Shown here in pieces: positions 1-39,797 of a DNA stretch of 39,797 nucleotides. A program made the position numbers and the translations under genes. The stretch is from a virus: positions 1 to 39,797 of IMG/VR virus record IMGVR_UViG_3300042914_002066. One strand, written 5' to 3'. Under the pieces are notes generated by a model. The model made no database searches. It was not told where the DNA came from and worked only from the letters and a program-made list of their open reading frames with translations. Each line of letters begins with the position of its first letter. Position 1 is the stretch's first letter.

Positions 1-17
1 GAGCTCCATGTCGCTCG
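1..17. repeat. Terminal 17-bp overlap, left copy
   Basis: The first 17 bases, GAGCTCCATGTCGCTCG, are identical to the last 17 (39781-39797). A minus-strand reading frame passes through both copies in the same phase, so the two ends are one locus. The overlap may be an assembly k-mer overlap of a circular contig or a short real redundancy; the sequence cannot separate these. Confidence 0.95.
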
Positions 18-282
18 GCATCCCAAGTCGAGGTAACGACACGGGGGGCAAATAGGAGCCACCACCTCCACCGCCACCGTCTGAGCCGCCAGAACTGGGA
101 TCGCCCAAGTTGACGCCTCTGCCCCTTTCGATAGAGTCAACGGTGTCTGCCCATGCGCTTGCGAGTCTTGCGGCGCCAGAGGACGCTGGTTTGCCTTGGG
201 CATCAAACCTTGCAAGCCCTCGGAGGATGATGTCTTTTTGCGTGTCGGTAAAGATGGGCCTTGTTGCGTACACGTCCGCCAT
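1..282 (-). CDS. Candidate internal virion protein, N-terminal part (continues at 39789)
   Basis: This is the N-terminal 94 codons of a gene cut by the window ends. ATG at 282-280 overlaps the TGA of the upstream 141-aa gene (TGATG), the usual junction in this operon. Reading leftward it gives MADVYATRPIFTDTQKD, a Gly/Ser run near residues 75-83, then LPRLGMPSDMEL at the edge. The same MEL codons recur at 39789, where the frame continues for 200 codons, so the full protein is about 291 aa. The function is not recognised. Its place between the 141-aa gene and the giant virion gene suggests an inner-core or ejection protein (inference). Confidence 0.8.
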   Translation of the reverse strand, partial: MADVYATRPIFTDTQKDIILRGLARFDAQGKPASSGAARLASAWADTVDSIERGRGVNLGDPSSGGSDGGGGGGGSYLPPVSLPRLGMPSDMEL

Positions 283-707
283 CAGTTGCTCCTGAACTGT
301 TGTAGTTGGCTCGCCAACTCGCTGCGGCGGCCCTGGCGGGCGGCCTCCAACTCGTTGAGCGCCAACGCCTTCTGCTGGTCAATGTCGGTCATCTGCCAGT
401 TGAAGTTGGCGAGCTGGTTCGCCGTGTCCTGGCCCCGTGAGAAATCAGCCGCCATCTTCTGGGCAAAGAACCCAGCCAGCGCCTTGTTGTAGATCCCGCT
501 GTTCATTAGCCCTCGACGAGCCATGCCATTGGGCACACGGGCACGGTTGGTGTTCCAGCCCGACTGGAACTGCTGGTCGGCAATGCGGCGCATCGCCTCA
601 AAGTTCTGACGGTCGTATTGCAGCCTGTCTTTCGCCGTTTGCGCTTGAGTGTTGATGTTGCGGCGCTGAGACAGGTAGCTGGCCGTGTCAAAGGGGTTCG
701 TTGCCAT
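282..707 (-). CDS. Candidate internal virion protein, 141 aa
   Basis: This 141-aa protein starts MATNPFDTASYLSQRR. It is mostly predicted helix, rich in Gln, Arg and Ala, with a central segment around residues 58-72 reading PNGMARRGLMNSGIYNKAL. It has no signal peptide or enzyme motif. The ATG at 707 follows a late-type leader at 714-740 whose GAGG serves as ribosome binding site. It lies after the fibre genes and before the 291 and 2,972-aa genes. By position and size it could be the counterpart of T7 gp14 (the smallest internal core protein). That is inference from order, not from sequence similarity. Confidence 0.7.
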   Translation of the reverse strand: MATNPFDTASYLSQRRNINTQAQTAKDRLQYDRQNFEAMRRIADQQFQSGWNTNRARVPNGMARRGLMNSGIYNKALAGFFAQKMAADFSRGQDTANQLANFNWQMTDIDQQKALALNELEAARQGRRSELASQLQQFRSN

Positions 708-713
708 AGGTAG

Positions 714-740
714 ACCTCAATAAAGGGGCGAAATGTCCCG
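714..740 (-). promoter_or_regulatory. Late-type leader with GGGACATTTC box
   Basis: On the minus strand this reads CGGGACATTTCGCCCC followed by TTTATTGAGGT, ending 6 bases before the ATG at 707. It matches leaders at 8735-8764, 13781-13809 and 29931-29958. GGG can pair with CCCC around the ACATTTCG loop, or the CCT can pair with the AGG of the ribosome binding site. Confidence 0.6.
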
Positions 741-748
741 TTTTGGGG

Positions 749-1414
749 TCAGACGGGCCCGATGTCCTCGACCAGCAGCACCCCAGGCACCGTGGCGCTG
801 CAAAGGGTCGTCCACCAGCCCGAGCCCGAGTTCACACGGCCCCGCAACTTCCACGTCGTGGAACCCGTCGCTGTCCCCAGGTAGCAGATCGTCAGCGTCC
901 CCGTGTCGTTCTCGAACGACAGGCCCTCCAGGCTGCGGGCGAGCTGGGTGTTGGCCCCCGTGGTGAGCACCAGGTCTGCCGAGAAAGAACCCGCCGTCGT
1001 CAGGTCATTGCGAGCCACCAATACGGCTGTCGCCTTGTAGCGGCGCCCAGCGACCCCCGTGAACGTGACCGTGAGGTCCGTGATGTCCCCGTAGGTGGTG
1101 GTCACAAACGACTGCTCGGCAGTCTTGGTGGCTGATCCGACTCGCCCCCACGCCACGTTGGTTGGCTGGGATGCCAGCGCCGTCGAGGCGGCGGTGGCAT
1201 CGACATACGCCTTGTTGGCGGCATGGGCGTTCGTGGCGACCGCATTGGCGTCCCCTGACGGCAGTACGGGCATGACCGTGAACGGGTTGGTGCCGTCCTT
1301 GTGGACGACGTTGGTGTTCACGAACGTCTTTACGTCCGTGAAGTTCTGGTTCACCTCCGAAGCCTTGGCTTCGGTTCCTGCGGTGAACGTGTGACTCAGA
1401 TTCAGTGATGCCAT
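749..1414 (-). CDS. Tail or head fibre protein, 221 aa
   Basis: The N-terminus (MASLNLSHTFTAGTEAKASEVNQNF) and the segment DANAVATNAHAANKAYVDA near residues 54-73 are typical of phage fibre shafts that trimerise. The C-terminal half (about residues 85-221) alternates hydrophobic and polar residues as in a beta-sandwich and ends in LLVEDIGPV; it probably carries the surface-binding domain. The gene lies between a lectin-like fibre gene and the inner virion genes. A head-fibre role, as in phi29-like phages, is equally possible. No catalytic residues are recognised. Confidence 0.7.
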   Translation of the reverse strand: MASLNLSHTFTAGTEAKASEVNQNFTDVKTFVNTNVVHKDGTNPFTVMPVLPSGDANAVATNAHAANKAYVDATAASTALASQPTNVAWGRVGSATKTAEQSFVTTTYGDITDLTVTFTGVAGRRYKATAVLVARNDLTTAGSFSADLVLTTGANTQLARSLEGLSFENDTGTLTICYLGTATGSTTWKLRGRVNSGSGWWTTLCSATVPGVLLVEDIGPV

Positions 1415-1444
1415 GTCATTCTCCTAGGGCGCCTACAGGCGGGG

Positions 1445-2227
1445 CTATTTGATTGCGTACAGAGTGGAGGCCCAACGGGTGAAGGCTTCCCAGTTGCGGT
1501 GCGTGGTGACGTTTCCTGAGTGAAGTCCCACGAACGCAACGGCGCCCGTGAGCCGAGAGGTGCCCCCATCGCTGCCAATGCCGACCCCGCTCACGCCCGT
1601 TGTCCCCGAGTTGACGTTTGCGCTGCGCTGGCCGTTGACCTCAACCCAGCTCGACGAACCGTTTGCCAGCCAAACCATCAACGACGGTTCGTTATTTGGC
1701 GACCTGGTAAGCACCCCTGCGGAACCAGCGTTTCCCACGAACTCGGTTGAGTTTCGCCCACCCATCAGTTGGCGTGATGCCCCAATCCCGTTGTTGTCGA
1801 TAATCCGCATGTGTTCGTTGTTGGTCGTGCTTCCCGTGAAGCGGACGATTGCCACCCACGTGTTGGGTTGGGAAACACTGAACGTGCTCGATGTCAGTCG
1901 GTGCGCCCCTGAGTTCAGGAACTCGATGGCGGCCTTGTTGTTGAACTCAGGGTGGTTGGCTTTGTAGGTGGGGCGGTTGGCGTCAGTCGCTTGGCTCGTG
2001 TCACGGCCATTGCCCGAGCCGTCCCGCCAGCTACTGACCTTGTTGCCGTCGGCTGGGTTTGCCCACAACGGGTCCGACGCCCAGAAAGCTGCTTCCCAGT
2101 TGATGTCTCGCAACGGGTTGAATGGCGGGAATGCCACCGCCGTAGGCACGGCGACGCGTGCACCACTAAGACCGCCCTCGCGCTGCAAGGGGATGCCGAC
2201 ATTGCGAGTGGCAACAGAAGTGCTCAC
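1445..2227 (-). CDS. LamG/concanavalin-like fibre protein, 260 aa
   Basis: From about residue 45 the protein shows the pattern of laminin-G/ConA-like domains in phage adhesins: WRDGSGNGRDTSQ, NRPTYKAN, a buried AIEFLNSG strand, then alternating strands to a C-terminal helix (WEAFTRWASTLYAIK). It probably binds a host glycan. An in-frame upstream TTG at 2245 exists, but GTG at 2227 overlaps the previous stop codon as GTGA, matching the operon's coupling style, so it was chosen. It belongs to a run of fibre-type genes downstream of the collagen-like fibre. Confidence 0.72.
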   Translation of the reverse strand: MSTSVATRNVGIPLQREGGLSGARVAVPTAVAFPPFNPLRDINWEAAFWASDPLWANPADGNKVSSWRDGSGNGRDTSQATDANRPTYKANHPEFNNKAAIEFLNSGAHRLTSSTFSVSQPNTWVAIVRFTGSTTNNEHMRIIDNNGIGASRQLMGGRNSTEFVGNAGSAGVLTRSPNNEPSLMVWLANGSSSWVEVNGQRSANVNSGTTGVSGVGIGSDGGTSRLTGAVAFVGLHSGNVTTHRNWEAFTRWASTLYAIK

Positions 2228-2583
2228 GAGATCGTGTTCACCCAACCGCTAATGGTCACCACGTTGGCCGAGGCGCAGAACGCCCGCACCACGAGCGCCG
2301 AGGCGTTCCCTTTGATGATGAGCCCTGGGACGACGAGCACTAGCCCCGCCTCTGGTGGGATGGTGAGCTCGATTAGATCGTCTGGGGAGGTGGTGCCACC
2401 CCACTCGATGGTCAGCTTTCGTGCCGTGGTGTCCGTGTTTGACGCATACAGCCACACCTCGTCGATGTGGGCGGTGTTCGTCGGGCCCGTGTGAATCGTG
2501 GTCCCCGCCGAGGTCGTGGCCGCCACTTTGATGGCACGACCGTCCGTTGAGCCAGACAGGATCTTCTTGGTGAACGTAGCCAC
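2224..2583 (-). CDS. Small beta-rich structural protein, 119 aa
   Basis: MATFTKKILSGSTDGRAIKV begins a protein made almost entirely of alternating strands (IDEVWLYASN, RKLTIEWGG, IELTIPPEAG, LVLVVPGLIIKG), consistent with one beta-sandwich. The start is GTG with AGGAGA upstream. Proteins of this size and pattern commonly sit next to phage fibre genes and are thought to be fibre or baseplate accessories. No specific family is assigned. It is translationally coupled to the next gene through a GTGA overlap. Confidence 0.7.
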   Translation of the reverse strand: MATFTKKILSGSTDGRAIKVAATTSAGTTIHTGPTNTAHIDEVWLYASNTDTTARKLTIEWGGTTSPDDLIELTIPPEAGLVLVVPGLIIKGNASALVVRAFCASANVVTISGWVNTIS

Positions 2584-2591
2584 AATCTCTC

Positions 2592-3641
2592 CTAGGTAAA
2601 CACCCGAAGGGCGAGGATGTTCTGGTCATCGTCTGCTGCGGAGCCCGCCCCAGCAGCCCCCTGGGGGCCTGTGGCACCTTGGGGTCCCGCTGCTCCCTGC
2701 GGGCCCGTGGCACCTGCCGAACCCGCCACTCCTTGGGGGCCCGCCGTCCCCTGGGGGCCCGCCGTCCCCTGGGGGCCAGTCGGCCCAGCACTCCCATTGG
2801 CGCCCTGGGGGCCTGTGGCCCCCGTGTCACCAGTCGGTCCCTCGATGCCGACGGCAACAGCACTCCAGTACGAGAGGTTGATAAATCCACCGTCGATGGG
2901 TGGTTCGTTGGTGGAGCCCGCAACCGCCACGAACGAAGCGAACCCAAGAACTGTGGGTCCGCCGAGGTCGAGCACGGCTGAGTAGGTCACGATGTCGCCT
3001 ATGACATACGTGGTGCTGGAATCCCAATCCCCCAGGAACGAGTTGTAGAAGTCCCCCGTTGGTCCCGTCGGACCCGTGGGGCCAGCCGCCCCAGCACCAG
3101 TGGCTCCCTGCGGTCCCGTAGGTCCCTGGGGTCCCGCAACCGTTGATGCAGCGCCTGTTGCACCCGTGGGGCCCGTGGGGCCCGTGGGGCCTTGTGGGCC
3201 CACGGCGCCTTGGGGACCCGCAACCGTTGATGCTGCCCCCGTCGATCCTTGCGGTCCCGTGGCGCCCTGCGGACCAGTCGCACCTTGGGGACCGATTGCA
3301 CCTTGCGGGCCCGCAACCGTCGAGGCGTCCCCCGTGGGGCCAGCAGCCCCTTGGGGGCCTGTCGCCCCTTGCGGACCTGTGGCCCCTTGCGGCCCAGCGA
3401 CTGTAGAGGCAGCCCCTGTCGGACCAGCACTGCCCTGTGGGCCAGTGGCCCCCTGGGGGCCCGTTGGCCCCGTGTTGCCCTGGAGGCCCGCATACCCCAG
3501 GTCGGACCACACATCGACGCCGTTCCCGAACTTCAGTTCACCTGTGTCTGTTTCCAGCCCAACTTCGCCCTGGGCGAGAATCGGGTCGGCGGAGGTCCAT
3601 TCCGCCGCCGTCCCTCGACGCAACTGAATACGAACAGCCAT
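2592..3641 (-). CDS. Collagen-like tail fibre, 349 aa
   Basis: Residues 1-50 ([35 protein letters not shown]) match the N-terminal attachment module seen in major tropism determinant-type fibres. A Gly-X-Y collagen run, rich in GPQG and GPTG, covers about residues 54-196 and is broken four times by ASTVA (78, 106, 137 and 164). Residues 197-268 form a globular domain ([16 protein letters not shown]) resembling a small carbohydrate-binding module. A second collagen block runs to about 335, followed by a short tail. The protein is probably a trimeric host-binding fibre. The low-complexity DNA creates long false frames on the opposite strand. Confidence 0.85.
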
Positions 3642-3820
3642 CAGGCGCCACCTCCGTCGATGTCGGTGAACGACCCGTACTCCGAGAAGGGGAATCCGCC
3701 ATCGAGGTTGGCGAGCACTCCGCCTTCGGCGGCTGCGCGCATTACCTCACGGAAGTTTTCGTTCAGCTTGCTAGGCGCCATCTGATCCAGGCGAGTGAAC
3801 GTGTGAGTGACCTGCTCCAT
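3641..3820 (-). CDS. Small structural-operon protein, 59 aa
   Basis: This frame is missed by a 60-codon cutoff. It reads [20 protein letters not shown] and ends FTDIDGGGA. It fills the gap between the 591-aa gene and the fibre exactly: ATG at 3820 overlaps the upstream TGA, and its own TGA overlaps the fibre ATG (TGATG at both ends). That perfect coupling is the main support. It has no membrane segment or known domain. It may be a tail-assembly or fibre-linker protein. Confidence 0.75.
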
Positions 3821-5595
3821 CAGCCACGCACCCGCTTCGTGCGGTACTTGACGACAACGCCGTCAAGCGACCATCGAGGGAGCACCTGCCCTGCGGGGGT
3901 CGTGAAACGCAACGACAGCGCCGTGGAGCGACCAATGTTGGAGCCACGAGACACGTTCACGATCTGACCGTCGGTACCCCAGCTCGCTTCGTCCCAGTCG
4001 TTCTCGGTGCCCACCAAAGCATCGGTGCCCCAATAGAGCTCGCCACCTGGCTCACCACGTGACACGTAGAAGGATTTGCGGGCCGAGCCTTCGTCGTACT
4101 TCCAGTTGAAGTGGGCTTCAACGGTGACCGCCAACTCGCCTGCCGACGACAGCACAATGTCAGGGCGTTTCCACAACTTGTCGGCACCAGTGACGGGGTT
4201 CATCCACGACGTGCGGAACGAACCAACGATGGCGGTTTGGTCTGCGCTTGGCGTGCCCGTCAGCGTGAACTCGTCGTAGTCGCCGTCTTGCTCCAGCTTC
4301 TGCAAGAACCTGGTGCCGCTGCACCCAGCGACCGCCAGCAGGGAGTCGTCCTGGCGCCGCACGGAAGCGAACGGCCCCGTGCCCACGGAGTACATGGTCC
4401 ACGCCCCTGTGGTCGAGATTGTCGGGTCCAGGATGAGGGTTCGTGCCCGTGCCGTGGACTCTCCGCTCCACGGCACGCCCACCCAGATGCGGTTCTCGAC
4501 CAGGCCCATCATCACGTCACCACGGGCGTCAGCGGGGATCGTGGCGTCACGCACCAGGGGGTACAGCTTCTCGAAACGCCACGAGAAGGAGCTGCCGTCC
4601 CACGACCAGACCCCCGAGTTCTGGTCGAAGAAGAACACCCCAAAGGGAGTTGCGGCTACAGCCTCCTGGGAGACAGCGCCAAACTGATTGCTCAGGTTCA
4701 CCACAACGAAGTTCTCGGCGTTGTCGCCGTAGATGGCGTGAACTGAACGTGACTTGAACACAAGCAAATGGTCCCGATACGGCACCAAGGCGGTTATCTC
4801 GTCAGCGTCCTTGCCAATCTCGATGTCGATGTAGTCGTCTTGGCGCCAACGATCAGGAATCCCAGGGTGCGACCACCGCACCCGTGACGGGAAACGGGTC
4901 ACCGTGCCCCCGAGATCCTTCTCAATAGTGTGGGCGGCCCACAGGTACCCGTAGTGGGCGGCGATAGTTCGTGCGTTGACGGACGCAGCAACCGAACCCG
5001 CCTCGAAGTCGTAGCTCTCCGTCCACCCGTAGTTGTTCGGGGTGTCCGCTAGGCAACCCGCCTCGTTGGTCGCCACCGTGAGGGTGCCCGTCGAGTCGAT
5101 GGAGAAAGGTTTCGGTCGGGTCGCAACCGACCCCGTGTAGCCCCACACGCCCCACACCTTGTCGTTGAGCACGGCGGTGCGGGCGGGAGCCGTCAGGCTG
5201 GCAACCGCCGTGTTGTTCGCCAGCCCGAAATCGCTGGTGAACGACACCATCGAGGCGTCGTTCTTCGAGTACCACATCAGTTTGTTGACGCCACTGACCT
5301 CCTTGGGCGCAATGACGAACACGTAGCGGTCGCCATTAGGCGACTCGTAGGTCCACACCGAACGTGGGCACGCCTCGAACGGGCCGTTGAAGTTGTTGTT
5401 CAGCGCACGAATCGCTTTGCGGCGGCGAACACCGCCTCGACCAACGATGTCCATGTCCACGATCTCGGCGCACTCGTTGCCGCCAAGGTTGAACTGACCC
5501 GCCTCCAGGTTCAACCCACCTGAGAAGTTGGTGACCTCAAAGGCGCGGACCTGGCCGCTGCGACCGCCACGAGCACGTCGGATCGGGAGCGCCAT
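3820..5595 (-). CDS. Tail tube/stopper protein of podovirus type, 591 aa
   Basis: This large beta-rich protein starts MALPIRRARGGRSG, then EVTNFSGGLNLEAGQFNLGGNECAEIVDMD. The 'NFSGGLN' plus 'GGVRRRKA' opening is typical of short-tail nozzle or stabilisation proteins (T7 gp12 / P22 gp10-like roles). The middle has propeller-like repeats (VWGVWGYTG, YLWAAHT, LLVFKSRSVHAIYGD, GVWSWDG, RIWVGVPW). It follows the adaptor gene with a TGATG overlap and precedes fibre genes, as expected for the protein that closes the head-tail channel. The assignment rests on order plus the N-terminal motif; the family is a best guess. Confidence 0.75.
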   Translation of the reverse strand: MALPIRRARGGRSGQVRAFEVTNFSGGLNLEAGQFNLGGNECAEIVDMDIVGRGGVRRRKAIRALNNNFNGPFEACPRSVWTYESPNGDRYVFVIAPKEVSGVNKLMWYSKNDASMVSFTSDFGLANNTAVASLTAPARTAVLNDKVWGVWGYTGSVATRPKPFSIDSTGTLTVATNEAGCLADTPNNYGWTESYDFEAGSVAASVNARTIAAHYGYLWAAHTIEKDLGGTVTRFPSRVRWSHPGIPDRWRQDDYIDIEIGKDADEITALVPYRDHLLVFKSRSVHAIYGDNAENFVVVNLSNQFGAVSQEAVAATPFGVFFFDQNSGVWSWDGSSFSWRFEKLYPLVRDATIPADARGDVMMGLVENRIWVGVPWSGESTARARTLILDPTISTTGAWTMYSVGTGPFASVRRQDDSLLAVAGCSGTRFLQKLEQDGDYDEFTLTGTPSADQTAIVGSFRTSWMNPVTGADKLWKRPDIVLSSAGELAVTVEAHFNWKYDEGSARKSFYVSRGEPGGELYWGTDALVGTENDWDEASWGTDGQIVNVSRGSNIGRSTALSLRFTTPAGQVLPRWSLDGVVVKYRTKRVRG

Positions 5596-6269
5596 CAGAC
5601 ATTCCAGACAACTGCTCGGTCGGTGTTGACCCGAACCCCGTCATTGAGTACCAGCGGGAACGACGACGCGTGTTTCATGTACTTCTTCTGCAGCTGGCGC
5701 AGAATGACCTCGGCTTGGTCGAGGTGCATGACGCCCAGGTCGCCGTCCTCTTGGCGTTGAAACGCACGTCCAATGGACCAGTTCAGGATGGCATCGTCGA
5801 ACTCGGCGGGGAGGTCCGACGTTGCCGCCGTGTTCGTTCCCACCCACTCAACGGGTTCCCGATACCCCAGGGCCGTGAACGTGAACGAGTTGTCGGGGTT
5901 GGGGTACAGCCGCAGCACGCCAGCCGTGGCATTCCAGTGCGTCGGTTTGCCAGTCGAGTTGATGAAATGCCCGTTGGCTTGCTGGTGGCCCAGCCAGCGC
6001 AACGGCACGCCTTCGTCATCGAGGACGGCTTCCAACTCGCTGATCTCGTTGCCAGCCGTCCCGAGATCCGCAACGGTGTAGGCGCTGGTGCCCGCCACGA
6101 CGGGAACCGACCACGTGGAGGCGTAGAACGGCCAGCGACGGTTGCGGTTGATGCAGAAGCGCCAGCCTTCCCGCAACCAGGCGTTCAGCAGCGTGTCGGT
6201 GAGCTCGTCTGCGTCGGTATCGAGCTGGGCTCGCACCAAGTCACGGAACTCTTGGAGCGTGTACGCCAT
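5595..6269 (-). CDS. Head-to-tail adaptor, 224 aa
   Basis: MAYTLQEFRDLVRAQLDTDADELTD opens a helical N-terminus, followed by NAWLREGWRFCINRNRRWPF and a beta region with TGKPTHWNATAGVLRLYPNP. The helix-then-sandwich pattern and the gene order (capsid, adaptor, then nozzle) fit the podoviral adaptor role of T7 gp11 or P22 gp4. The ATG at 6269 has a GAGGTGA ribosome binding site. It is the first of an unbroken chain of overlapping tail genes. Confidence 0.72.
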   Translation of the reverse strand: MAYTLQEFRDLVRAQLDTDADELTDTLLNAWLREGWRFCINRNRRWPFYASTWSVPVVAGTSAYTVADLGTAGNEISELEAVLDDEGVPLRWLGHQQANGHFINSTGKPTHWNATAGVLRLYPNPDNSFTFTALGYREPVEWVGTNTAATSDLPAEFDDAILNWSIGRAFQRQEDGDLGVMHLDQAEVILRQLQKKYMKHASSFPLVLNDGVRVNTDRAVVWNV

Positions 6270-6273
6270 CGGG

Positions 6274-6510
6274 TCACCTCACCGAGCGGCTGTGGGCGGC
6301 GCAGGAATCCGTGTCCCGAACGGGCACGCCCCCGCAGGGCTGCCCGTCCTTGCGTGTGCTGCTACAGACCTGGGGAGGTTCGATGTAGCCAACCACGGGG
6401 ATAGCTCCTGGGGGGGCGAGGCGCCCTCCAGCGGGGCGGCCCTGTGTGACGGGGACAGCGTTAGCGCCCCCGAAATAAGCGTGACGGCTGCCAGCGGCTG
6501 TCTCAGGCAC
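6274..6510 (-). CDS. Small zinc-motif protein, 78 aa
   Basis: The 78-aa frame is read from GTG at 6510, which overlaps the last codons of the decoration gene by 8 bases. A Pro/Gly-rich N-terminal half precedes CSSTRKDGQPCGGVPVRDTD and SCAAH, that is C-x8-C-x10-C-x2-H, a likely zinc-binding knuckle. Similar C/C/C/H peptides occur in many phage proteins, usually without assigned function. It lies between head and tail genes and ends just before the adaptor start. A longer reading from 6597 overlaps the decoration gene too far to be likely. Confidence 0.6.
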   Translation of the reverse strand: MPETAAGSRHAYFGGANAVPVTQGRPAGGRLAPPGAIPVVGYIEPPQVCSSTRKDGQPCGGVPVRDTDSCAAHSRSVR

Positions 6511-6844
6511 CGAACAGGCGGAGCCGCAGATTGGCGGGCGGGGTGTTGGTGTTTGCCAAGGCGGCGCCCGTGCCCGAAGCGGCAGGTGCAGCCACAAACT
6601 TCAGCGTAGGTGCACCCTTGGTGCCAGCAAGAATGACCGACACGCCCCCGCCCGTAGCGGTTGCGGGCTGCAACTGATGCACGTCGGTCACCTCGTCGAT
6701 GGGCAGCGAGGTCATCGGGATGGTCACCCCATCCGATGCCTGGGTGGCATCGAGGGTTGACGTGCACGCCACGTTGACATCGACGAAACGCTTGTTGTCA
6801 GCGACACCCTGGGCGAGCTGGGTAACGGTCACAGAAACTGGCAT
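6503..6844 (-). CDS. Candidate capsid decoration protein, 113 aa
   Basis: MPVSVTVTQLAQGVADNKRF begins a small, Ala/Thr/Val-rich beta protein with no cysteine-rich or catalytic pattern. It lies directly downstream of the major capsid gene, where many phages encode a decoration or cement protein of about this size. The ATG at 6844 has a GGAG ribosome binding site 7 bases upstream. A strong hairpin separates it from the capsid gene and may lower its expression. The function is inferred from position. Confidence 0.6.
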   Translation of the reverse strand: MPVSVTVTQLAQGVADNKRFVDVNVACTSTLDATQASDGVTIPMTSLPIDEVTDVHQLQPATATGGGVSVILAGTKGAPTLKFVAAPAASGTGAALANTNTPPANLRLRLFGA

Positions 6845-6870
6845 TAGTTACTCCTGAAAGTTGTGCCTTG

Positions 6871-6903
6871 CCCCCCGCCCCGACTCGTGGCCAGGGCGGG
6901 GGG
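6871..6903 (-). terminator. Hairpin between capsid and decoration genes
   Basis: A perfect 10-bp stem, CCCCCCGCCC with GGGCGGGGGG, encloses a 13-base loop. On the minus strand no T-run follows; TTT follows on the plus strand. It sits immediately after the major capsid gene, so partial termination or mRNA 3'-end protection of the capsid transcript is plausible. It could also stop read-through on the plus strand. Confidence 0.55.
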
Positions 6904-6924
6904 TTTAGGCGAAGTGGCCTGCTA

Positions 6925-7869
6925 TCAGGCGGTCTTGCCCGTGAGGACACCCTGACGGTTGCGGTTGCTGACCGTGAGGTTGCCGTAGAGCAGGATCTGT
7001 GCGTAACGGGCGTCACGGTCGTTGGGCCGCACGAACGGAGTCGGGCGGAACCAGTTGTCCGAGTGGCCCACGAGGCGCAGGTACTTGGTGTTGAGGAAGT
7101 ACATGTAGCCCGCATCCACGTAGCTGTCGTAGAGCACGGGTGCGCCCTTGAACAGCAGGTTCTGGAAGCCAGCGTCAGCAGTGCCCGCATCAGCGAAGCG
7201 GAGCTGCGGCTGGAGAAGGGCCTCGTACTTCTCGTACAGGGCCTGGGTGGTGAGGATCATGTTGGGCTGATCCGCACCCTCTGACACGGTGTTGTAAGCC
7301 GTGCTCATCTTGCCGAGTGACAGCACCTCAGCGGTGGCCTCACGGTACGACGCCCAGTAGGAGTTGGTCGTCGGGTTGATGCCACCAATGGTGGTGTCGT
7401 TCGGGTGACCCGCAACAAGGGTCTTGATGCCAGCCCAGTCCTTGCCCGAGTTGCCAGTGCCGTCGCCCGTAATGAGCATCTGGTCGAGCTTCTCGATGAT
7501 GGTGTGCTCGGCCTGGGCAGTCTTGGCTTCAAGGAGGTCGATGATCTCCTCCTCGGAGCGGTTCTTGGCTTCCTCGATGCCCGAGATCACGATGGAAGCG
7601 GCGTACTGCTTCCACGGGAACTCAGCAGCGGTAATGCCGTCCTGAGCCGTGATGTTGAGCTGGTCGTAGCCGCTGTAGGAAGCGGCACTGCTGTTGAGCC
7701 CCGTCATCAGCGGCTGCACGATCTTGTGGCCGCCACCGACCATCTTGATCTGCCCAGCCTGCTTCAAGAAGTAGAAGAAGGGGCGAGCCGTGAACACGTT
7801 GTCCACGAGCTTGGGGATGTGGTGGGCGAGCGTGGTGCTCAGGATTGTGTCGTAGTTAGGGTTAGACAC
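6925..7869 (-). CDS. Major capsid protein, 314 aa
   Basis: MSNPNYDTILSTTLAHHIPK starts a 314-aa protein with the features of an HK97-fold capsid subunit without a cleaved N-arm: a helical start, GGGHKIVQPLMTGLNSSA, a long spine-like helix (EEEIIDLLEAKTAQAEHTII), the LITGDGTGN turn, and a beta-rich C-terminus (APVLYDSYVDAGYMYFLNTKYL). It lies directly after the scaffold gene, the canonical position. GTG at 7869 is preceded by GAGAGG and a small hairpin leader. No mass or structural data can be inferred here, but order and pattern agree. Confidence 0.88.
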   Translation of the reverse strand: MSNPNYDTILSTTLAHHIPKLVDNVFTARPFFYFLKQAGQIKMVGGGHKIVQPLMTGLNSSAASYSGYDQLNITAQDGITAAEFPWKQYAASIVISGIEEAKNRSEEEIIDLLEAKTAQAEHTIIEKLDQMLITGDGTGNSGKDWAGIKTLVAGHPNDTTIGGINPTTNSYWASYREATAEVLSLGKMSTAYNTVSEGADQPNMILTTQALYEKYEALLQPQLRFADAGTADAGFQNLLFKGAPVLYDSYVDAGYMYFLNTKYLRLVGHSDNWFRPTPFVRPNDRDARYAQILLYGNLTVSNRNRQGVLTGKTA

Positions 7870-7888
7870 TTTGGTTCCTCTCTAGGTC

Positions 7889-7909
7889 GAAGTGGGTAGT
7901 TGGCTACCC
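7889..7909 (-). promoter_or_regulatory. Hairpin leader of the capsid gene
   Basis: On the minus strand GGGTAG-CCAA-CTACCC forms a 6-bp stem and is followed by ACTTCG. The GGG...CCC plus ACTTC layout resembles the other late leaders but differs in sequence. It lies 20-40 bases before the capsid GTG and overlaps the end of the scaffold gene. Confidence 0.5.
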
Positions 7910-8704
7910 GCCGTGTTCCTTCTTTGCTGCCAGCCACGCATCCCGAATCGTCATGCCACCCTGCGGCGTTGCCGCCGTGGAAGCCCCAGGTCGGCTGCCC
8001 CCTTGGGAAACAACCTGAGCTTCACGCTTCGCTTGGACTCGCTTCTGTTCCTCCTGGCGGCGGGAAACCTCCGCCTGGAGCCTGTCGAAATGCAGCGCCT
8101 TGAACGCTGCGGTCACGTCAGGGAAACCGTTATCGAGTGCGAAGCGCAGAACCTCACCCTGGTCAAACTCCCCGTACTGCCCGTGCAGTGTGGTCAGTTC
8201 GTTCTGGATTCGTGCCTGTGCCGCAGCGACTTCCTGCTGCTGACGCCACTGAACGAGTTCGTCCAGGCGAGGATCGTTGACCGATGCGGGTGCACTGGTA
8301 TCGGACTTGTCCTCCCCCCACCAACCGTCATCGAAATCCGATGCCGCTTGGGGTGCGGGGGCAGGGGCCTGATTCGTCAGTGGCACTCCATACGCATCCG
8401 CAATCGCCTTGATCGTCGCTTGCGGATCTCGTTGCAGTGCGGCCTGTAGAACCTCTGCGTTTTGCAGTTGTCGTCGCTGCTCTGCGAGTTCCTGCGTTTT
8501 GCGGGTGTAGTCCGCTTGGCGCAAGTACCCACTGCGGGCTTCGTCAACGGTGATCGGGGCTCCGTCGATCTCAAAGATCCCCTCGACGGGTTCCGATTCG
8601 TAGTCGGTTGCCTCAGAAGAAACGTCGGTTTCAACACCCCAACTTGCCGACTCGTCGGTGTCGAGGCTTGTTGCAACTTCGGTTTCAGTGATGGTCGTGT
8701 CCAT
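7904..8704 (-). CDS. Capsid scaffolding protein, 266 aa
   Basis: The protein is acidic at the N-terminus (DTTITETEVATSLDTDESAS), then carries ITVDEARSGYLRQADYTRKT near residues 51-71, a signature common in phage scaffolds, followed by Gln/Glu-rich coiled coils (QELAEQRRQLQ; RLQAEVSRRQEEQKRVQAK). The basic C-terminus (TIRDAWLAAKKEHGG) would bind the capsid. It lies between portal and capsid genes, as expected. Two tandem ATGs occur at 8707 and 8704; the second is preferred because AGGAGG abuts the first too closely. Confidence 0.85.
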   Translation of the reverse strand: MDTTITETEVATSLDTDESASWGVETDVSSEATDYESEPVEGIFEIDGAPITVDEARSGYLRQADYTRKTQELAEQRRQLQNAEVLQAALQRDPQATIKAIADAYGVPLTNQAPAPAPQAASDFDDGWWGEDKSDTSAPASVNDPRLDELVQWRQQQEVAAAQARIQNELTTLHGQYGEFDQGEVLRFALDNGFPDVTAAFKALHFDRLQAEVSRRQEEQKRVQAKREAQVVSQGGSRPGASTAATPQGGMTIRDAWLAAKKEHGG

Positions 8705-8734
8705 CATCCTCCTAGAGAGTGTCGGGCGACTTGT

Positions 8735-8764
8735 TCTCTAATAGGAGGGAAGAAGTGTCCCACT
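8735..8764 (-). promoter_or_regulatory. Late-type leader with GGGACACTTC box
   Basis: The minus strand reads GTGGGACACTTCTTCCC then TCCTATTAGAG. It sits in the gap between portal and scaffold genes, about 30 bases before the scaffold start. GGGA can pair with TCCC around ACACTTC. It is a close relative of the leaders at 714, 13781 and 29931. Confidence 0.6.
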
Positions 8765-8775
8765 CGGGGGTGCGG

Positions 8776-10614
8776 CTACAGACTGAGGCCGACCTGGGAT
8801 TCCAGTTGCGTCAGGATCTCGGGTGGAACTCCACCCATGCCTGCCGATGGGCCCACGGGCGACACTGGCTGGGTGCTCGGCTGGCTCGGATTGCCCGCAG
8901 GCGCCCCAGGGCCAAGCATGGGGGCTGGGGCCGACACCATGAACGCCTCGGGGTTCTTGATGCCGAATCCGTTTTGCAAGACGTGCTTTGCCAGGGCGGC
9001 GGGGTCGATGACCACGCCGACCAGGGGGGCAACAGCGTTCATCAGGCTCATCGCTTGCTGCTGACGGAACGCCTCGTTGTTCGGCTGGGTTGAGCCAGCC
9101 TCCACCTCGAAGTCGAACTCGCCGTAGATGTCGGAGTAATCGAAGGAGAAGAAGAACGCTTCGCCACCAGGGCCGTTGACTCGCACGGTCTGCTCTACGG
9201 TCATGTACTGCTGGAGCAGTTGCATGACTTTGCGGCCCACTCGGGCGATGGCGCCCTCGATGACCGCCAGCTTGTCGGCAGCACGGGCGTTGGCAGCATC
9301 TTGGATCATCGCCGCCTCGGTGGCGGTGCGGCGGATCTCGGGGCTGGCGCCACGGGCGTATTCGTTCACCCCAGAGATCGTGTCGATGTCCTGCTCGATG
9401 GTTTGGCTGTAGCCGTACAGATCCGCAGACATGGAGGTGATCGGGAGGGGCACCACGGTGTCCCCGAGCGGCACATCTTCCTCGACGGGGACCATGACCC
9501 CATCGGTGTCGTCGAGCAGAGCTTGGCGGCCCTGCTCGTTGAACGCCGACTCACGGAACAGCCATTTGCGGCTGTACTTCCGCCGATGGTTCATCATCTG
9601 CGAACGGGTCTTGTCCAACTCCAACTGCGGCCCTTCCAGCATTTCCAGGTCGCCAATGGGGTAGAACTCGTCGGGCACGTCGTAGTTGCGAATCATCACG
9701 AATGGGTGACCAAACGCATACGGCAGCGGTGACGTGTCAATCAGGTAGTCGTCCGACGACTCCGAGAACACACAGATCGTGCGCCGCTTTAGGTCGTAGA
9801 ACTCCCAAATGGTGACCCGCTCAGCGTCAGAACCAATCATCTTGCGCTGACGGGACGTGAGGTTGTCGTGGAGGATGGAGCTGTCAGGCTCCAGCCGCTT
9901 GCGCACTGACGGCTTGTACCGCTCGTCCTCACGGGCTTCCTCGATGGGACGGATGATCCGCTGGGCCACCCAGCAGGCGTCCTCCAGGCTGGTCGCTTCG
10001 GGGTCCACAAACATGTCAAACGGGCTGACCCGCTCCACGAACGGACGATCCTCCAGGACCACTGACACCGTGCTGATCTGGTTGGCGGCGATGTCCTCAT
10101 CGCTCGGCAGATCCGCAGCGTATTCGGGGTTTGCCATTGCGTAGTTGTCGAGCTCCGACTTGGCCGCCAGGTATTCCTCGGCGGCCTCGTCGGGGGTCAT
10201 GTCCCGATCATCTTCAACGAAGCGGTACCCGACTTTGAGCCAGCCGTGGCCGAACGTCAAGAAGTCTTTGGCGGCTCGACGGAACGGGTCCCGAAAGTCG
10301 TAGGTGCGCCAGTAGTAGTTGATGACCGACTCAGCAATGATCGCTGCGTCGGCATCCTGGGGCTGCCGTGCGGCTACGGTGATCTTCGGGTAGTTGACGG
10401 AAATCGACGGGTAAATGACGTTGATCGTCGAGAATGCAATGTTGATCGCAATGCGGTCCTCGTCGGGGGTCCCAGGCGGGAAGTGCTTCCCTCGATACAG
10501 GTCACGCAGGCGGTTCCACAGGGCGTCGTATCCCTCGGATTCCCGATACTGGCGGGCGTGGTCAATCCGCAGCCGATAGCGGGCCAAACGCTCCGACTTG
10601 TTCATCTTGGGCAT
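8776..10614 (-). CDS. Portal protein, 612 aa
   Basis: The portal forms the dodecameric DNA channel at one capsid vertex. The sequence opens MPKMNKSERLARYRLRIDHA and contains IAINIAFSTINVIYPSISVN, a long variable region, then FVMIRNYDVPDEFYPIGDLE and QLELDKTRSQMMNHRRKYSR, which match the stem/wing region of P22-like and other podoviral portals. Residues after about 560 are Pro/Ala/Gly-rich. A GTG at 10623 lies in frame, but ATG at 10614 overlaps the upstream TGA (TGATG), so it is preferred. It lies between terminase and scaffold genes. Confidence 0.88.
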   Translation of the reverse strand: MPKMNKSERLARYRLRIDHARQYRESEGYDALWNRLRDLYRGKHFPPGTPDEDRIAINIAFSTINVIYPSISVNYPKITVAARQPQDADAAIIAESVINYYWRTYDFRDPFRRAAKDFLTFGHGWLKVGYRFVEDDRDMTPDEAAEEYLAAKSELDNYAMANPEYAADLPSDEDIAANQISTVSVVLEDRPFVERVSPFDMFVDPEATSLEDACWVAQRIIRPIEEAREDERYKPSVRKRLEPDSSILHDNLTSRQRKMIGSDAERVTIWEFYDLKRRTICVFSESSDDYLIDTSPLPYAFGHPFVMIRNYDVPDEFYPIGDLEMLEGPQLELDKTRSQMMNHRRKYSRKWLFRESAFNEQGRQALLDDTDGVMVPVEEDVPLGDTVVPLPITSMSADLYGYSQTIEQDIDTISGVNEYARGASPEIRRTATEAAMIQDAANARAADKLAVIEGAIARVGRKVMQLLQQYMTVEQTVRVNGPGGEAFFFSFDYSDIYGEFDFEVEAGSTQPNNEAFRQQQAMSLMNAVAPLVGVVIDPAALAKHVLQNGFGIKNPEAFMVSAPAPMLGPGAPAGNPSQPSTQPVSPVGPSAGMGGVPPEILTQLESQVGLSL

Positions 10615-10826
10615 CAGACCCACCGTTTCCCTACGGGTTCAGGGTTGTAACCGTTTTGGCGAGCGCGCCGAACGATGTCGTCCTGGTGCTCACGGATCGT
10701 TCCGCTGCGCCACAACTCCCCAGGACGAAGAACGCCAGCGCCCTTCTCGCGCATGTACCGCATTTTGTGGGCAAAGCACGGGCAGACCTGCTGAACGCAA
10801 ACCTCGTAGGGTTTGCCGCAGCTCAC
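10614..10826 (-). CDS. Cys-rich small protein, 70 aa
   Basis: This 70-aa protein starts at GTG overlapping the upstream stop (GTGA). The N-terminal half has four cysteines (MSCGKPYEVCVQQVCPCFAH), suggesting a zinc-binding or disulfide-rich fold; the rest is basic (IVRRARQNGYNPEPVGKRW). It is coupled on both sides, to the 81-aa gene and to the portal. The function is unknown. Confidence 0.65.
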   Translation of the reverse strand: MSCGKPYEVCVQQVCPCFAHKMRYMREKGAGVLRPGELWRSGTIREHQDDIVRRARQNGYNPEPVGKRWV

Positions 10827-11068
10827 TTCTTGCCGTGCGAGTAGCCCTGGGCGCCACCAGGTGACGCGAAATCGGGAGCAGCACCAGCCGAACCAACACG
10901 CTTTTCCCCACCAGGACCGCCAGGAGCGGCGAAAGCGGGAATGTCAGTCGTCGGGCTGCCAGGAACCTTGGAAGCAGCGCCAGGGCTGGCGATGGAATCA
11001 CCCATCGTTGCTGCCACACCCAGCGTGGGCTTCACGCCTTCGCCAGTGGGGCCGTAGGTCTTAGCCAT
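10823..11068 (-). CDS. Low-complexity protein, 81 aa
   Basis: MAKTYGPTGEGVKPTLGVAA is followed by a Gly/Pro/Ala/Ser-rich sequence and a basic end (GYSHGKK). The ATG at 11068 is favoured over GTG at 11080 because GAGAGG lies about 11 bases upstream of it. The protein appears disordered. It begins the portal transcription unit, preceded by an inverted-repeat leader at 11105-11123. The function is unknown. Confidence 0.6.
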   Translation of the reverse strand: MAKTYGPTGEGVKPTLGVAATMGDSIASPGAASKVPGSPTTDIPAFAAPGGPGGEKRVGSAGAAPDFASPGGAQGYSHGKK

Positions 11069-11104
11069 AGTTGTATGCACCTCTCTGATTGGCGTACCTA
11101 TGAA

Positions 11105-11123
11105 GTGGGTCGTTTTGTCCCAC
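11105..11123 (-). promoter_or_regulatory. Inverted-repeat leader downstream of terL
   Basis: GTGGG-ACAAAACGA-CCCAC forms a 5-bp stem with a nine-base loop, and CTTCATAGG follows on the minus strand. It overlaps the large terminase stop codon and precedes the 81-aa gene. GTGGGACA is shared with the other late leaders. Confidence 0.5.
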
Positions 11124-12703
11124 TATCGAGAACTGCGGGTTGCCCCTGCACCGATAACCCACTTGTCTTGGTCGGTCTCTTCGCCAGCACGAGGCAGCGA
11201 TGCCCACCAATCCAGAGTGAACTCAGTGTTGGGTTGCTCGTAGTACGGGCGGACAAATGCGTACTTCAACATCTGGTTCGCAATCGCCAGTGAGATCACA
11301 CGGTCATCGTGGGGGCTGCCACTCATCCGCCCTTTGGAGTCCCGTGTGTACGTCTCCAACTCCGCCTTGGTGACTTCGCAGTACAAGAGCAGTTCGCCGT
11401 TGCGCAGGTTCGCCACCATCTCGTCGATCAGGATTGGCTTGGTCGCCATGTTGGTGTACCAGCCGAACCGCTGCTGCACCTCGCGCTTCACCGTGCCGAG
11501 CGACCTGGAGCGGAACAGCTTCGGGTAGTGCTCCTTGCGCAGTGCGGTCACGACCGTCAACCCGTGGTTGTTGGCCTCGGGGGCAATGAGAGCCGTGTTG
11601 TACCAGTACCCAAGGTGGATGAGCTCGTCAGCGAACATGTCAGGCGGGTAGTGCCCGTGCCAGTGGGCGACGACCTCGCCAGTGTTCGCAAGAATCACGT
11701 GGGCGCTAGAGAAGTCGCCATGCTCCAAGCCTTCGGCCACGTCCGCACCGATGACGTAGACGCCGTGCGGGTCGGGCTTCTGCCAGATCCGCAGCACGTC
11801 GTTCGCCCCAGGCAGGAAGAACCAGTCACGACCCCCCGCAATGCCCGCATCGGCTAGGTGCCCCTCATCAGGTGGCACCGCCTCGATGCGGTCAATGACT
11901 TCCTGGTCCAAGACGTTGCGCCCCGACTGGATGAACGCTTCACGTTCATTGGCGGGGTACTCCTGGGCGAGCTGCCATGCTGGCAGCGACGCCTTTTTGG
12001 CTGCGTACCAGGCTTCGTCACGTTCACTGACTGCATCCCACCCAAAGAACTGCGTCTTGAACGGGTTCAGCCCCGCTTTGCCGCCAGTCCACAGTGTGTG
12101 AAAGAACTCGCCCCATCCGTTGGCGGTACTCAACCCGATGATGCGACCCCCAATGTCGGCCACGGGCTCGATGGACGCCCACGCATCGTCAGGGTTGGGC
12201 AGGAACGCCCACTCGTCCACGATGATGAGCGAAGCGGACGACCCACGGGCGGGGTCGGACGCAGAGGGATGGCTCGCAATCTTCGACCCGTTGGAGAAGA
12301 TCACCTCAGTTTGCGTGTCGGACACCGCACGCACCCGTTTGCGCATCCACTCGGGCAGGTTGCGGTAGCCACGCATCGACTTGGCCAACAGGTCTTTGGC
12401 TTCCCGCTCGGTGCGGGACACGTCGATGATCTCCGATTCGGGCTTGAACAGCGCCTGCCATACCTGGAACGCCGTTGCCAGGGTGGACCAGCCGATCTGA
12501 CGGGCTTTCAGCGTCAAGCTGTAGCGATTGTCCATCCAATGCCGCAACCCCGCCCGCTGGGCGGGACGCATCGAGAACGGAATGAGCCCCTCGGAGGGAT
12601 GACGGATCATCCAATACTTCTCCAGGAAGTACTCAGGGCTGCGGCTACACCGACGCCACTCCGCTTCCCGTCGTAGCTCGACTAGACGGCCACGGTCGGC
12701 CAT
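11123..12703 (-). CDS. terL: Terminase large subunit, 526 aa
   Basis: This is the DNA-packaging motor and nuclease. The ATPase part has a terminase-type Walker A variant KARQIGWST (residues 66-74), Walker B LIIVDEW (159-165, with D163/E164) and coupling motif GLSTANG (190-196). The nuclease part shows the expected acidic residues: IGADVAEG (D321), IAPEANNHG (E376) and GSPHDDRV (D466/D467). The length is normal for the family. It follows the small terminase and two small genes, and precedes the portal module. Confidence 0.95.
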   Translation of the reverse strand: MADRGRLVELRREAEWRRCSRSPEYFLEKYWMIRHPSEGLIPFSMRPAQRAGLRHWMDNRYSLTLKARQIGWSTLATAFQVWQALFKPESEIIDVSRTEREAKDLLAKSMRGYRNLPEWMRKRVRAVSDTQTEVIFSNGSKIASHPSASDPARGSSASLIIVDEWAFLPNPDDAWASIEPVADIGGRIIGLSTANGWGEFFHTLWTGGKAGLNPFKTQFFGWDAVSERDEAWYAAKKASLPAWQLAQEYPANEREAFIQSGRNVLDQEVIDRIEAVPPDEGHLADAGIAGGRDWFFLPGANDVLRIWQKPDPHGVYVIGADVAEGLEHGDFSSAHVILANTGEVVAHWHGHYPPDMFADELIHLGYWYNTALIAPEANNHGLTVVTALRKEHYPKLFRSRSLGTVKREVQQRFGWYTNMATKPILIDEMVANLRNGELLLYCEVTKAELETYTRDSKGRMSGSPHDDRVISLAIANQMLKYAFVRPYYEQPNTEFTLDWWASLPRAGEETDQDKWVIGAGATRSSR

Positions 12704-12709
12704 CGGCGG

Positions 12710-13012
12710 CTACTTCTTCTTTTTGATAGCGGCCCTTACCTTGCGAGGCGAAGCCACAACTCCAGCCTTTTTTCGGTCGGCAGTTCTGGCCTCCGACCTG
12801 GCTGTTCGTGTTTTGCCTTCAAGCCGCTTGATTTCGCGCTTGATGTCAGGAAGGTCGTCGCTGTGCGGGACGTACTTTCTGCCAGCCTTGCGGGCTGCTT
12901 CCGCTTCTCTGACCTTGCCTCTCAACAAGCCAAGATCGTCGCTGTACCTCGTAGCCGCGAGGTGCTCACGCATGCTGATTTTCGGCGCTTTCCATGATCC
13001 ACTTTTTGCCAT
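12710..13012 (-). CDS. Highly basic small protein, 100 aa
   Basis: MAKSGSWKAPKISMREHLAA leads into a Lys/Arg/Ala-rich sequence ending VRAAIKKKK. It is almost all predicted helix and probably binds nucleic acid. It lies between the terminase genes and starts 12 bases after the preceding gene. It could be a packaging accessory protein; no family is recognised. Confidence 0.65.
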   Translation of the reverse strand: MAKSGSWKAPKISMREHLAATRYSDDLGLLRGKVREAEAARKAGRKYVPHSDDLPDIKREIKRLEGKTRTARSEARTADRKKAGVVASPRKVRAAIKKKK

Positions 13013-13024
13013 TTTCTTTTCCTT

Positions 13025-13327
13025 TTAGTAAGGGGGCGGCTGAGCGCCACCCATCGGGGGGCCGCCAGGGCCCATGCCACCAGCCATCGGGTCAGCGGCC
13101 ATCGGGTCGCCAGCGGGGGCTCCGCCACCCGTAGCGTCCGCCAGCACCTGCACCCCAGGGCCAGTCAACTGACCGCTGGCGATCAACTGCAACACCAGCA
13201 TCAACAGCTCCTGGTCCGAAATCGGGCCAGTCGCCGCCATCGGGTCGCCCCCACCAGGGGCGCCCCCACCCGCAGGCGGGACCATCCCCGCCATCGCAGC
13301 CTGCATCGTCGGGTCCATCATGCTCAT
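13025..13327 (-). CDS. Met/Gly/Pro-rich protein, 100 aa
   Basis: The protein has low-complexity ends (MSMMDPTMQAAMAGMVPPAG; DPMAGGMGPGGPPMGG) around one helix (ISDQELLMLVLQLIASGQLT). The ATG at 13327 overlaps the small terminase stop (TAATG), so the two are coupled. Similar Pro/Gly/Met-rich peptides occur next to phage head genes. No function is assigned. Confidence 0.62.
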   Translation of the reverse strand: MSMMDPTMQAAMAGMVPPAGGGAPGGGDPMAATGPISDQELLMLVLQLIASGQLTGPGVQVLADATGGGAPAGDPMAADPMAGGMGPGGPPMGGAQPPPY

Positions 13328-13773
13328 TAGTCCATGCTCCTGAACTCATCTTGTAGCCGTCCAAGTTCGGCCAACAGTTCGGCATCGGACAGGCCCTCGA
13401 CCTCGGCGTCCTCAACCACGACACGCTGCTTGGGGGTGAACTTGTCGATGTACTGCAAGTACAACGACGCAGCCTTTGTGTCCCCATTGACAGCTTGGGC
13501 AAACAGAGAGTTGACCACCGCCTGGGTGCGTTCAACCCCAACATTCAGCTCGCGAGCACGGGCCTCCCACTCACGAATGAAGTCAGGGTGCCGCTTCCAA
13601 CGGGTCACCGAATCAGGGTTCACCCCGTTGAGCACCGCCCACTCTTTCTGAGTGCGCGGTGAACGCTCGGGATCTACCAACCAGTCGATGAACTCGCTCC
13701 ACTGGTCGGGCAGTATCCGATCACCAGTCGAAGTGTCCGTGCGGACCCCTCGACCACCTCCGTTGTGTGGCAT
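13327..13773 (-). CDS. terS: Terminase small subunit, 148 aa
   Basis: The protein recognises phage DNA for packaging. It starts MPHNGGGRGVRTDTSTGDRI, then SEFIDWLVDPERSPRTQKEW and LNGVNPDSVTRWKRHPDFI, a helix-turn-helix typical of small terminases related to the phBC6A51 type. A helical oligomerisation segment follows (VGVERTQAVVNSLFAQAVNG), with an acidic C-terminus. The frame is open upstream to 14397, but GGAGG lies 7 bases before the ATG at 13773 and the upstream part is GC-rich non-coding sequence, so this start is clear. It is the first gene of the late block. Confidence 0.85.
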   Translation of the reverse strand: MPHNGGGRGVRTDTSTGDRILPDQWSEFIDWLVDPERSPRTQKEWAVLNGVNPDSVTRWKRHPDFIREWEARARELNVGVERTQAVVNSLFAQAVNGDTKAASLYLQYIDKFTPKQRVVVEDAEVEGLSDAELLAELGRLQDEFRSMD

Positions 13774-13780
13774 CAACCAA

Positions 13781-13809
13781 CCTCCACTAGAGGGGAAGAA
13801 ACGTCCCAC
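13781..13809 (-). promoter_or_regulatory. Late-type leader of terS
   Basis: The minus strand reads GTGGGACGTTTCTTCCCC then TCTAGTGGAGG, with the final GGAGG acting as ribosome binding site for the terS ATG at 13773. CCTC can pair with GAGG around TAGT and hide the site, or GGG can pair with CCC upstream. Confidence 0.65.
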
Positions 13810-13824
13810 GTGGTGCGTGGGACG
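13802..13824 (-). promoter_or_regulatory. Perfect 9-bp hairpin before terS leader
   Basis: CGTCCCACG and CGTGGGACG pair perfectly around the five-base loop TGGTG. One arm overlaps the GTGGGACG box of the terS leader, so it is either an operator with dyad symmetry or a structured 5' end of the late mRNA. Confidence 0.55.
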
Positions 13825-13842
13825 CTTTGGCTGTACTTGTAA

Positions 13843-13921
13843 GCGAGCGAGCGAAGCGAGCGAGCGCACACGAAACAAACAACATGGTTTCTCGCTGCGG
13901 CTACAGGACGAAGCGAGAAAC
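13843..13921. repeat. GCGA repeats and 10-bp stem-loop
   Basis: GCGAGCGAGC occurs twice in a row around 13843-13867. Then GTTTCTCGCT (13887-13896) pairs with AGCGAGAAAC (13912-13921) around a 15-base loop that begins with the genome-wide motif GCGGCTACAG. Confidence 0.6.
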
Positions 13922-13973
13922 AACAAGAAGAATGAGCGCAAGGGCGGAGTCCGCCCCGAGCTCGAAGTTGACC

Positions 13974-14005
13974 ACCCCCGTCGTTGTGGCGGGGGTCTTA
14001 TTTTT
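13974..14005 (+). terminator. Rho-independent terminator without an upstream gene
   Basis: ACCCCCG and CGGGGGT form a 7-bp stem around nine bases, followed by CTTATTTTT on the plus strand. No plus-strand coding gene ends before it. It may end a short plus-strand RNA that starts in the 13,8xx region. Confidence 0.6.
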
Positions 14006-14015
14006 ATGCAGCCAG

Positions 14016-14056
14016 CCATCCACAAACGGGGGTGCAACCCCCCTTCCTGTGGATAA
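14016..14056. promoter_or_regulatory. DnaA-box pair within a nested inverted repeat
   Basis: TGTGGATAA at 14048-14056 is an exact complement of the consensus DnaA box TTATCCACA. CCATCCACA at 14016-14024 matches seven of nine positions in the opposite orientation. Between them GGGGG pairs with CCCCC, and TCCACA with TGTGGA. A host-DnaA-dependent replication origin is the natural reading. Confidence 0.5.
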
Positions 14057-14307
14057 GTGCTAGTACCCTTTACGATTTCTAGCGGGTCCCATAACGATAA
14101 GACCCGCAGGGCGCCCCACCCCCCCCCTGCTCCCCCCCCTGCCGTACCCCCCTCCCCCTGCCCCTGAGAGCGGCATAGGTCGTCCGTTCTGTTCCTGTTT
14201 CCGCAGGTGAGGGGGGTGCACTGCCCACGATGGCGGGCGGGCCTCTCGTGGCCACCTAGCCCCCTCTCGTGGCACGCCCCACCGACAGCGGCGGGAGGTG
14301 GAAACCC

Positions 14308-14450
14308 TCTCCCCTCGATTCGCCCTCGAGCGACGCTCGCACCCATGGCGGCGATCCCCTCCCCTCGAGCGCCGCTTGCCCCCCTCGAGTACGCCACCCC
14401 CCGATCCCCTCCCCTCGAGCGACGACCGCCCCCAGGACGACCGCCCCCAG
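14308..14450. repeat. CTCGAG-containing direct repeats (iteron-like)
   Basis: CGATCCCCTCCCCTCGAGCG occurs at 14352-14371 and again at 14402-14421, 50 bases apart. Related CCCTCGAG copies lie near 14328 and 14392, and GACGACCGCCCCCAG is tandemly repeated at about 14421-14450. The array could bind an initiator or a regulator. Confidence 0.6.
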
Positions 14451-14515
14451 GGCGACGGGCTCGGGCCTCGGTGCCAGGTCACTGGCGGGCTCGGTCGCCA
14501 CCCCCCTAGCGGGTA

Positions 14516-14545
14516 TTGACAGGGAGCGGCTGGCGGGATTACTCT
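14516..14545 (+). promoter_or_regulatory. Sigma70-type early promoter
   Basis: TTGACA (14516-14521) is an exact -35 consensus; TACTCT (14540-14545) fits the TAnnnT -10 pattern with an 18-base spacer. It lies 53 bases before the first early gene and reads into the plus-strand block. Confidence 0.65.
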
Positions 14546-14597
14546 TCGGGGCGGGTGGGCAGAGCGCCCGCCCGAGCCAACACGAAAGGGAACGAAC

Positions 14598-14996
14598 ATG
14601 CCAGAGACAGAGACGGTGACAGCGGACACGGTGCGGCGGCGGGTGCTCGACATTCTCGCCGAGCGTCCCAACGTGCGGAACCCCCGAGCGGGCTCGGGCT
14701 GCGCCTACGTGGCGGACCCGTTTAGCGGATGGGGGGACGGCAGACCCCACGCCCCCCGCTGCGTGGTCGGTGAGTATTTGGTTCGCTTCGAGGGGTGGAC
14801 CGATGCTGATTTCGCCGCATCGGAGAACGAGACAGCTAGGACGCTGATCGGGGATGACCTGCCCGCCGACGTGGTGGCGGTGCTGCAAAGCGCCCAGGAG
14901 GGCGCCGACGGCACGGCGACGTGGTCGCTCGGTGAACTGCCGCCCCTGTGGGATGAGGTCCGCTGGTCACTGCGCGAGCGTTGGGGGATGGCGTGA
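14598..14996 (+). CDS. First early gene, unknown protein, 132 aa
   Basis: MPETETVTADTVRRRVLDIL opens a 132-aa acidic protein with CAYVADPFSGWGDG, HAPRCVVGEYLV and a helical C-terminus (ELPPLWDEVRWSLRERWGMA). It has no membrane segment or known catalytic motif. The ATG follows AGCCAAC...GAAAGGGAACGAAC, the early leader type, and the strong promoter at 14516. Being first in the early block, it is a candidate host-takeover protein (inference). Confidence 0.72.
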   Translation: MPETETVTADTVRRRVLDILAERPNVRNPRAGSGCAYVADPFSGWGDGRPHAPRCVVGEYLVRFEGWTDADFAASENETARTLIGDDLPADVVAVLQSAQEGADGTATWSLGELPPLWDEVRWSLRERWGMA

Positions 14997-15121
14997 GGCG
15001 GGCACGGCGGGCCCCGCTGCTCGATCTGTCGCCACGTGAGGCGCTGGCGGTGATCTTCGGGGCGGGGTGGATCTCGGCTTGTCTCGTGCTGTGGGTGCTC
15101 ATGCACCTTGTCGCTCTGTAG
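14993..15121 (+). CDS. Small single-pass membrane protein, 42 aa
   Basis: The frame starts at GTG overlapping the previous stop (GTGA). The N-terminus is basic (MRRARRAPLLDLSPREALAV), followed by one hydrophobic segment (IFGAGWISACLVLWVLMHLV), giving an N-in, single-pass topology. It is one of three tiny membrane-type genes in the early block. The function is unknown. Confidence 0.6.
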   Translation: MRRARRAPLLDLSPREALAVIFGAGWISACLVLWVLMHLVAL

Positions 15122-15137
15122 TGGGGCGGTGACGGGG

Positions 15138-15206
15138 GCGGCGCCGGCCACGGTCGGCGCCGCTCACGATGTCGCCCGACATCATCAAGCCAACGGAAGG
15201 AACTAG
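15138..15206 (+). promoter_or_regulatory. Structured early leader, copy 1
   Basis: A perfect 9-bp hairpin (GCGGCGCCG/CGGCGCCGC, 15138-15163) is followed by AGCCAAC (15188-15194) and GGAAGGAACTAG (15195-15206), which holds the ribosome binding site of the gene at 15211. The layout recurs at 15863 and 17225. Confidence 0.65.
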
Positions 15207-15210
15207 AGCG

Positions 15211-15597
15211 ATGCCTACAACGAATCAAAGCGAACTCATCCGCACGGCCAAGCGGTGCCAGGGCGTAGCGGTGGCGTCGTCGTGGCGGGCCGAGTACGTC
15301 CCCGCCACCGACGAGCACCCCGAGCACGTCGAGGTGTGGCACTACTCGACCCCGATGCTGGCGGTAACGGTAGACGGGTCCGATCTGGTGCTCCCCATCT
15401 CCAAGGGGCGGGAATCCATCACGGATAAATGCGGCGTGCGGAAGATCCTCCAGGGGTACGGGTTCCCGCTCGGTTATTGGGACGTTTACGGCGGGGGGTG
15501 CAAGGCGCCGAACACGCTCGGCGGGTTCTCTGCCCCGACCTATGCCCGCACGTGGGCCGATGCAGTGTCGGCGTGGCCATCGGCGGTGGCGTCGTGA
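15211..15597 (+). CDS. Unknown early protein, 128 aa
   Basis: MPTTNQSELIRTAKRCQGVA leads to a compact, aromatic-rich globular sequence (WRAEYVPATDE, VWHYSTPMLAVTVDGSDLVL, GFPLGYWDVYGGGCKAPNTL). The start at 15211 rather than 15169 is set by GGAAGGA in the leader. No family is recognised and there is no membrane segment. It is coupled to the next gene by GTGA. Confidence 0.7.
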   Translation: MPTTNQSELIRTAKRCQGVAVASSWRAEYVPATDEHPEHVEVWHYSTPMLAVTVDGSDLVLPISKGRESITDKCGVRKILQGYGFPLGYWDVYGGGCKAPNTLGGFSAPTYARTWADAVSAWPSAVAS

Positions 15598-15854
15598 TCG
15601 CCCCCGCAGAGGCTGACCGCAAAGCGGAAGCAGTGAGGCGGCTACAGGAGCGATGCGGCGAACTCGTCGAGCGGTACGGGCCCGCCCAGCGTCGGCTAGG
15701 TGACACACCGACCGACACACCGACCGACACGCCAGGAACCCGTCACCCCGCCACGGAGGAATGCGACGGGACGCCTACGGGGCCCAGGTGCGTCGAGTGC
15801 GGGCAGCGGCTTTGTCCCTGCGAGTACGGGTACGGCCACGACTGCGAGGGGTGA
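15594..15854 (+). CDS. Cys-rich protein with DTPT repeats, 86 aa
   Basis: The frame begins at GTG (15594) overlapping the upstream TGA. A charged helix (DRKAEAVRRLQERCGELVER) precedes the repeat DTPTDTPTDTPG and a C-terminal cysteine cluster (CVECGQRLCPCEYGYGHDC) that probably binds zinc. Upstream in-frame codons from 15429 overlap the preceding gene too far to belong to it. The function is unknown; such knuckles often bind nucleic acid. Confidence 0.6.
   Translation: MIAPAEADRKAEAVRRLQERCGELVERYGPAQRRLGDTPTDTPTDTPGTRHPATEECDGTPTGPRCVECGQRLCPCEYGYGHDCEG
15702..15731. repeat. 12-bp tandem repeat in coding sequence
   Basis: GACACACCGACC is repeated directly at 15702-15713 and 15714-15725, and then partly again. 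It encodes the TPTD repeat of the 86-aa protein and could change length by slippage. Confidence 0.75.
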
Positions 15855-15862
15855 CAGCGGGG

Positions 15863-15930
15863 GCGGCGTCGGCCACGGTCGGCGCCGCTCACGGTGCTAC
15901 TCGGCGCCAATGACCAACGGAAGGAACTAG
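15863..15930 (+). promoter_or_regulatory. Structured early leader, copy 2
   Basis: Hairpin GCGGCGTCG/CGGCGCCGC (15863-15888) differs from copy 1 by a C-to-T change that keeps pairing as G-U. It is followed by CCAAC and GGAAGGAACTAG (15919-15930), then AGCG and the ATG at 15935. Confidence 0.65.
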
Positions 15931-15934
15931 AGCG

Positions 15935-16558
15935 ATGGCTACAACGTGGATGACCCAGGAAGAAACAGCACGCCCGAAGGCGGCGCCCGAGCCGTGGCGC
16001 CAGGGCGCCAGGGCATTGGCGAGGCGGTTCGGGACAACGGGGCTGCGGGCCGTGCAGGACCCCGAGAACCCCGAGCGGTGGGCGGTGACCGATTCCTACG
16101 GGCTGCGGTTCTTCGGGCCCGACACCATCGAGGGGCAGGCGCTGACGGCGTACCACGAGGCGGAACCGATCCGTGAGCCAGGGCGGCTAGTCGTGTGGGT
16201 ATGGCGAAGCGGCACCAACGTCATGGCCCCCGACACTGCCAGGGCGATGGGGTGGGATTCAGTCGCCAGAATCGTCGCCCAGGTGGAAGCCCCGCACGAT
16301 CACGACACGGGCGTACCGATCACGCCTGTGCAGGCGGTCGGCATTGACTACACGGCGGACACCTCGAAGGACCCCCTTGTGCAGGCGCTCGACGCTGACG
16401 GGCAGCGGCTGGCGTTGTTTCGGCGGTCGCTGCTCGGTGGCCTGCTCGATCCAACCGAGACGCTATGGATCGCTACCCCGCTGAAGCCCGCAGCGGTTCG
16501 CAACGCTGACGGGGAGCTTCTCGGAATCATCATGCCGATACGGGACAGCAACCTGTAG
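15935..16558 (+). CDS. Unknown early protein, 207 aa
   Basis: MATTWMTQEETARPKAAPEP begins a mixed alpha/beta protein with RWAVTDSYGLRFFGPDTIEG, GRLVVWVWRSGTNVMAPDTA and LGIIMPIRDSNL at the end. No catalytic motif or membrane segment was found. The stop codon TAG lies inside a copy of the motif CTGTAGCCGC. It is a monocistronic-looking gene with its own leader and downstream hairpin. Confidence 0.7.
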   Translation: MATTWMTQEETARPKAAPEPWRQGARALARRFGTTGLRAVQDPENPERWAVTDSYGLRFFGPDTIEGQALTAYHEAEPIREPGRLVVWVWRSGTNVMAPDTARAMGWDSVARIVAQVEAPHDHDTGVPITPVQAVGIDYTADTSKDPLVQALDADGQRLALFRRSLLGGLLDPTETLWIATPLKPAAVRNADGELLGIIMPIRDSNL

Positions 16559-16602
16559 CCGCAGGTTGGTAGCGGGTACCCCCCGGGCTTAGGCCCGGGG
16601 GG
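16550..16602 (+). terminator. Two stacked hairpins after the 207-aa gene
   Basis: AACCTG-TAGCCG-CAGGTT overlaps the stop codon. Then CCCCCCGGGC and GCCCGGGGGG (16579-16602) form a perfect 10-bp stem with loop TTAG. No T-run follows. The pair probably ends or protects the transcript before the next early leader. Confidence 0.6.
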
Positions 16603-16628
16603 CTCTCGGTGCCAATGGGGCGCCATCA

Positions 16629-16649
16629 AGCCAACACGGAAGGAACTAG
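16629..16649 (+). promoter_or_regulatory. Early leader box, copy 3
   Basis: AGCCAAC (16629-16635) and GGAAGGAACTAG (16638-16649) lie just before ATG at 16654. Here the upstream hairpin is the 10-bp GC stem at 16579-16602. Confidence 0.65.
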
Positions 16650-16653
16650 GAAC

Positions 16654-17208
16654 ATGGGAACACGAAGCATCATCGCAGAGCCAGACGGCCACCAGGGGTG
16701 GCGGGGGCGGTATTGCCATTGGGATGGCTACCCCCAGGGCGTTGGGGTGAACCTGCTCGCCATTGTGCAGCGGGACGGGATCGAACAGGCCCGCCGAATC
16801 CTGCTCCACGATTTCTACGGGTGGTCGGGCATCAACCGTGCGCAGCCGAACATCGAGGGCGTGGAACCCGACAGGGATGCCGAATGGGGAAGCCCTGCCT
16901 ACGTGGCGCACCAGTTCGGGCCCGATGGCACCCACGGCGGCGGGCGTTGGGTGAACGTCCCAGGGTACGGGGAGGCGTACAACCCCCTGCCAGGGGTCCC
17001 CGAGAACGACACGGTGTTCCGCGAGTTCCAGCGGGACGAGTGGCTGATCGAGGATCACCTCGCCGCTACGTGGTGCGAGTGGCTTTACATCATGGAGGAC
17101 GATCACCTCAAAGTCGCTTGCATTGTTCCCGACCCTCGCCCGCTGCGGTGGTTTGGGAGTTTCGATTACGACGACGTGAACGAGGCGATCCGTCTCGCCA
17201 AGGTTTGA
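16654..17208 (+). CDS. Conserved phage protein of the GTRS...HWDGYP type, 184 aa
   Basis: The opening MGTRSIIAEPDGHQGWRGRY followed by CHWDGYPQGVGVNLLAIV is a recurrent pattern in uncharacterised phage and actinobacterial proteins, recalled here without a family name. The protein is cytosolic, acidic and aromatic-rich, with WCEWLYIMEDDHLKV and a C-terminal helix (DVNEAIRLAKV). The ATG at 16654 was chosen over the one at 16609 because the leader ribosome binding site precedes it. The molecular function is unknown. Confidence 0.72.
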   Translation: MGTRSIIAEPDGHQGWRGRYCHWDGYPQGVGVNLLAIVQRDGIEQARRILLHDFYGWSGINRAQPNIEGVEPDRDAEWGSPAYVAHQFGPDGTHGGGRWVNVPGYGEAYNPLPGVPENDTVFREFQRDEWLIEDHLAATWCEWLYIMEDDHLKVACIVPDPRPLRWFGSFDYDDVNEAIRLAKV

Positions 17209-17224
17209 GCGGGTAGCGACGGGG

Positions 17225-17299
17225 GCGGCATCGGGCCTACGGGCTCGGTGCCGCTCACGATGCGACTCTGCATCATCAGCCAACAACGGAAGGAACGAA
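17225..17299 (+). promoter_or_regulatory. Structured early leader, copy 4
   Basis: A 13-bp stem (17225-17237 with 17242-17254, loop TACG, two G-U pairs) is followed by AGCCAAC (17278-17284) and GGAAGGAACGAAC before ATG at 17302. The stem begins GCGGC/GCCGC like copies 1 and 2 but extends further, with base changes on both arms. Confidence 0.65.
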
Positions 17300-17301
17300 C
17301 A

Positions 17302-17865
17302 ATGAAGGAAGAAACACGGAGCGAGCTCGCTCACACCTTGGCGGTGCGGCTCGACCTCAATGGCCAGGAAGCCGAGATCGTGCACGGCGGTTACCGCTGG
17401 CGGGTTGCGTTGCGATCCGACGAGTGGTGTGACGTGGTGGACGAGATCAACGGGGTGGACTGCTGGGGCAAGGTGGCTCGGGTGGAAGTGGAGCACCACA
17501 CGGGCTACCCCAAGCCTCGACCCGATGGGTTCGATGGGCTGGCCGAGAAGATCAACGACCCCAGGGGTGGGGCGTGGTGGTGGCAGCCGACGCTCGATGT
17601 GTGGGGCATTTCCCCGCAGCGGTGGCGGGAGGATGCGGGCCTGCGGCGCATGTCACGGCAGGGGGTGGCGGACCTGCTGGAGTATGGGTTCTACCTGCTG
17701 ACGGTGGAGCGGTATGTGCTTGAGTGTCCCGCCTGCAAGTGTGACCGCCATGTGAGCGACTGGACCATCGGGGGCATCGAGCCGTTTCCCGAGGCCAGTT
17801 ACTTGGCGGACATCATCGAGGAAGCCATTTCGGAGTGCGAGGCCCAGGGGGAGGTGGCGGCATGA
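17302..17865 (+). CDS. Unknown early protein with CxxC, 187 aa
   Basis: MKEETRSELAHTLAVRLDLN starts a Trp-rich protein (WWWQPTLDVWGISPQRWRED) with a helical region (RRMSRQGVADLLEYGFYLL) and a single CPACKCD zinc-type turn near residue 145. The ATG at 17302 follows the leader ribosome binding site. It overlaps the next gene by ATGA. No family is recognised. Confidence 0.68.
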   Translation: MKEETRSELAHTLAVRLDLNGQEAEIVHGGYRWRVALRSDEWCDVVDEINGVDCWGKVARVEVEHHTGYPKPRPDGFDGLAEKINDPRGGAWWWQPTLDVWGISPQRWREDAGLRRMSRQGVADLLEYGFYLLTVERYVLECPACKCDRHVSDWTIGGIEPFPEASYLADIIEEAISECEAQGEVAA

Positions 17866-18374
17866 GCGTGTTCAGGGGTTACGGAGAACAGGGCATGGCG
17901 AATCTCAGGGCCTTGCAGAGCATTCTCGGAAACGCTGACGGCACTCTTGCCGAGTGGCGCGACCGTTTCCCCGAGGATGCGGAGGAAGCCGAACACCTAG
18001 CATCAAGCATCGGCTTTGACATCCCCAACACCGATGATGCCTGCTGGCAGGCGTCGGAGGAGTTGGCGCTGGTGGCTTACGACGTGCAGGGGTTTGAGGC
18101 GTTTAGTGACTGGTTGGATCCCGATAGGGGTTTGGCCCAGGTTGCCAACGCGCATGGGTTCGTTTCGTCTCACATGACCGTCGGCGTAGGTGACCTACTG
18201 GCATTGGATGACGAGCGTTGGCTCGACCTTGTGGCGGAATACTTGGTGGGCGAGGACTGCGGCATCGTCGTGTCCGAGGTTGATTACGAGGCGGTCGGGG
18301 TGCTTTCCGATGGCAGCGTGGTTGTCCAGGTGAGCGGCAACGTCGCGGCGCTACTGGCGGAGGTAATGGCATGA
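17862..18374 (+). CDS. Unknown acidic early protein, 170 aa
   Basis: MSVFRGYGEQGMANLRALQS begins a very acidic protein (EWRDRFPEDAEEAEHLASS, WLDLVAEYLVGEDCGIVV) of mostly helical pattern. Its acidity would fit a DNA-mimic or inhibitor, but nothing specific supports that. It is coupled to both neighbours by ATGA overlaps. Confidence 0.65.
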   Translation: MSVFRGYGEQGMANLRALQSILGNADGTLAEWRDRFPEDAEEAEHLASSIGFDIPNTDDACWQASEELALVAYDVQGFEAFSDWLDPDRGLAQVANAHGFVSSHMTVGVGDLLALDDERWLDLVAEYLVGEDCGIVVSEVDYEAVGVLSDGSVVVQVSGNVAALLAEVMA

Positions 18375-18481
18375 GCGGGGCGGTGGGCAGCGTGCTCGGG
18401 ACCCTGCTTGTAGTCGCCACCATGTTGGTGGGTGCTAGGGACCTGCGTAGCGTGATGCGTCATGGTCGAGCTTCCCGCTGA
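18371..18481 (+). CDS. Tiny membrane protein, 36 aa
   Basis: MSGAVGSVLGTLLVVATMLV forms one short hydrophobic segment followed by a basic tail (RDLRSVMRHGRASR), giving an N-out, C-in topology by the positive-inside rule. The start is by ATGA overlap with the previous gene, and the next gene begins inside it. It is too short for family assignment. Confidence 0.5.
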   Translation: MSGAVGSVLGTLLVVATMLVGARDLRSVMRHGRASR

Positions 18482-18722
18482 CGGCGAGATCCCAGGGGTC
18501 CGCTTCTCCCAGGGTTTGGGTCGCATCCACCTTTGGTGGCTGGATCGTCCTTGGTGGAATCCGTTCGGCGTCATCAAGCAACAGCCTGATGGGCGTTGGG
18601 GCTACGTGCCATTCGGTCTAGATAGCGCCGATTTGGTGCGGGAGCCCATCGCCCAGGGTCGGACCATCCTCGATGCAGCACGCAGAGGCATGGCCGCAGA
18701 AAGCAAACTCAACCGCAGATAA
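18462..18722 (+). CDS. Unknown small protein, 86 aa
   Basis: MVELPADGEIPGVRFSQGLG is followed by an aromatic core (IHLWWLDRPWWNPFGVIKQQ) and a helical basic C-terminus (TILDAARRGMAAESKLNRR). It overlaps the 36-aa gene by 20 bases in another frame. It ends the first early operon and is followed immediately by a strong hairpin. The function is unknown. Confidence 0.6.
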   Translation: MVELPADGEIPGVRFSQGLGRIHLWWLDRPWWNPFGVIKQQPDGRWGYVPFGLDSADLVREPIAQGRTILDAARRGMAAESKLNRR

Positions 18723-18723
18723 A

Positions 18724-18755
18724 CGAATGGCCGGGGCGTAAGCCCCGGCCATTCG
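18724..18755 (+). terminator. 14-bp hairpin with GTAA loop
   Basis: CGAATGGCCGGGGC and GCCCCGGCCATTCG pair perfectly around GTAA (a GNRA-type loop), beginning two bases after the stop codon of the 86-aa gene. No U-tract follows, but its stability and position make it a transcript-end structure. Confidence 0.65.
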
Positions 18756-18757
18756 CC

Positions 18758-18778
18758 AGCCAACAGCGGGGAACTAGG
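18758..18778 (+). promoter_or_regulatory. Orphan early leader box
   Basis: AGCCAAC and GGGGAACTAGG occur as in other early leaders, but no start codon or frame follows; a terminator does. It looks like the remnant of a deleted gene cassette. Confidence 0.55.
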
Positions 18779-18799
18779 CCGCTGCTTCACCAGCACCTT

Positions 18800-18826
18800 A
18801 TCGCCACCTTTGGGGGTGGCGATTTC
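18800..18826 (+). terminator. Rho-independent terminator
   Basis: ATCGCCACC and GGTGGCGAT form a perfect 9-bp stem around TTTGGG and run into TTTC. It insulates the first early operon from the DUF932 gene. Confidence 0.65.
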
Positions 18827-18845
18827 ACGTTATGCGCTAGTGGGG

Positions 18846-18873
18846 TGGACAGACGCTAGACATCGTGTAGGCT
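18846..18873 (+). promoter_or_regulatory. Candidate promoter of the DUF932 gene
   Basis: TGGACA (18846-18851) and TAGGCT (18868-18873) are spaced by 16 bases, close to sigma70 spacing, 47 bases before ATG 18921. It lies just after a terminator, which favours a new transcript start here. Confidence 0.45.
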
Positions 18874-18920
18874 CCAGGGGTCGGCAACAGGGCCGATAAG
18901 CCAACCGAGAGGAACTAGCA

Positions 18921-19943
18921 ATGGCACACGAACTGGAAACGATCAACGGGCGGACCTCGTTCGCCTACAACAAGGCGGAGAACCCTTGGCACAAACTCGG
19001 CACCCCGATGGAGGGGTTGCAGACGGCGGCCACGATGCTCGAAGCCGCCCAGGCTGACTACGTGGTGGGGACAGCCCCCCTGTACACCATGACCGAGCAT
19101 GGCATGGTCGAGATCGAGAGCCATAAGGCGACGGTGCGCACGATGGGCGACGACGACCCGAGAGGCATGGAGCACCAGGTGCTCGGCGTGGTCGGTAGCG
19201 GCTACGAAGTGGTGCAGAACGCCCAGGCGCTCGACCTTGCATTGCAGATCGTCGGGGCCGATCCCGACGCTGATGCGGTGGTGGACACGTGCGGGGTCAT
19301 GTTCGAGGGCAAGCGGTTCTTTGCCTACATTGACCTAGGCACCCTCGAACTCGACCCGACGGGTGTGGCGGACAAGCTCACTCGGGGGCTCGGGGTACTG
19401 ACCAGCCACGACGGCACCCAGGCGGTCACCTTCGCCATGTCGAACGTCCGATGGGTGTGCAACAACACGGTCACCGCTGGGTTGCAGCGGGCACAGTCCA
19501 CTTTTCGTGCTCGTCACACGCAGAACGTACAGATCAGTATGGCCGAGGCTCGGCACGTGCTCGGGGTGTCGGCACGGTGGTCCGAACAGTTTGCACGGCA
19601 GGCCGAGCTCCTGCTGTCGCTCCAGGACGGCGGCACCAGCGGTGCGGCTCACGACTTGCTGACCAAGTTGGAGGCCGAGCTGTGGCCGCATCGCCAGGAC
19701 ACGACGGTACGGGCGGACAACAACGCCGAGCGCCGTCGGGCCCACCTGCATCGCCTGCTCGATTCCTCGACCTGCATCCCCGCAGTGGGGGCCAACGGGT
19801 GGGCGGTGTACAACGCTGTAACCGAATACCTCGACCACGGGCGCAGCACCCTCTCGGCGCAGCGTCGGGCCGAGGCGGCAGTGGTGGGCACGTCCGATGC
19901 GCAGAAGGTGAAGGCGGCACAGTGGCTACTCGCCAAGGTGTGA
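18921..19943 (+). CDS. DUF932 phage/plasmid-like protein, 340 aa
   Basis: The start MAHELETINGRTSFAYNKAE with NPWHKLGTPM, the central LGVVGSGYEVVQNAQALDLA and MSNVRWVCNNTVTAGL are hallmarks of the DUF932 (TIGR03299) family, large proteins common on phages and plasmids. The molecular role is not established. The C-terminal part contains a conserved-looking YNAVTEYLDH and ends AAQWLLAKV. The length is normal. It carries its own early leader (AGCCAAC, AGAGGAACTAG), candidate promoter and UUCG-loop terminator, so it is probably a separately controlled, abundant early product. Confidence 0.85.
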   Translation: MAHELETINGRTSFAYNKAENPWHKLGTPMEGLQTAATMLEAAQADYVVGTAPLYTMTEHGMVEIESHKATVRTMGDDDPRGMEHQVLGVVGSGYEVVQNAQALDLALQIVGADPDADAVVDTCGVMFEGKRFFAYIDLGTLELDPTGVADKLTRGLGVLTSHDGTQAVTFAMSNVRWVCNNTVTAGLQRAQSTFRARHTQNVQISMAEARHVLGVSARWSEQFARQAELLLSLQDGGTSGAAHDLLTKLEAELWPHRQDTTVRADNNAERRRAHLHRLLDSSTCIPAVGANGWAVYNAVTEYLDHGRSTLSAQRRAEAAVVGTSDAQKVKAAQWLLAKV

Positions 19944-19961
19944 CAGTCCTGTAGTCGCAGC

Positions 19962-19989
19962 ATGGGCGGGGCTTCGGCCCCGCCCATTT
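19962..19989 (+). terminator. Terminator with TTCG tetraloop
   Basis: ATGGGCGGGGC and GCCCCGCCCAT pair perfectly (11 bp) around TTCG, followed by TTTG. It closes the DUF932 transcript. Confidence 0.75.
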
Positions 19990-20014
19990 GCGTTACGCAG
20001 TTTGGTTCTAGGTT
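19988..20014 (+). promoter_or_regulatory. Weak candidate promoter before HTH gene
   Basis: TTGCGT and TAGGTT are 15 bases apart, which is short, and lie 20 bases before the HTH gene start. Support comes mainly from position directly after the terminator. Confidence 0.3.
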
Positions 20015-20034
20015 ATGTGGCGGAGGAAAGAACG

Positions 20035-20310
20035 ATGGGATTACCAGCAGACCTACGCGAGACGTGGGCCAACAACTTGGCTCGATGGGTAGAAGAAGTC
20101 GAGCCGACCGACGACGTGGTGCTGCATGAGGCAGCCGTTGCCAACAACTGCTCGGAAGCGTCAGCGTTGCTGATGGAGCTCGTCGAGATCATGGCGAAGC
20201 GTCGAGCGGCGGCGGTGCGGATGCTCGACGGCCAAGGGTTGAGCCGAGCACAGATAGCCGTGGCCCTGAACATGAGCCGCCAGCGGGTGCAGCAGATCCT
20301 GAACCGCTGA
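20035..20310 (+). CDS. Small HTH DNA-binding protein, 91 aa
   Basis: An acidic N-terminal helix region (MGLPADLRETWANNLARWVE) is followed by RRAAAVRMLDGQGLSRAQIA and VALNMSRQRVQQILNR, a helix-turn-helix like sigma factor region 4 or Trp-repressor-type domains (AQIAVALNMSRQRVQQIL). The ATG at 20035 has GGAGG 8 bases upstream. It lies directly before the attachment site and integrase, so it could regulate integration or lysogeny. No excisionase or CI-type repressor is otherwise recognised. Confidence 0.7.
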   Translation: MGLPADLRETWANNLARWVEEVEPTDDVVLHEAAVANNCSEASALLMELVEIMAKRRAAAVRMLDGQGLSRAQIAVALNMSRQRVQQILNR

Positions 20311-20348
20311 CGGTACGTGTTCGTGGTATCTTGTGAGCGGCAAGTCGC

Positions 20349-20428
20349 CTGACCCTACGGGTCTGGCGGGGCAAGCGAAGCGCCGCCAGGTCGTGGGTTC
20401 AAATCCCGCCAGCCCGACCCTGGGTCAG
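20349..20428. other. Probable attP: tRNA 3' end flanked by inverted repeats
   Basis: GTGGG-TTCAAAT-CCCGC (20393-20409) is a perfect tRNA T-arm, followed by CAGCCCGA and CC, an acceptor 3' strand and near-CCA end. No matching 5' half exists, so this is a tRNA fragment, not a gene. It lies just before the integrase. Flanking repeats are CTGACCC (20349-20355) with GGGTCAG (20422-20428), GACCCTACGGGTC (20351-20363), GACCCTGGGTC (20416-20426) and CTGGCGG/CCGCCAG. The bacterial target is probably a tRNA gene ending CAGCCCGACCA. Confidence 0.75.
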
Positions 20429-20465
20429 ATGGCTTGCCATTCCATTGCAAATACGCAGGAAAGGG

Positions 20466-21401
20466 ATGGAAGCCATGACGACACTCAACAGTGTTGGTAT
20501 TAGTTCAGAATCACGTTCCGACCTTACGGTGGCCGAGGCGGTGGGGCGATGGCTCCACCACGCCGAGCACCGAAGGGGGCGGCAACCCTCGACGATGACC
20601 TCCTACGTGTCCACCATGCGGGCGTTCTTGCCCTGGGTTGGGCACGTGGACATCAGTGCGGTGAACCGCCTGGAGCTCGAAGCGTTTATTGACCGACCCC
20701 ACGAGCGGGTCAGCCGTGCGAAGCCCGCCACGGTGAAGCGTGAAGTGTCTACGCTGCGGGCGTTCTTTCAGTGGGCCGAGGATGAGGGGCTGGTCGAGCG
20801 GAGCCCTGCCAGGGGGATGCACGCTCCGACGGTGCACAACATCCAACCCAAGCCGATCCCCGACGAGGTGTGGCAGGCGTGGTGGTTCCACGACATGCCC
20901 GACAGTCTCAGGGTTGCCCTGGGGCTCGGGTTCTTTGCGGGGCTCCGTCGAGCGGAGATCACGTCGCTCACGACGTACCAGGTGACCGAGGACGCCGTTG
21001 TGGACGTGAAGCGGAAGGGTGGCAGTACCCACACGGTGCCGTGGCGAGACATGGTGCGGGTGCTGGAGCGCACCCACAACCATCTTGTCGGGGCCCAGGA
21101 GTTGCTGTGGCCTGCGGTGAGGCGGCTACAGGAGGGGCGTGGGGGGCATCGGCTGCTGCTGTGGGCCTCGCCCGTGCCCGCCGAGATGAACAAGCGCCTG
21201 GAGCGTTGGGGGAGGCAGAACGACCTCACCAGGTTCACCCCGCACCAGCTCCGTCACTCGACGGCGACGAACCTGCTGCGTGCGGGCACGCCGTTGCACC
21301 TTGTCAGTGCACTACTGAACCACTCGAACCCAGCGATCACCATGAGGTACGTTGCGGCAGGAGCGTCACAACTAGCGGAACATTTGAGGATGCAGGGGTA
21401 G
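20466..21401 (+). CDS. int: Tyrosine integrase, 311 aa
   Basis: This is a site-specific recombinase that would insert the phage at a tRNA gene. The N-terminal core-binding domain covers about residues 20-120 (LTVAEAVGRWL, STMTSYVSTMRAFLPWVG). The catalytic set is complete: GLRRAEI (R161), VKRKGG (K184), HQLRH (H260, R263), NHSNP (H286) and the nucleophile in TMRYVAAG (Y295). The length is at the short end for phage integrases; a separate arm-binding domain is not obvious. ATG at 20466 has AGGA five bases upstream; ATG at 20475 is an alternative. The attP-like tRNA end is 40 bases upstream. Confidence 0.93.
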   Translation: MEAMTTLNSVGISSESRSDLTVAEAVGRWLHHAEHRRGRQPSTMTSYVSTMRAFLPWVGHVDISAVNRLELEAFIDRPHERVSRAKPATVKREVSTLRAFFQWAEDEGLVERSPARGMHAPTVHNIQPKPIPDEVWQAWWFHDMPDSLRVALGLGFFAGLRRAEITSLTTYQVTEDAVVDVKRKGGSTHTVPWRDMVRVLERTHNHLVGAQELLWPAVRRLQEGRGGHRLLLWASPVPAEMNKRLERWGRQNDLTRFTPHQLRHSTATNLLRAGTPLHLVSALLNHSNPAITMRYVAAGASQLAEHLRMQG

Positions 21402-21405
21402 GGTC

Positions 21406-21675
21406 GTGAACATGTACAACGACATCAACGACGAGACTCGCGCTCTCATCGCCAAGATGTACGAAGCGGGTGAGCGGATCTCGGAGATCACGCGCGAGAC
21501 AGGGCTCAGTCGGCCCACCATTTATTGGGTGCTGCGGACCAAAGGGGTCCGCCCACAACGCAACGTGCGGGAGGACGAGCTGTCCGCCAGTGACCTGGCG
21601 GAGATGCTTCGGCAGTCCGAGCGTGAAGTGGGGCGGCTACAGGAACGCCTGCGCCAAATCAAAGAAGGCGAATAG
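21406..21675 (+). CDS. HTH regulator with coiled-coil tail, 89 aa
   Basis: NDETRALIAKMYEAGERISE and ITRETGLSRPTIYWVLRTKG form a helix-turn-helix like those of resolvases and transposases (Hin-type). A helical tail follows (DLAEMLRQSEREVGRLQERL), suited to dimerisation. GTG at 21406 with AGGGG upstream is preferred; ATG at 21412 is possible. It lies between the integrase and a promoter bearing repeated AACGAAGTGTC, so it may bind those repeats (inference). It could act as excisionase or lysogeny regulator. Confidence 0.72.
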   Translation: MNMYNDINDETRALIAKMYEAGERISEITRETGLSRPTIYWVLRTKGVRPQRNVREDELSASDLAEMLRQSEREVGRLQERLRQIKEGE

Positions 21676-21679
21676 TCAC

Positions 21680-21733
21680 TTACGAAACGAAGTGTCACTT
21701 TTTATAATGACACGAGTGTAACGAAGTGTCCCC
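21680..21733 (+). promoter_or_regulatory. Promoter with TATAAT and repeated operators
   Basis: TATAAT (21703-21708) is an exact -10 box; the -35 region (TTACGA, 21680-21685, 17-base spacer) is weak, suggesting activator dependence. AACGAAGTGTC occurs twice (21686-21696 and 21720-21730), one before and one after the -10 box, and GTGTCA/TGACAC forms a dyad across it. The arrangement is that of a regulated early promoter. Confidence 0.65.
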
Positions 21734-21839
21734 TCCTTGCTTGCTGTAGCCGCAGCATTGCAAGGAAACCGGCTCGGCCCGCTTGGGGCGAGCCGAGCCT
21801 TCCCAGCCAACAGTGGAACTCACGACGAAAGAGGAACTA

Positions 21840-22466
21840 GTGCACGACGAACTTGCAGACGTGGATCTGCGCGGCAAAGAACTGGTGTCCGACGATCCGA
21901 GCACGTGGATCGTTCCCCCAGGCATGGCGCAACACGATTCCGTCCTCGACTGGTGGAAGCGACTCATCAAGGTGGAAACAGGTCTACACCCCGAGGTTGT
22001 CCATGCATGTCAAGGGGCGGTAGCGGCTTGGGCTACACAGCGGGGTTGGTACAAGGAACGCACCATCGGTTTCGTGAACACGCTCCTTAGCCACGGGTTC
22101 ACCATGAAGCAGGTCGAGGATGCCACTTCGATCCCGATGCGGGAGCTTTTCGGCCCGACCCTGTGGTCCCGATGGGAACGCATCCAGGCAGGCGATCCGC
22201 TGGAGGATGCAATCGAGGGCATCTCGACGCACTGGCAGAAGCACGTCAAGTTGTGGGACAACATTCGCCAGGGCATACCCAAGCAGGCCAACTACGCACG
22301 ACGCAACCCGAAGATGAAGCAGGCCGCCCTCGATCTGTGGGACCAGGGCGTTGACCGTCGGACGATCTGCGTGCGACTCAAAGAGATGTTCGGGGAGGAC
22401 ATTCGACCCGACACGGTGAGCCAGTGGGTGCTCCGCCGCAAGCAGAAACTCCAGAAGGCTTCGTGA
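21840..22466 (+). CDS. DNA-binding protein with C-terminal HTH, 208 aa
   Basis: The start is GTG at 21840, placed by AGAGGAACTA; the frame is open further up. The protein has an acidic N-terminus, a Trp-rich helical region (SVLDWWKRLIKVETGLHPEV), a possible first HTH (FTMKQVEDATSIPMRELFG) and a second at the C-terminus (DQGVDRRTICVRLKEMFGED, then TVSQWVLRRKQKL). It is the first gene behind the TATAAT promoter, so it may be a replication-initiation or regulatory protein of the replication operon. The family is not recognised. Confidence 0.68.
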   Translation: MHDELADVDLRGKELVSDDPSTWIVPPGMAQHDSVLDWWKRLIKVETGLHPEVVHACQGAVAAWATQRGWYKERTIGFVNTLLSHGFTMKQVEDATSIPMRELFGPTLWSRWERIQAGDPLEDAIEGISTHWQKHVKLWDNIRQGIPKQANYARRNPKMKQAALDLWDQGVDRRTICVRLKEMFGEDIRPDTVSQWVLRRKQKLQKAS

Positions 22467-22552
22467 TGGCGTTCGAGATTCTGTACTTCGCCTCGTTCTT
22501 GGTCGCCGCCACGTTCTTCGTGCTGTGGGGCCTGTGGAGTATCTACGAATGA
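22466..22552 (+). CDS. Tiny membrane peptide, 28 aa
   Basis: MAFEILYFASFLVAATFFVL continues with WGLWSIYE: one transmembrane helix and little else. The start overlaps the upstream stop (TGATG) and its stop overlaps the next start (ATGA). The coupling on both sides argues for a real gene. The function is unknown. Confidence 0.5.
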   Translation: MAFEILYFASFLVAATFFVLWGLWSIYE

Positions 22553-22782
22553 CCCCCGCAGAACGCTACCGCTACATCCTTCGGCGCATTGCGGACCCGA
22601 TGCACGATGTCATGGGCGACCTAACGCAGTTCCTGCGGTGGGACGACCAGCCGCTGCCGAAGTCCGACGCACTTGTCCTGGAGGCGGCCCGTGAGGTGTT
22701 GCAGGACGTGACCGCCTATCTCACCAAGTGGTTGAACATGCGCGCCATCGAGATCGAAGCCGAGGGGCACAAACGTGACTGA
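22549..22782 (+). CDS. Unknown helical protein, 77 aa
   Basis: MTPAERYRYILRRIADPMHD starts a mainly helical protein with LEAAREVLQDVTAYLTKWL and a charged end. ATG at 22549 overlaps the tiny peptide's stop (ATGA), and its end overlaps the nuclease start. It is likely a small partner in the recombination operon; no motif is recognised. Confidence 0.6.
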   Translation: MTPAERYRYILRRIADPMHDVMGDLTQFLRWDDQPLPKSDALVLEAAREVLQDVTAYLTKWLNMRAIEIEAEGHKRD

Positions 22783-23548
22783 ACGACGCAACCACGACTT
22801 TCGCCAGTCCGACCTGAACACGTGGATGATGTGCCCCGAGCAGTTTCGGCTGAACCGTGCGGGCGAGCTCCCCAGGCACGAATCGGACGCCACCGCCGTG
22901 GGAACCGCTGTGCATCACGGCATTGAGGGCGTGCTCAGTGGACAGTGCTCACTCGACGAGGGCCACGACCTGGCCGCCGAGAAGTTCACCGAGCTCTTGC
23001 CCACCATTGAGCGGTGGAACAAGGCCGACGAGCGCACCTGCTACGTGCACGTCTCCAACTGCTACACGACGTGGGCAGACCAGGTGTACCCCATGCTCCC
23101 CGCCGCCGTGCTCGTCGAGGAATCGTTTCGGGTCCTGCTGCATGAGGACGAGCACCGCACCATCCACCTCACGGGAACCGTGGACATGCTCGACGAGCTG
23201 GGGTGCGTTTGGGACTGGAAGAACATGGGCGCCGAGATTCAGAAGTGGGAAGCCGACCGATTCAAGATTCAGCCGACGGCGTACACGTATGCGGCCCGTC
23301 ATGCCTGGGGCGTCGAGGAACCCGAGTTCGCCTATGCGGTCATGCTCAAACGTGCCAAGCCTGTAGACGCACAGATCCTGTACGTGCAACGCACCGAGCA
23401 GCATTGGGAGTGGTTGAAGCGCCAAGCCGTCAGCTTGGCGGTTCAGATCGAAGCGCAGCTTCCCGTGTGGCAGCTACGGGACCAGGGGTGGCATTGCAGC
23501 GCCAAGTGGTGCGGTGCCTGGGACTCATGCAAAGGGGCCCACCTGTGA
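22775..23548 (+). CDS. PD-(D/E)XK nuclease with Fe-S cluster (Cas4/RecB-like), 257 aa
   Basis: This is probably an exonuclease acting in replication-linked recombination. Nuclease motifs are visible: GTAVHHGIEG (H47), LTGTVDMLD (D137) and WDWKN (D147, K149). Cys20 (MMCPEQF) together with Cys241, Cys246 and Cys252 (CSAKWCGAWDSC) gives the four-cysteine pattern of the iron-sulfur cluster in Cas4/AddB-type nucleases. The length is typical. GTG at 22775 is coupled to the upstream gene. The neighbouring ssDNA-binding candidate, helicase and RusA support a replication and recombination role rather than CRISPR adaptation; no CRISPR array is present. Confidence 0.85.
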   Translation: MTERRNHDFRQSDLNTWMMCPEQFRLNRAGELPRHESDATAVGTAVHHGIEGVLSGQCSLDEGHDLAAEKFTELLPTIERWNKADERTCYVHVSNCYTTWADQVYPMLPAAVLVEESFRVLLHEDEHRTIHLTGTVDMLDELGCVWDWKNMGAEIQKWEADRFKIQPTAYTYAARHAWGVEEPEFAYAVMLKRAKPVDAQILYVQRTEQHWEWLKRQAVSLAVQIEAQLPVWQLRDQGWHCSAKWCGAWDSCKGAHL

Positions 23549-23778
23549 TCCCCGACAAGGAGGGCATGTTGATAGCAGCGATCAACGACGCTATTGACCA
23601 CGCAGCGTGGCTGTTCGAGCTCGGGGACGTTCCCGATGACGCCGAGGACGAGTTCCGTGACCTGGTGTACGAGGAGCGGTATCACTGCGGGACGTGCATG
23701 GTGCGAACCGTCATGGAAGTGGTGTGGCCACCCATCGAGGACCTCATCGAGTACGCAACCCGCCGACAAACCCCTTGA
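23545..23778 (+). CDS. Small acidic protein with CxxC, 77 aa
   Basis: The frame starts at GTG 23545 (GTGA overlap with the nuclease stop). It is acidic and helical (NDAIDHAAWLFELGDVPDDA) with one HCGTC motif and a Trp-Pro turn (VWPPIEDLIEYATRR). The frame is open far upstream inside the nuclease gene, but only the coupled start is credible. The function is unknown. Confidence 0.55.
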   Translation: MIPDKEGMLIAAINDAIDHAAWLFELGDVPDDAEDEFRDLVYEERYHCGTCMVRTVMEVVWPPIEDLIEYATRRQTP

Positions 23779-23780
23779 CG

Positions 23781-23801
23781 ACAACCCCCCTGTGGGGTTG
23801 T
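23781..23801 (+). terminator. 8-bp hairpin after the CxxC gene
   Basis: ACAACCCC and GGGGTTGT pair around CCTGT, starting two bases after the stop codon. TTGACG directly precedes it, but no well-spaced -10 box is found. It may attenuate transcription into the next gene. Confidence 0.45.
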
Positions 23802-23866
23802 ATGACAAACCGAATGTTGCATCAGTACCATCCCATTATTACCAGCCAACAAGGAGGCACAGCCAA

Positions 23867-24409
23867 ATGACAGCAGCACTAGGGACTGTTGAATACTCAC
23901 GAACCGTCAAGGTGCGTGACTACGAATCAGCCAAGGCGACCGTCGCCATTCAGTTCGAGATCCCCGCCATGAACGGCGACAGCGCCGCCCACGGCCAGAC
24001 GATCCTCGCTGCGGCACAGACCGCCATGTTCCAGGCCAAGACCCTGGTGTTCGACGAGCTCGGCATCGAGTTCAACGTGGACGAGGGTGGCGTGATCCGT
24101 GAAGCGATCCGCTCGACCTTCGGCCAGGTCACCGAAGTTTCAGCCCCTGCAACCCCGATGCCCGTGACGGCCCCGCCCGCTGCCATTGCGGCAACCAGCA
24201 CCCCAATGGGCAGTGCCACCCCGCCGTTCGACGCCCGCACCCAGGAGGCCGAGCAGAAGCGTGCGAACGCCAAGTGGGCCAAGGATCGGTTCGCCACGAA
24301 CCCTGACGAGTTCTACGACAACCGTGACAAGAAGGCCAGCGGCGAGTACTCGCCCAAGTCCCCTGACTTCAAGCACAAGGACAGTGGCATTGGAGTGTGG
24401 CTCTCCTAG
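23867..24409 (+). CDS. Candidate ssDNA-binding/recombination protein, 180 aa
   Basis: The N-terminal half is beta-rich (ALGTVEYSRTVKVRDYESAK, VAIQFEIPAMNG). A Pro/Ala-rich linker (residues 92-122) leads to a basic, conserved-looking tail containing DRFATNPDEFYDNRDKKASG and PDFKHKDSGIGVWLS. Tails of the form DNR...K...PDFKHK...G...WL recur in phage replication proteins thought to bind ssDNA (recalled, not searched). ATG at 23867 has AAGGAGG nine bases upstream and an AGCCAAC leader. The place between nuclease and helicase supports the role. Confidence 0.6.
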   Translation: MTAALGTVEYSRTVKVRDYESAKATVAIQFEIPAMNGDSAAHGQTILAAAQTAMFQAKTLVFDELGIEFNVDEGGVIREAIRSTFGQVTEVSAPATPMPVTAPPAAIAATSTPMGSATPPFDARTQEAEQKRANAKWAKDRFATNPDEFYDNRDKKASGEYSPKSPDFKHKDSGIGVWLS

Positions 24410-24426
24410 AGCCCACCGTTCTGGGT

Positions 24427-24459
24427 CCCCCCGTCGTACCCCCTTCCTGCGACGGGGGG
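24427..24459 (+). terminator. 10-bp GC hairpin before the helicase gene
   Basis: CCCCCCGTCG and CGACGGGGGG pair perfectly around 13 bases, 17 bases after the upstream stop codon. No T-run follows directly. It probably sets different mRNA levels for the two neighbours. Confidence 0.55.
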
Positions 24460-24494
24460 GCCTACCCCCCTTCTCTCCCCCTACGGAGTCCCCC

Positions 24495-25481
24495 GTGACC
24501 GAAGTGCTTTCCGTCGAGGAACTGCGCGCCCGCATTGCCGAACGGCAGAACATGGAGCAGTCCGCATCCGCCCAGCGTTTGCGGTACGTGCGACCTCTTG
24601 CCGACGCAGCCGAGGCCCTGATCGACGTGTTTCAGAACCCCGAGGGCCGATTCATGTTCGGCCTCCCCCCACTCGACGTGATGTTGCGTGGAGTAGGCAA
24701 GGGCGAGATGTGTCTAGTGGTGGGTCGAGCCCACTCGGGCAAGTCCGCCATCGCCCTTCAAGCCGTCGCCAACAACCCCCAGGCCCGTGTCCTGTGGTTT
24801 CAGTGGGACGAGTCAGCCCTGCTACTTCTCGCCAAGTTGGTTGCCGTGGTGAGCAACACCAACGGCGAGCTCTTGGAGCAGCGGGTCCGCTCGGGCGACC
24901 CCGAGGCGGTCGCCACCATCCGCCAGCTTGCTGGCCAGACCTTCCGCAACCTGGTGGTCATTGACGAACCGCTGGGCCTAGAGGACATGAGTGCCGCCCT
25001 GATCGAAGCCCAGGACTGGTGGGGCGCCGAGGCCGATGCCGTCATCCTCGACTTCATTGAGTTGCTCCCAGGCGAGCAGGACGCCACAGGTGTAGACGCA
25101 AAGATCAAAGGGTTGAAACGGTGGGGCAAGCAGCACAACGTGCCGTTGGTTTGCATCCACCAGGCGAATCGGAGTTCGGGTCACCGTGGGAAGGCCATCG
25201 GCATGGACGCCGCCAAGTTCGGCGGCGATGCCGAGGCCACCCAACTGCTCGGCGTGTTCCGCAAGCGTGACGATCCCGACCTGGAGCCCGCCGAGTACGA
25301 ACTCGTCAAGGACCTGCTGCAAGTTGCCGTGTCCAAGAACAAGCGGCCCCCGTCCCGACGTGGCACGGTGGACTTCCACCTCGACCCCGACACGGGACGC
25401 ATCACCCCCCTCGACGACCTGCACCCCGCACCCGTCGAACCGCCAATGGAGTCAACGTGGTGGGAGCAACAGAACTTCTAG
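24495..25481 (+). CDS. DnaB-like/RecA-fold replicative helicase, 328 aa
   Basis: This ATPase of the DnaB C-terminal (RecA-fold) type would unwind phage DNA. It has Walker A GRAHSGKS (residues 77-84), Walker B AVILDF (D186) and a sensor-like IHQANRS (H222, Q223). The DnaB N-terminal primase-interaction domain is replaced by a short helical leader (about 50 aa), so it is shorter than cellular DnaB (about 450 aa). GTG 24495 follows ACGGAG. It overlaps the primase gene by 25 bases, suggesting linked synthesis of helicase and primase. Confidence 0.85.
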   Translation: MTEVLSVEELRARIAERQNMEQSASAQRLRYVRPLADAAEALIDVFQNPEGRFMFGLPPLDVMLRGVGKGEMCLVVGRAHSGKSAIALQAVANNPQARVLWFQWDESALLLLAKLVAVVSNTNGELLEQRVRSGDPEAVATIRQLAGQTFRNLVVIDEPLGLEDMSAALIEAQDWWGAEADAVILDFIELLPGEQDATGVDAKIKGLKRWGKQHNVPLVCIHQANRSSGHRGKAIGMDAAKFGGDAEATQLLGVFRKRDDPDLEPAEYELVKDLLQVAVSKNKRPPSRRGTVDFHLDPDTGRITPLDDLHPAPVEPPMESTWWEQQNF

Positions 25482-26401
25482 ACAAGCCGACCGCCGACTT
25501 TGCGAACCTGTTCATGGGTTCCTTGGAGGCTTTCGGCACCGAGGAAGGCGGATGCGACCGTCCCGACCCTGCGGTGGAACCGCTCGTTGGCTACATGGAT
25601 CGTGTAGCCGCCCACCTGTTCGGGGACACCCCGATGGGGGTGTACCCGCAGTACAACAGCGCCAGTGGGGCCACCACGTGGTGTGGTTGGGGTTGCGTTG
25701 ACTTCGACGAGGGCGAGGACGAGTCGTGGATACACGCCGTCAACCTGGTGCTCGTGCTCCAGCAGTTCGGTGTGCACGGCTGGGTTGAGCGCAGCCGCAC
25801 TCGTGGGTACCACGTGTGGGTGTTCCCCGAGGAACATGTCATCGCATCCTTGATGCGTCGAGCCCTGCTCGGCGCCTGCCAGGTTGCAGGCAGCCCCACA
25901 AAGGAGATCAACCCCAAGCAGGAAACGCTTGGGGTGGGCCAAGTGGGCAACTACGTGCGGCTCCCGTACCCGAGGTATTGGGAGGCGGCGAATCGCCGCT
26001 GCATGGTGGACGACCTCCGTGAACCGATCACGCTCACGACGTTCCTGAATCGTGCCCGCTCGTCGCTGGCGAACGAGCGCCAGTTGGCGGAGCTTGCCAA
26101 GCTGTACCTGGCACCGTCGGCCCCAAAGCCGACGGTGCATGTTTCCGACGACTACACCCCCGTCGGTGCCGTCCCAGGGTTGGTGCTCCACATGATTGAG
26201 CACGGGCCGTTGTCTGGCGAGGACGACCGCAGTGCGTGGCTGTGGCGGCTGTGCCGAGTCATGCACGAACGCAACGTCGCATACGCCGAAGCCCGCTCGG
26301 CTCTCGGGCAAGCCGACGAACGGTGGGGCAAGTTCCATCTCCGCCGTGACGGCGACGACGTGCTCGACCGCATGTTGGCAAAGGCTTACGGGGTCCGATG
26401 A
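25457..26401 (+). CDS. Archaeo-eukaryotic type primase, 314 aa
   Basis: This protein would make primers for replication. Features of the AEP fold are visible: VDFDEG (metal-binding D82/D84), ERSRTRGYHVWVF (H119, the nucleotide-binding His strand, as in TOTE-type and related small primases), then TKEINPKQ and GNYVRLPYPRYW. The C-terminal part (about residues 190-314) is helical. A DnaG-type toprim primase is absent elsewhere, so this is the phage's only primase candidate. GTG at 25457 or 25460 may start it. It is tied to the helicase gene by overlap. Confidence 0.8.
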   Translation: MVGATELLDKPTADFANLFMGSLEAFGTEEGGCDRPDPAVEPLVGYMDRVAAHLFGDTPMGVYPQYNSASGATTWCGWGCVDFDEGEDESWIHAVNLVLVLQQFGVHGWVERSRTRGYHVWVFPEEHVIASLMRRALLGACQVAGSPTKEINPKQETLGVGQVGNYVRLPYPRYWEAANRRCMVDDLREPITLTTFLNRARSSLANERQLAELAKLYLAPSAPKPTVHVSDDYTPVGAVPGLVLHMIEHGPLSGEDDRSAWLWRLCRVMHERNVAYAEARSALGQADERWGKFHLRRDGDDVLDRMLAKAYGVR

Positions 26402-26733
26402 ACAAGTTCTCGTTCGCCGTGGATCTGCGCCCCCAGGTCAAAGAGCGTCCCCGCATGACACGTCGGGGCAGGGTGTACACCCCCGCTAAGACCCTGGACT
26501 ACGAGCGGAGTGTCGCAGAGCTCTACGACGGCCCGATGTTCGAGGGCCCGATCTTTTTCTCCGTCATGTTCGCCAAGGAGTACAGCCTGGTCACTATCCA
26601 GGAGGCGACCAAACCCCAAGACAGTTTGCGGGGCGATCTCGACAACTACGTCAAAGCGATCACAGATGGCCTTCAGGGGCAGGCATACGTGAATGACCGC
26701 CAAATCGTGCGGTTACACGCCACCCGTCACTAG
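26398..26733 (+). CDS. rusA: RusA-like Holliday junction resolvase, 111 aa
   Basis: The protein would cut branched DNA before packaging. It shows the RusA pattern: N-terminal strand FSFAVDLRPQVKERPRMTRR, then RGDLDNYVKAITDGLQGQAY with acidic residues D80, D82, D90, then VNDRQIVRL (D100) and a lysine (K86) in the expected place. The length is typical (about 120 aa). The ATG overlaps the primase stop (ATGA), and its TAG is followed by a strong ribosome binding site for the next gene. Confidence 0.9.
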   Translation: MNKFSFAVDLRPQVKERPRMTRRGRVYTPAKTLDYERSVAELYDGPMFEGPIFFSVMFAKEYSLVTIQEATKPQDSLRGDLDNYVKAITDGLQGQAYVNDRQIVRLHATRH

Positions 26734-26742
26734 GAGGACATC

Positions 26743-26964
26743 ATTCTCAACAAAGTCGAACTTATCGGCCAGGAGCCCACGCTGTTCGCAGTTGGGTTGT
26801 GGCGTGACGGCAAGCCCGTCGGCACGTACCTGTACAAGCGGGAGCAGTCCGCCCGCTCGAAGTTTCGTGAGATGGCCAAGACGTGCCGTGCCCCCCACTC
26901 GATCACCTTCGAGGTCATCGAGCTGATCTGGCACACGCTGCAAATCGAGGCCCCAAGTGAGTGA
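26743..26964 (+). CDS. Small protein with probable ATT start, 73 aa
   Basis: After the rusA stop, AGGAGG (26732-26737) is followed five bases later by ATT CTC AAC AAA. The frame runs 73 codons to TGA 26964: LNKVELIGQEPTLFAVGLWR, KPVGTYLYKREQSARSKFRE, then an acidic end. The next ATG/GTG/TTG-type codons lie too far inside, and the frame is closed upstream by the rusA TAG. The codon use is that of the neighbours and the gap is otherwise empty. ATC at 26740 is a less well spaced alternative. The function is unknown; it is a basic, DNA-metabolism-associated protein. Confidence 0.7.
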   Translation: MLNKVELIGQEPTLFAVGLWRDGKPVGTYLYKREQSARSKFREMAKTCRAPHSITFEVIELIWHTLQIEAPSE

Positions 26965-27406
26965 CCGAGCCTGGAACTTGCAGCCGTGGCATGTGCGGCA
27001 ACACACGTTGGGCGACACCGCCGAGGGGAAGTTCGAGGACATCCACGACGCTCTCGGCATCAAGTACACCAGGTTTGGGTTGAACCGTCCGCCCTTCCCC
27101 GTGACGCCACTGCCACGTTTCATTCGGTACACCCCCGACTACCTGTGCGCCGACAAACTCGTCGAGGTCCAGGGCATCGGACGTGACGCCGTGCTGAAAG
27201 TGAAGCCCGACAAGCACGCTGCGTTGATGGCATGGAACGACATGTGTATGCCAGTCGAGCTGTGGGTGTGGGACTCGCACCGTGGCAAGTACGCCAGCAA
27301 ACCGCTGGTAGAGCTCCCCATCGTCGAACTCGGGATGTTCAACGATGGCAACCCGTACTACGCCATTGACCGAGGGGAGATTGGGCCCTGGGTGAGCCCT
27401 CCGTGA
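26957..27406 (+). CDS. Candidate PD-(D/E)XK-like nuclease, 149 aa
   Basis: MSDRAWNLQPWHVRQHTLGD leads to RYTPDYLCADKLVEVQGIGR and DAVLKVKPDKHAALMAW. The order PDY...EVQ...K resembles restriction-fold nuclease active sites (D, then E-x-Q, then K). An aromatic region (CMPVELWVWDSHRGKYASK) follows. GTG at 26957 overlaps the 73-aa gene by 8 bases. Placement after rusA supports DNA processing. The match is to a short motif only, so the call is tentative. Confidence 0.6.
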   Translation: MSDRAWNLQPWHVRQHTLGDTAEGKFEDIHDALGIKYTRFGLNRPPFPVTPLPRFIRYTPDYLCADKLVEVQGIGRDAVLKVKPDKHAALMAWNDMCMPVELWVWDSHRGKYASKPLVELPIVELGMFNDGNPYYAIDRGEIGPWVSPP

Positions 27407-27747
27407 GACATGAGCGTTCCACTGAGCCCTCCCGACTACCCAACGGCAACCCCCGCTACTACAGCCCGTTAGAGGCGTTGATGTCCACCGCCCCTGGGCG
27501 GCAGATCGAGGTGTCCCAAGTTGAGTTGCTGGAGTTGCGGGACGTGATCGAGGACGCCCTGGAGTCGGCCCTGACCGAACAGGAGCAGTGGATCTTCAAC
27601 GAGGTGTTCGTCGCCCGCACGTCGCTGCGCAAACTTGGGTTGCCCAAGACGACGGTTGCCCGCATCCGTGACCGTGCCGTCGAGAAGATGGCTGCCGCCT
27701 TGCAGGACCATCCGATGATCCGCGCGTATCTAAAGGATCAGCAGTGA
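27403..27747 (+). CDS. Sigma region-4-like transcription regulator, 114 aa
   Basis: After an unstructured start (MRHERSTEPSRLPNGNPRYY), residues 38-100 read VSQVELLELRDVIEDALESA, LTEQEQWIFNEVFVARTSLR and KLGLPKTTVARIRDRAVEKM, the layout of sigma70 region 4: long helix, then an HTH. There is no region 2, so it is not a full sigma factor. It could be a late-gene activator acting with host polymerase, which would suit its position near the end of the early block. GTG is coupled to the upstream gene. Confidence 0.72.
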   Translation: MRHERSTEPSRLPNGNPRYYSPLEALMSTAPGRQIEVSQVELLELRDVIEDALESALTEQEQWIFNEVFVARTSLRKLGLPKTTVARIRDRAVEKMAAALQDHPMIRAYLKDQQ

Positions 27748-28175
27748 GCGTCTTTAGGGATCGAGCGGTGTTCCTGGCGGGCCCGATGCGGGGCTACCCG
27801 AACTTCAACTTCCACACGTTCCAGGCTGCCCGCAACGCTCTGCGCTCCCAGGGGGCGAGCGTCTGGTGTCCCGCCGAGCGGGATCTGCTCGATGGGTTCA
27901 ACCCGTGGGGGCGGGACGGCACGACCGAGGAACTGGCCGAGGTGGGGTTCCAGATGGAGTCGGCGCTGAACCGCAACATCGCCGCCCTATTGGGGTGCCA
28001 CGCTGTAGCCGTCCTTCCAGGGTGGGAATCCTCTCCAGGGGCCCGTACAGAGCTTGCAGTGGCCCTGACAAGGGGAATAGCCGTTTACGGGCTCGAAGGC
28101 CCGTACACGGCGAAATACAGGGTAATCAGGCGAACCTGTGGTGGTTCAGGCGTGTGGGAGGTCCACTCGCTGTGA
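27744..28175 (+). CDS. DUF4406-like nucleoside deoxyribosyltransferase-fold protein, 143 aa
   Basis: FLAGPMRGYPNFNFHTFQAA, WCPAERDLLDGFNP and the SALNRNIAALLGCHAVAVLP segment, followed by GWESSPGARTELAVALTRGI, match the DUF4406 pattern, a branch of the nucleoside 2-deoxyribosyltransferase fold. The family may act on nucleotides, but the substrate is not known. The last 30 residues look like an added tail. The start is GTG, coupled to the sigma-like gene. Confidence 0.75.
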   Translation: MSVFRDRAVFLAGPMRGYPNFNFHTFQAARNALRSQGASVWCPAERDLLDGFNPWGRDGTTEELAEVGFQMESALNRNIAALLGCHAVAVLPGWESSPGARTELAVALTRGIAVYGLEGPYTAKYRVIRRTCGGSGVWEVHSL

Positions 28176-28504
28176 AGCCACCTAGCAGGGTGCGGGTCGG
28201 CCCCCACACGTACCGCATCGTGGCCGACAAGCACGAGATCAACCGCTTGTCCGTCGAGGCCGACGAGCCCCACCTGGGCGAGTGCGACACCAGGACCCTC
28301 ACGATCTACGTGGACCCCACCCAAGCCGACACGATGCTCCAAGACACCGTGCTCCACGAACTGCTCCACGCCCTAATGGATCTCGTCGGTGCGTGCGATG
28401 ACGTTTCTAGGGAAGTCGAGGAAAGATTGGTGCGACGGCTCGCTCCAGCATTGCTGGAACTCCTGACCCGAAACCCGAAACTCAACGAATGGTTGACGCA
28501 ATGA
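28172..28504 (+). CDS. HExxH metallopeptidase-like protein, 110 aa
   Basis: The protein carries TVLHELLHALMD, a zinc-peptidase motif (H62, E63, H66), preceded by a beta region (RVRVGPHTYRIVADKHEINR, TRTLTIYVDP) and followed by an amphipathic C-terminal helix (VRRLAPALLELLTRNPKLNE). The short beta-then-HExxH layout resembles small SprT/ImmA-type phage peptidases. The target is unknown. GTG 28172 overlaps the upstream stop (GTGA). Confidence 0.75.
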   Translation: MKPPSRVRVGPHTYRIVADKHEINRLSVEADEPHLGECDTRTLTIYVDPTQADTMLQDTVLHELLHALMDLVGACDDVSREVEERLVRRLAPALLELLTRNPKLNEWLTQ

Positions 28505-28794
28505 CTGGTGACCCCCGCTTCCACGCCCTGCTCTCCGAAATCGCAGAGCTCCACGACCGCAAGCAGAGCGACTACGGACGGGCGACCGACCCGTTCGCCA
28601 ACGTGCGCGCCTCAGAGGAATGGGGTGTTGAGCCGTGGATCGGCACCATGATCCGTGCCACCGACAAGGTGCGCCGCCTTCAAGCGGCGGCACTTGGGTC
28701 CGAGCTCCGCAACGAGGGCATCGAGGACAGCCTGATGGACTTGGCGACCTACAGCCTGATTGCGTTGGTGCTGTATCGGGAAGCCAACGAATGA
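28501..28794 (+). CDS. DUF1599/MazG-like nucleotide-associated protein, 97 aa
   Basis: HDRKQSDYGRATDPFANVRA, GVEPWIGTMIRATDKVRRLQ and GIEDSLMDLATYSLIALVLY match the helical 'nucleotide modification associated domain 1' (DUF1599), related to MazG-type all-alpha pyrophosphatases. E and D residues in EDSLMDLA fit metal binding. ATG 28501 is coupled by ATGA to the peptidase gene. Together with the DUF4406 gene it suggests control of the nucleotide pool. Confidence 0.78.
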   Translation: MTGDPRFHALLSEIAELHDRKQSDYGRATDPFANVRASEEWGVEPWIGTMIRATDKVRRLQAAALGSELRNEGIEDSLMDLATYSLIALVLYREANE

Positions 28795-29000
28795 CCATCG
28801 AGTACGTCCCCGACGAGCACGGCTACTACTACGTCGTGCTCCACGACGGGGTTGAGATCGGCCAGGTATCCCACGAGATGGACGGGTGGACGTTCTGGTC
28901 CCCCGTGCCGAAGGTCAGCATCCGCAGCTACCAGGCCATGCCCCCCCAGCCGACCCGCAGCGCCGCAGTCAAAGCGGCTATTGACGCTCAGACCACGTAA
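28791..29000 (+). CDS. Unknown small protein, last early gene, 69 aa
   Basis: MTIEYVPDEHGYYYVVLHDG leads through a short beta pattern (VEIGQVSHEMDGWTFWSP) to a basic end. It starts by ATGA overlap and ends inside the 3' end of the convergent holin gene (13-base overlap). No family is recognised. Confidence 0.65.
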   Translation: MTIEYVPDEHGYYYVVLHDGVEIGQVSHEMDGWTFWSPVPKVSIRSYQAMPPQPTRSAAVKAAIDAQTT

Positions 29001-29230
29001 TCGTCGGGGCTGGCGACCACTGACGCCGTACCAGGCGTCCCGAATGGCTCCGACCCCAGGCTCGTCACAAGGCTGATGACCGCACCACTCGCCGCAGCGG
29101 TCAGCACCGCACGCCAGTCGGCGGTCATTACGTCGAACGTGTCGGCCCCGACCAACACGATGGCGAACTGTGCTGCCGTCTTGATGGCTCGCTCCAGGGC
29201 GTCTTTCCAGAACTCCAGGCTCATTATCAT
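28988..29230 (-). CDS. r1t-type holin, 80 aa
   Basis: This membrane protein sets lysis timing. SLEFWKDALERAIKTAAQFA followed by IVLVGADTFDVMTADWRAVL and TAAASGAVISLVTSLGS is the pattern of the phage r1t holin family, with two hydrophobic segments (about residues 14-30 and 43-60). The ATG at 29230 overlaps the endolysin stop (ATGA). A longer reading from 29266 exists but lacks that coupling. It is the last gene of the late block and converges with the early block. Confidence 0.85.
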   Translation of the reverse strand: MIMSLEFWKDALERAIKTAAQFAIVLVGADTFDVMTADWRAVLTAAASGAVISLVTSLGSEPFGTPGTASVVASPDDYVV

Positions 29231-29925
29231 CCCGCCTTCAACGGTTGAGTGGTCTGCCAGAACCACGGGTCAGCGTCCCCCAGGTACGGCACGCCCAAGA
29301 ACTTGAACTTGTCGATGTCGGGCGGCTTGCAGTCGTAACGGAACCCGTTCCCGTAGAACACGGAAATGGTTCCGTCCTTGGCTCGACGCATCATCACTGG
29401 CTTCACTTCTTCTTCCTCTCCTGCGGGTTGCTGGTAGTCAGGATCGAACTCGGCCATTCGTGCCATGACCTGGGGCCCTGGGCACGAGGTCGGGTTCGGT
29501 GCCTGCTGGTGGCCCTTCACGAAACCCTTGCCGTACAGCCTGTTGTGCTCGCTGACGATCTGACGGGCGGCCACGATCTGCGCTTCGGTGGGCGCCTGGT
29601 CCCCGCCCAACGGCAGGAAGATGGCGTGGCTGCGCTCGTTCCAGTTCATGGTGTGGGCCCCCACAACACCCCAGCCTCGAAGCTCGTAACGCACCCCCGT
29701 GCTCGAAACGGCCCAGCTATAGGCAATGTCGGGCCACCCCTGGGTTTCTTGGTGGTACGCCTGGGTGGAACGCAGAAAGGCGCACACATCGACGTGCTCG
29801 CCCGCCAGCACCGCTGACGGCACGGGCCCACCGTTGTAGTGGATGAACACCCCTTGCGAGCCGTTCAGCACCGTTGTCCACTTCGGGGGCTTTGCGCCCC
29901 ACTGCTCTCTCGTCACGTAAGACAC
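29227..29925 (-). CDS. Endolysin, N-acetylmuramoyl-L-alanine amidase, 232 aa
   Basis: This amidase would cut the bond between muramic acid and the peptide stem. It has an amidase_2/PGRP-type fold: REQWGAKPP, zinc ligands H29 (FIHYNGG), H139 (KGHQQ) and C148 (TSCPG), and catalytic-type Tyr57 (AYHQ). A Glu-rich linker near residue 160 precedes a C-terminal module (VFYGNGFRYDCKPPDIDKF, WFWQTTQPL) that probably binds the wall. ATG at 29937 is in frame, but GGAGG lies inside that reading and 5 bases before GTG 29925, so the GTG is preferred. Confidence 0.88.
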   Translation of the reverse strand: MSYVTREQWGAKPPKWTTVLNGSQGVFIHYNGGPVPSAVLAGEHVDVCAFLRSTQAYHQETQGWPDIAYSWAVSSTGVRYELRGWGVVGAHTMNWNERSHAIFLPLGGDQAPTEAQIVAARQIVSEHNRLYGKGFVKGHQQAPNPTSCPGPQVMARMAEFDPDYQQPAGEEEEVKPVMMRRAKDGTISVFYGNGFRYDCKPPDIDKFKFLGVPYLGDADPWFWQTTQPLKAG

Positions 29926-29930
29926 ATCGG

Positions 29931-29958
29931 CCTCCATAGAGGGGGCTAAGTGTCCCGC
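29931..29958 (-). promoter_or_regulatory. Late-type leader of the endolysin gene
   Basis: The minus strand reads GCGGGACACTTAGCCCC then CTCTATGGAGG, ending five bases before the GTG at 29925. It is the closest relative of the terS leader. CCTC can pair with GAGG and mask the ribosome binding site. Confidence 0.65.
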
Positions 29959-30269
29959 TGCTGCGCCTTCATGGCGTCCACCGCATGGCGGATCTCGTGG
30001 TCATGGACCCACTGGCGGATGGACTCGACGCCGTTCACGACGTGCTCAGTGCGCTCGTCGATGCGGCCCACATGGCCCAACAAGCCCTTCACGTCCTCGT
30101 GGAGTTCCCCGACCAACGCACGCCCCTCGGCGTGCTGGTCGCTGTTCTCCTGCTGCAACTGCCGTAGACGCAACTCGTGGTTGTGCTGTTTGCGCAGCAC
30201 AACCATCGGTCCCACAATGGCCGATACTGCGGCTACAGCCAGGGGGATCAGCACTGCCAGGTCGATCAT
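29946..30269 (-). CDS. Membrane-anchored coiled-coil protein, 107 aa
   Basis: One N-terminal membrane helix (IDLAVLIPLAVAAVSAIVGPMV) is followed by a long charged coiled coil (NHELRLRQLQQENSDQHAEG to the end). The topology resembles small lysis-accessory or spanin-like proteins. It lies between the giant virion gene and the endolysin, so it is probably part of the lysis cassette. ATG overlaps the stop of the giant gene (ATGA). Confidence 0.75.
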   Translation of the reverse strand: MIDLAVLIPLAVAAVSAIVGPMVVLRKQHNHELRLRQLQQENSDQHAEGRALVGELHEDVKGLLGHVGRIDERTEHVVNGVESIRQWVHDHEIRHAVDAMKAQQRDT

Positions 30270-33200
30270 GGGGTAAGCACCAACTCTTGAAGCGGGCGGT
30301 AACCCGCCTGCTGCATGTACTTGCGGTACTCGGGGGTGGCTCGCTTCATCAGATCCTCCAAGAAATAGTCACGAATGGCGTCCACGTCGGCGTCTGACAA
30401 GCCCTTGATGTTCCGCAGATCGTCAATGTTCTTGAATCCGCCGTATGTCCTGCGGTAGTCGATGATCTTCTTGGCGGTGGACGGCCCCACCCCAGGCAAC
30501 TGTTCCAACTCGTCGATGCCTGATGAGTTCAGATCGACCACCTTCGGCTTGGGTATGCCCATCGTCTCGGGCTTCTCGGCCAATGCCAGCAGCATCGAGT
30601 TGATGTTCGTGCGCTCGAAGTCAGGGATCTTGGCTTTCACGATGTCGTCCAACGTCTTGAACGATCCATTGGTGGCACGGTTGGCCACGATCCATCGTGC
30701 AGCGTTCTCGCTGATCTCGGGCAGGTCCGCCAACGCTTTGGCGTCGTAGGTGTTGGCAGCCCGCAGCAGGAAGTCACGCTCGTACAGCAAGCGTTCCGCA
30801 TTGAGTTCAACCCTGCGGGTGTTGTCAGTCTTAGAACGTCGTGAGGTTTCTTTGAGGTCGTATTGCAGGCTCTGGTACTTGTCTCCCTCGTCGTTCAGCC
30901 AGGAGATGCGCCGCCTGATCTCGCTGTTTTGGCTGCGGTCGTCGTTGGTGCGGATCGTGAACCCGAGCCCCTTGGACAGCCACGTGTTCGCCGCACGGGT
31001 TGGGTCCAGGAGGCGATTCAGCACGCCAAGTAATGGGAAGCCCTGTTCCATTGTGTACAGGTACCGCTCGTCAATGCGGGCAACCCCGTCAGCGCCACGC
31101 TCTGCCAAGCCGCTCTTGACTAGAGCTTCCGCAACTTTTGTTTCCTCATACTTCGGTGGGAGTTCCACTAACTCGTTTCGGAACGGCTGGTTGGTAAAGA
31201 ATCGCTTGTTTGCCGCCAACTCGACGGGCACTTTGAGGTACGGAGTCACTGCGCTTGTCAGGTACTCCATTGGCGAGTCAATGATCCCAAGGTCCATCAA
31301 AGGGAGCTCGGTGAAGAGGTACCTGTTGAATCCGTCCTGCTTGAACGGCAGACGTATTGCCCCTTCTCGCCCGTACCAGCTCGACACATACGCATCTTCT
31401 TCGCTCTGCGCTTCGATGGCGTTCTTCAAGCGGTAGTAGGACAGTGCGACCTTTGGCTTGCGGATCAGGCCCTCAATCTGGAGGGGGACATTGCGGCTGA
31501 TCCACACGTAGAACGGAATAATCCGACGAAGGTAGTTCGCCTCAAATGCGCTCACGTCGTTGTAGTCAAAGTGGTACTTGCGGACCCGCAGCGTGGCCGA
31601 AGTGAGGTCGCCACCCCTGGTGTAGAAGGTGTCGTAGGCCAACGAGCCACGCAGGAACCGCTCAACACGTTGGGCGGCGTATCCGTTGGCTCGAATCAGG
31701 GCATTGTCGCTCAGGCTGAGGATTTGCTCCCTGGGCCCGTACCTGCCCGCACTGATTGCACGGCCCATGTCCCCCAAGAAGGAACCAGCCTTGTCGGTGG
31801 CCAGTGTTGACGTGCTGCGGCCAGCGTCCTGGGCGAACGCACCAGCGAGGCCCATGCCCGAAGCGGATTCCATGCGATGCCACTGGCGGTAGGCATCGCC
31901 GCCTTTCTTTCCCATTGCTTTGTCAACGGCTTGGAGCGCCATTTCGGCGTTGCCCGTCTTGCGCAACTCAGCAAAGTAAATCTTTTCTGACCTAAAGAAG
32001 TTCACGTAGTTGCGAACGTCCACGCCGGCGAGCCAGTTGTTCATCAGCCCGCCGAAGAAGTTGCGGATGTGGAAGCCAGGGCTCAGGATGGCGTACCCCT
32101 TGAACACGTTCGTGGCGTAGTCGGCGGCACGCAGAAGCTTCTTGATCTCGGCTGGCGAGGACAACCTGTTGGCGTCCACCAAGATGTCCACCAGCCACGG
32201 TTCGGCAAACGTCTGGCGGTCAAGTTGCTTGAACCCCATGTCGTTGATCGCTGCAATCTGCTCTGCCAGCCCTGGTGTAGACGCCAGGTTGCCGTCCATG
32301 AGTTTGGAGGGACCTCGACCACTAGCCAACATGTCGGCTTCGGCTGCAAACGCCTGCCCTTGCAGGCGCAGCGCCGAAGCCCCCATCACGGATGAACCTT
32401 CTCCCGCTGGGAGTTGACTTGGCGCCTCTGCGTTCTGCATAGAGAACGAGATGTCCATTGGGTCAGAGGCTGCCGCTGGGGCATCCTGGGTTGTCGGGGT
32501 CCTGCCAAGTTGCAGGTCATCAGCACGTGAGAACGCCTCGTGGGCTTGGATGCGCAGCAACCGTTCGGCGCTGTTGGCGTCCGTACTGTCGAGTGCCAAG
32601 AGCTTCTTCATGTTGTCTGCGGCTACAGCCAGGGCATCGGCGGGCTTGTCGCTTTGCCTGTCAATGCGGAAACCGAAAGCCTGATCGCTCAACGAGATCA
32701 GTTTGCGCTGATTGTCACGGATGGATTTGCGGGCCTGCATTTGCAGTGTTTCGAGTTCCGCTTCGATCTTGGCCACCTTGCTGGCGGGGCGAACCTGCTT
32801 CTCGTCAAAGACGGTCGCTGACCGACGCGCCAAGTCGTCTACCAAGATTCCGTCGTACCCAAGTTTCTTCAACTTGGAGCGATACACGGCCCCAACCATC
32901 TCAGGCGTGTACCCAAGTTTCGCCAGCAGCGGACCGCTTCCTGGCGACATCGCCAACAGTTCCTCGGCTCGCTTGGGCGACATTGAGGTCATGGCGGGCG
33001 ACACGAGTTCGTCGATCAGCATGAACGCTGCCAGTTTCTGCGGCGGGGCGATGTTTGCAACTTCGCCTCGCAGAGTTCTCGCTTGGTTTGCCAGGTCCGT
33101 CAACCTTGTGACTGTTTGGCTGTTTCGCCAGCCCAATGCAGCCAGTTCTTCCCCACTGATGGTTTCGCCCCACACTGCTCGTTGGATGGCGGCAACGAAC

Positions 33201-36200
33201 GCTTCGCGCATGGCAACCTCTTTGGCCATGACCGACACGTCACCGACCAGCTCGCCAATCTCCAAGTCGGCAGAAACCGCCTCGTCCCTGAGTTGAGCAA
33301 CACGACCCGTCATCGTTTCTGTGGGCGACGATTTCAGTTGTGCCAAGAAACGCTCATCAACTGCGTCGGTGGAGCCAGTGATTGACCTGACCAGGTTGAC
33401 GTACTCGTCAGCAAGCTTCGCTGGTTCCTCCAAATCCAGGTTTCCCCTGGCAAGAATCGTTGTCTCGATGGCGGAAGCCAACCGATCACTGTCGTCACCG
33501 CTTTTGCGGAGGCGCTGCAAGCGAACATTCCTTGCCAACTTCTCGGTTTCCTTGGCGGCGGCTGCCGTTGCTGCGGCTGATGCCGCTTCATCCGCCTGCA
33601 ACCGCCCCAAGTACAGCTCGTTTGCGATCCGCCACAACTGGCCCCGATTTGGCGACTGCGCGTTCAACGACTGGAAGAACAGTTTCAGTTCGGGGTCGGC
33701 TTCGCCTGCAACGAAACGTCGGATCGAGTTAGGCATGTCGCTGGCAAAGTCTCGCCAGCGTTCGAGCATCGGAGTCAGGCCCTCTACTTGCTTCAATGTG
33801 GAAAGACGAACACCAACATCGGCAAGTTCCCTGTTGTACTCGTCGGCAATCATCCTTCCCGTGCCATACAGGTCGCTGCCGCTTCCTGGCGTCTTGCGCT
33901 CGATGACGACCCTTCGCAGGTAGTCAATCTGCTTTTCCTCAGCATCTTTGGCTTTGCTGCGGTATTGCAGCACGTCCCACCACGTCGAGGTGTCGTTCGG
34001 GTCGATCACACCATCAAGCTGGTCAACTAAGCGAACCCCGCCGCTGTCCCGAACGAATGATGTGAACGCTTGGTCGAACGGGACTGACGACACGCCCGCA
34101 TTGGGGGTGAGCCCCGTAAAGCCAAACCCGATTGCGCGTTTTTCGAGTTCGGCCATCGCTGCTTCCCTGGCTTCATCGCTCGGGCCCTCAACGATGTTGT
34201 CCAGGTAGGCCATCTCGTGTTCGGGGAGCAGCACCCCAGTCTCACGGAGGTTGTCACGATTGGGGAGCCAGCGTCCGTCGGCCTCATCGAAGTACGAATA
34301 CCTCAGAAGATCAACCAGGTTCTTGCGTAACGCATTGACTCTTTTGCTGGCTTGCGCCTTGTTGGCCGCCAGCTTCTTGTAATCAGGGTGCCCCCTACTC
34401 ATTCCCTGCATTGACCGCTTGGCATCTTCCAGCTCACGTTTTGCGCTGTTCCACTTCTTGGAGTCGGGAAGTAGATCAAACCACCAGTCGTCGTTGGCGC
34501 CGCCTTCGTAGTTCGGGAAAGCCTGGTTGAAGCCTGGTTGCTTTCTCCAGGCATCGGGGATGTAGTCCTCGATGAATCCGAGCCCTGGCCTCGGGATCTT
34601 CAAGGCTTTAGCTTGCGCCTTGTTGCCCAGCGGAATGCTGCGCAGAGTTTCCTTCACCTCGTTGTGAACGGCATCAACGACTTTTTTGAGTTCTCGAATC
34701 CCTTCGTCGGTGCGCAGGTCGAAGCCGTTCCAGAAGAAGTTGGGGGTGGTGTCGTCGGCGTATCTGGCGTCGATGTCGAACATGGCATCAAGTGCCTCGT
34801 CAACCTCGTTGACGATTTCTCGCTGCTCGGCAAGCAACGCTTGGCTCGCCTCGTCCACCTGGGGGCTGGGGGACAGGGGCACATCCCCTGGCCCACGAAC
34901 GGGTTCACTGGCAGGCAATGCAGCCGTGTTGGGAGCTTGGGCTTCGCTGGCCAGCTCAGCCAAAGCCTTCTTGGCCGAATCTATGGCTTGGGTTTTGCGC
35001 TTGATTTCAAGGCCGTAATCCTTGACCATCGCACGTATGTAAGCGTCATGCGTAGCAACGAAATCTCTGGGCAGAGCTTTCGCTTCTTCAAGCGTGTATC
35101 GGCGGCTTTTCGGGCGCAACGACGCGTCTTGCCGAAGGGCCACTTCCAACTGCTCGTCATAGGTGGGGTTCCCAGCCAGGAAAGCATCCCACTCATCAAC
35201 GGCACTTGTGTGCTTCGCCAAAGAACGCTCAGCGCGCGCAAGGGCCTTTTCTCCTCCTGCAAGTTCTTTTGTCTTGTCCGCAATCCTTTCCTCGATGGTG
35301 CGAGGAGCGTAAGTGGGCGTTTGCCTAACGGTCTGGGTTTGAGCCTTTTGGATGACATCACCCGTGCCATCTGGGTTCAGCCTGATGTACGACCCTCGCT
35401 GGGGATCGCTCACGGTGACGAAATACCCGCTTGCGGGAGCGGCTTCCTTCTCCCCCGCCTCTCGGACGTAGACGGGTCGGCCCTCCTTCTGAGCACGCTT
35501 TGAGGCTTTCTTGATCGACTGCGACAGGCCAGGATCGCGTTTCTTGAACGTGTCCAGCATCTTGCTGGTGATCGGCGTCACCTTGTCTGCGGCTTCGCCA
35601 ACTTCAGAGGCAGCGTCGTCGGCGGTGGCCGCCACCTCGTCTGCAACTGCGGGTTCGGCTGGGGCCTCGATCTTCCGTTTCAGCTCGTCGATCCTGTCGT
35701 ACTGCCGTAGAAGTAGTTCTTCCGAGTTGTCCGTGACCATGACCTCTAGGTCGTCGAGCTGCCTGCGAATCTCATCGACCGCACCTGGGGTCAGGCCCTG
35801 ATCGGCAATGCGGGCACCAGCTCGTTGCACGAACTCCGCAGCGATGGGGTTTGGTGTAGCCGCAACACTCAACCTCATTTTTGCGATCAGTCTTTCGGCG
35901 GGGTCACCTGGCAACGGCCCCGATGGGGTTCCCCCACCGAACGCCAACTTGCCCAACGTGTCGTCGAGGTCGTCGATGAAGCGCAGGACTGCCTCAGAGC
36001 CATCAGCAGCGTTGACGGCTTGGGCGTGTCGGGCAAACACCGCACTGATCTCGTCCACGAACACCTGCTGGGTGTTCGTCAGATCCGTGAGCTGGTCGAG
36101 CTGCACCAACTTTGCGTCTACAGCGGTGAGCAGCATTTCGGCGTTGATGATGCGGTCGGCGTCGTCAACGCCAGCAATGACCCGTGGGTTCTTCATGGCC

Positions 36201-39184
36201 ACGTTGACTTGGATTCGGCGAATGTCCTTAGCGTCCATGCCAGACGCCACTGCGTCGTCGCTGTAGTACACCGTCCTGCCGATGAACTCGGAGGCAGCCT
36301 CACGCCCAGCCGCACCACTGAGGGCGTCAATCGTCAGATCCTCAACGCCCCCCTGGGCCTTTGCGAGTCGCATTCCTTTGGGTGTGGCAACGAACTCAGC
36401 CAGCTCGCCGTTCGGGCGCAGCAGGCGCCCCTTCTCACCAACTTCAATCAGCCGATCCAATGCTCGCCCATACGGTGCACGGCGCACCGTGGGCGGGGCG
36501 GAGCGATACAACTGGCGCATGGCGGCACGCTTCTGTGCGCTGGTCAGAGTTGTGTTTTCCAAGATGCGCTTGCGGCCCTGCTCAAACGCGACTTCGGCGT
36601 CAAAGCCGTCACGGATGCGGTTCAGGTCACGGACTGAATCATCGGTGGCCCGCAGGTTCCTGCGCATCGCTCTCAGTGCGGCGACGTTTTCTTCAAGATC
36701 GACCTTTTCGGCTTGCAGCTTGGTGCGCCGCAGGATCTCGTCGCTGCCGATACTGGCTTGTGGCGTCTTTAGCAGCTCGTTCACAGTGTCCAAACGGGCT
36801 GACGTTCCCGACAGCAGCTCATTGACGGTTTCACCGATCCTGGCAACGTCGCCAGCGTCAAGGTCCGCCTCACCCATGTAGCGGGCAAGCTGCTCGTCCA
36901 CTTCATCCATTCGCACGTTGAGGCGAGCAATGTCGTCGGGCTCGACACCCATTGCCCACGCAGTGAGGCGAGCGGCTGCGGCCTGCTCGTCTGGTTTGGC
37001 CGCACCGCCCTGCTTGACACGTTGCACCATCCGTCCAACGGACGTGTTGAGTTGGCTTTCCGTCCTCCTAATACGTTCCGCCAACTGGCGGCGAGTGGAC
37101 GCATAGCCACGAATCGCCTTTGAGCGGTCTGCGATGAACCGACCTGTCTCGTCCAACCTGTCGGTCATTGCTTTCAGGGTGCCGCCGTCCCTGACGATCT
37201 CATCGAGCACTTGGATGTCTGCCAGCAATCTGGTTCCCGCAGTATCTACGGCTACACCCGACTCCATTGCGGCTTGACGGGCCCCCAGGACTTTTGAGGC
37301 GAGCTGTTGCCAGTTCATCCTCCGCATGGTTTCGCCCATGTCGGCTATCGGGCTCGCCATCTTGCCTATTTGTTCGGCGGTGAAGCCCACCCCCGCTCGC
37401 CGCATGTTGCGAGCAATGAGCTCGCCTTCGAGGCGACCCTGGGCAACGAACACTCGGGTTCGTGCCGCCTTGATCCAGTTGCGGTCGTACAACGCCCCGA
37501 TGAACTCGTCGCCGTAGTTGCGACGAAGAATGTCCTCACCCTGCATCTTCGGCGTGAAGTTCTTGGGGTGCAGTTCGGTGGGGACAATCATCTCCCCCAA
37601 GTACTCGTTGCCGACCCTGAACTTTGTGCCACGCTGCCAATCGGCCTCAGTGAAAATGCTGGTTACGGGCTTCTTCTTATTTACAAGGTCCAAGAAGTCC
37701 TTGCTCATCAACGTCGGCACGTAGTTCTCGAGGTCGTCAATGACTTCCTCGCCAACGATGTCGTTGAAGTTGTTCCGTAGTGTTTGGGACTGCCAGTCTT
37801 GGATGCGTGCAACTAGTTTCTGCACCTTTGGGTTCTCTGTGTACTGAACGTACAACTTGCCCGCAGACGGGTTTAGCCCTTGCGCTGACGCAGCAACATC
37901 TTCCAGGAAGTAAGAAAGTTCCTCGGGGTCTACCTTCAGACGCTTGATCTCTCGCACAATCTCGTCGAGCTCGGCGTTGGCGTTTGTCATCCACAGCGCC
38001 GAATCCGCTCGCGCCAACAGAAGCTGCGTTTGCGTTTCCATCGCTTGGGCAACACGGGCTTGGTCGCCCGACTGAATCTGCGCTGCCAACTGGCGAAACA
38101 CCGTGCTAAATGGTTTTGCAGCCGTCTTGCCCGCACGAGAGTTGCGCAGCGACGCAATGCCGACGTTCAACGGTCGTGTCGTGACCGCTGCAACCTGACG
38201 TGACCCAGGAATCAGCACTCGGGCGTTGCCAACGCCCAGGTACGCACCGCCCTTCAGATTCTTTACGTCGGTCGGCAATAGGTTGGCTCGACGCAGAGCT
38301 GCTTCGGCGCCCTTGCGCTCCGCTTGGCTCAGGCCACGCAGACCACCAACCTCAAATGAACGAGCAGCAAGGGTTGCAGCCCTGTTGGCTTCAAGCGCGT
38401 TTCCTAGTTCCGTTTCAATCTTTGCTGCTTGCCCAAGAGTTCGACTGAGTTCGAGGCCCTTGTCGGCAGCCAGCCTGGTGACGCCTTTGCCAGCACCACC
38501 CAAGTACGTCGTGGGGCTGGTAGCCATGTCCAGGAAGAACGTGAAGATCCCTTGGGCAAGTCCACCCCACCCATCGGGATTGTCTTGGGCCTGTGCGTTG
38601 CCTCTGCCCCGCATTGGTTCCGCGCCGCCGAGAATGTAGTTGGTGAATCCGAGATCCCGATTGGCCAGGATCTCGTTCCAACTGATGTTGTCATCGACGC
38701 CCTTCCAGAAGCCGTCCCATGACCAGTTCCACATCGGGTCGTCATCGGAATCAAACTGCCTGACGACCTGATTGAGAAACGACCTGGCCATTGCGTCTGG
38801 CTTGTCGATGAAGTCCAGCGCATCCATCCAGAACGGCTTGTCGAGCCGCTTGGACCCTTCGTCAATCAGCCGTTCCTTTTCACGGTCAGGCAAGTTGCTT
38901 TCGGCAATGGCCTGCAACTTGCGTTGAAGCTCATCCTCGCTCTCGGCAAACTTGTCGGCCCACTCGCCCCCTAGCGGCTTGCCTTCACGCAGCCTTTGGA
39001 GGTCGGGGTAGATGTCAACCAGCGGATCGTTGACCCGCTCATCCAACTTCTGGCGTTCAGCTTCTGGCGTTGTGCCACCTTGCGCTAGAAGCTTCCGAGC
39101 TTTGCGCTTGGTCGAACCCTCCCCAGGCTTAGAAGTGGGGTCAGCAAGAAGTTCGTCAAATCGGTTGCGAGTCGGCCCTGCCAT
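30266..39184 (-). CDS. Giant virion/ejection protein, 2,972 aa
   Basis: This one frame takes 22% of the genome. It is largely helical and charged. Visible blocks: a Trp-rich N-terminal segment (about residues 120-215); an ADP-ribosyltransferase-like pair of motifs, YYSDDAVASG...MKNPRVIAG (about 970-1000) and KKLGYDGIL...ATVFDEKQVRP (about 2105-2130), too far apart for one simple domain; LSPGFHIRNFFGGLMNNWLA (about 2365), FEANYLRRIIPFYVWISRN (about 2550), motifs that recur in large phage virion proteins; and two helix-hairpin-helix units at about 2810-2860 and 2880-2945 (LEQLPGVGPSTAKKIIDYRR). Size and place suggest the counterpart of T7 gp16. No lytic transglycosylase or polymerase motif was identified. 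Confidence 0.85.
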   Translation of the reverse strand: MAGPTRNRFDELLADPTSKPGEGSTKRKARKLLAQGGTTPEAERQKLDERVNDPLVDIYPDLQRLREGKPLGGEWADKFAESEDELQRKLQAIAESNLPDREKERLIDEGSKRLDKPFWMDALDFIDKPDAMARSFLNQVVRQFDSDDDPMWNWSWDGFWKGVDDNISWNEILANRDLGFTNYILGGAEPMRGRGNAQAQDNPDGWGGLAQGIFTFFLDMATSPTTYLGGAGKGVTRLAADKGLELSRTLGQAAKIETELGNALEANRAATLAARSFEVGGLRGLSQAERKGAEAALRRANLLPTDVKNLKGGAYLGVGNARVLIPGSRQVAAVTTRPLNVGIASLRNSRAGKTAAKPFSTVFRQLAAQIQSGDQARVAQAMETQTQLLLARADSALWMTNANAELDEIVREIKRLKVDPEELSYFLEDVAASAQGLNPSAGKLYVQYTENPKVQKLVARIQDWQSQTLRNNFNDIVGEEVIDDLENYVPTLMSKDFLDLVNKKKPVTSIFTEADWQRGTKFRVGNEYLGEMIVPTELHPKNFTPKMQGEDILRRNYGDEFIGALYDRNWIKAARTRVFVAQGRLEGELIARNMRRAGVGFTAEQIGKMASPIADMGETMRRMNWQQLASKVLGARQAAMESGVAVDTAGTRLLADIQVLDEIVRDGGTLKAMTDRLDETGRFIADRSKAIRGYASTRRQLAERIRRTESQLNTSVGRMVQRVKQGGAAKPDEQAAAARLTAWAMGVEPDDIARLNVRMDEVDEQLARYMGEADLDAGDVARIGETVNELLSGTSARLDTVNELLKTPQASIGSDEILRRTKLQAEKVDLEENVAALRAMRRNLRATDDSVRDLNRIRDGFDAEVAFEQGRKRILENTTLTSAQKRAAMRQLYRSAPPTVRRAPYGRALDRLIEVGEKGRLLRPNGELAEFVATPKGMRLAKAQGGVEDLTIDALSGAAGREAASEFIGRTVYYSDDAVASGMDAKDIRRIQVNVAMKNPRVIAGVDDADRIINAEMLLTAVDAKLVQLDQLTDLTNTQQVFVDEISAVFARHAQAVNAADGSEAVLRFIDDLDDTLGKLAFGGGTPSGPLPGDPAERLIAKMRLSVAATPNPIAAEFVQRAGARIADQGLTPGAVDEIRRQLDDLEVMVTDNSEELLLRQYDRIDELKRKIEAPAEPAVADEVAATADDAASEVGEAADKVTPITSKMLDTFKKRDPGLSQSIKKASKRAQKEGRPVYVREAGEKEAAPASGYFVTVSDPQRGSYIRLNPDGTGDVIQKAQTQTVRQTPTYAPRTIEERIADKTKELAGGEKALARAERSLAKHTSAVDEWDAFLAGNPTYDEQLEVALRQDASLRPKSRRYTLEEAKALPRDFVATHDAYIRAMVKDYGLEIKRKTQAIDSAKKALAELASEAQAPNTAALPASEPVRGPGDVPLSPSPQVDEASQALLAEQREIVNEVDEALDAMFDIDARYADDTTPNFFWNGFDLRTDEGIRELKKVVDAVHNEVKETLRSIPLGNKAQAKALKIPRPGLGFIEDYIPDAWRKQPGFNQAFPNYEGGANDDWWFDLLPDSKKWNSAKRELEDAKRSMQGMSRGHPDYKKLAANKAQASKRVNALRKNLVDLLRYSYFDEADGRWLPNRDNLRETGVLLPEHEMAYLDNIVEGPSDEAREAAMAELEKRAIGFGFTGLTPNAGVSSVPFDQAFTSFVRDSGGVRLVDQLDGVIDPNDTSTWWDVLQYRSKAKDAEEKQIDYLRRVVIERKTPGSGSDLYGTGRMIADEYNRELADVGVRLSTLKQVEGLTPMLERWRDFASDMPNSIRRFVAGEADPELKLFFQSLNAQSPNRGQLWRIANELYLGRLQADEAASAAATAAAAKETEKLARNVRLQRLRKSGDDSDRLASAIETTILARGNLDLEEPAKLADEYVNLVRSITGSTDAVDERFLAQLKSSPTETMTGRVAQLRDEAVSADLEIGELVGDVSVMAKEVAMREAFVAAIQRAVWGETISGEELAALGWRNSQTVTRLTDLANQARTLRGEVANIAPPQKLAAFMLIDELVSPAMTSMSPKRAEELLAMSPGSGPLLAKLGYTPEMVGAVYRSKLKKLGYDGILVDDLARRSATVFDEKQVRPASKVAKIEAELETLQMQARKSIRDNQRKLISLSDQAFGFRIDRQSDKPADALAVAADNMKKLLALDSTDANSAERLLRIQAHEAFSRADDLQLGRTPTTQDAPAAASDPMDISFSMQNAEAPSQLPAGEGSSVMGASALRLQGQAFAAEADMLASGRGPSKLMDGNLASTPGLAEQIAAINDMGFKQLDRQTFAEPWLVDILVDANRLSSPAEIKKLLRAADYATNVFKGYAILSPGFHIRNFFGGLMNNWLAGVDVRNYVNFFRSEKIYFAELRKTGNAEMALQAVDKAMGKKGGDAYRQWHRMESASGMGLAGAFAQDAGRSTSTLATDKAGSFLGDMGRAISAGRYGPREQILSLSDNALIRANGYAAQRVERFLRGSLAYDTFYTRGGDLTSATLRVRKYHFDYNDVSAFEANYLRRIIPFYVWISRNVPLQIEGLIRKPKVALSYYRLKNAIEAQSEEDAYVSSWYGREGAIRLPFKQDGFNRYLFTELPLMDLGIIDSPMEYLTSAVTPYLKVPVELAANKRFFTNQPFRNELVELPPKYEETKVAEALVKSGLAERGADGVARIDERYLYTMEQGFPLLGVLNRLLDPTRAANTWLSKGLGFTIRTNDDRSQNSEIRRRISWLNDEGDKYQSLQYDLKETSRRSKTDNTRRVELNAERLLYERDFLLRAANTYDAKALADLPEISENAARWIVANRATNGSFKTLDDIVKAKIPDFERTNINSMLLALAEKPETMGIPKPKVVDLNSSGIDELEQLPGVGPSTAKKIIDYRRTYGGFKNIDDLRNIKGLSDADVDAIRDYFLEDLMKRATPEYRKYMQQAGYRPLQELVLTP

Positions 39185-39186
39185 GA

Positions 39187-39797
39187 CTAGCGGCCCGAGT
39201 TCGCCAGGGCCTCCTGGATGGCCGTCTGGTTATTGGCCTGCTCAACCTGCCGACGCAGCTCGAAGATGCGATTCTCCGTGTCGAGGCGTGCCTGCGCCTC
39301 GGCAGCAGCCGCAGATGCAGCAATCTGCCCAAGCACTGACGAGTAGGTGCTCGCCATCGTTCCTCGTGCCGCCTGGTCGATTTGGCTCACGCCACTCAGC
39401 GCATTGGCCCGAGCGTCCTCGCCCTGCATCCGTCGTGTAGACGCATAACTTTGGGCGTTGGCCCCAAGGGCGCCCATTGCCGCCAACATTTCAGGGTTGG
39501 CGGCTTGGGGGCGGAAACCACGTGCGAGCAGGCTGGCGTTGGCGGCGTTCATGTTCGCCGCCAACTGCGCAGCGGCGGATTGGTAGGCCGACCCAACACG
39601 ATCTTCCAGGCCCGACGTGGCGTTTCGCCACGTGTCCCACGCCTGGACGGTTCCCGTCCGAGCATCACGCTGCGCTGCGGCAATGTCGTTCATACCTCTA
39701 GTGCGGGCCGCCTGGAGGTTGGCCCGCTGGGCGTTGAACGGCATCCGTGAGGCGTCTACAGCCGAGTAGGCGAGCTTGGCGAGCTCCATGTCGCTCG
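39187..39797 (-). CDS. Candidate internal virion protein, C-terminal part (continues from 1-282)
   Basis: This is the remainder of the 291-aa protein that starts at 282. The 200 codons from MELAKLAYSAVDASRMPFNA are Ala/Gln-rich and helical, with MNAANASLLARGFRPQAANP in the middle and a coiled-coil C-terminus (RIFELRRQVEQANNQTAIQE). An apparent start at 39789 is only an internal Met: the frame is open through the junction. It stops 3 bases before the giant gene's ATG. It is likely part of the inner core. Confidence 0.78.
   Translation of the reverse strand, partial: SDMELAKLAYSAVDASRMPFNAQRANLQAARTRGMNDIAAAQRDARTGTVQAWDTWRNATSGLEDRVGSAYQSAAAQLAANMNAANASLLARGFRPQAANPEMLAAMGALGANAQSYASTRRMQGEDARANALSGVSQIDQAARGTMASTYSSVLGQIAASAAAAEAQARLDTENRIFELRRQVEQANNQTAIQEALANSGR
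39781..39797. repeat. Terminal 17-bp overlap, right copy
   Basis: Identical to bases 1-17; see the left copy. Removing one copy gives a circle of 39,780 bp with an unbroken reading frame. Confidence 0.95.

Follow-up and report, generated by a model that had tools for sequence, protein, structure and literature searches.

Genome organization

The window, the whole stretch of DNA analysed here, is an entire IMG/VR virus record of 39,797 bases with 62% GC. No end repeats were found in it; in the close relative L127, positions 39797 and 1 are contiguous, indicating that the genome is circular or circularly permuted. Late genes (terminase, portal, major capsid protein and tail fibre) lie on the minus strand, and early genes occupy the plus strand from 14598 onward, including those for DUF932, integrase, HTH proteins, exonuclease, DnaB helicase, primase and RusA. 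Gene starts were assigned manually from open reading frames, with the leaders described below as a partial aid. The public record MW202803, described there as a podovirus, is syntenic with the window. Because the 31 bases adjoining the integrase gene (20389-20419) are identical to the tRNA 3' end of many actinobacteria, freshwater Acidimicrobiia included, the host is probably an actinobacterium; the host actinobacteria are probably freshwater organisms. A candidate host, L376, was picked by this tRNA match alone.

A leader repeat at early cassette boundaries

The window contains 23 copies of AGCCAAC, compared with 6.0 ± 2.3 in shuffled sequences, and none of 100 shuffles reached 23. As the initial annotation had reported, AGCCAAC or CCAAC followed by a second box stands before eight plus-strand early genes; we identified the second box as a Shine-Dalgarno sequence. 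CCAAC begins at -20 to -23 from the start codon in seven of these genes and at -33 in the eighth, gene 21840. The full AGCCAAC lies at 14575, 15188, 16629, 17278, 18899, 21805 and 23844, and gene 15935 carries GACCAAC in its place. CCAAC is followed by the Shine-Dalgarno box (GGAAGGAAC or GAGAGGAAC) and then TAG. The box is exactly GGAAGGAACTAG in three leaders, appears as GGAAGGAACGAA, GAGAGGAACTAG, AAGAGGAACTAG or AAGGGAACGAA in others, and is reduced to AAGGAGGCAC at gene 23867. Its AAGGA/GAGG core pairs with the anti-Shine-Dalgarno CACCTCCTTTCT of L376, the complement lying 5-10 nt from the start. The leaders consist of 40% A and 7% T, and their bases are less often paired than at other starts (mean unpaired 0.58 vs. 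0.40 and 0.39).

Four of the eight leaders stand outside the module described in the next section, all on the plus strand. The leader AGCCAAC ACGAAAGGGAACGAAC before gene 14598 (14575..14597) is preceded by a hairpin at about 14552-14574, and the leader AGCCAACCGAGAGGAACTAGCA before the DUF932 gene 18921 (18899..18920) lies behind the hairpin GTCGGC/GCCGAT. At GTG 21840, a 12-bp GC hairpin is followed by the leader with AAGAGGAACTA (21771..21839). The leader AGCCAACAAGGAGGCACAGCCAA occupies 23844..23866, directly before gene 23867. An additional, orphan copy with no start codon behind it was found at 18729..18777 on the same strand, comprising the GC hairpin GGCCGGGGCGTAAGCCCCGGCC and then AGCCAACAGCGGGGAACTAG; this ninth leader copy itself spans 18758-18777.

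The leader was present at 8 of the 11 early plus-strand genes that lie behind an intergenic gap and at none of the 15 tightly packed ones (Fisher p = 1e-4). The leader thus tracks cassette boundaries rather than every early gene. The late genes had been described as free of it, which holds for most of them; the exception is the major capsid gene (7869, minus strand), where a partial copy at 7870..7905 contains AGCCAAC, with CCAAC at -34, and GAGAGGAACCAAA before a GTG start.

We searched IMG/VR with a loose pattern (AGCCAAC within 12 nt of GGAACTAG). Among the matches listed, only L072, the contig of the relative L125, had several copies, and the others were single, apparently chance matches. 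A by-eye check of Microbacterium phage Appa, which also has a DUF932 gene, revealed no comparable leader class.

In four gaps, the leader ends a two-hairpin RNA module

In the gaps before genes 15211, 15935, 16654 and 17302, the leader forms the 3' end of a unit of 80-90 nt, and five further copies of this unit are present in L125. The unit is ordered as hairpin A (13 pairs), hairpin B (6 pairs), a short gap, CCAAC, the Shine-Dalgarno box and the start codon. The nine copies, four from the window and five from L125, were aligned and used to build a covariance model, R1. All four window modules are on the plus strand: 15134..15210 (leader AGCCAACGGAAGGAACTAGAGCG; hairpin A 15136-15165, hairpin B 15168-15183; 94.2 bits), 15859..15934 (GACCAACGGAAGGAACTAGAGCG; 89.1 bits), 16574..16653 (AGCCAACACGGAAGGAACTAGGAAC; hairpin A CCCCCCGGGC/GCCCGGGGGG, hairpin B GGTGCC/GGCGCC; 88.9 bits) and 17221..17301 (AGCCAACAACGGAAGGAACGAACA; 81.9 bits, fold z -4.7). 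The orphan copy scored 21.9 bits. Known RNA families gave only chance-level matches in the early block of the window.

In the nine-copy alignment, 95.3% of the cells of hairpins A and B were paired, falling to 37-55% when the partner was slid. Both sides had changed at 8 pairs, with 24 double-change cells compared with 7.3 in shuffles; since four of the five L125 rows are near-copies of window rows, leaving about five independent modules, these counts do not represent many independent events. G-U pairs were retained in both hairpins, which points to an RNA structure rather than a DNA palindrome. On average, sequences upstream of leader genes folded far better than shuffles (mean z -2.7), compared with -0.35 and -0.45 at other starts. 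At genes 14598, 18921 and 23867, the upstream fold was no better than in shuffles.

Cassette exchange at a leader can be observed directly in L125. About 940 extra bases there comprise two genes, a terminator-like hairpin and a leader, and the junction of this insert falls at the leader and opening codons of the gene homologous to 14598.

Each leader might instead open a separate transcription unit, hairpin A terminating the previous message and a promoter lying just upstream. Terminator-like sites number 15 in the early block, compared with 5.6 by chance, and boxes resembling TTGACA, TTGACG or TGGACA with TA...T were recognized by eye upstream of genes 14598, 18921 and 23867, among them TTGACA-N18-TACTCT at 14516 and TTGACG-N17-TTGTAT at 23775, each upstream of the respective leader. 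Two or three leaders may follow promoters of their own. However, a consensus scan found sigma-70-like sites at chance level (one in 10 kb), no T run accompanies the hairpins of the four modules, and the gap of about 88 nt before gene 15211 is nearly filled by the two hairpins and the leader, leaving scant room for a promoter. As a general account of the leaders, we regard separate transcription units as unlikely.

Leaders of related phages

We next consider the relatives G001 and G002, whose GC content is lower than that of the window (49% for G001) and which share about 45% helicase identity and about 71% capsid identity with it. Model R1 found one high-scoring copy in each (51.6 bits, E 2e-13), directly 5' of a start codon and with the leader CCCAATAACGAAAGGACCAGTAAC. 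Weaker matches precede the DUF932 gene in G002, the helicase gene in G001 and another gap gene in both. A box of the AACGAAAGG type occurs seven times in G001 and six times in G002; every copy is on the early strand, immediately ahead of a start codon, and the late block has none. The linker letters vary (CCCAATAAC, CATTAAC, ACTAAC), and the architecture is kept. Together, the R1 matches and the early-only boxes indicate that what is conserved in the early leader class is its design, whereas the sequence itself drifts. The proposal of two leader classes, one per transcription block, therefore stands in that an early-only class exists in these relatives; it has to be narrowed in that only gap genes, and not all early genes, use it.

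These relatives also bear on whether the leaders are alike merely through recent cassette duplication, with little function beyond ordinary ribosome binding. Repeats of about 80-90 nt with 77-85% identity connect 15133, 15858 and 17218, an identical 42-bp hairpin is re-used in L125, and cassettes are gained and lost at the leader, all of which would be expected from duplication. Against this, the hairpin sequences diverge while their pairing is kept, the design recurs at the distance of G001 and G002, and family matches gave no link among the downstream genes. We consider duplication alone very unlikely.

The initial annotation had raised class-specific control, possibly by a phage protein or host RNA. 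A binding factor, either a small RNA or a protein of phage or host origin, could recognize AGCCAAC in DNA or RNA and thereby switch the early class jointly, a role also suggested for the Start-Associated Sequences of cluster K phages. In favour of such a factor, AGCCAAC is conserved beyond what anti-Shine-Dalgarno pairing would demand, with fixed spacing and a single orientation at early genes, and the phage encodes HTH proteins. However, the linker sequence varies freely in relatives while the architecture is constant, the 7-mer has no inverted symmetry, and the late capsid gene also has AGCCAAC. The suggested complementarity to 16S rRNA found no support, as GTTGGC, the complement of AGCCAAC, is absent from the 16S rRNA of one candidate host, nor was CCAAC enriched before genes of the candidate host genome; both tests are weak because this host was chosen only by its tRNA match. 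We also rejected a pairing between CCAAC and GUUGG, close to the 16S 3' end, on topological grounds, since the site paired with GUUGG would need to be downstream of the Shine-Dalgarno box. Joint switching through AGCCAAC thus seems quite improbable to us, and a dedicated regulator reading the leader, whether phage protein or host small RNA, is possible but unsupported.

Type II hammerhead ribozymes in the same slots

Other early leaders of G001 and G002, and one of MW202803, are complete type II hammerhead ribozymes, located in slots where the window has the two-hairpin module. The 3' end of these hammerheads continues straight into the AACGAAAGG ribosome-binding site. With Rfam RF02276 (cut-off 37), G001 scored 37.2 bits and G002 38.9 bits; two further G001 copies fell below the cut-off (34.3 and 28.8 bits), and the MW202803 copy was found with a descriptor of core and stems. 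In its strict form (hammerhead core plus three stems), this descriptor gave 16 matches in 4.07 Mb of DNA, several being one copy in overlapping loci, and none in the reversed control; the matches in L230 and L231 look false. A pseudoknot of 4-6 bp between loop I and the tail behind stem II (TAGCC/GGCTA, TGGCT/AGCCA, TAGCCT/AGGCTA) is present in four of the five copies checked, MW202803 being the exception. Such a pseudoknot in type II hammerheads was described by Perreault et al. (PMC3088659).

We then scanned IMG/VR for the hammerhead 3' end joined to GAAAGG and obtained 42 stretches, most with complete ribozymes; 18 copies in the scanned loci, beyond those of G001 and G002, exceeded the Rfam cut-off. 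All 58 distinct hammerhead copies lead into a Shine-Dalgarno box followed by a start codon, which lies 27-42 nt past the first base of the hammerhead core. The search pattern does not match 25 of these copies, but nearly all of the 25 come from contigs that it had selected. L432 and L436 each contain eight hammerheads between small genes. The last one in L436 directly precedes a DUF932 gene, a family shared with the window, where it stands behind the AGCCAAC leader at 18899. A search of eight hammerhead-array contigs, including some fragmentary ones, did not find the window terminase, suggesting that those phages are related to the window at most in early genes. The hammerhead leaders of the relatives should be self-cleaving.

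The window itself yielded no hammerhead: there was no Rfam hammerhead match to E 5 in 14400-24600, none at the gathering score window-wide, and none to the core-and-stems descriptor. Reading the window modules directly as hammerheads was ruled out, as they lack the catalytic core, which consists of GAAA, a UH cleavage site and CUGANGA with stems I-III. The modules could still be an RNA-cutting element that has replaced the hammerheads, either a self-cleaving RNA of a new kind or a target of a host ribonuclease, with AGCCAAC as the leftover 3' arm of the pseudoknot. Hammerhead leaders in other contigs, which read AAGCCAAC...GAAAGG (L424), GGCCAACGAAAGG (L414) and AGCCAAAACGAAAGGG (L416), would fit; no consistent pseudoknot partner for AGCCAAC was found in the window, where six complementary bases occur only at 16654 and at most four elsewhere. 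We give this replacement scenario little credence.

Discussion

RNA hairpins and hammerheads in the same slots point to a function at the RNA level, namely processing or insulation combined with ribosome binding, and not to a DNA site read by a transcription factor. With moderate confidence, we propose that each separable early cassette is headed by a modular 5' leader and that the repeat forms its translation-initiation end. The hairpin or hammerhead structure would separate adjacent early messages, by self-cleavage in the relatives and, in the window, through folding alone or a ribonuclease of the host. Every small gene could then use an open ribosome-binding site of its own for translation, and the gain or loss of a cassette would leave its neighbours undisturbed. 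AGCCAAC would be an unstructured linker joining the structure to the ribosome-binding site, not a protein operator. We infer the separation of messages from the leader structures. As the window has no hammerhead, a processing role there would be carried over by analogy with the relatives, and its hairpins could be ribonuclease sites, insulators or weak terminators. We count against the modular leader the orphan copy without a gene and the three leader genes lacking an upstream fold beyond chance.

Early blocks of small phage genes are mosaic, and each gene needs immediate expression in a new host. A standard leader combined with a separating RNA structure, if confirmed, would explain how unrelated cassettes plug in and out. 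The shared leaders and the structures in their slots suggest that the early genes are organized as plug-in units, each expressed separately. The junction of hammerhead and ribosome-binding site, constant among the copies examined and repeated in arrays of up to eight, is a concrete candidate role for phage hammerheads. We found no description of such a fusion in the literature searched.

Several known systems resemble these leaders. Type II hammerheads flank single prophage genes, and it has been proposed that they divide long phage transcripts into messages the length of one gene (PMC3088659; RF02276). Like the early leaders of G001, G002 and MW202803, the prophage hammerheads of Perreault et al. 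(2011) are structured and repeated between small phage genes, whereas the window has neither the hammerhead core nor a consistent pseudoknot partner for AGCCAAC. Actinobacterial phages also have ordinary strong Shine-Dalgarno leaders, which share with the window an AAGGA/GAAAGG box in A-rich, open sequence. The window adds CCAAC at a fixed distance and upstream hairpins and, unlike ordinary leaders, its CCAAC leader is absent from tight early genes and, with one partial exception, from late genes.

Together with the prophage hammerheads, the closest parallel is the Start-Associated Sequence of cluster K phages, with a 13-bp consensus, GGGATAGGAGCCC, carrying at most two deviations and located 3-8 bp before the start (PMC3203893). 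Both are repeated, short, Shine-Dalgarno-bearing sequences in one orientation a few nucleotides before the start, and both are conserved beyond 16S pairing. Start-Associated Sequences precede only non-structural genes, mostly in gaps over 50 bp, comparable to the gap-gene preference in the window with its one partial late exception. The consensus sequences, GGGATAGGAGCCC and CCAAC...GGAAGGAACTAG, are unrelated, and the aligned window leaders have CCAAC...GGAAC in common instead of the cluster K consensus. About half of the Start-Associated Sequences have an upstream inverted repeat, for which there is no support for RNA pairing and which holds SigA-like putative promoters (PMC11373665). The extended cluster K element (ESAS), a 17-bp imperfect inverted repeat with promoter hexamers, does not occur at the window leaders, whose repeats have another sequence. 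In contrast to these promoter-bearing repeats, the window hairpins covary as RNA, and the four modules have no evident promoter. Judged by their sequences, the window leaders work like Start-Associated Sequences but are not members of that class.

Results

In MW202803.1, a public record that is syntenic with the window and described as a podovirus, an unannotated type II hammerhead ribozyme lies at 1946-2033. The annotated gene start at 1985 falls within this hammerhead, and an in-frame ATG, preceded by AACGAAAGG, is present at 2030. The true start of the gene is likely to be the ATG at 2030 rather than 1985. The same record carries a palindrome, GTTTCY-NNN-RGAAAC, which is repeated close to the starts of many genes, early as well as late and on either strand, and may represent an operator or a hairpin.

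Arrays of eight type II hammerheads were observed in two IMG/VR stretches, L432 (about 1080-3960) and L436 (1661-5364). Each hammerhead in these arrays is joined to a small gene at that gene's ribosome-binding site, and in L436 a DUF932 gene directly follows the last one.

Beside the integrase of the window, 31 bases (20389-20419) match the 3' end of an actinobacterial tRNA and probably constitute the attP core; ARAGORN found no complete tRNA. Downstream (3') of the HTH gene, an AT-rich stretch (21676-21740) contains AAGTGTCAC/GTGTCATT repeats, a possible regulator site. Relative to the window (site 23546), L126, another compared locus, has an extra cytosine DNA methyltransferase-like gene (5708-6628), inserted without a leader between two packed early genes. 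On the minus strand, window positions 30266-39184 form one open frame of 2,972 codons, the C-terminal part of which is kept in relatives.
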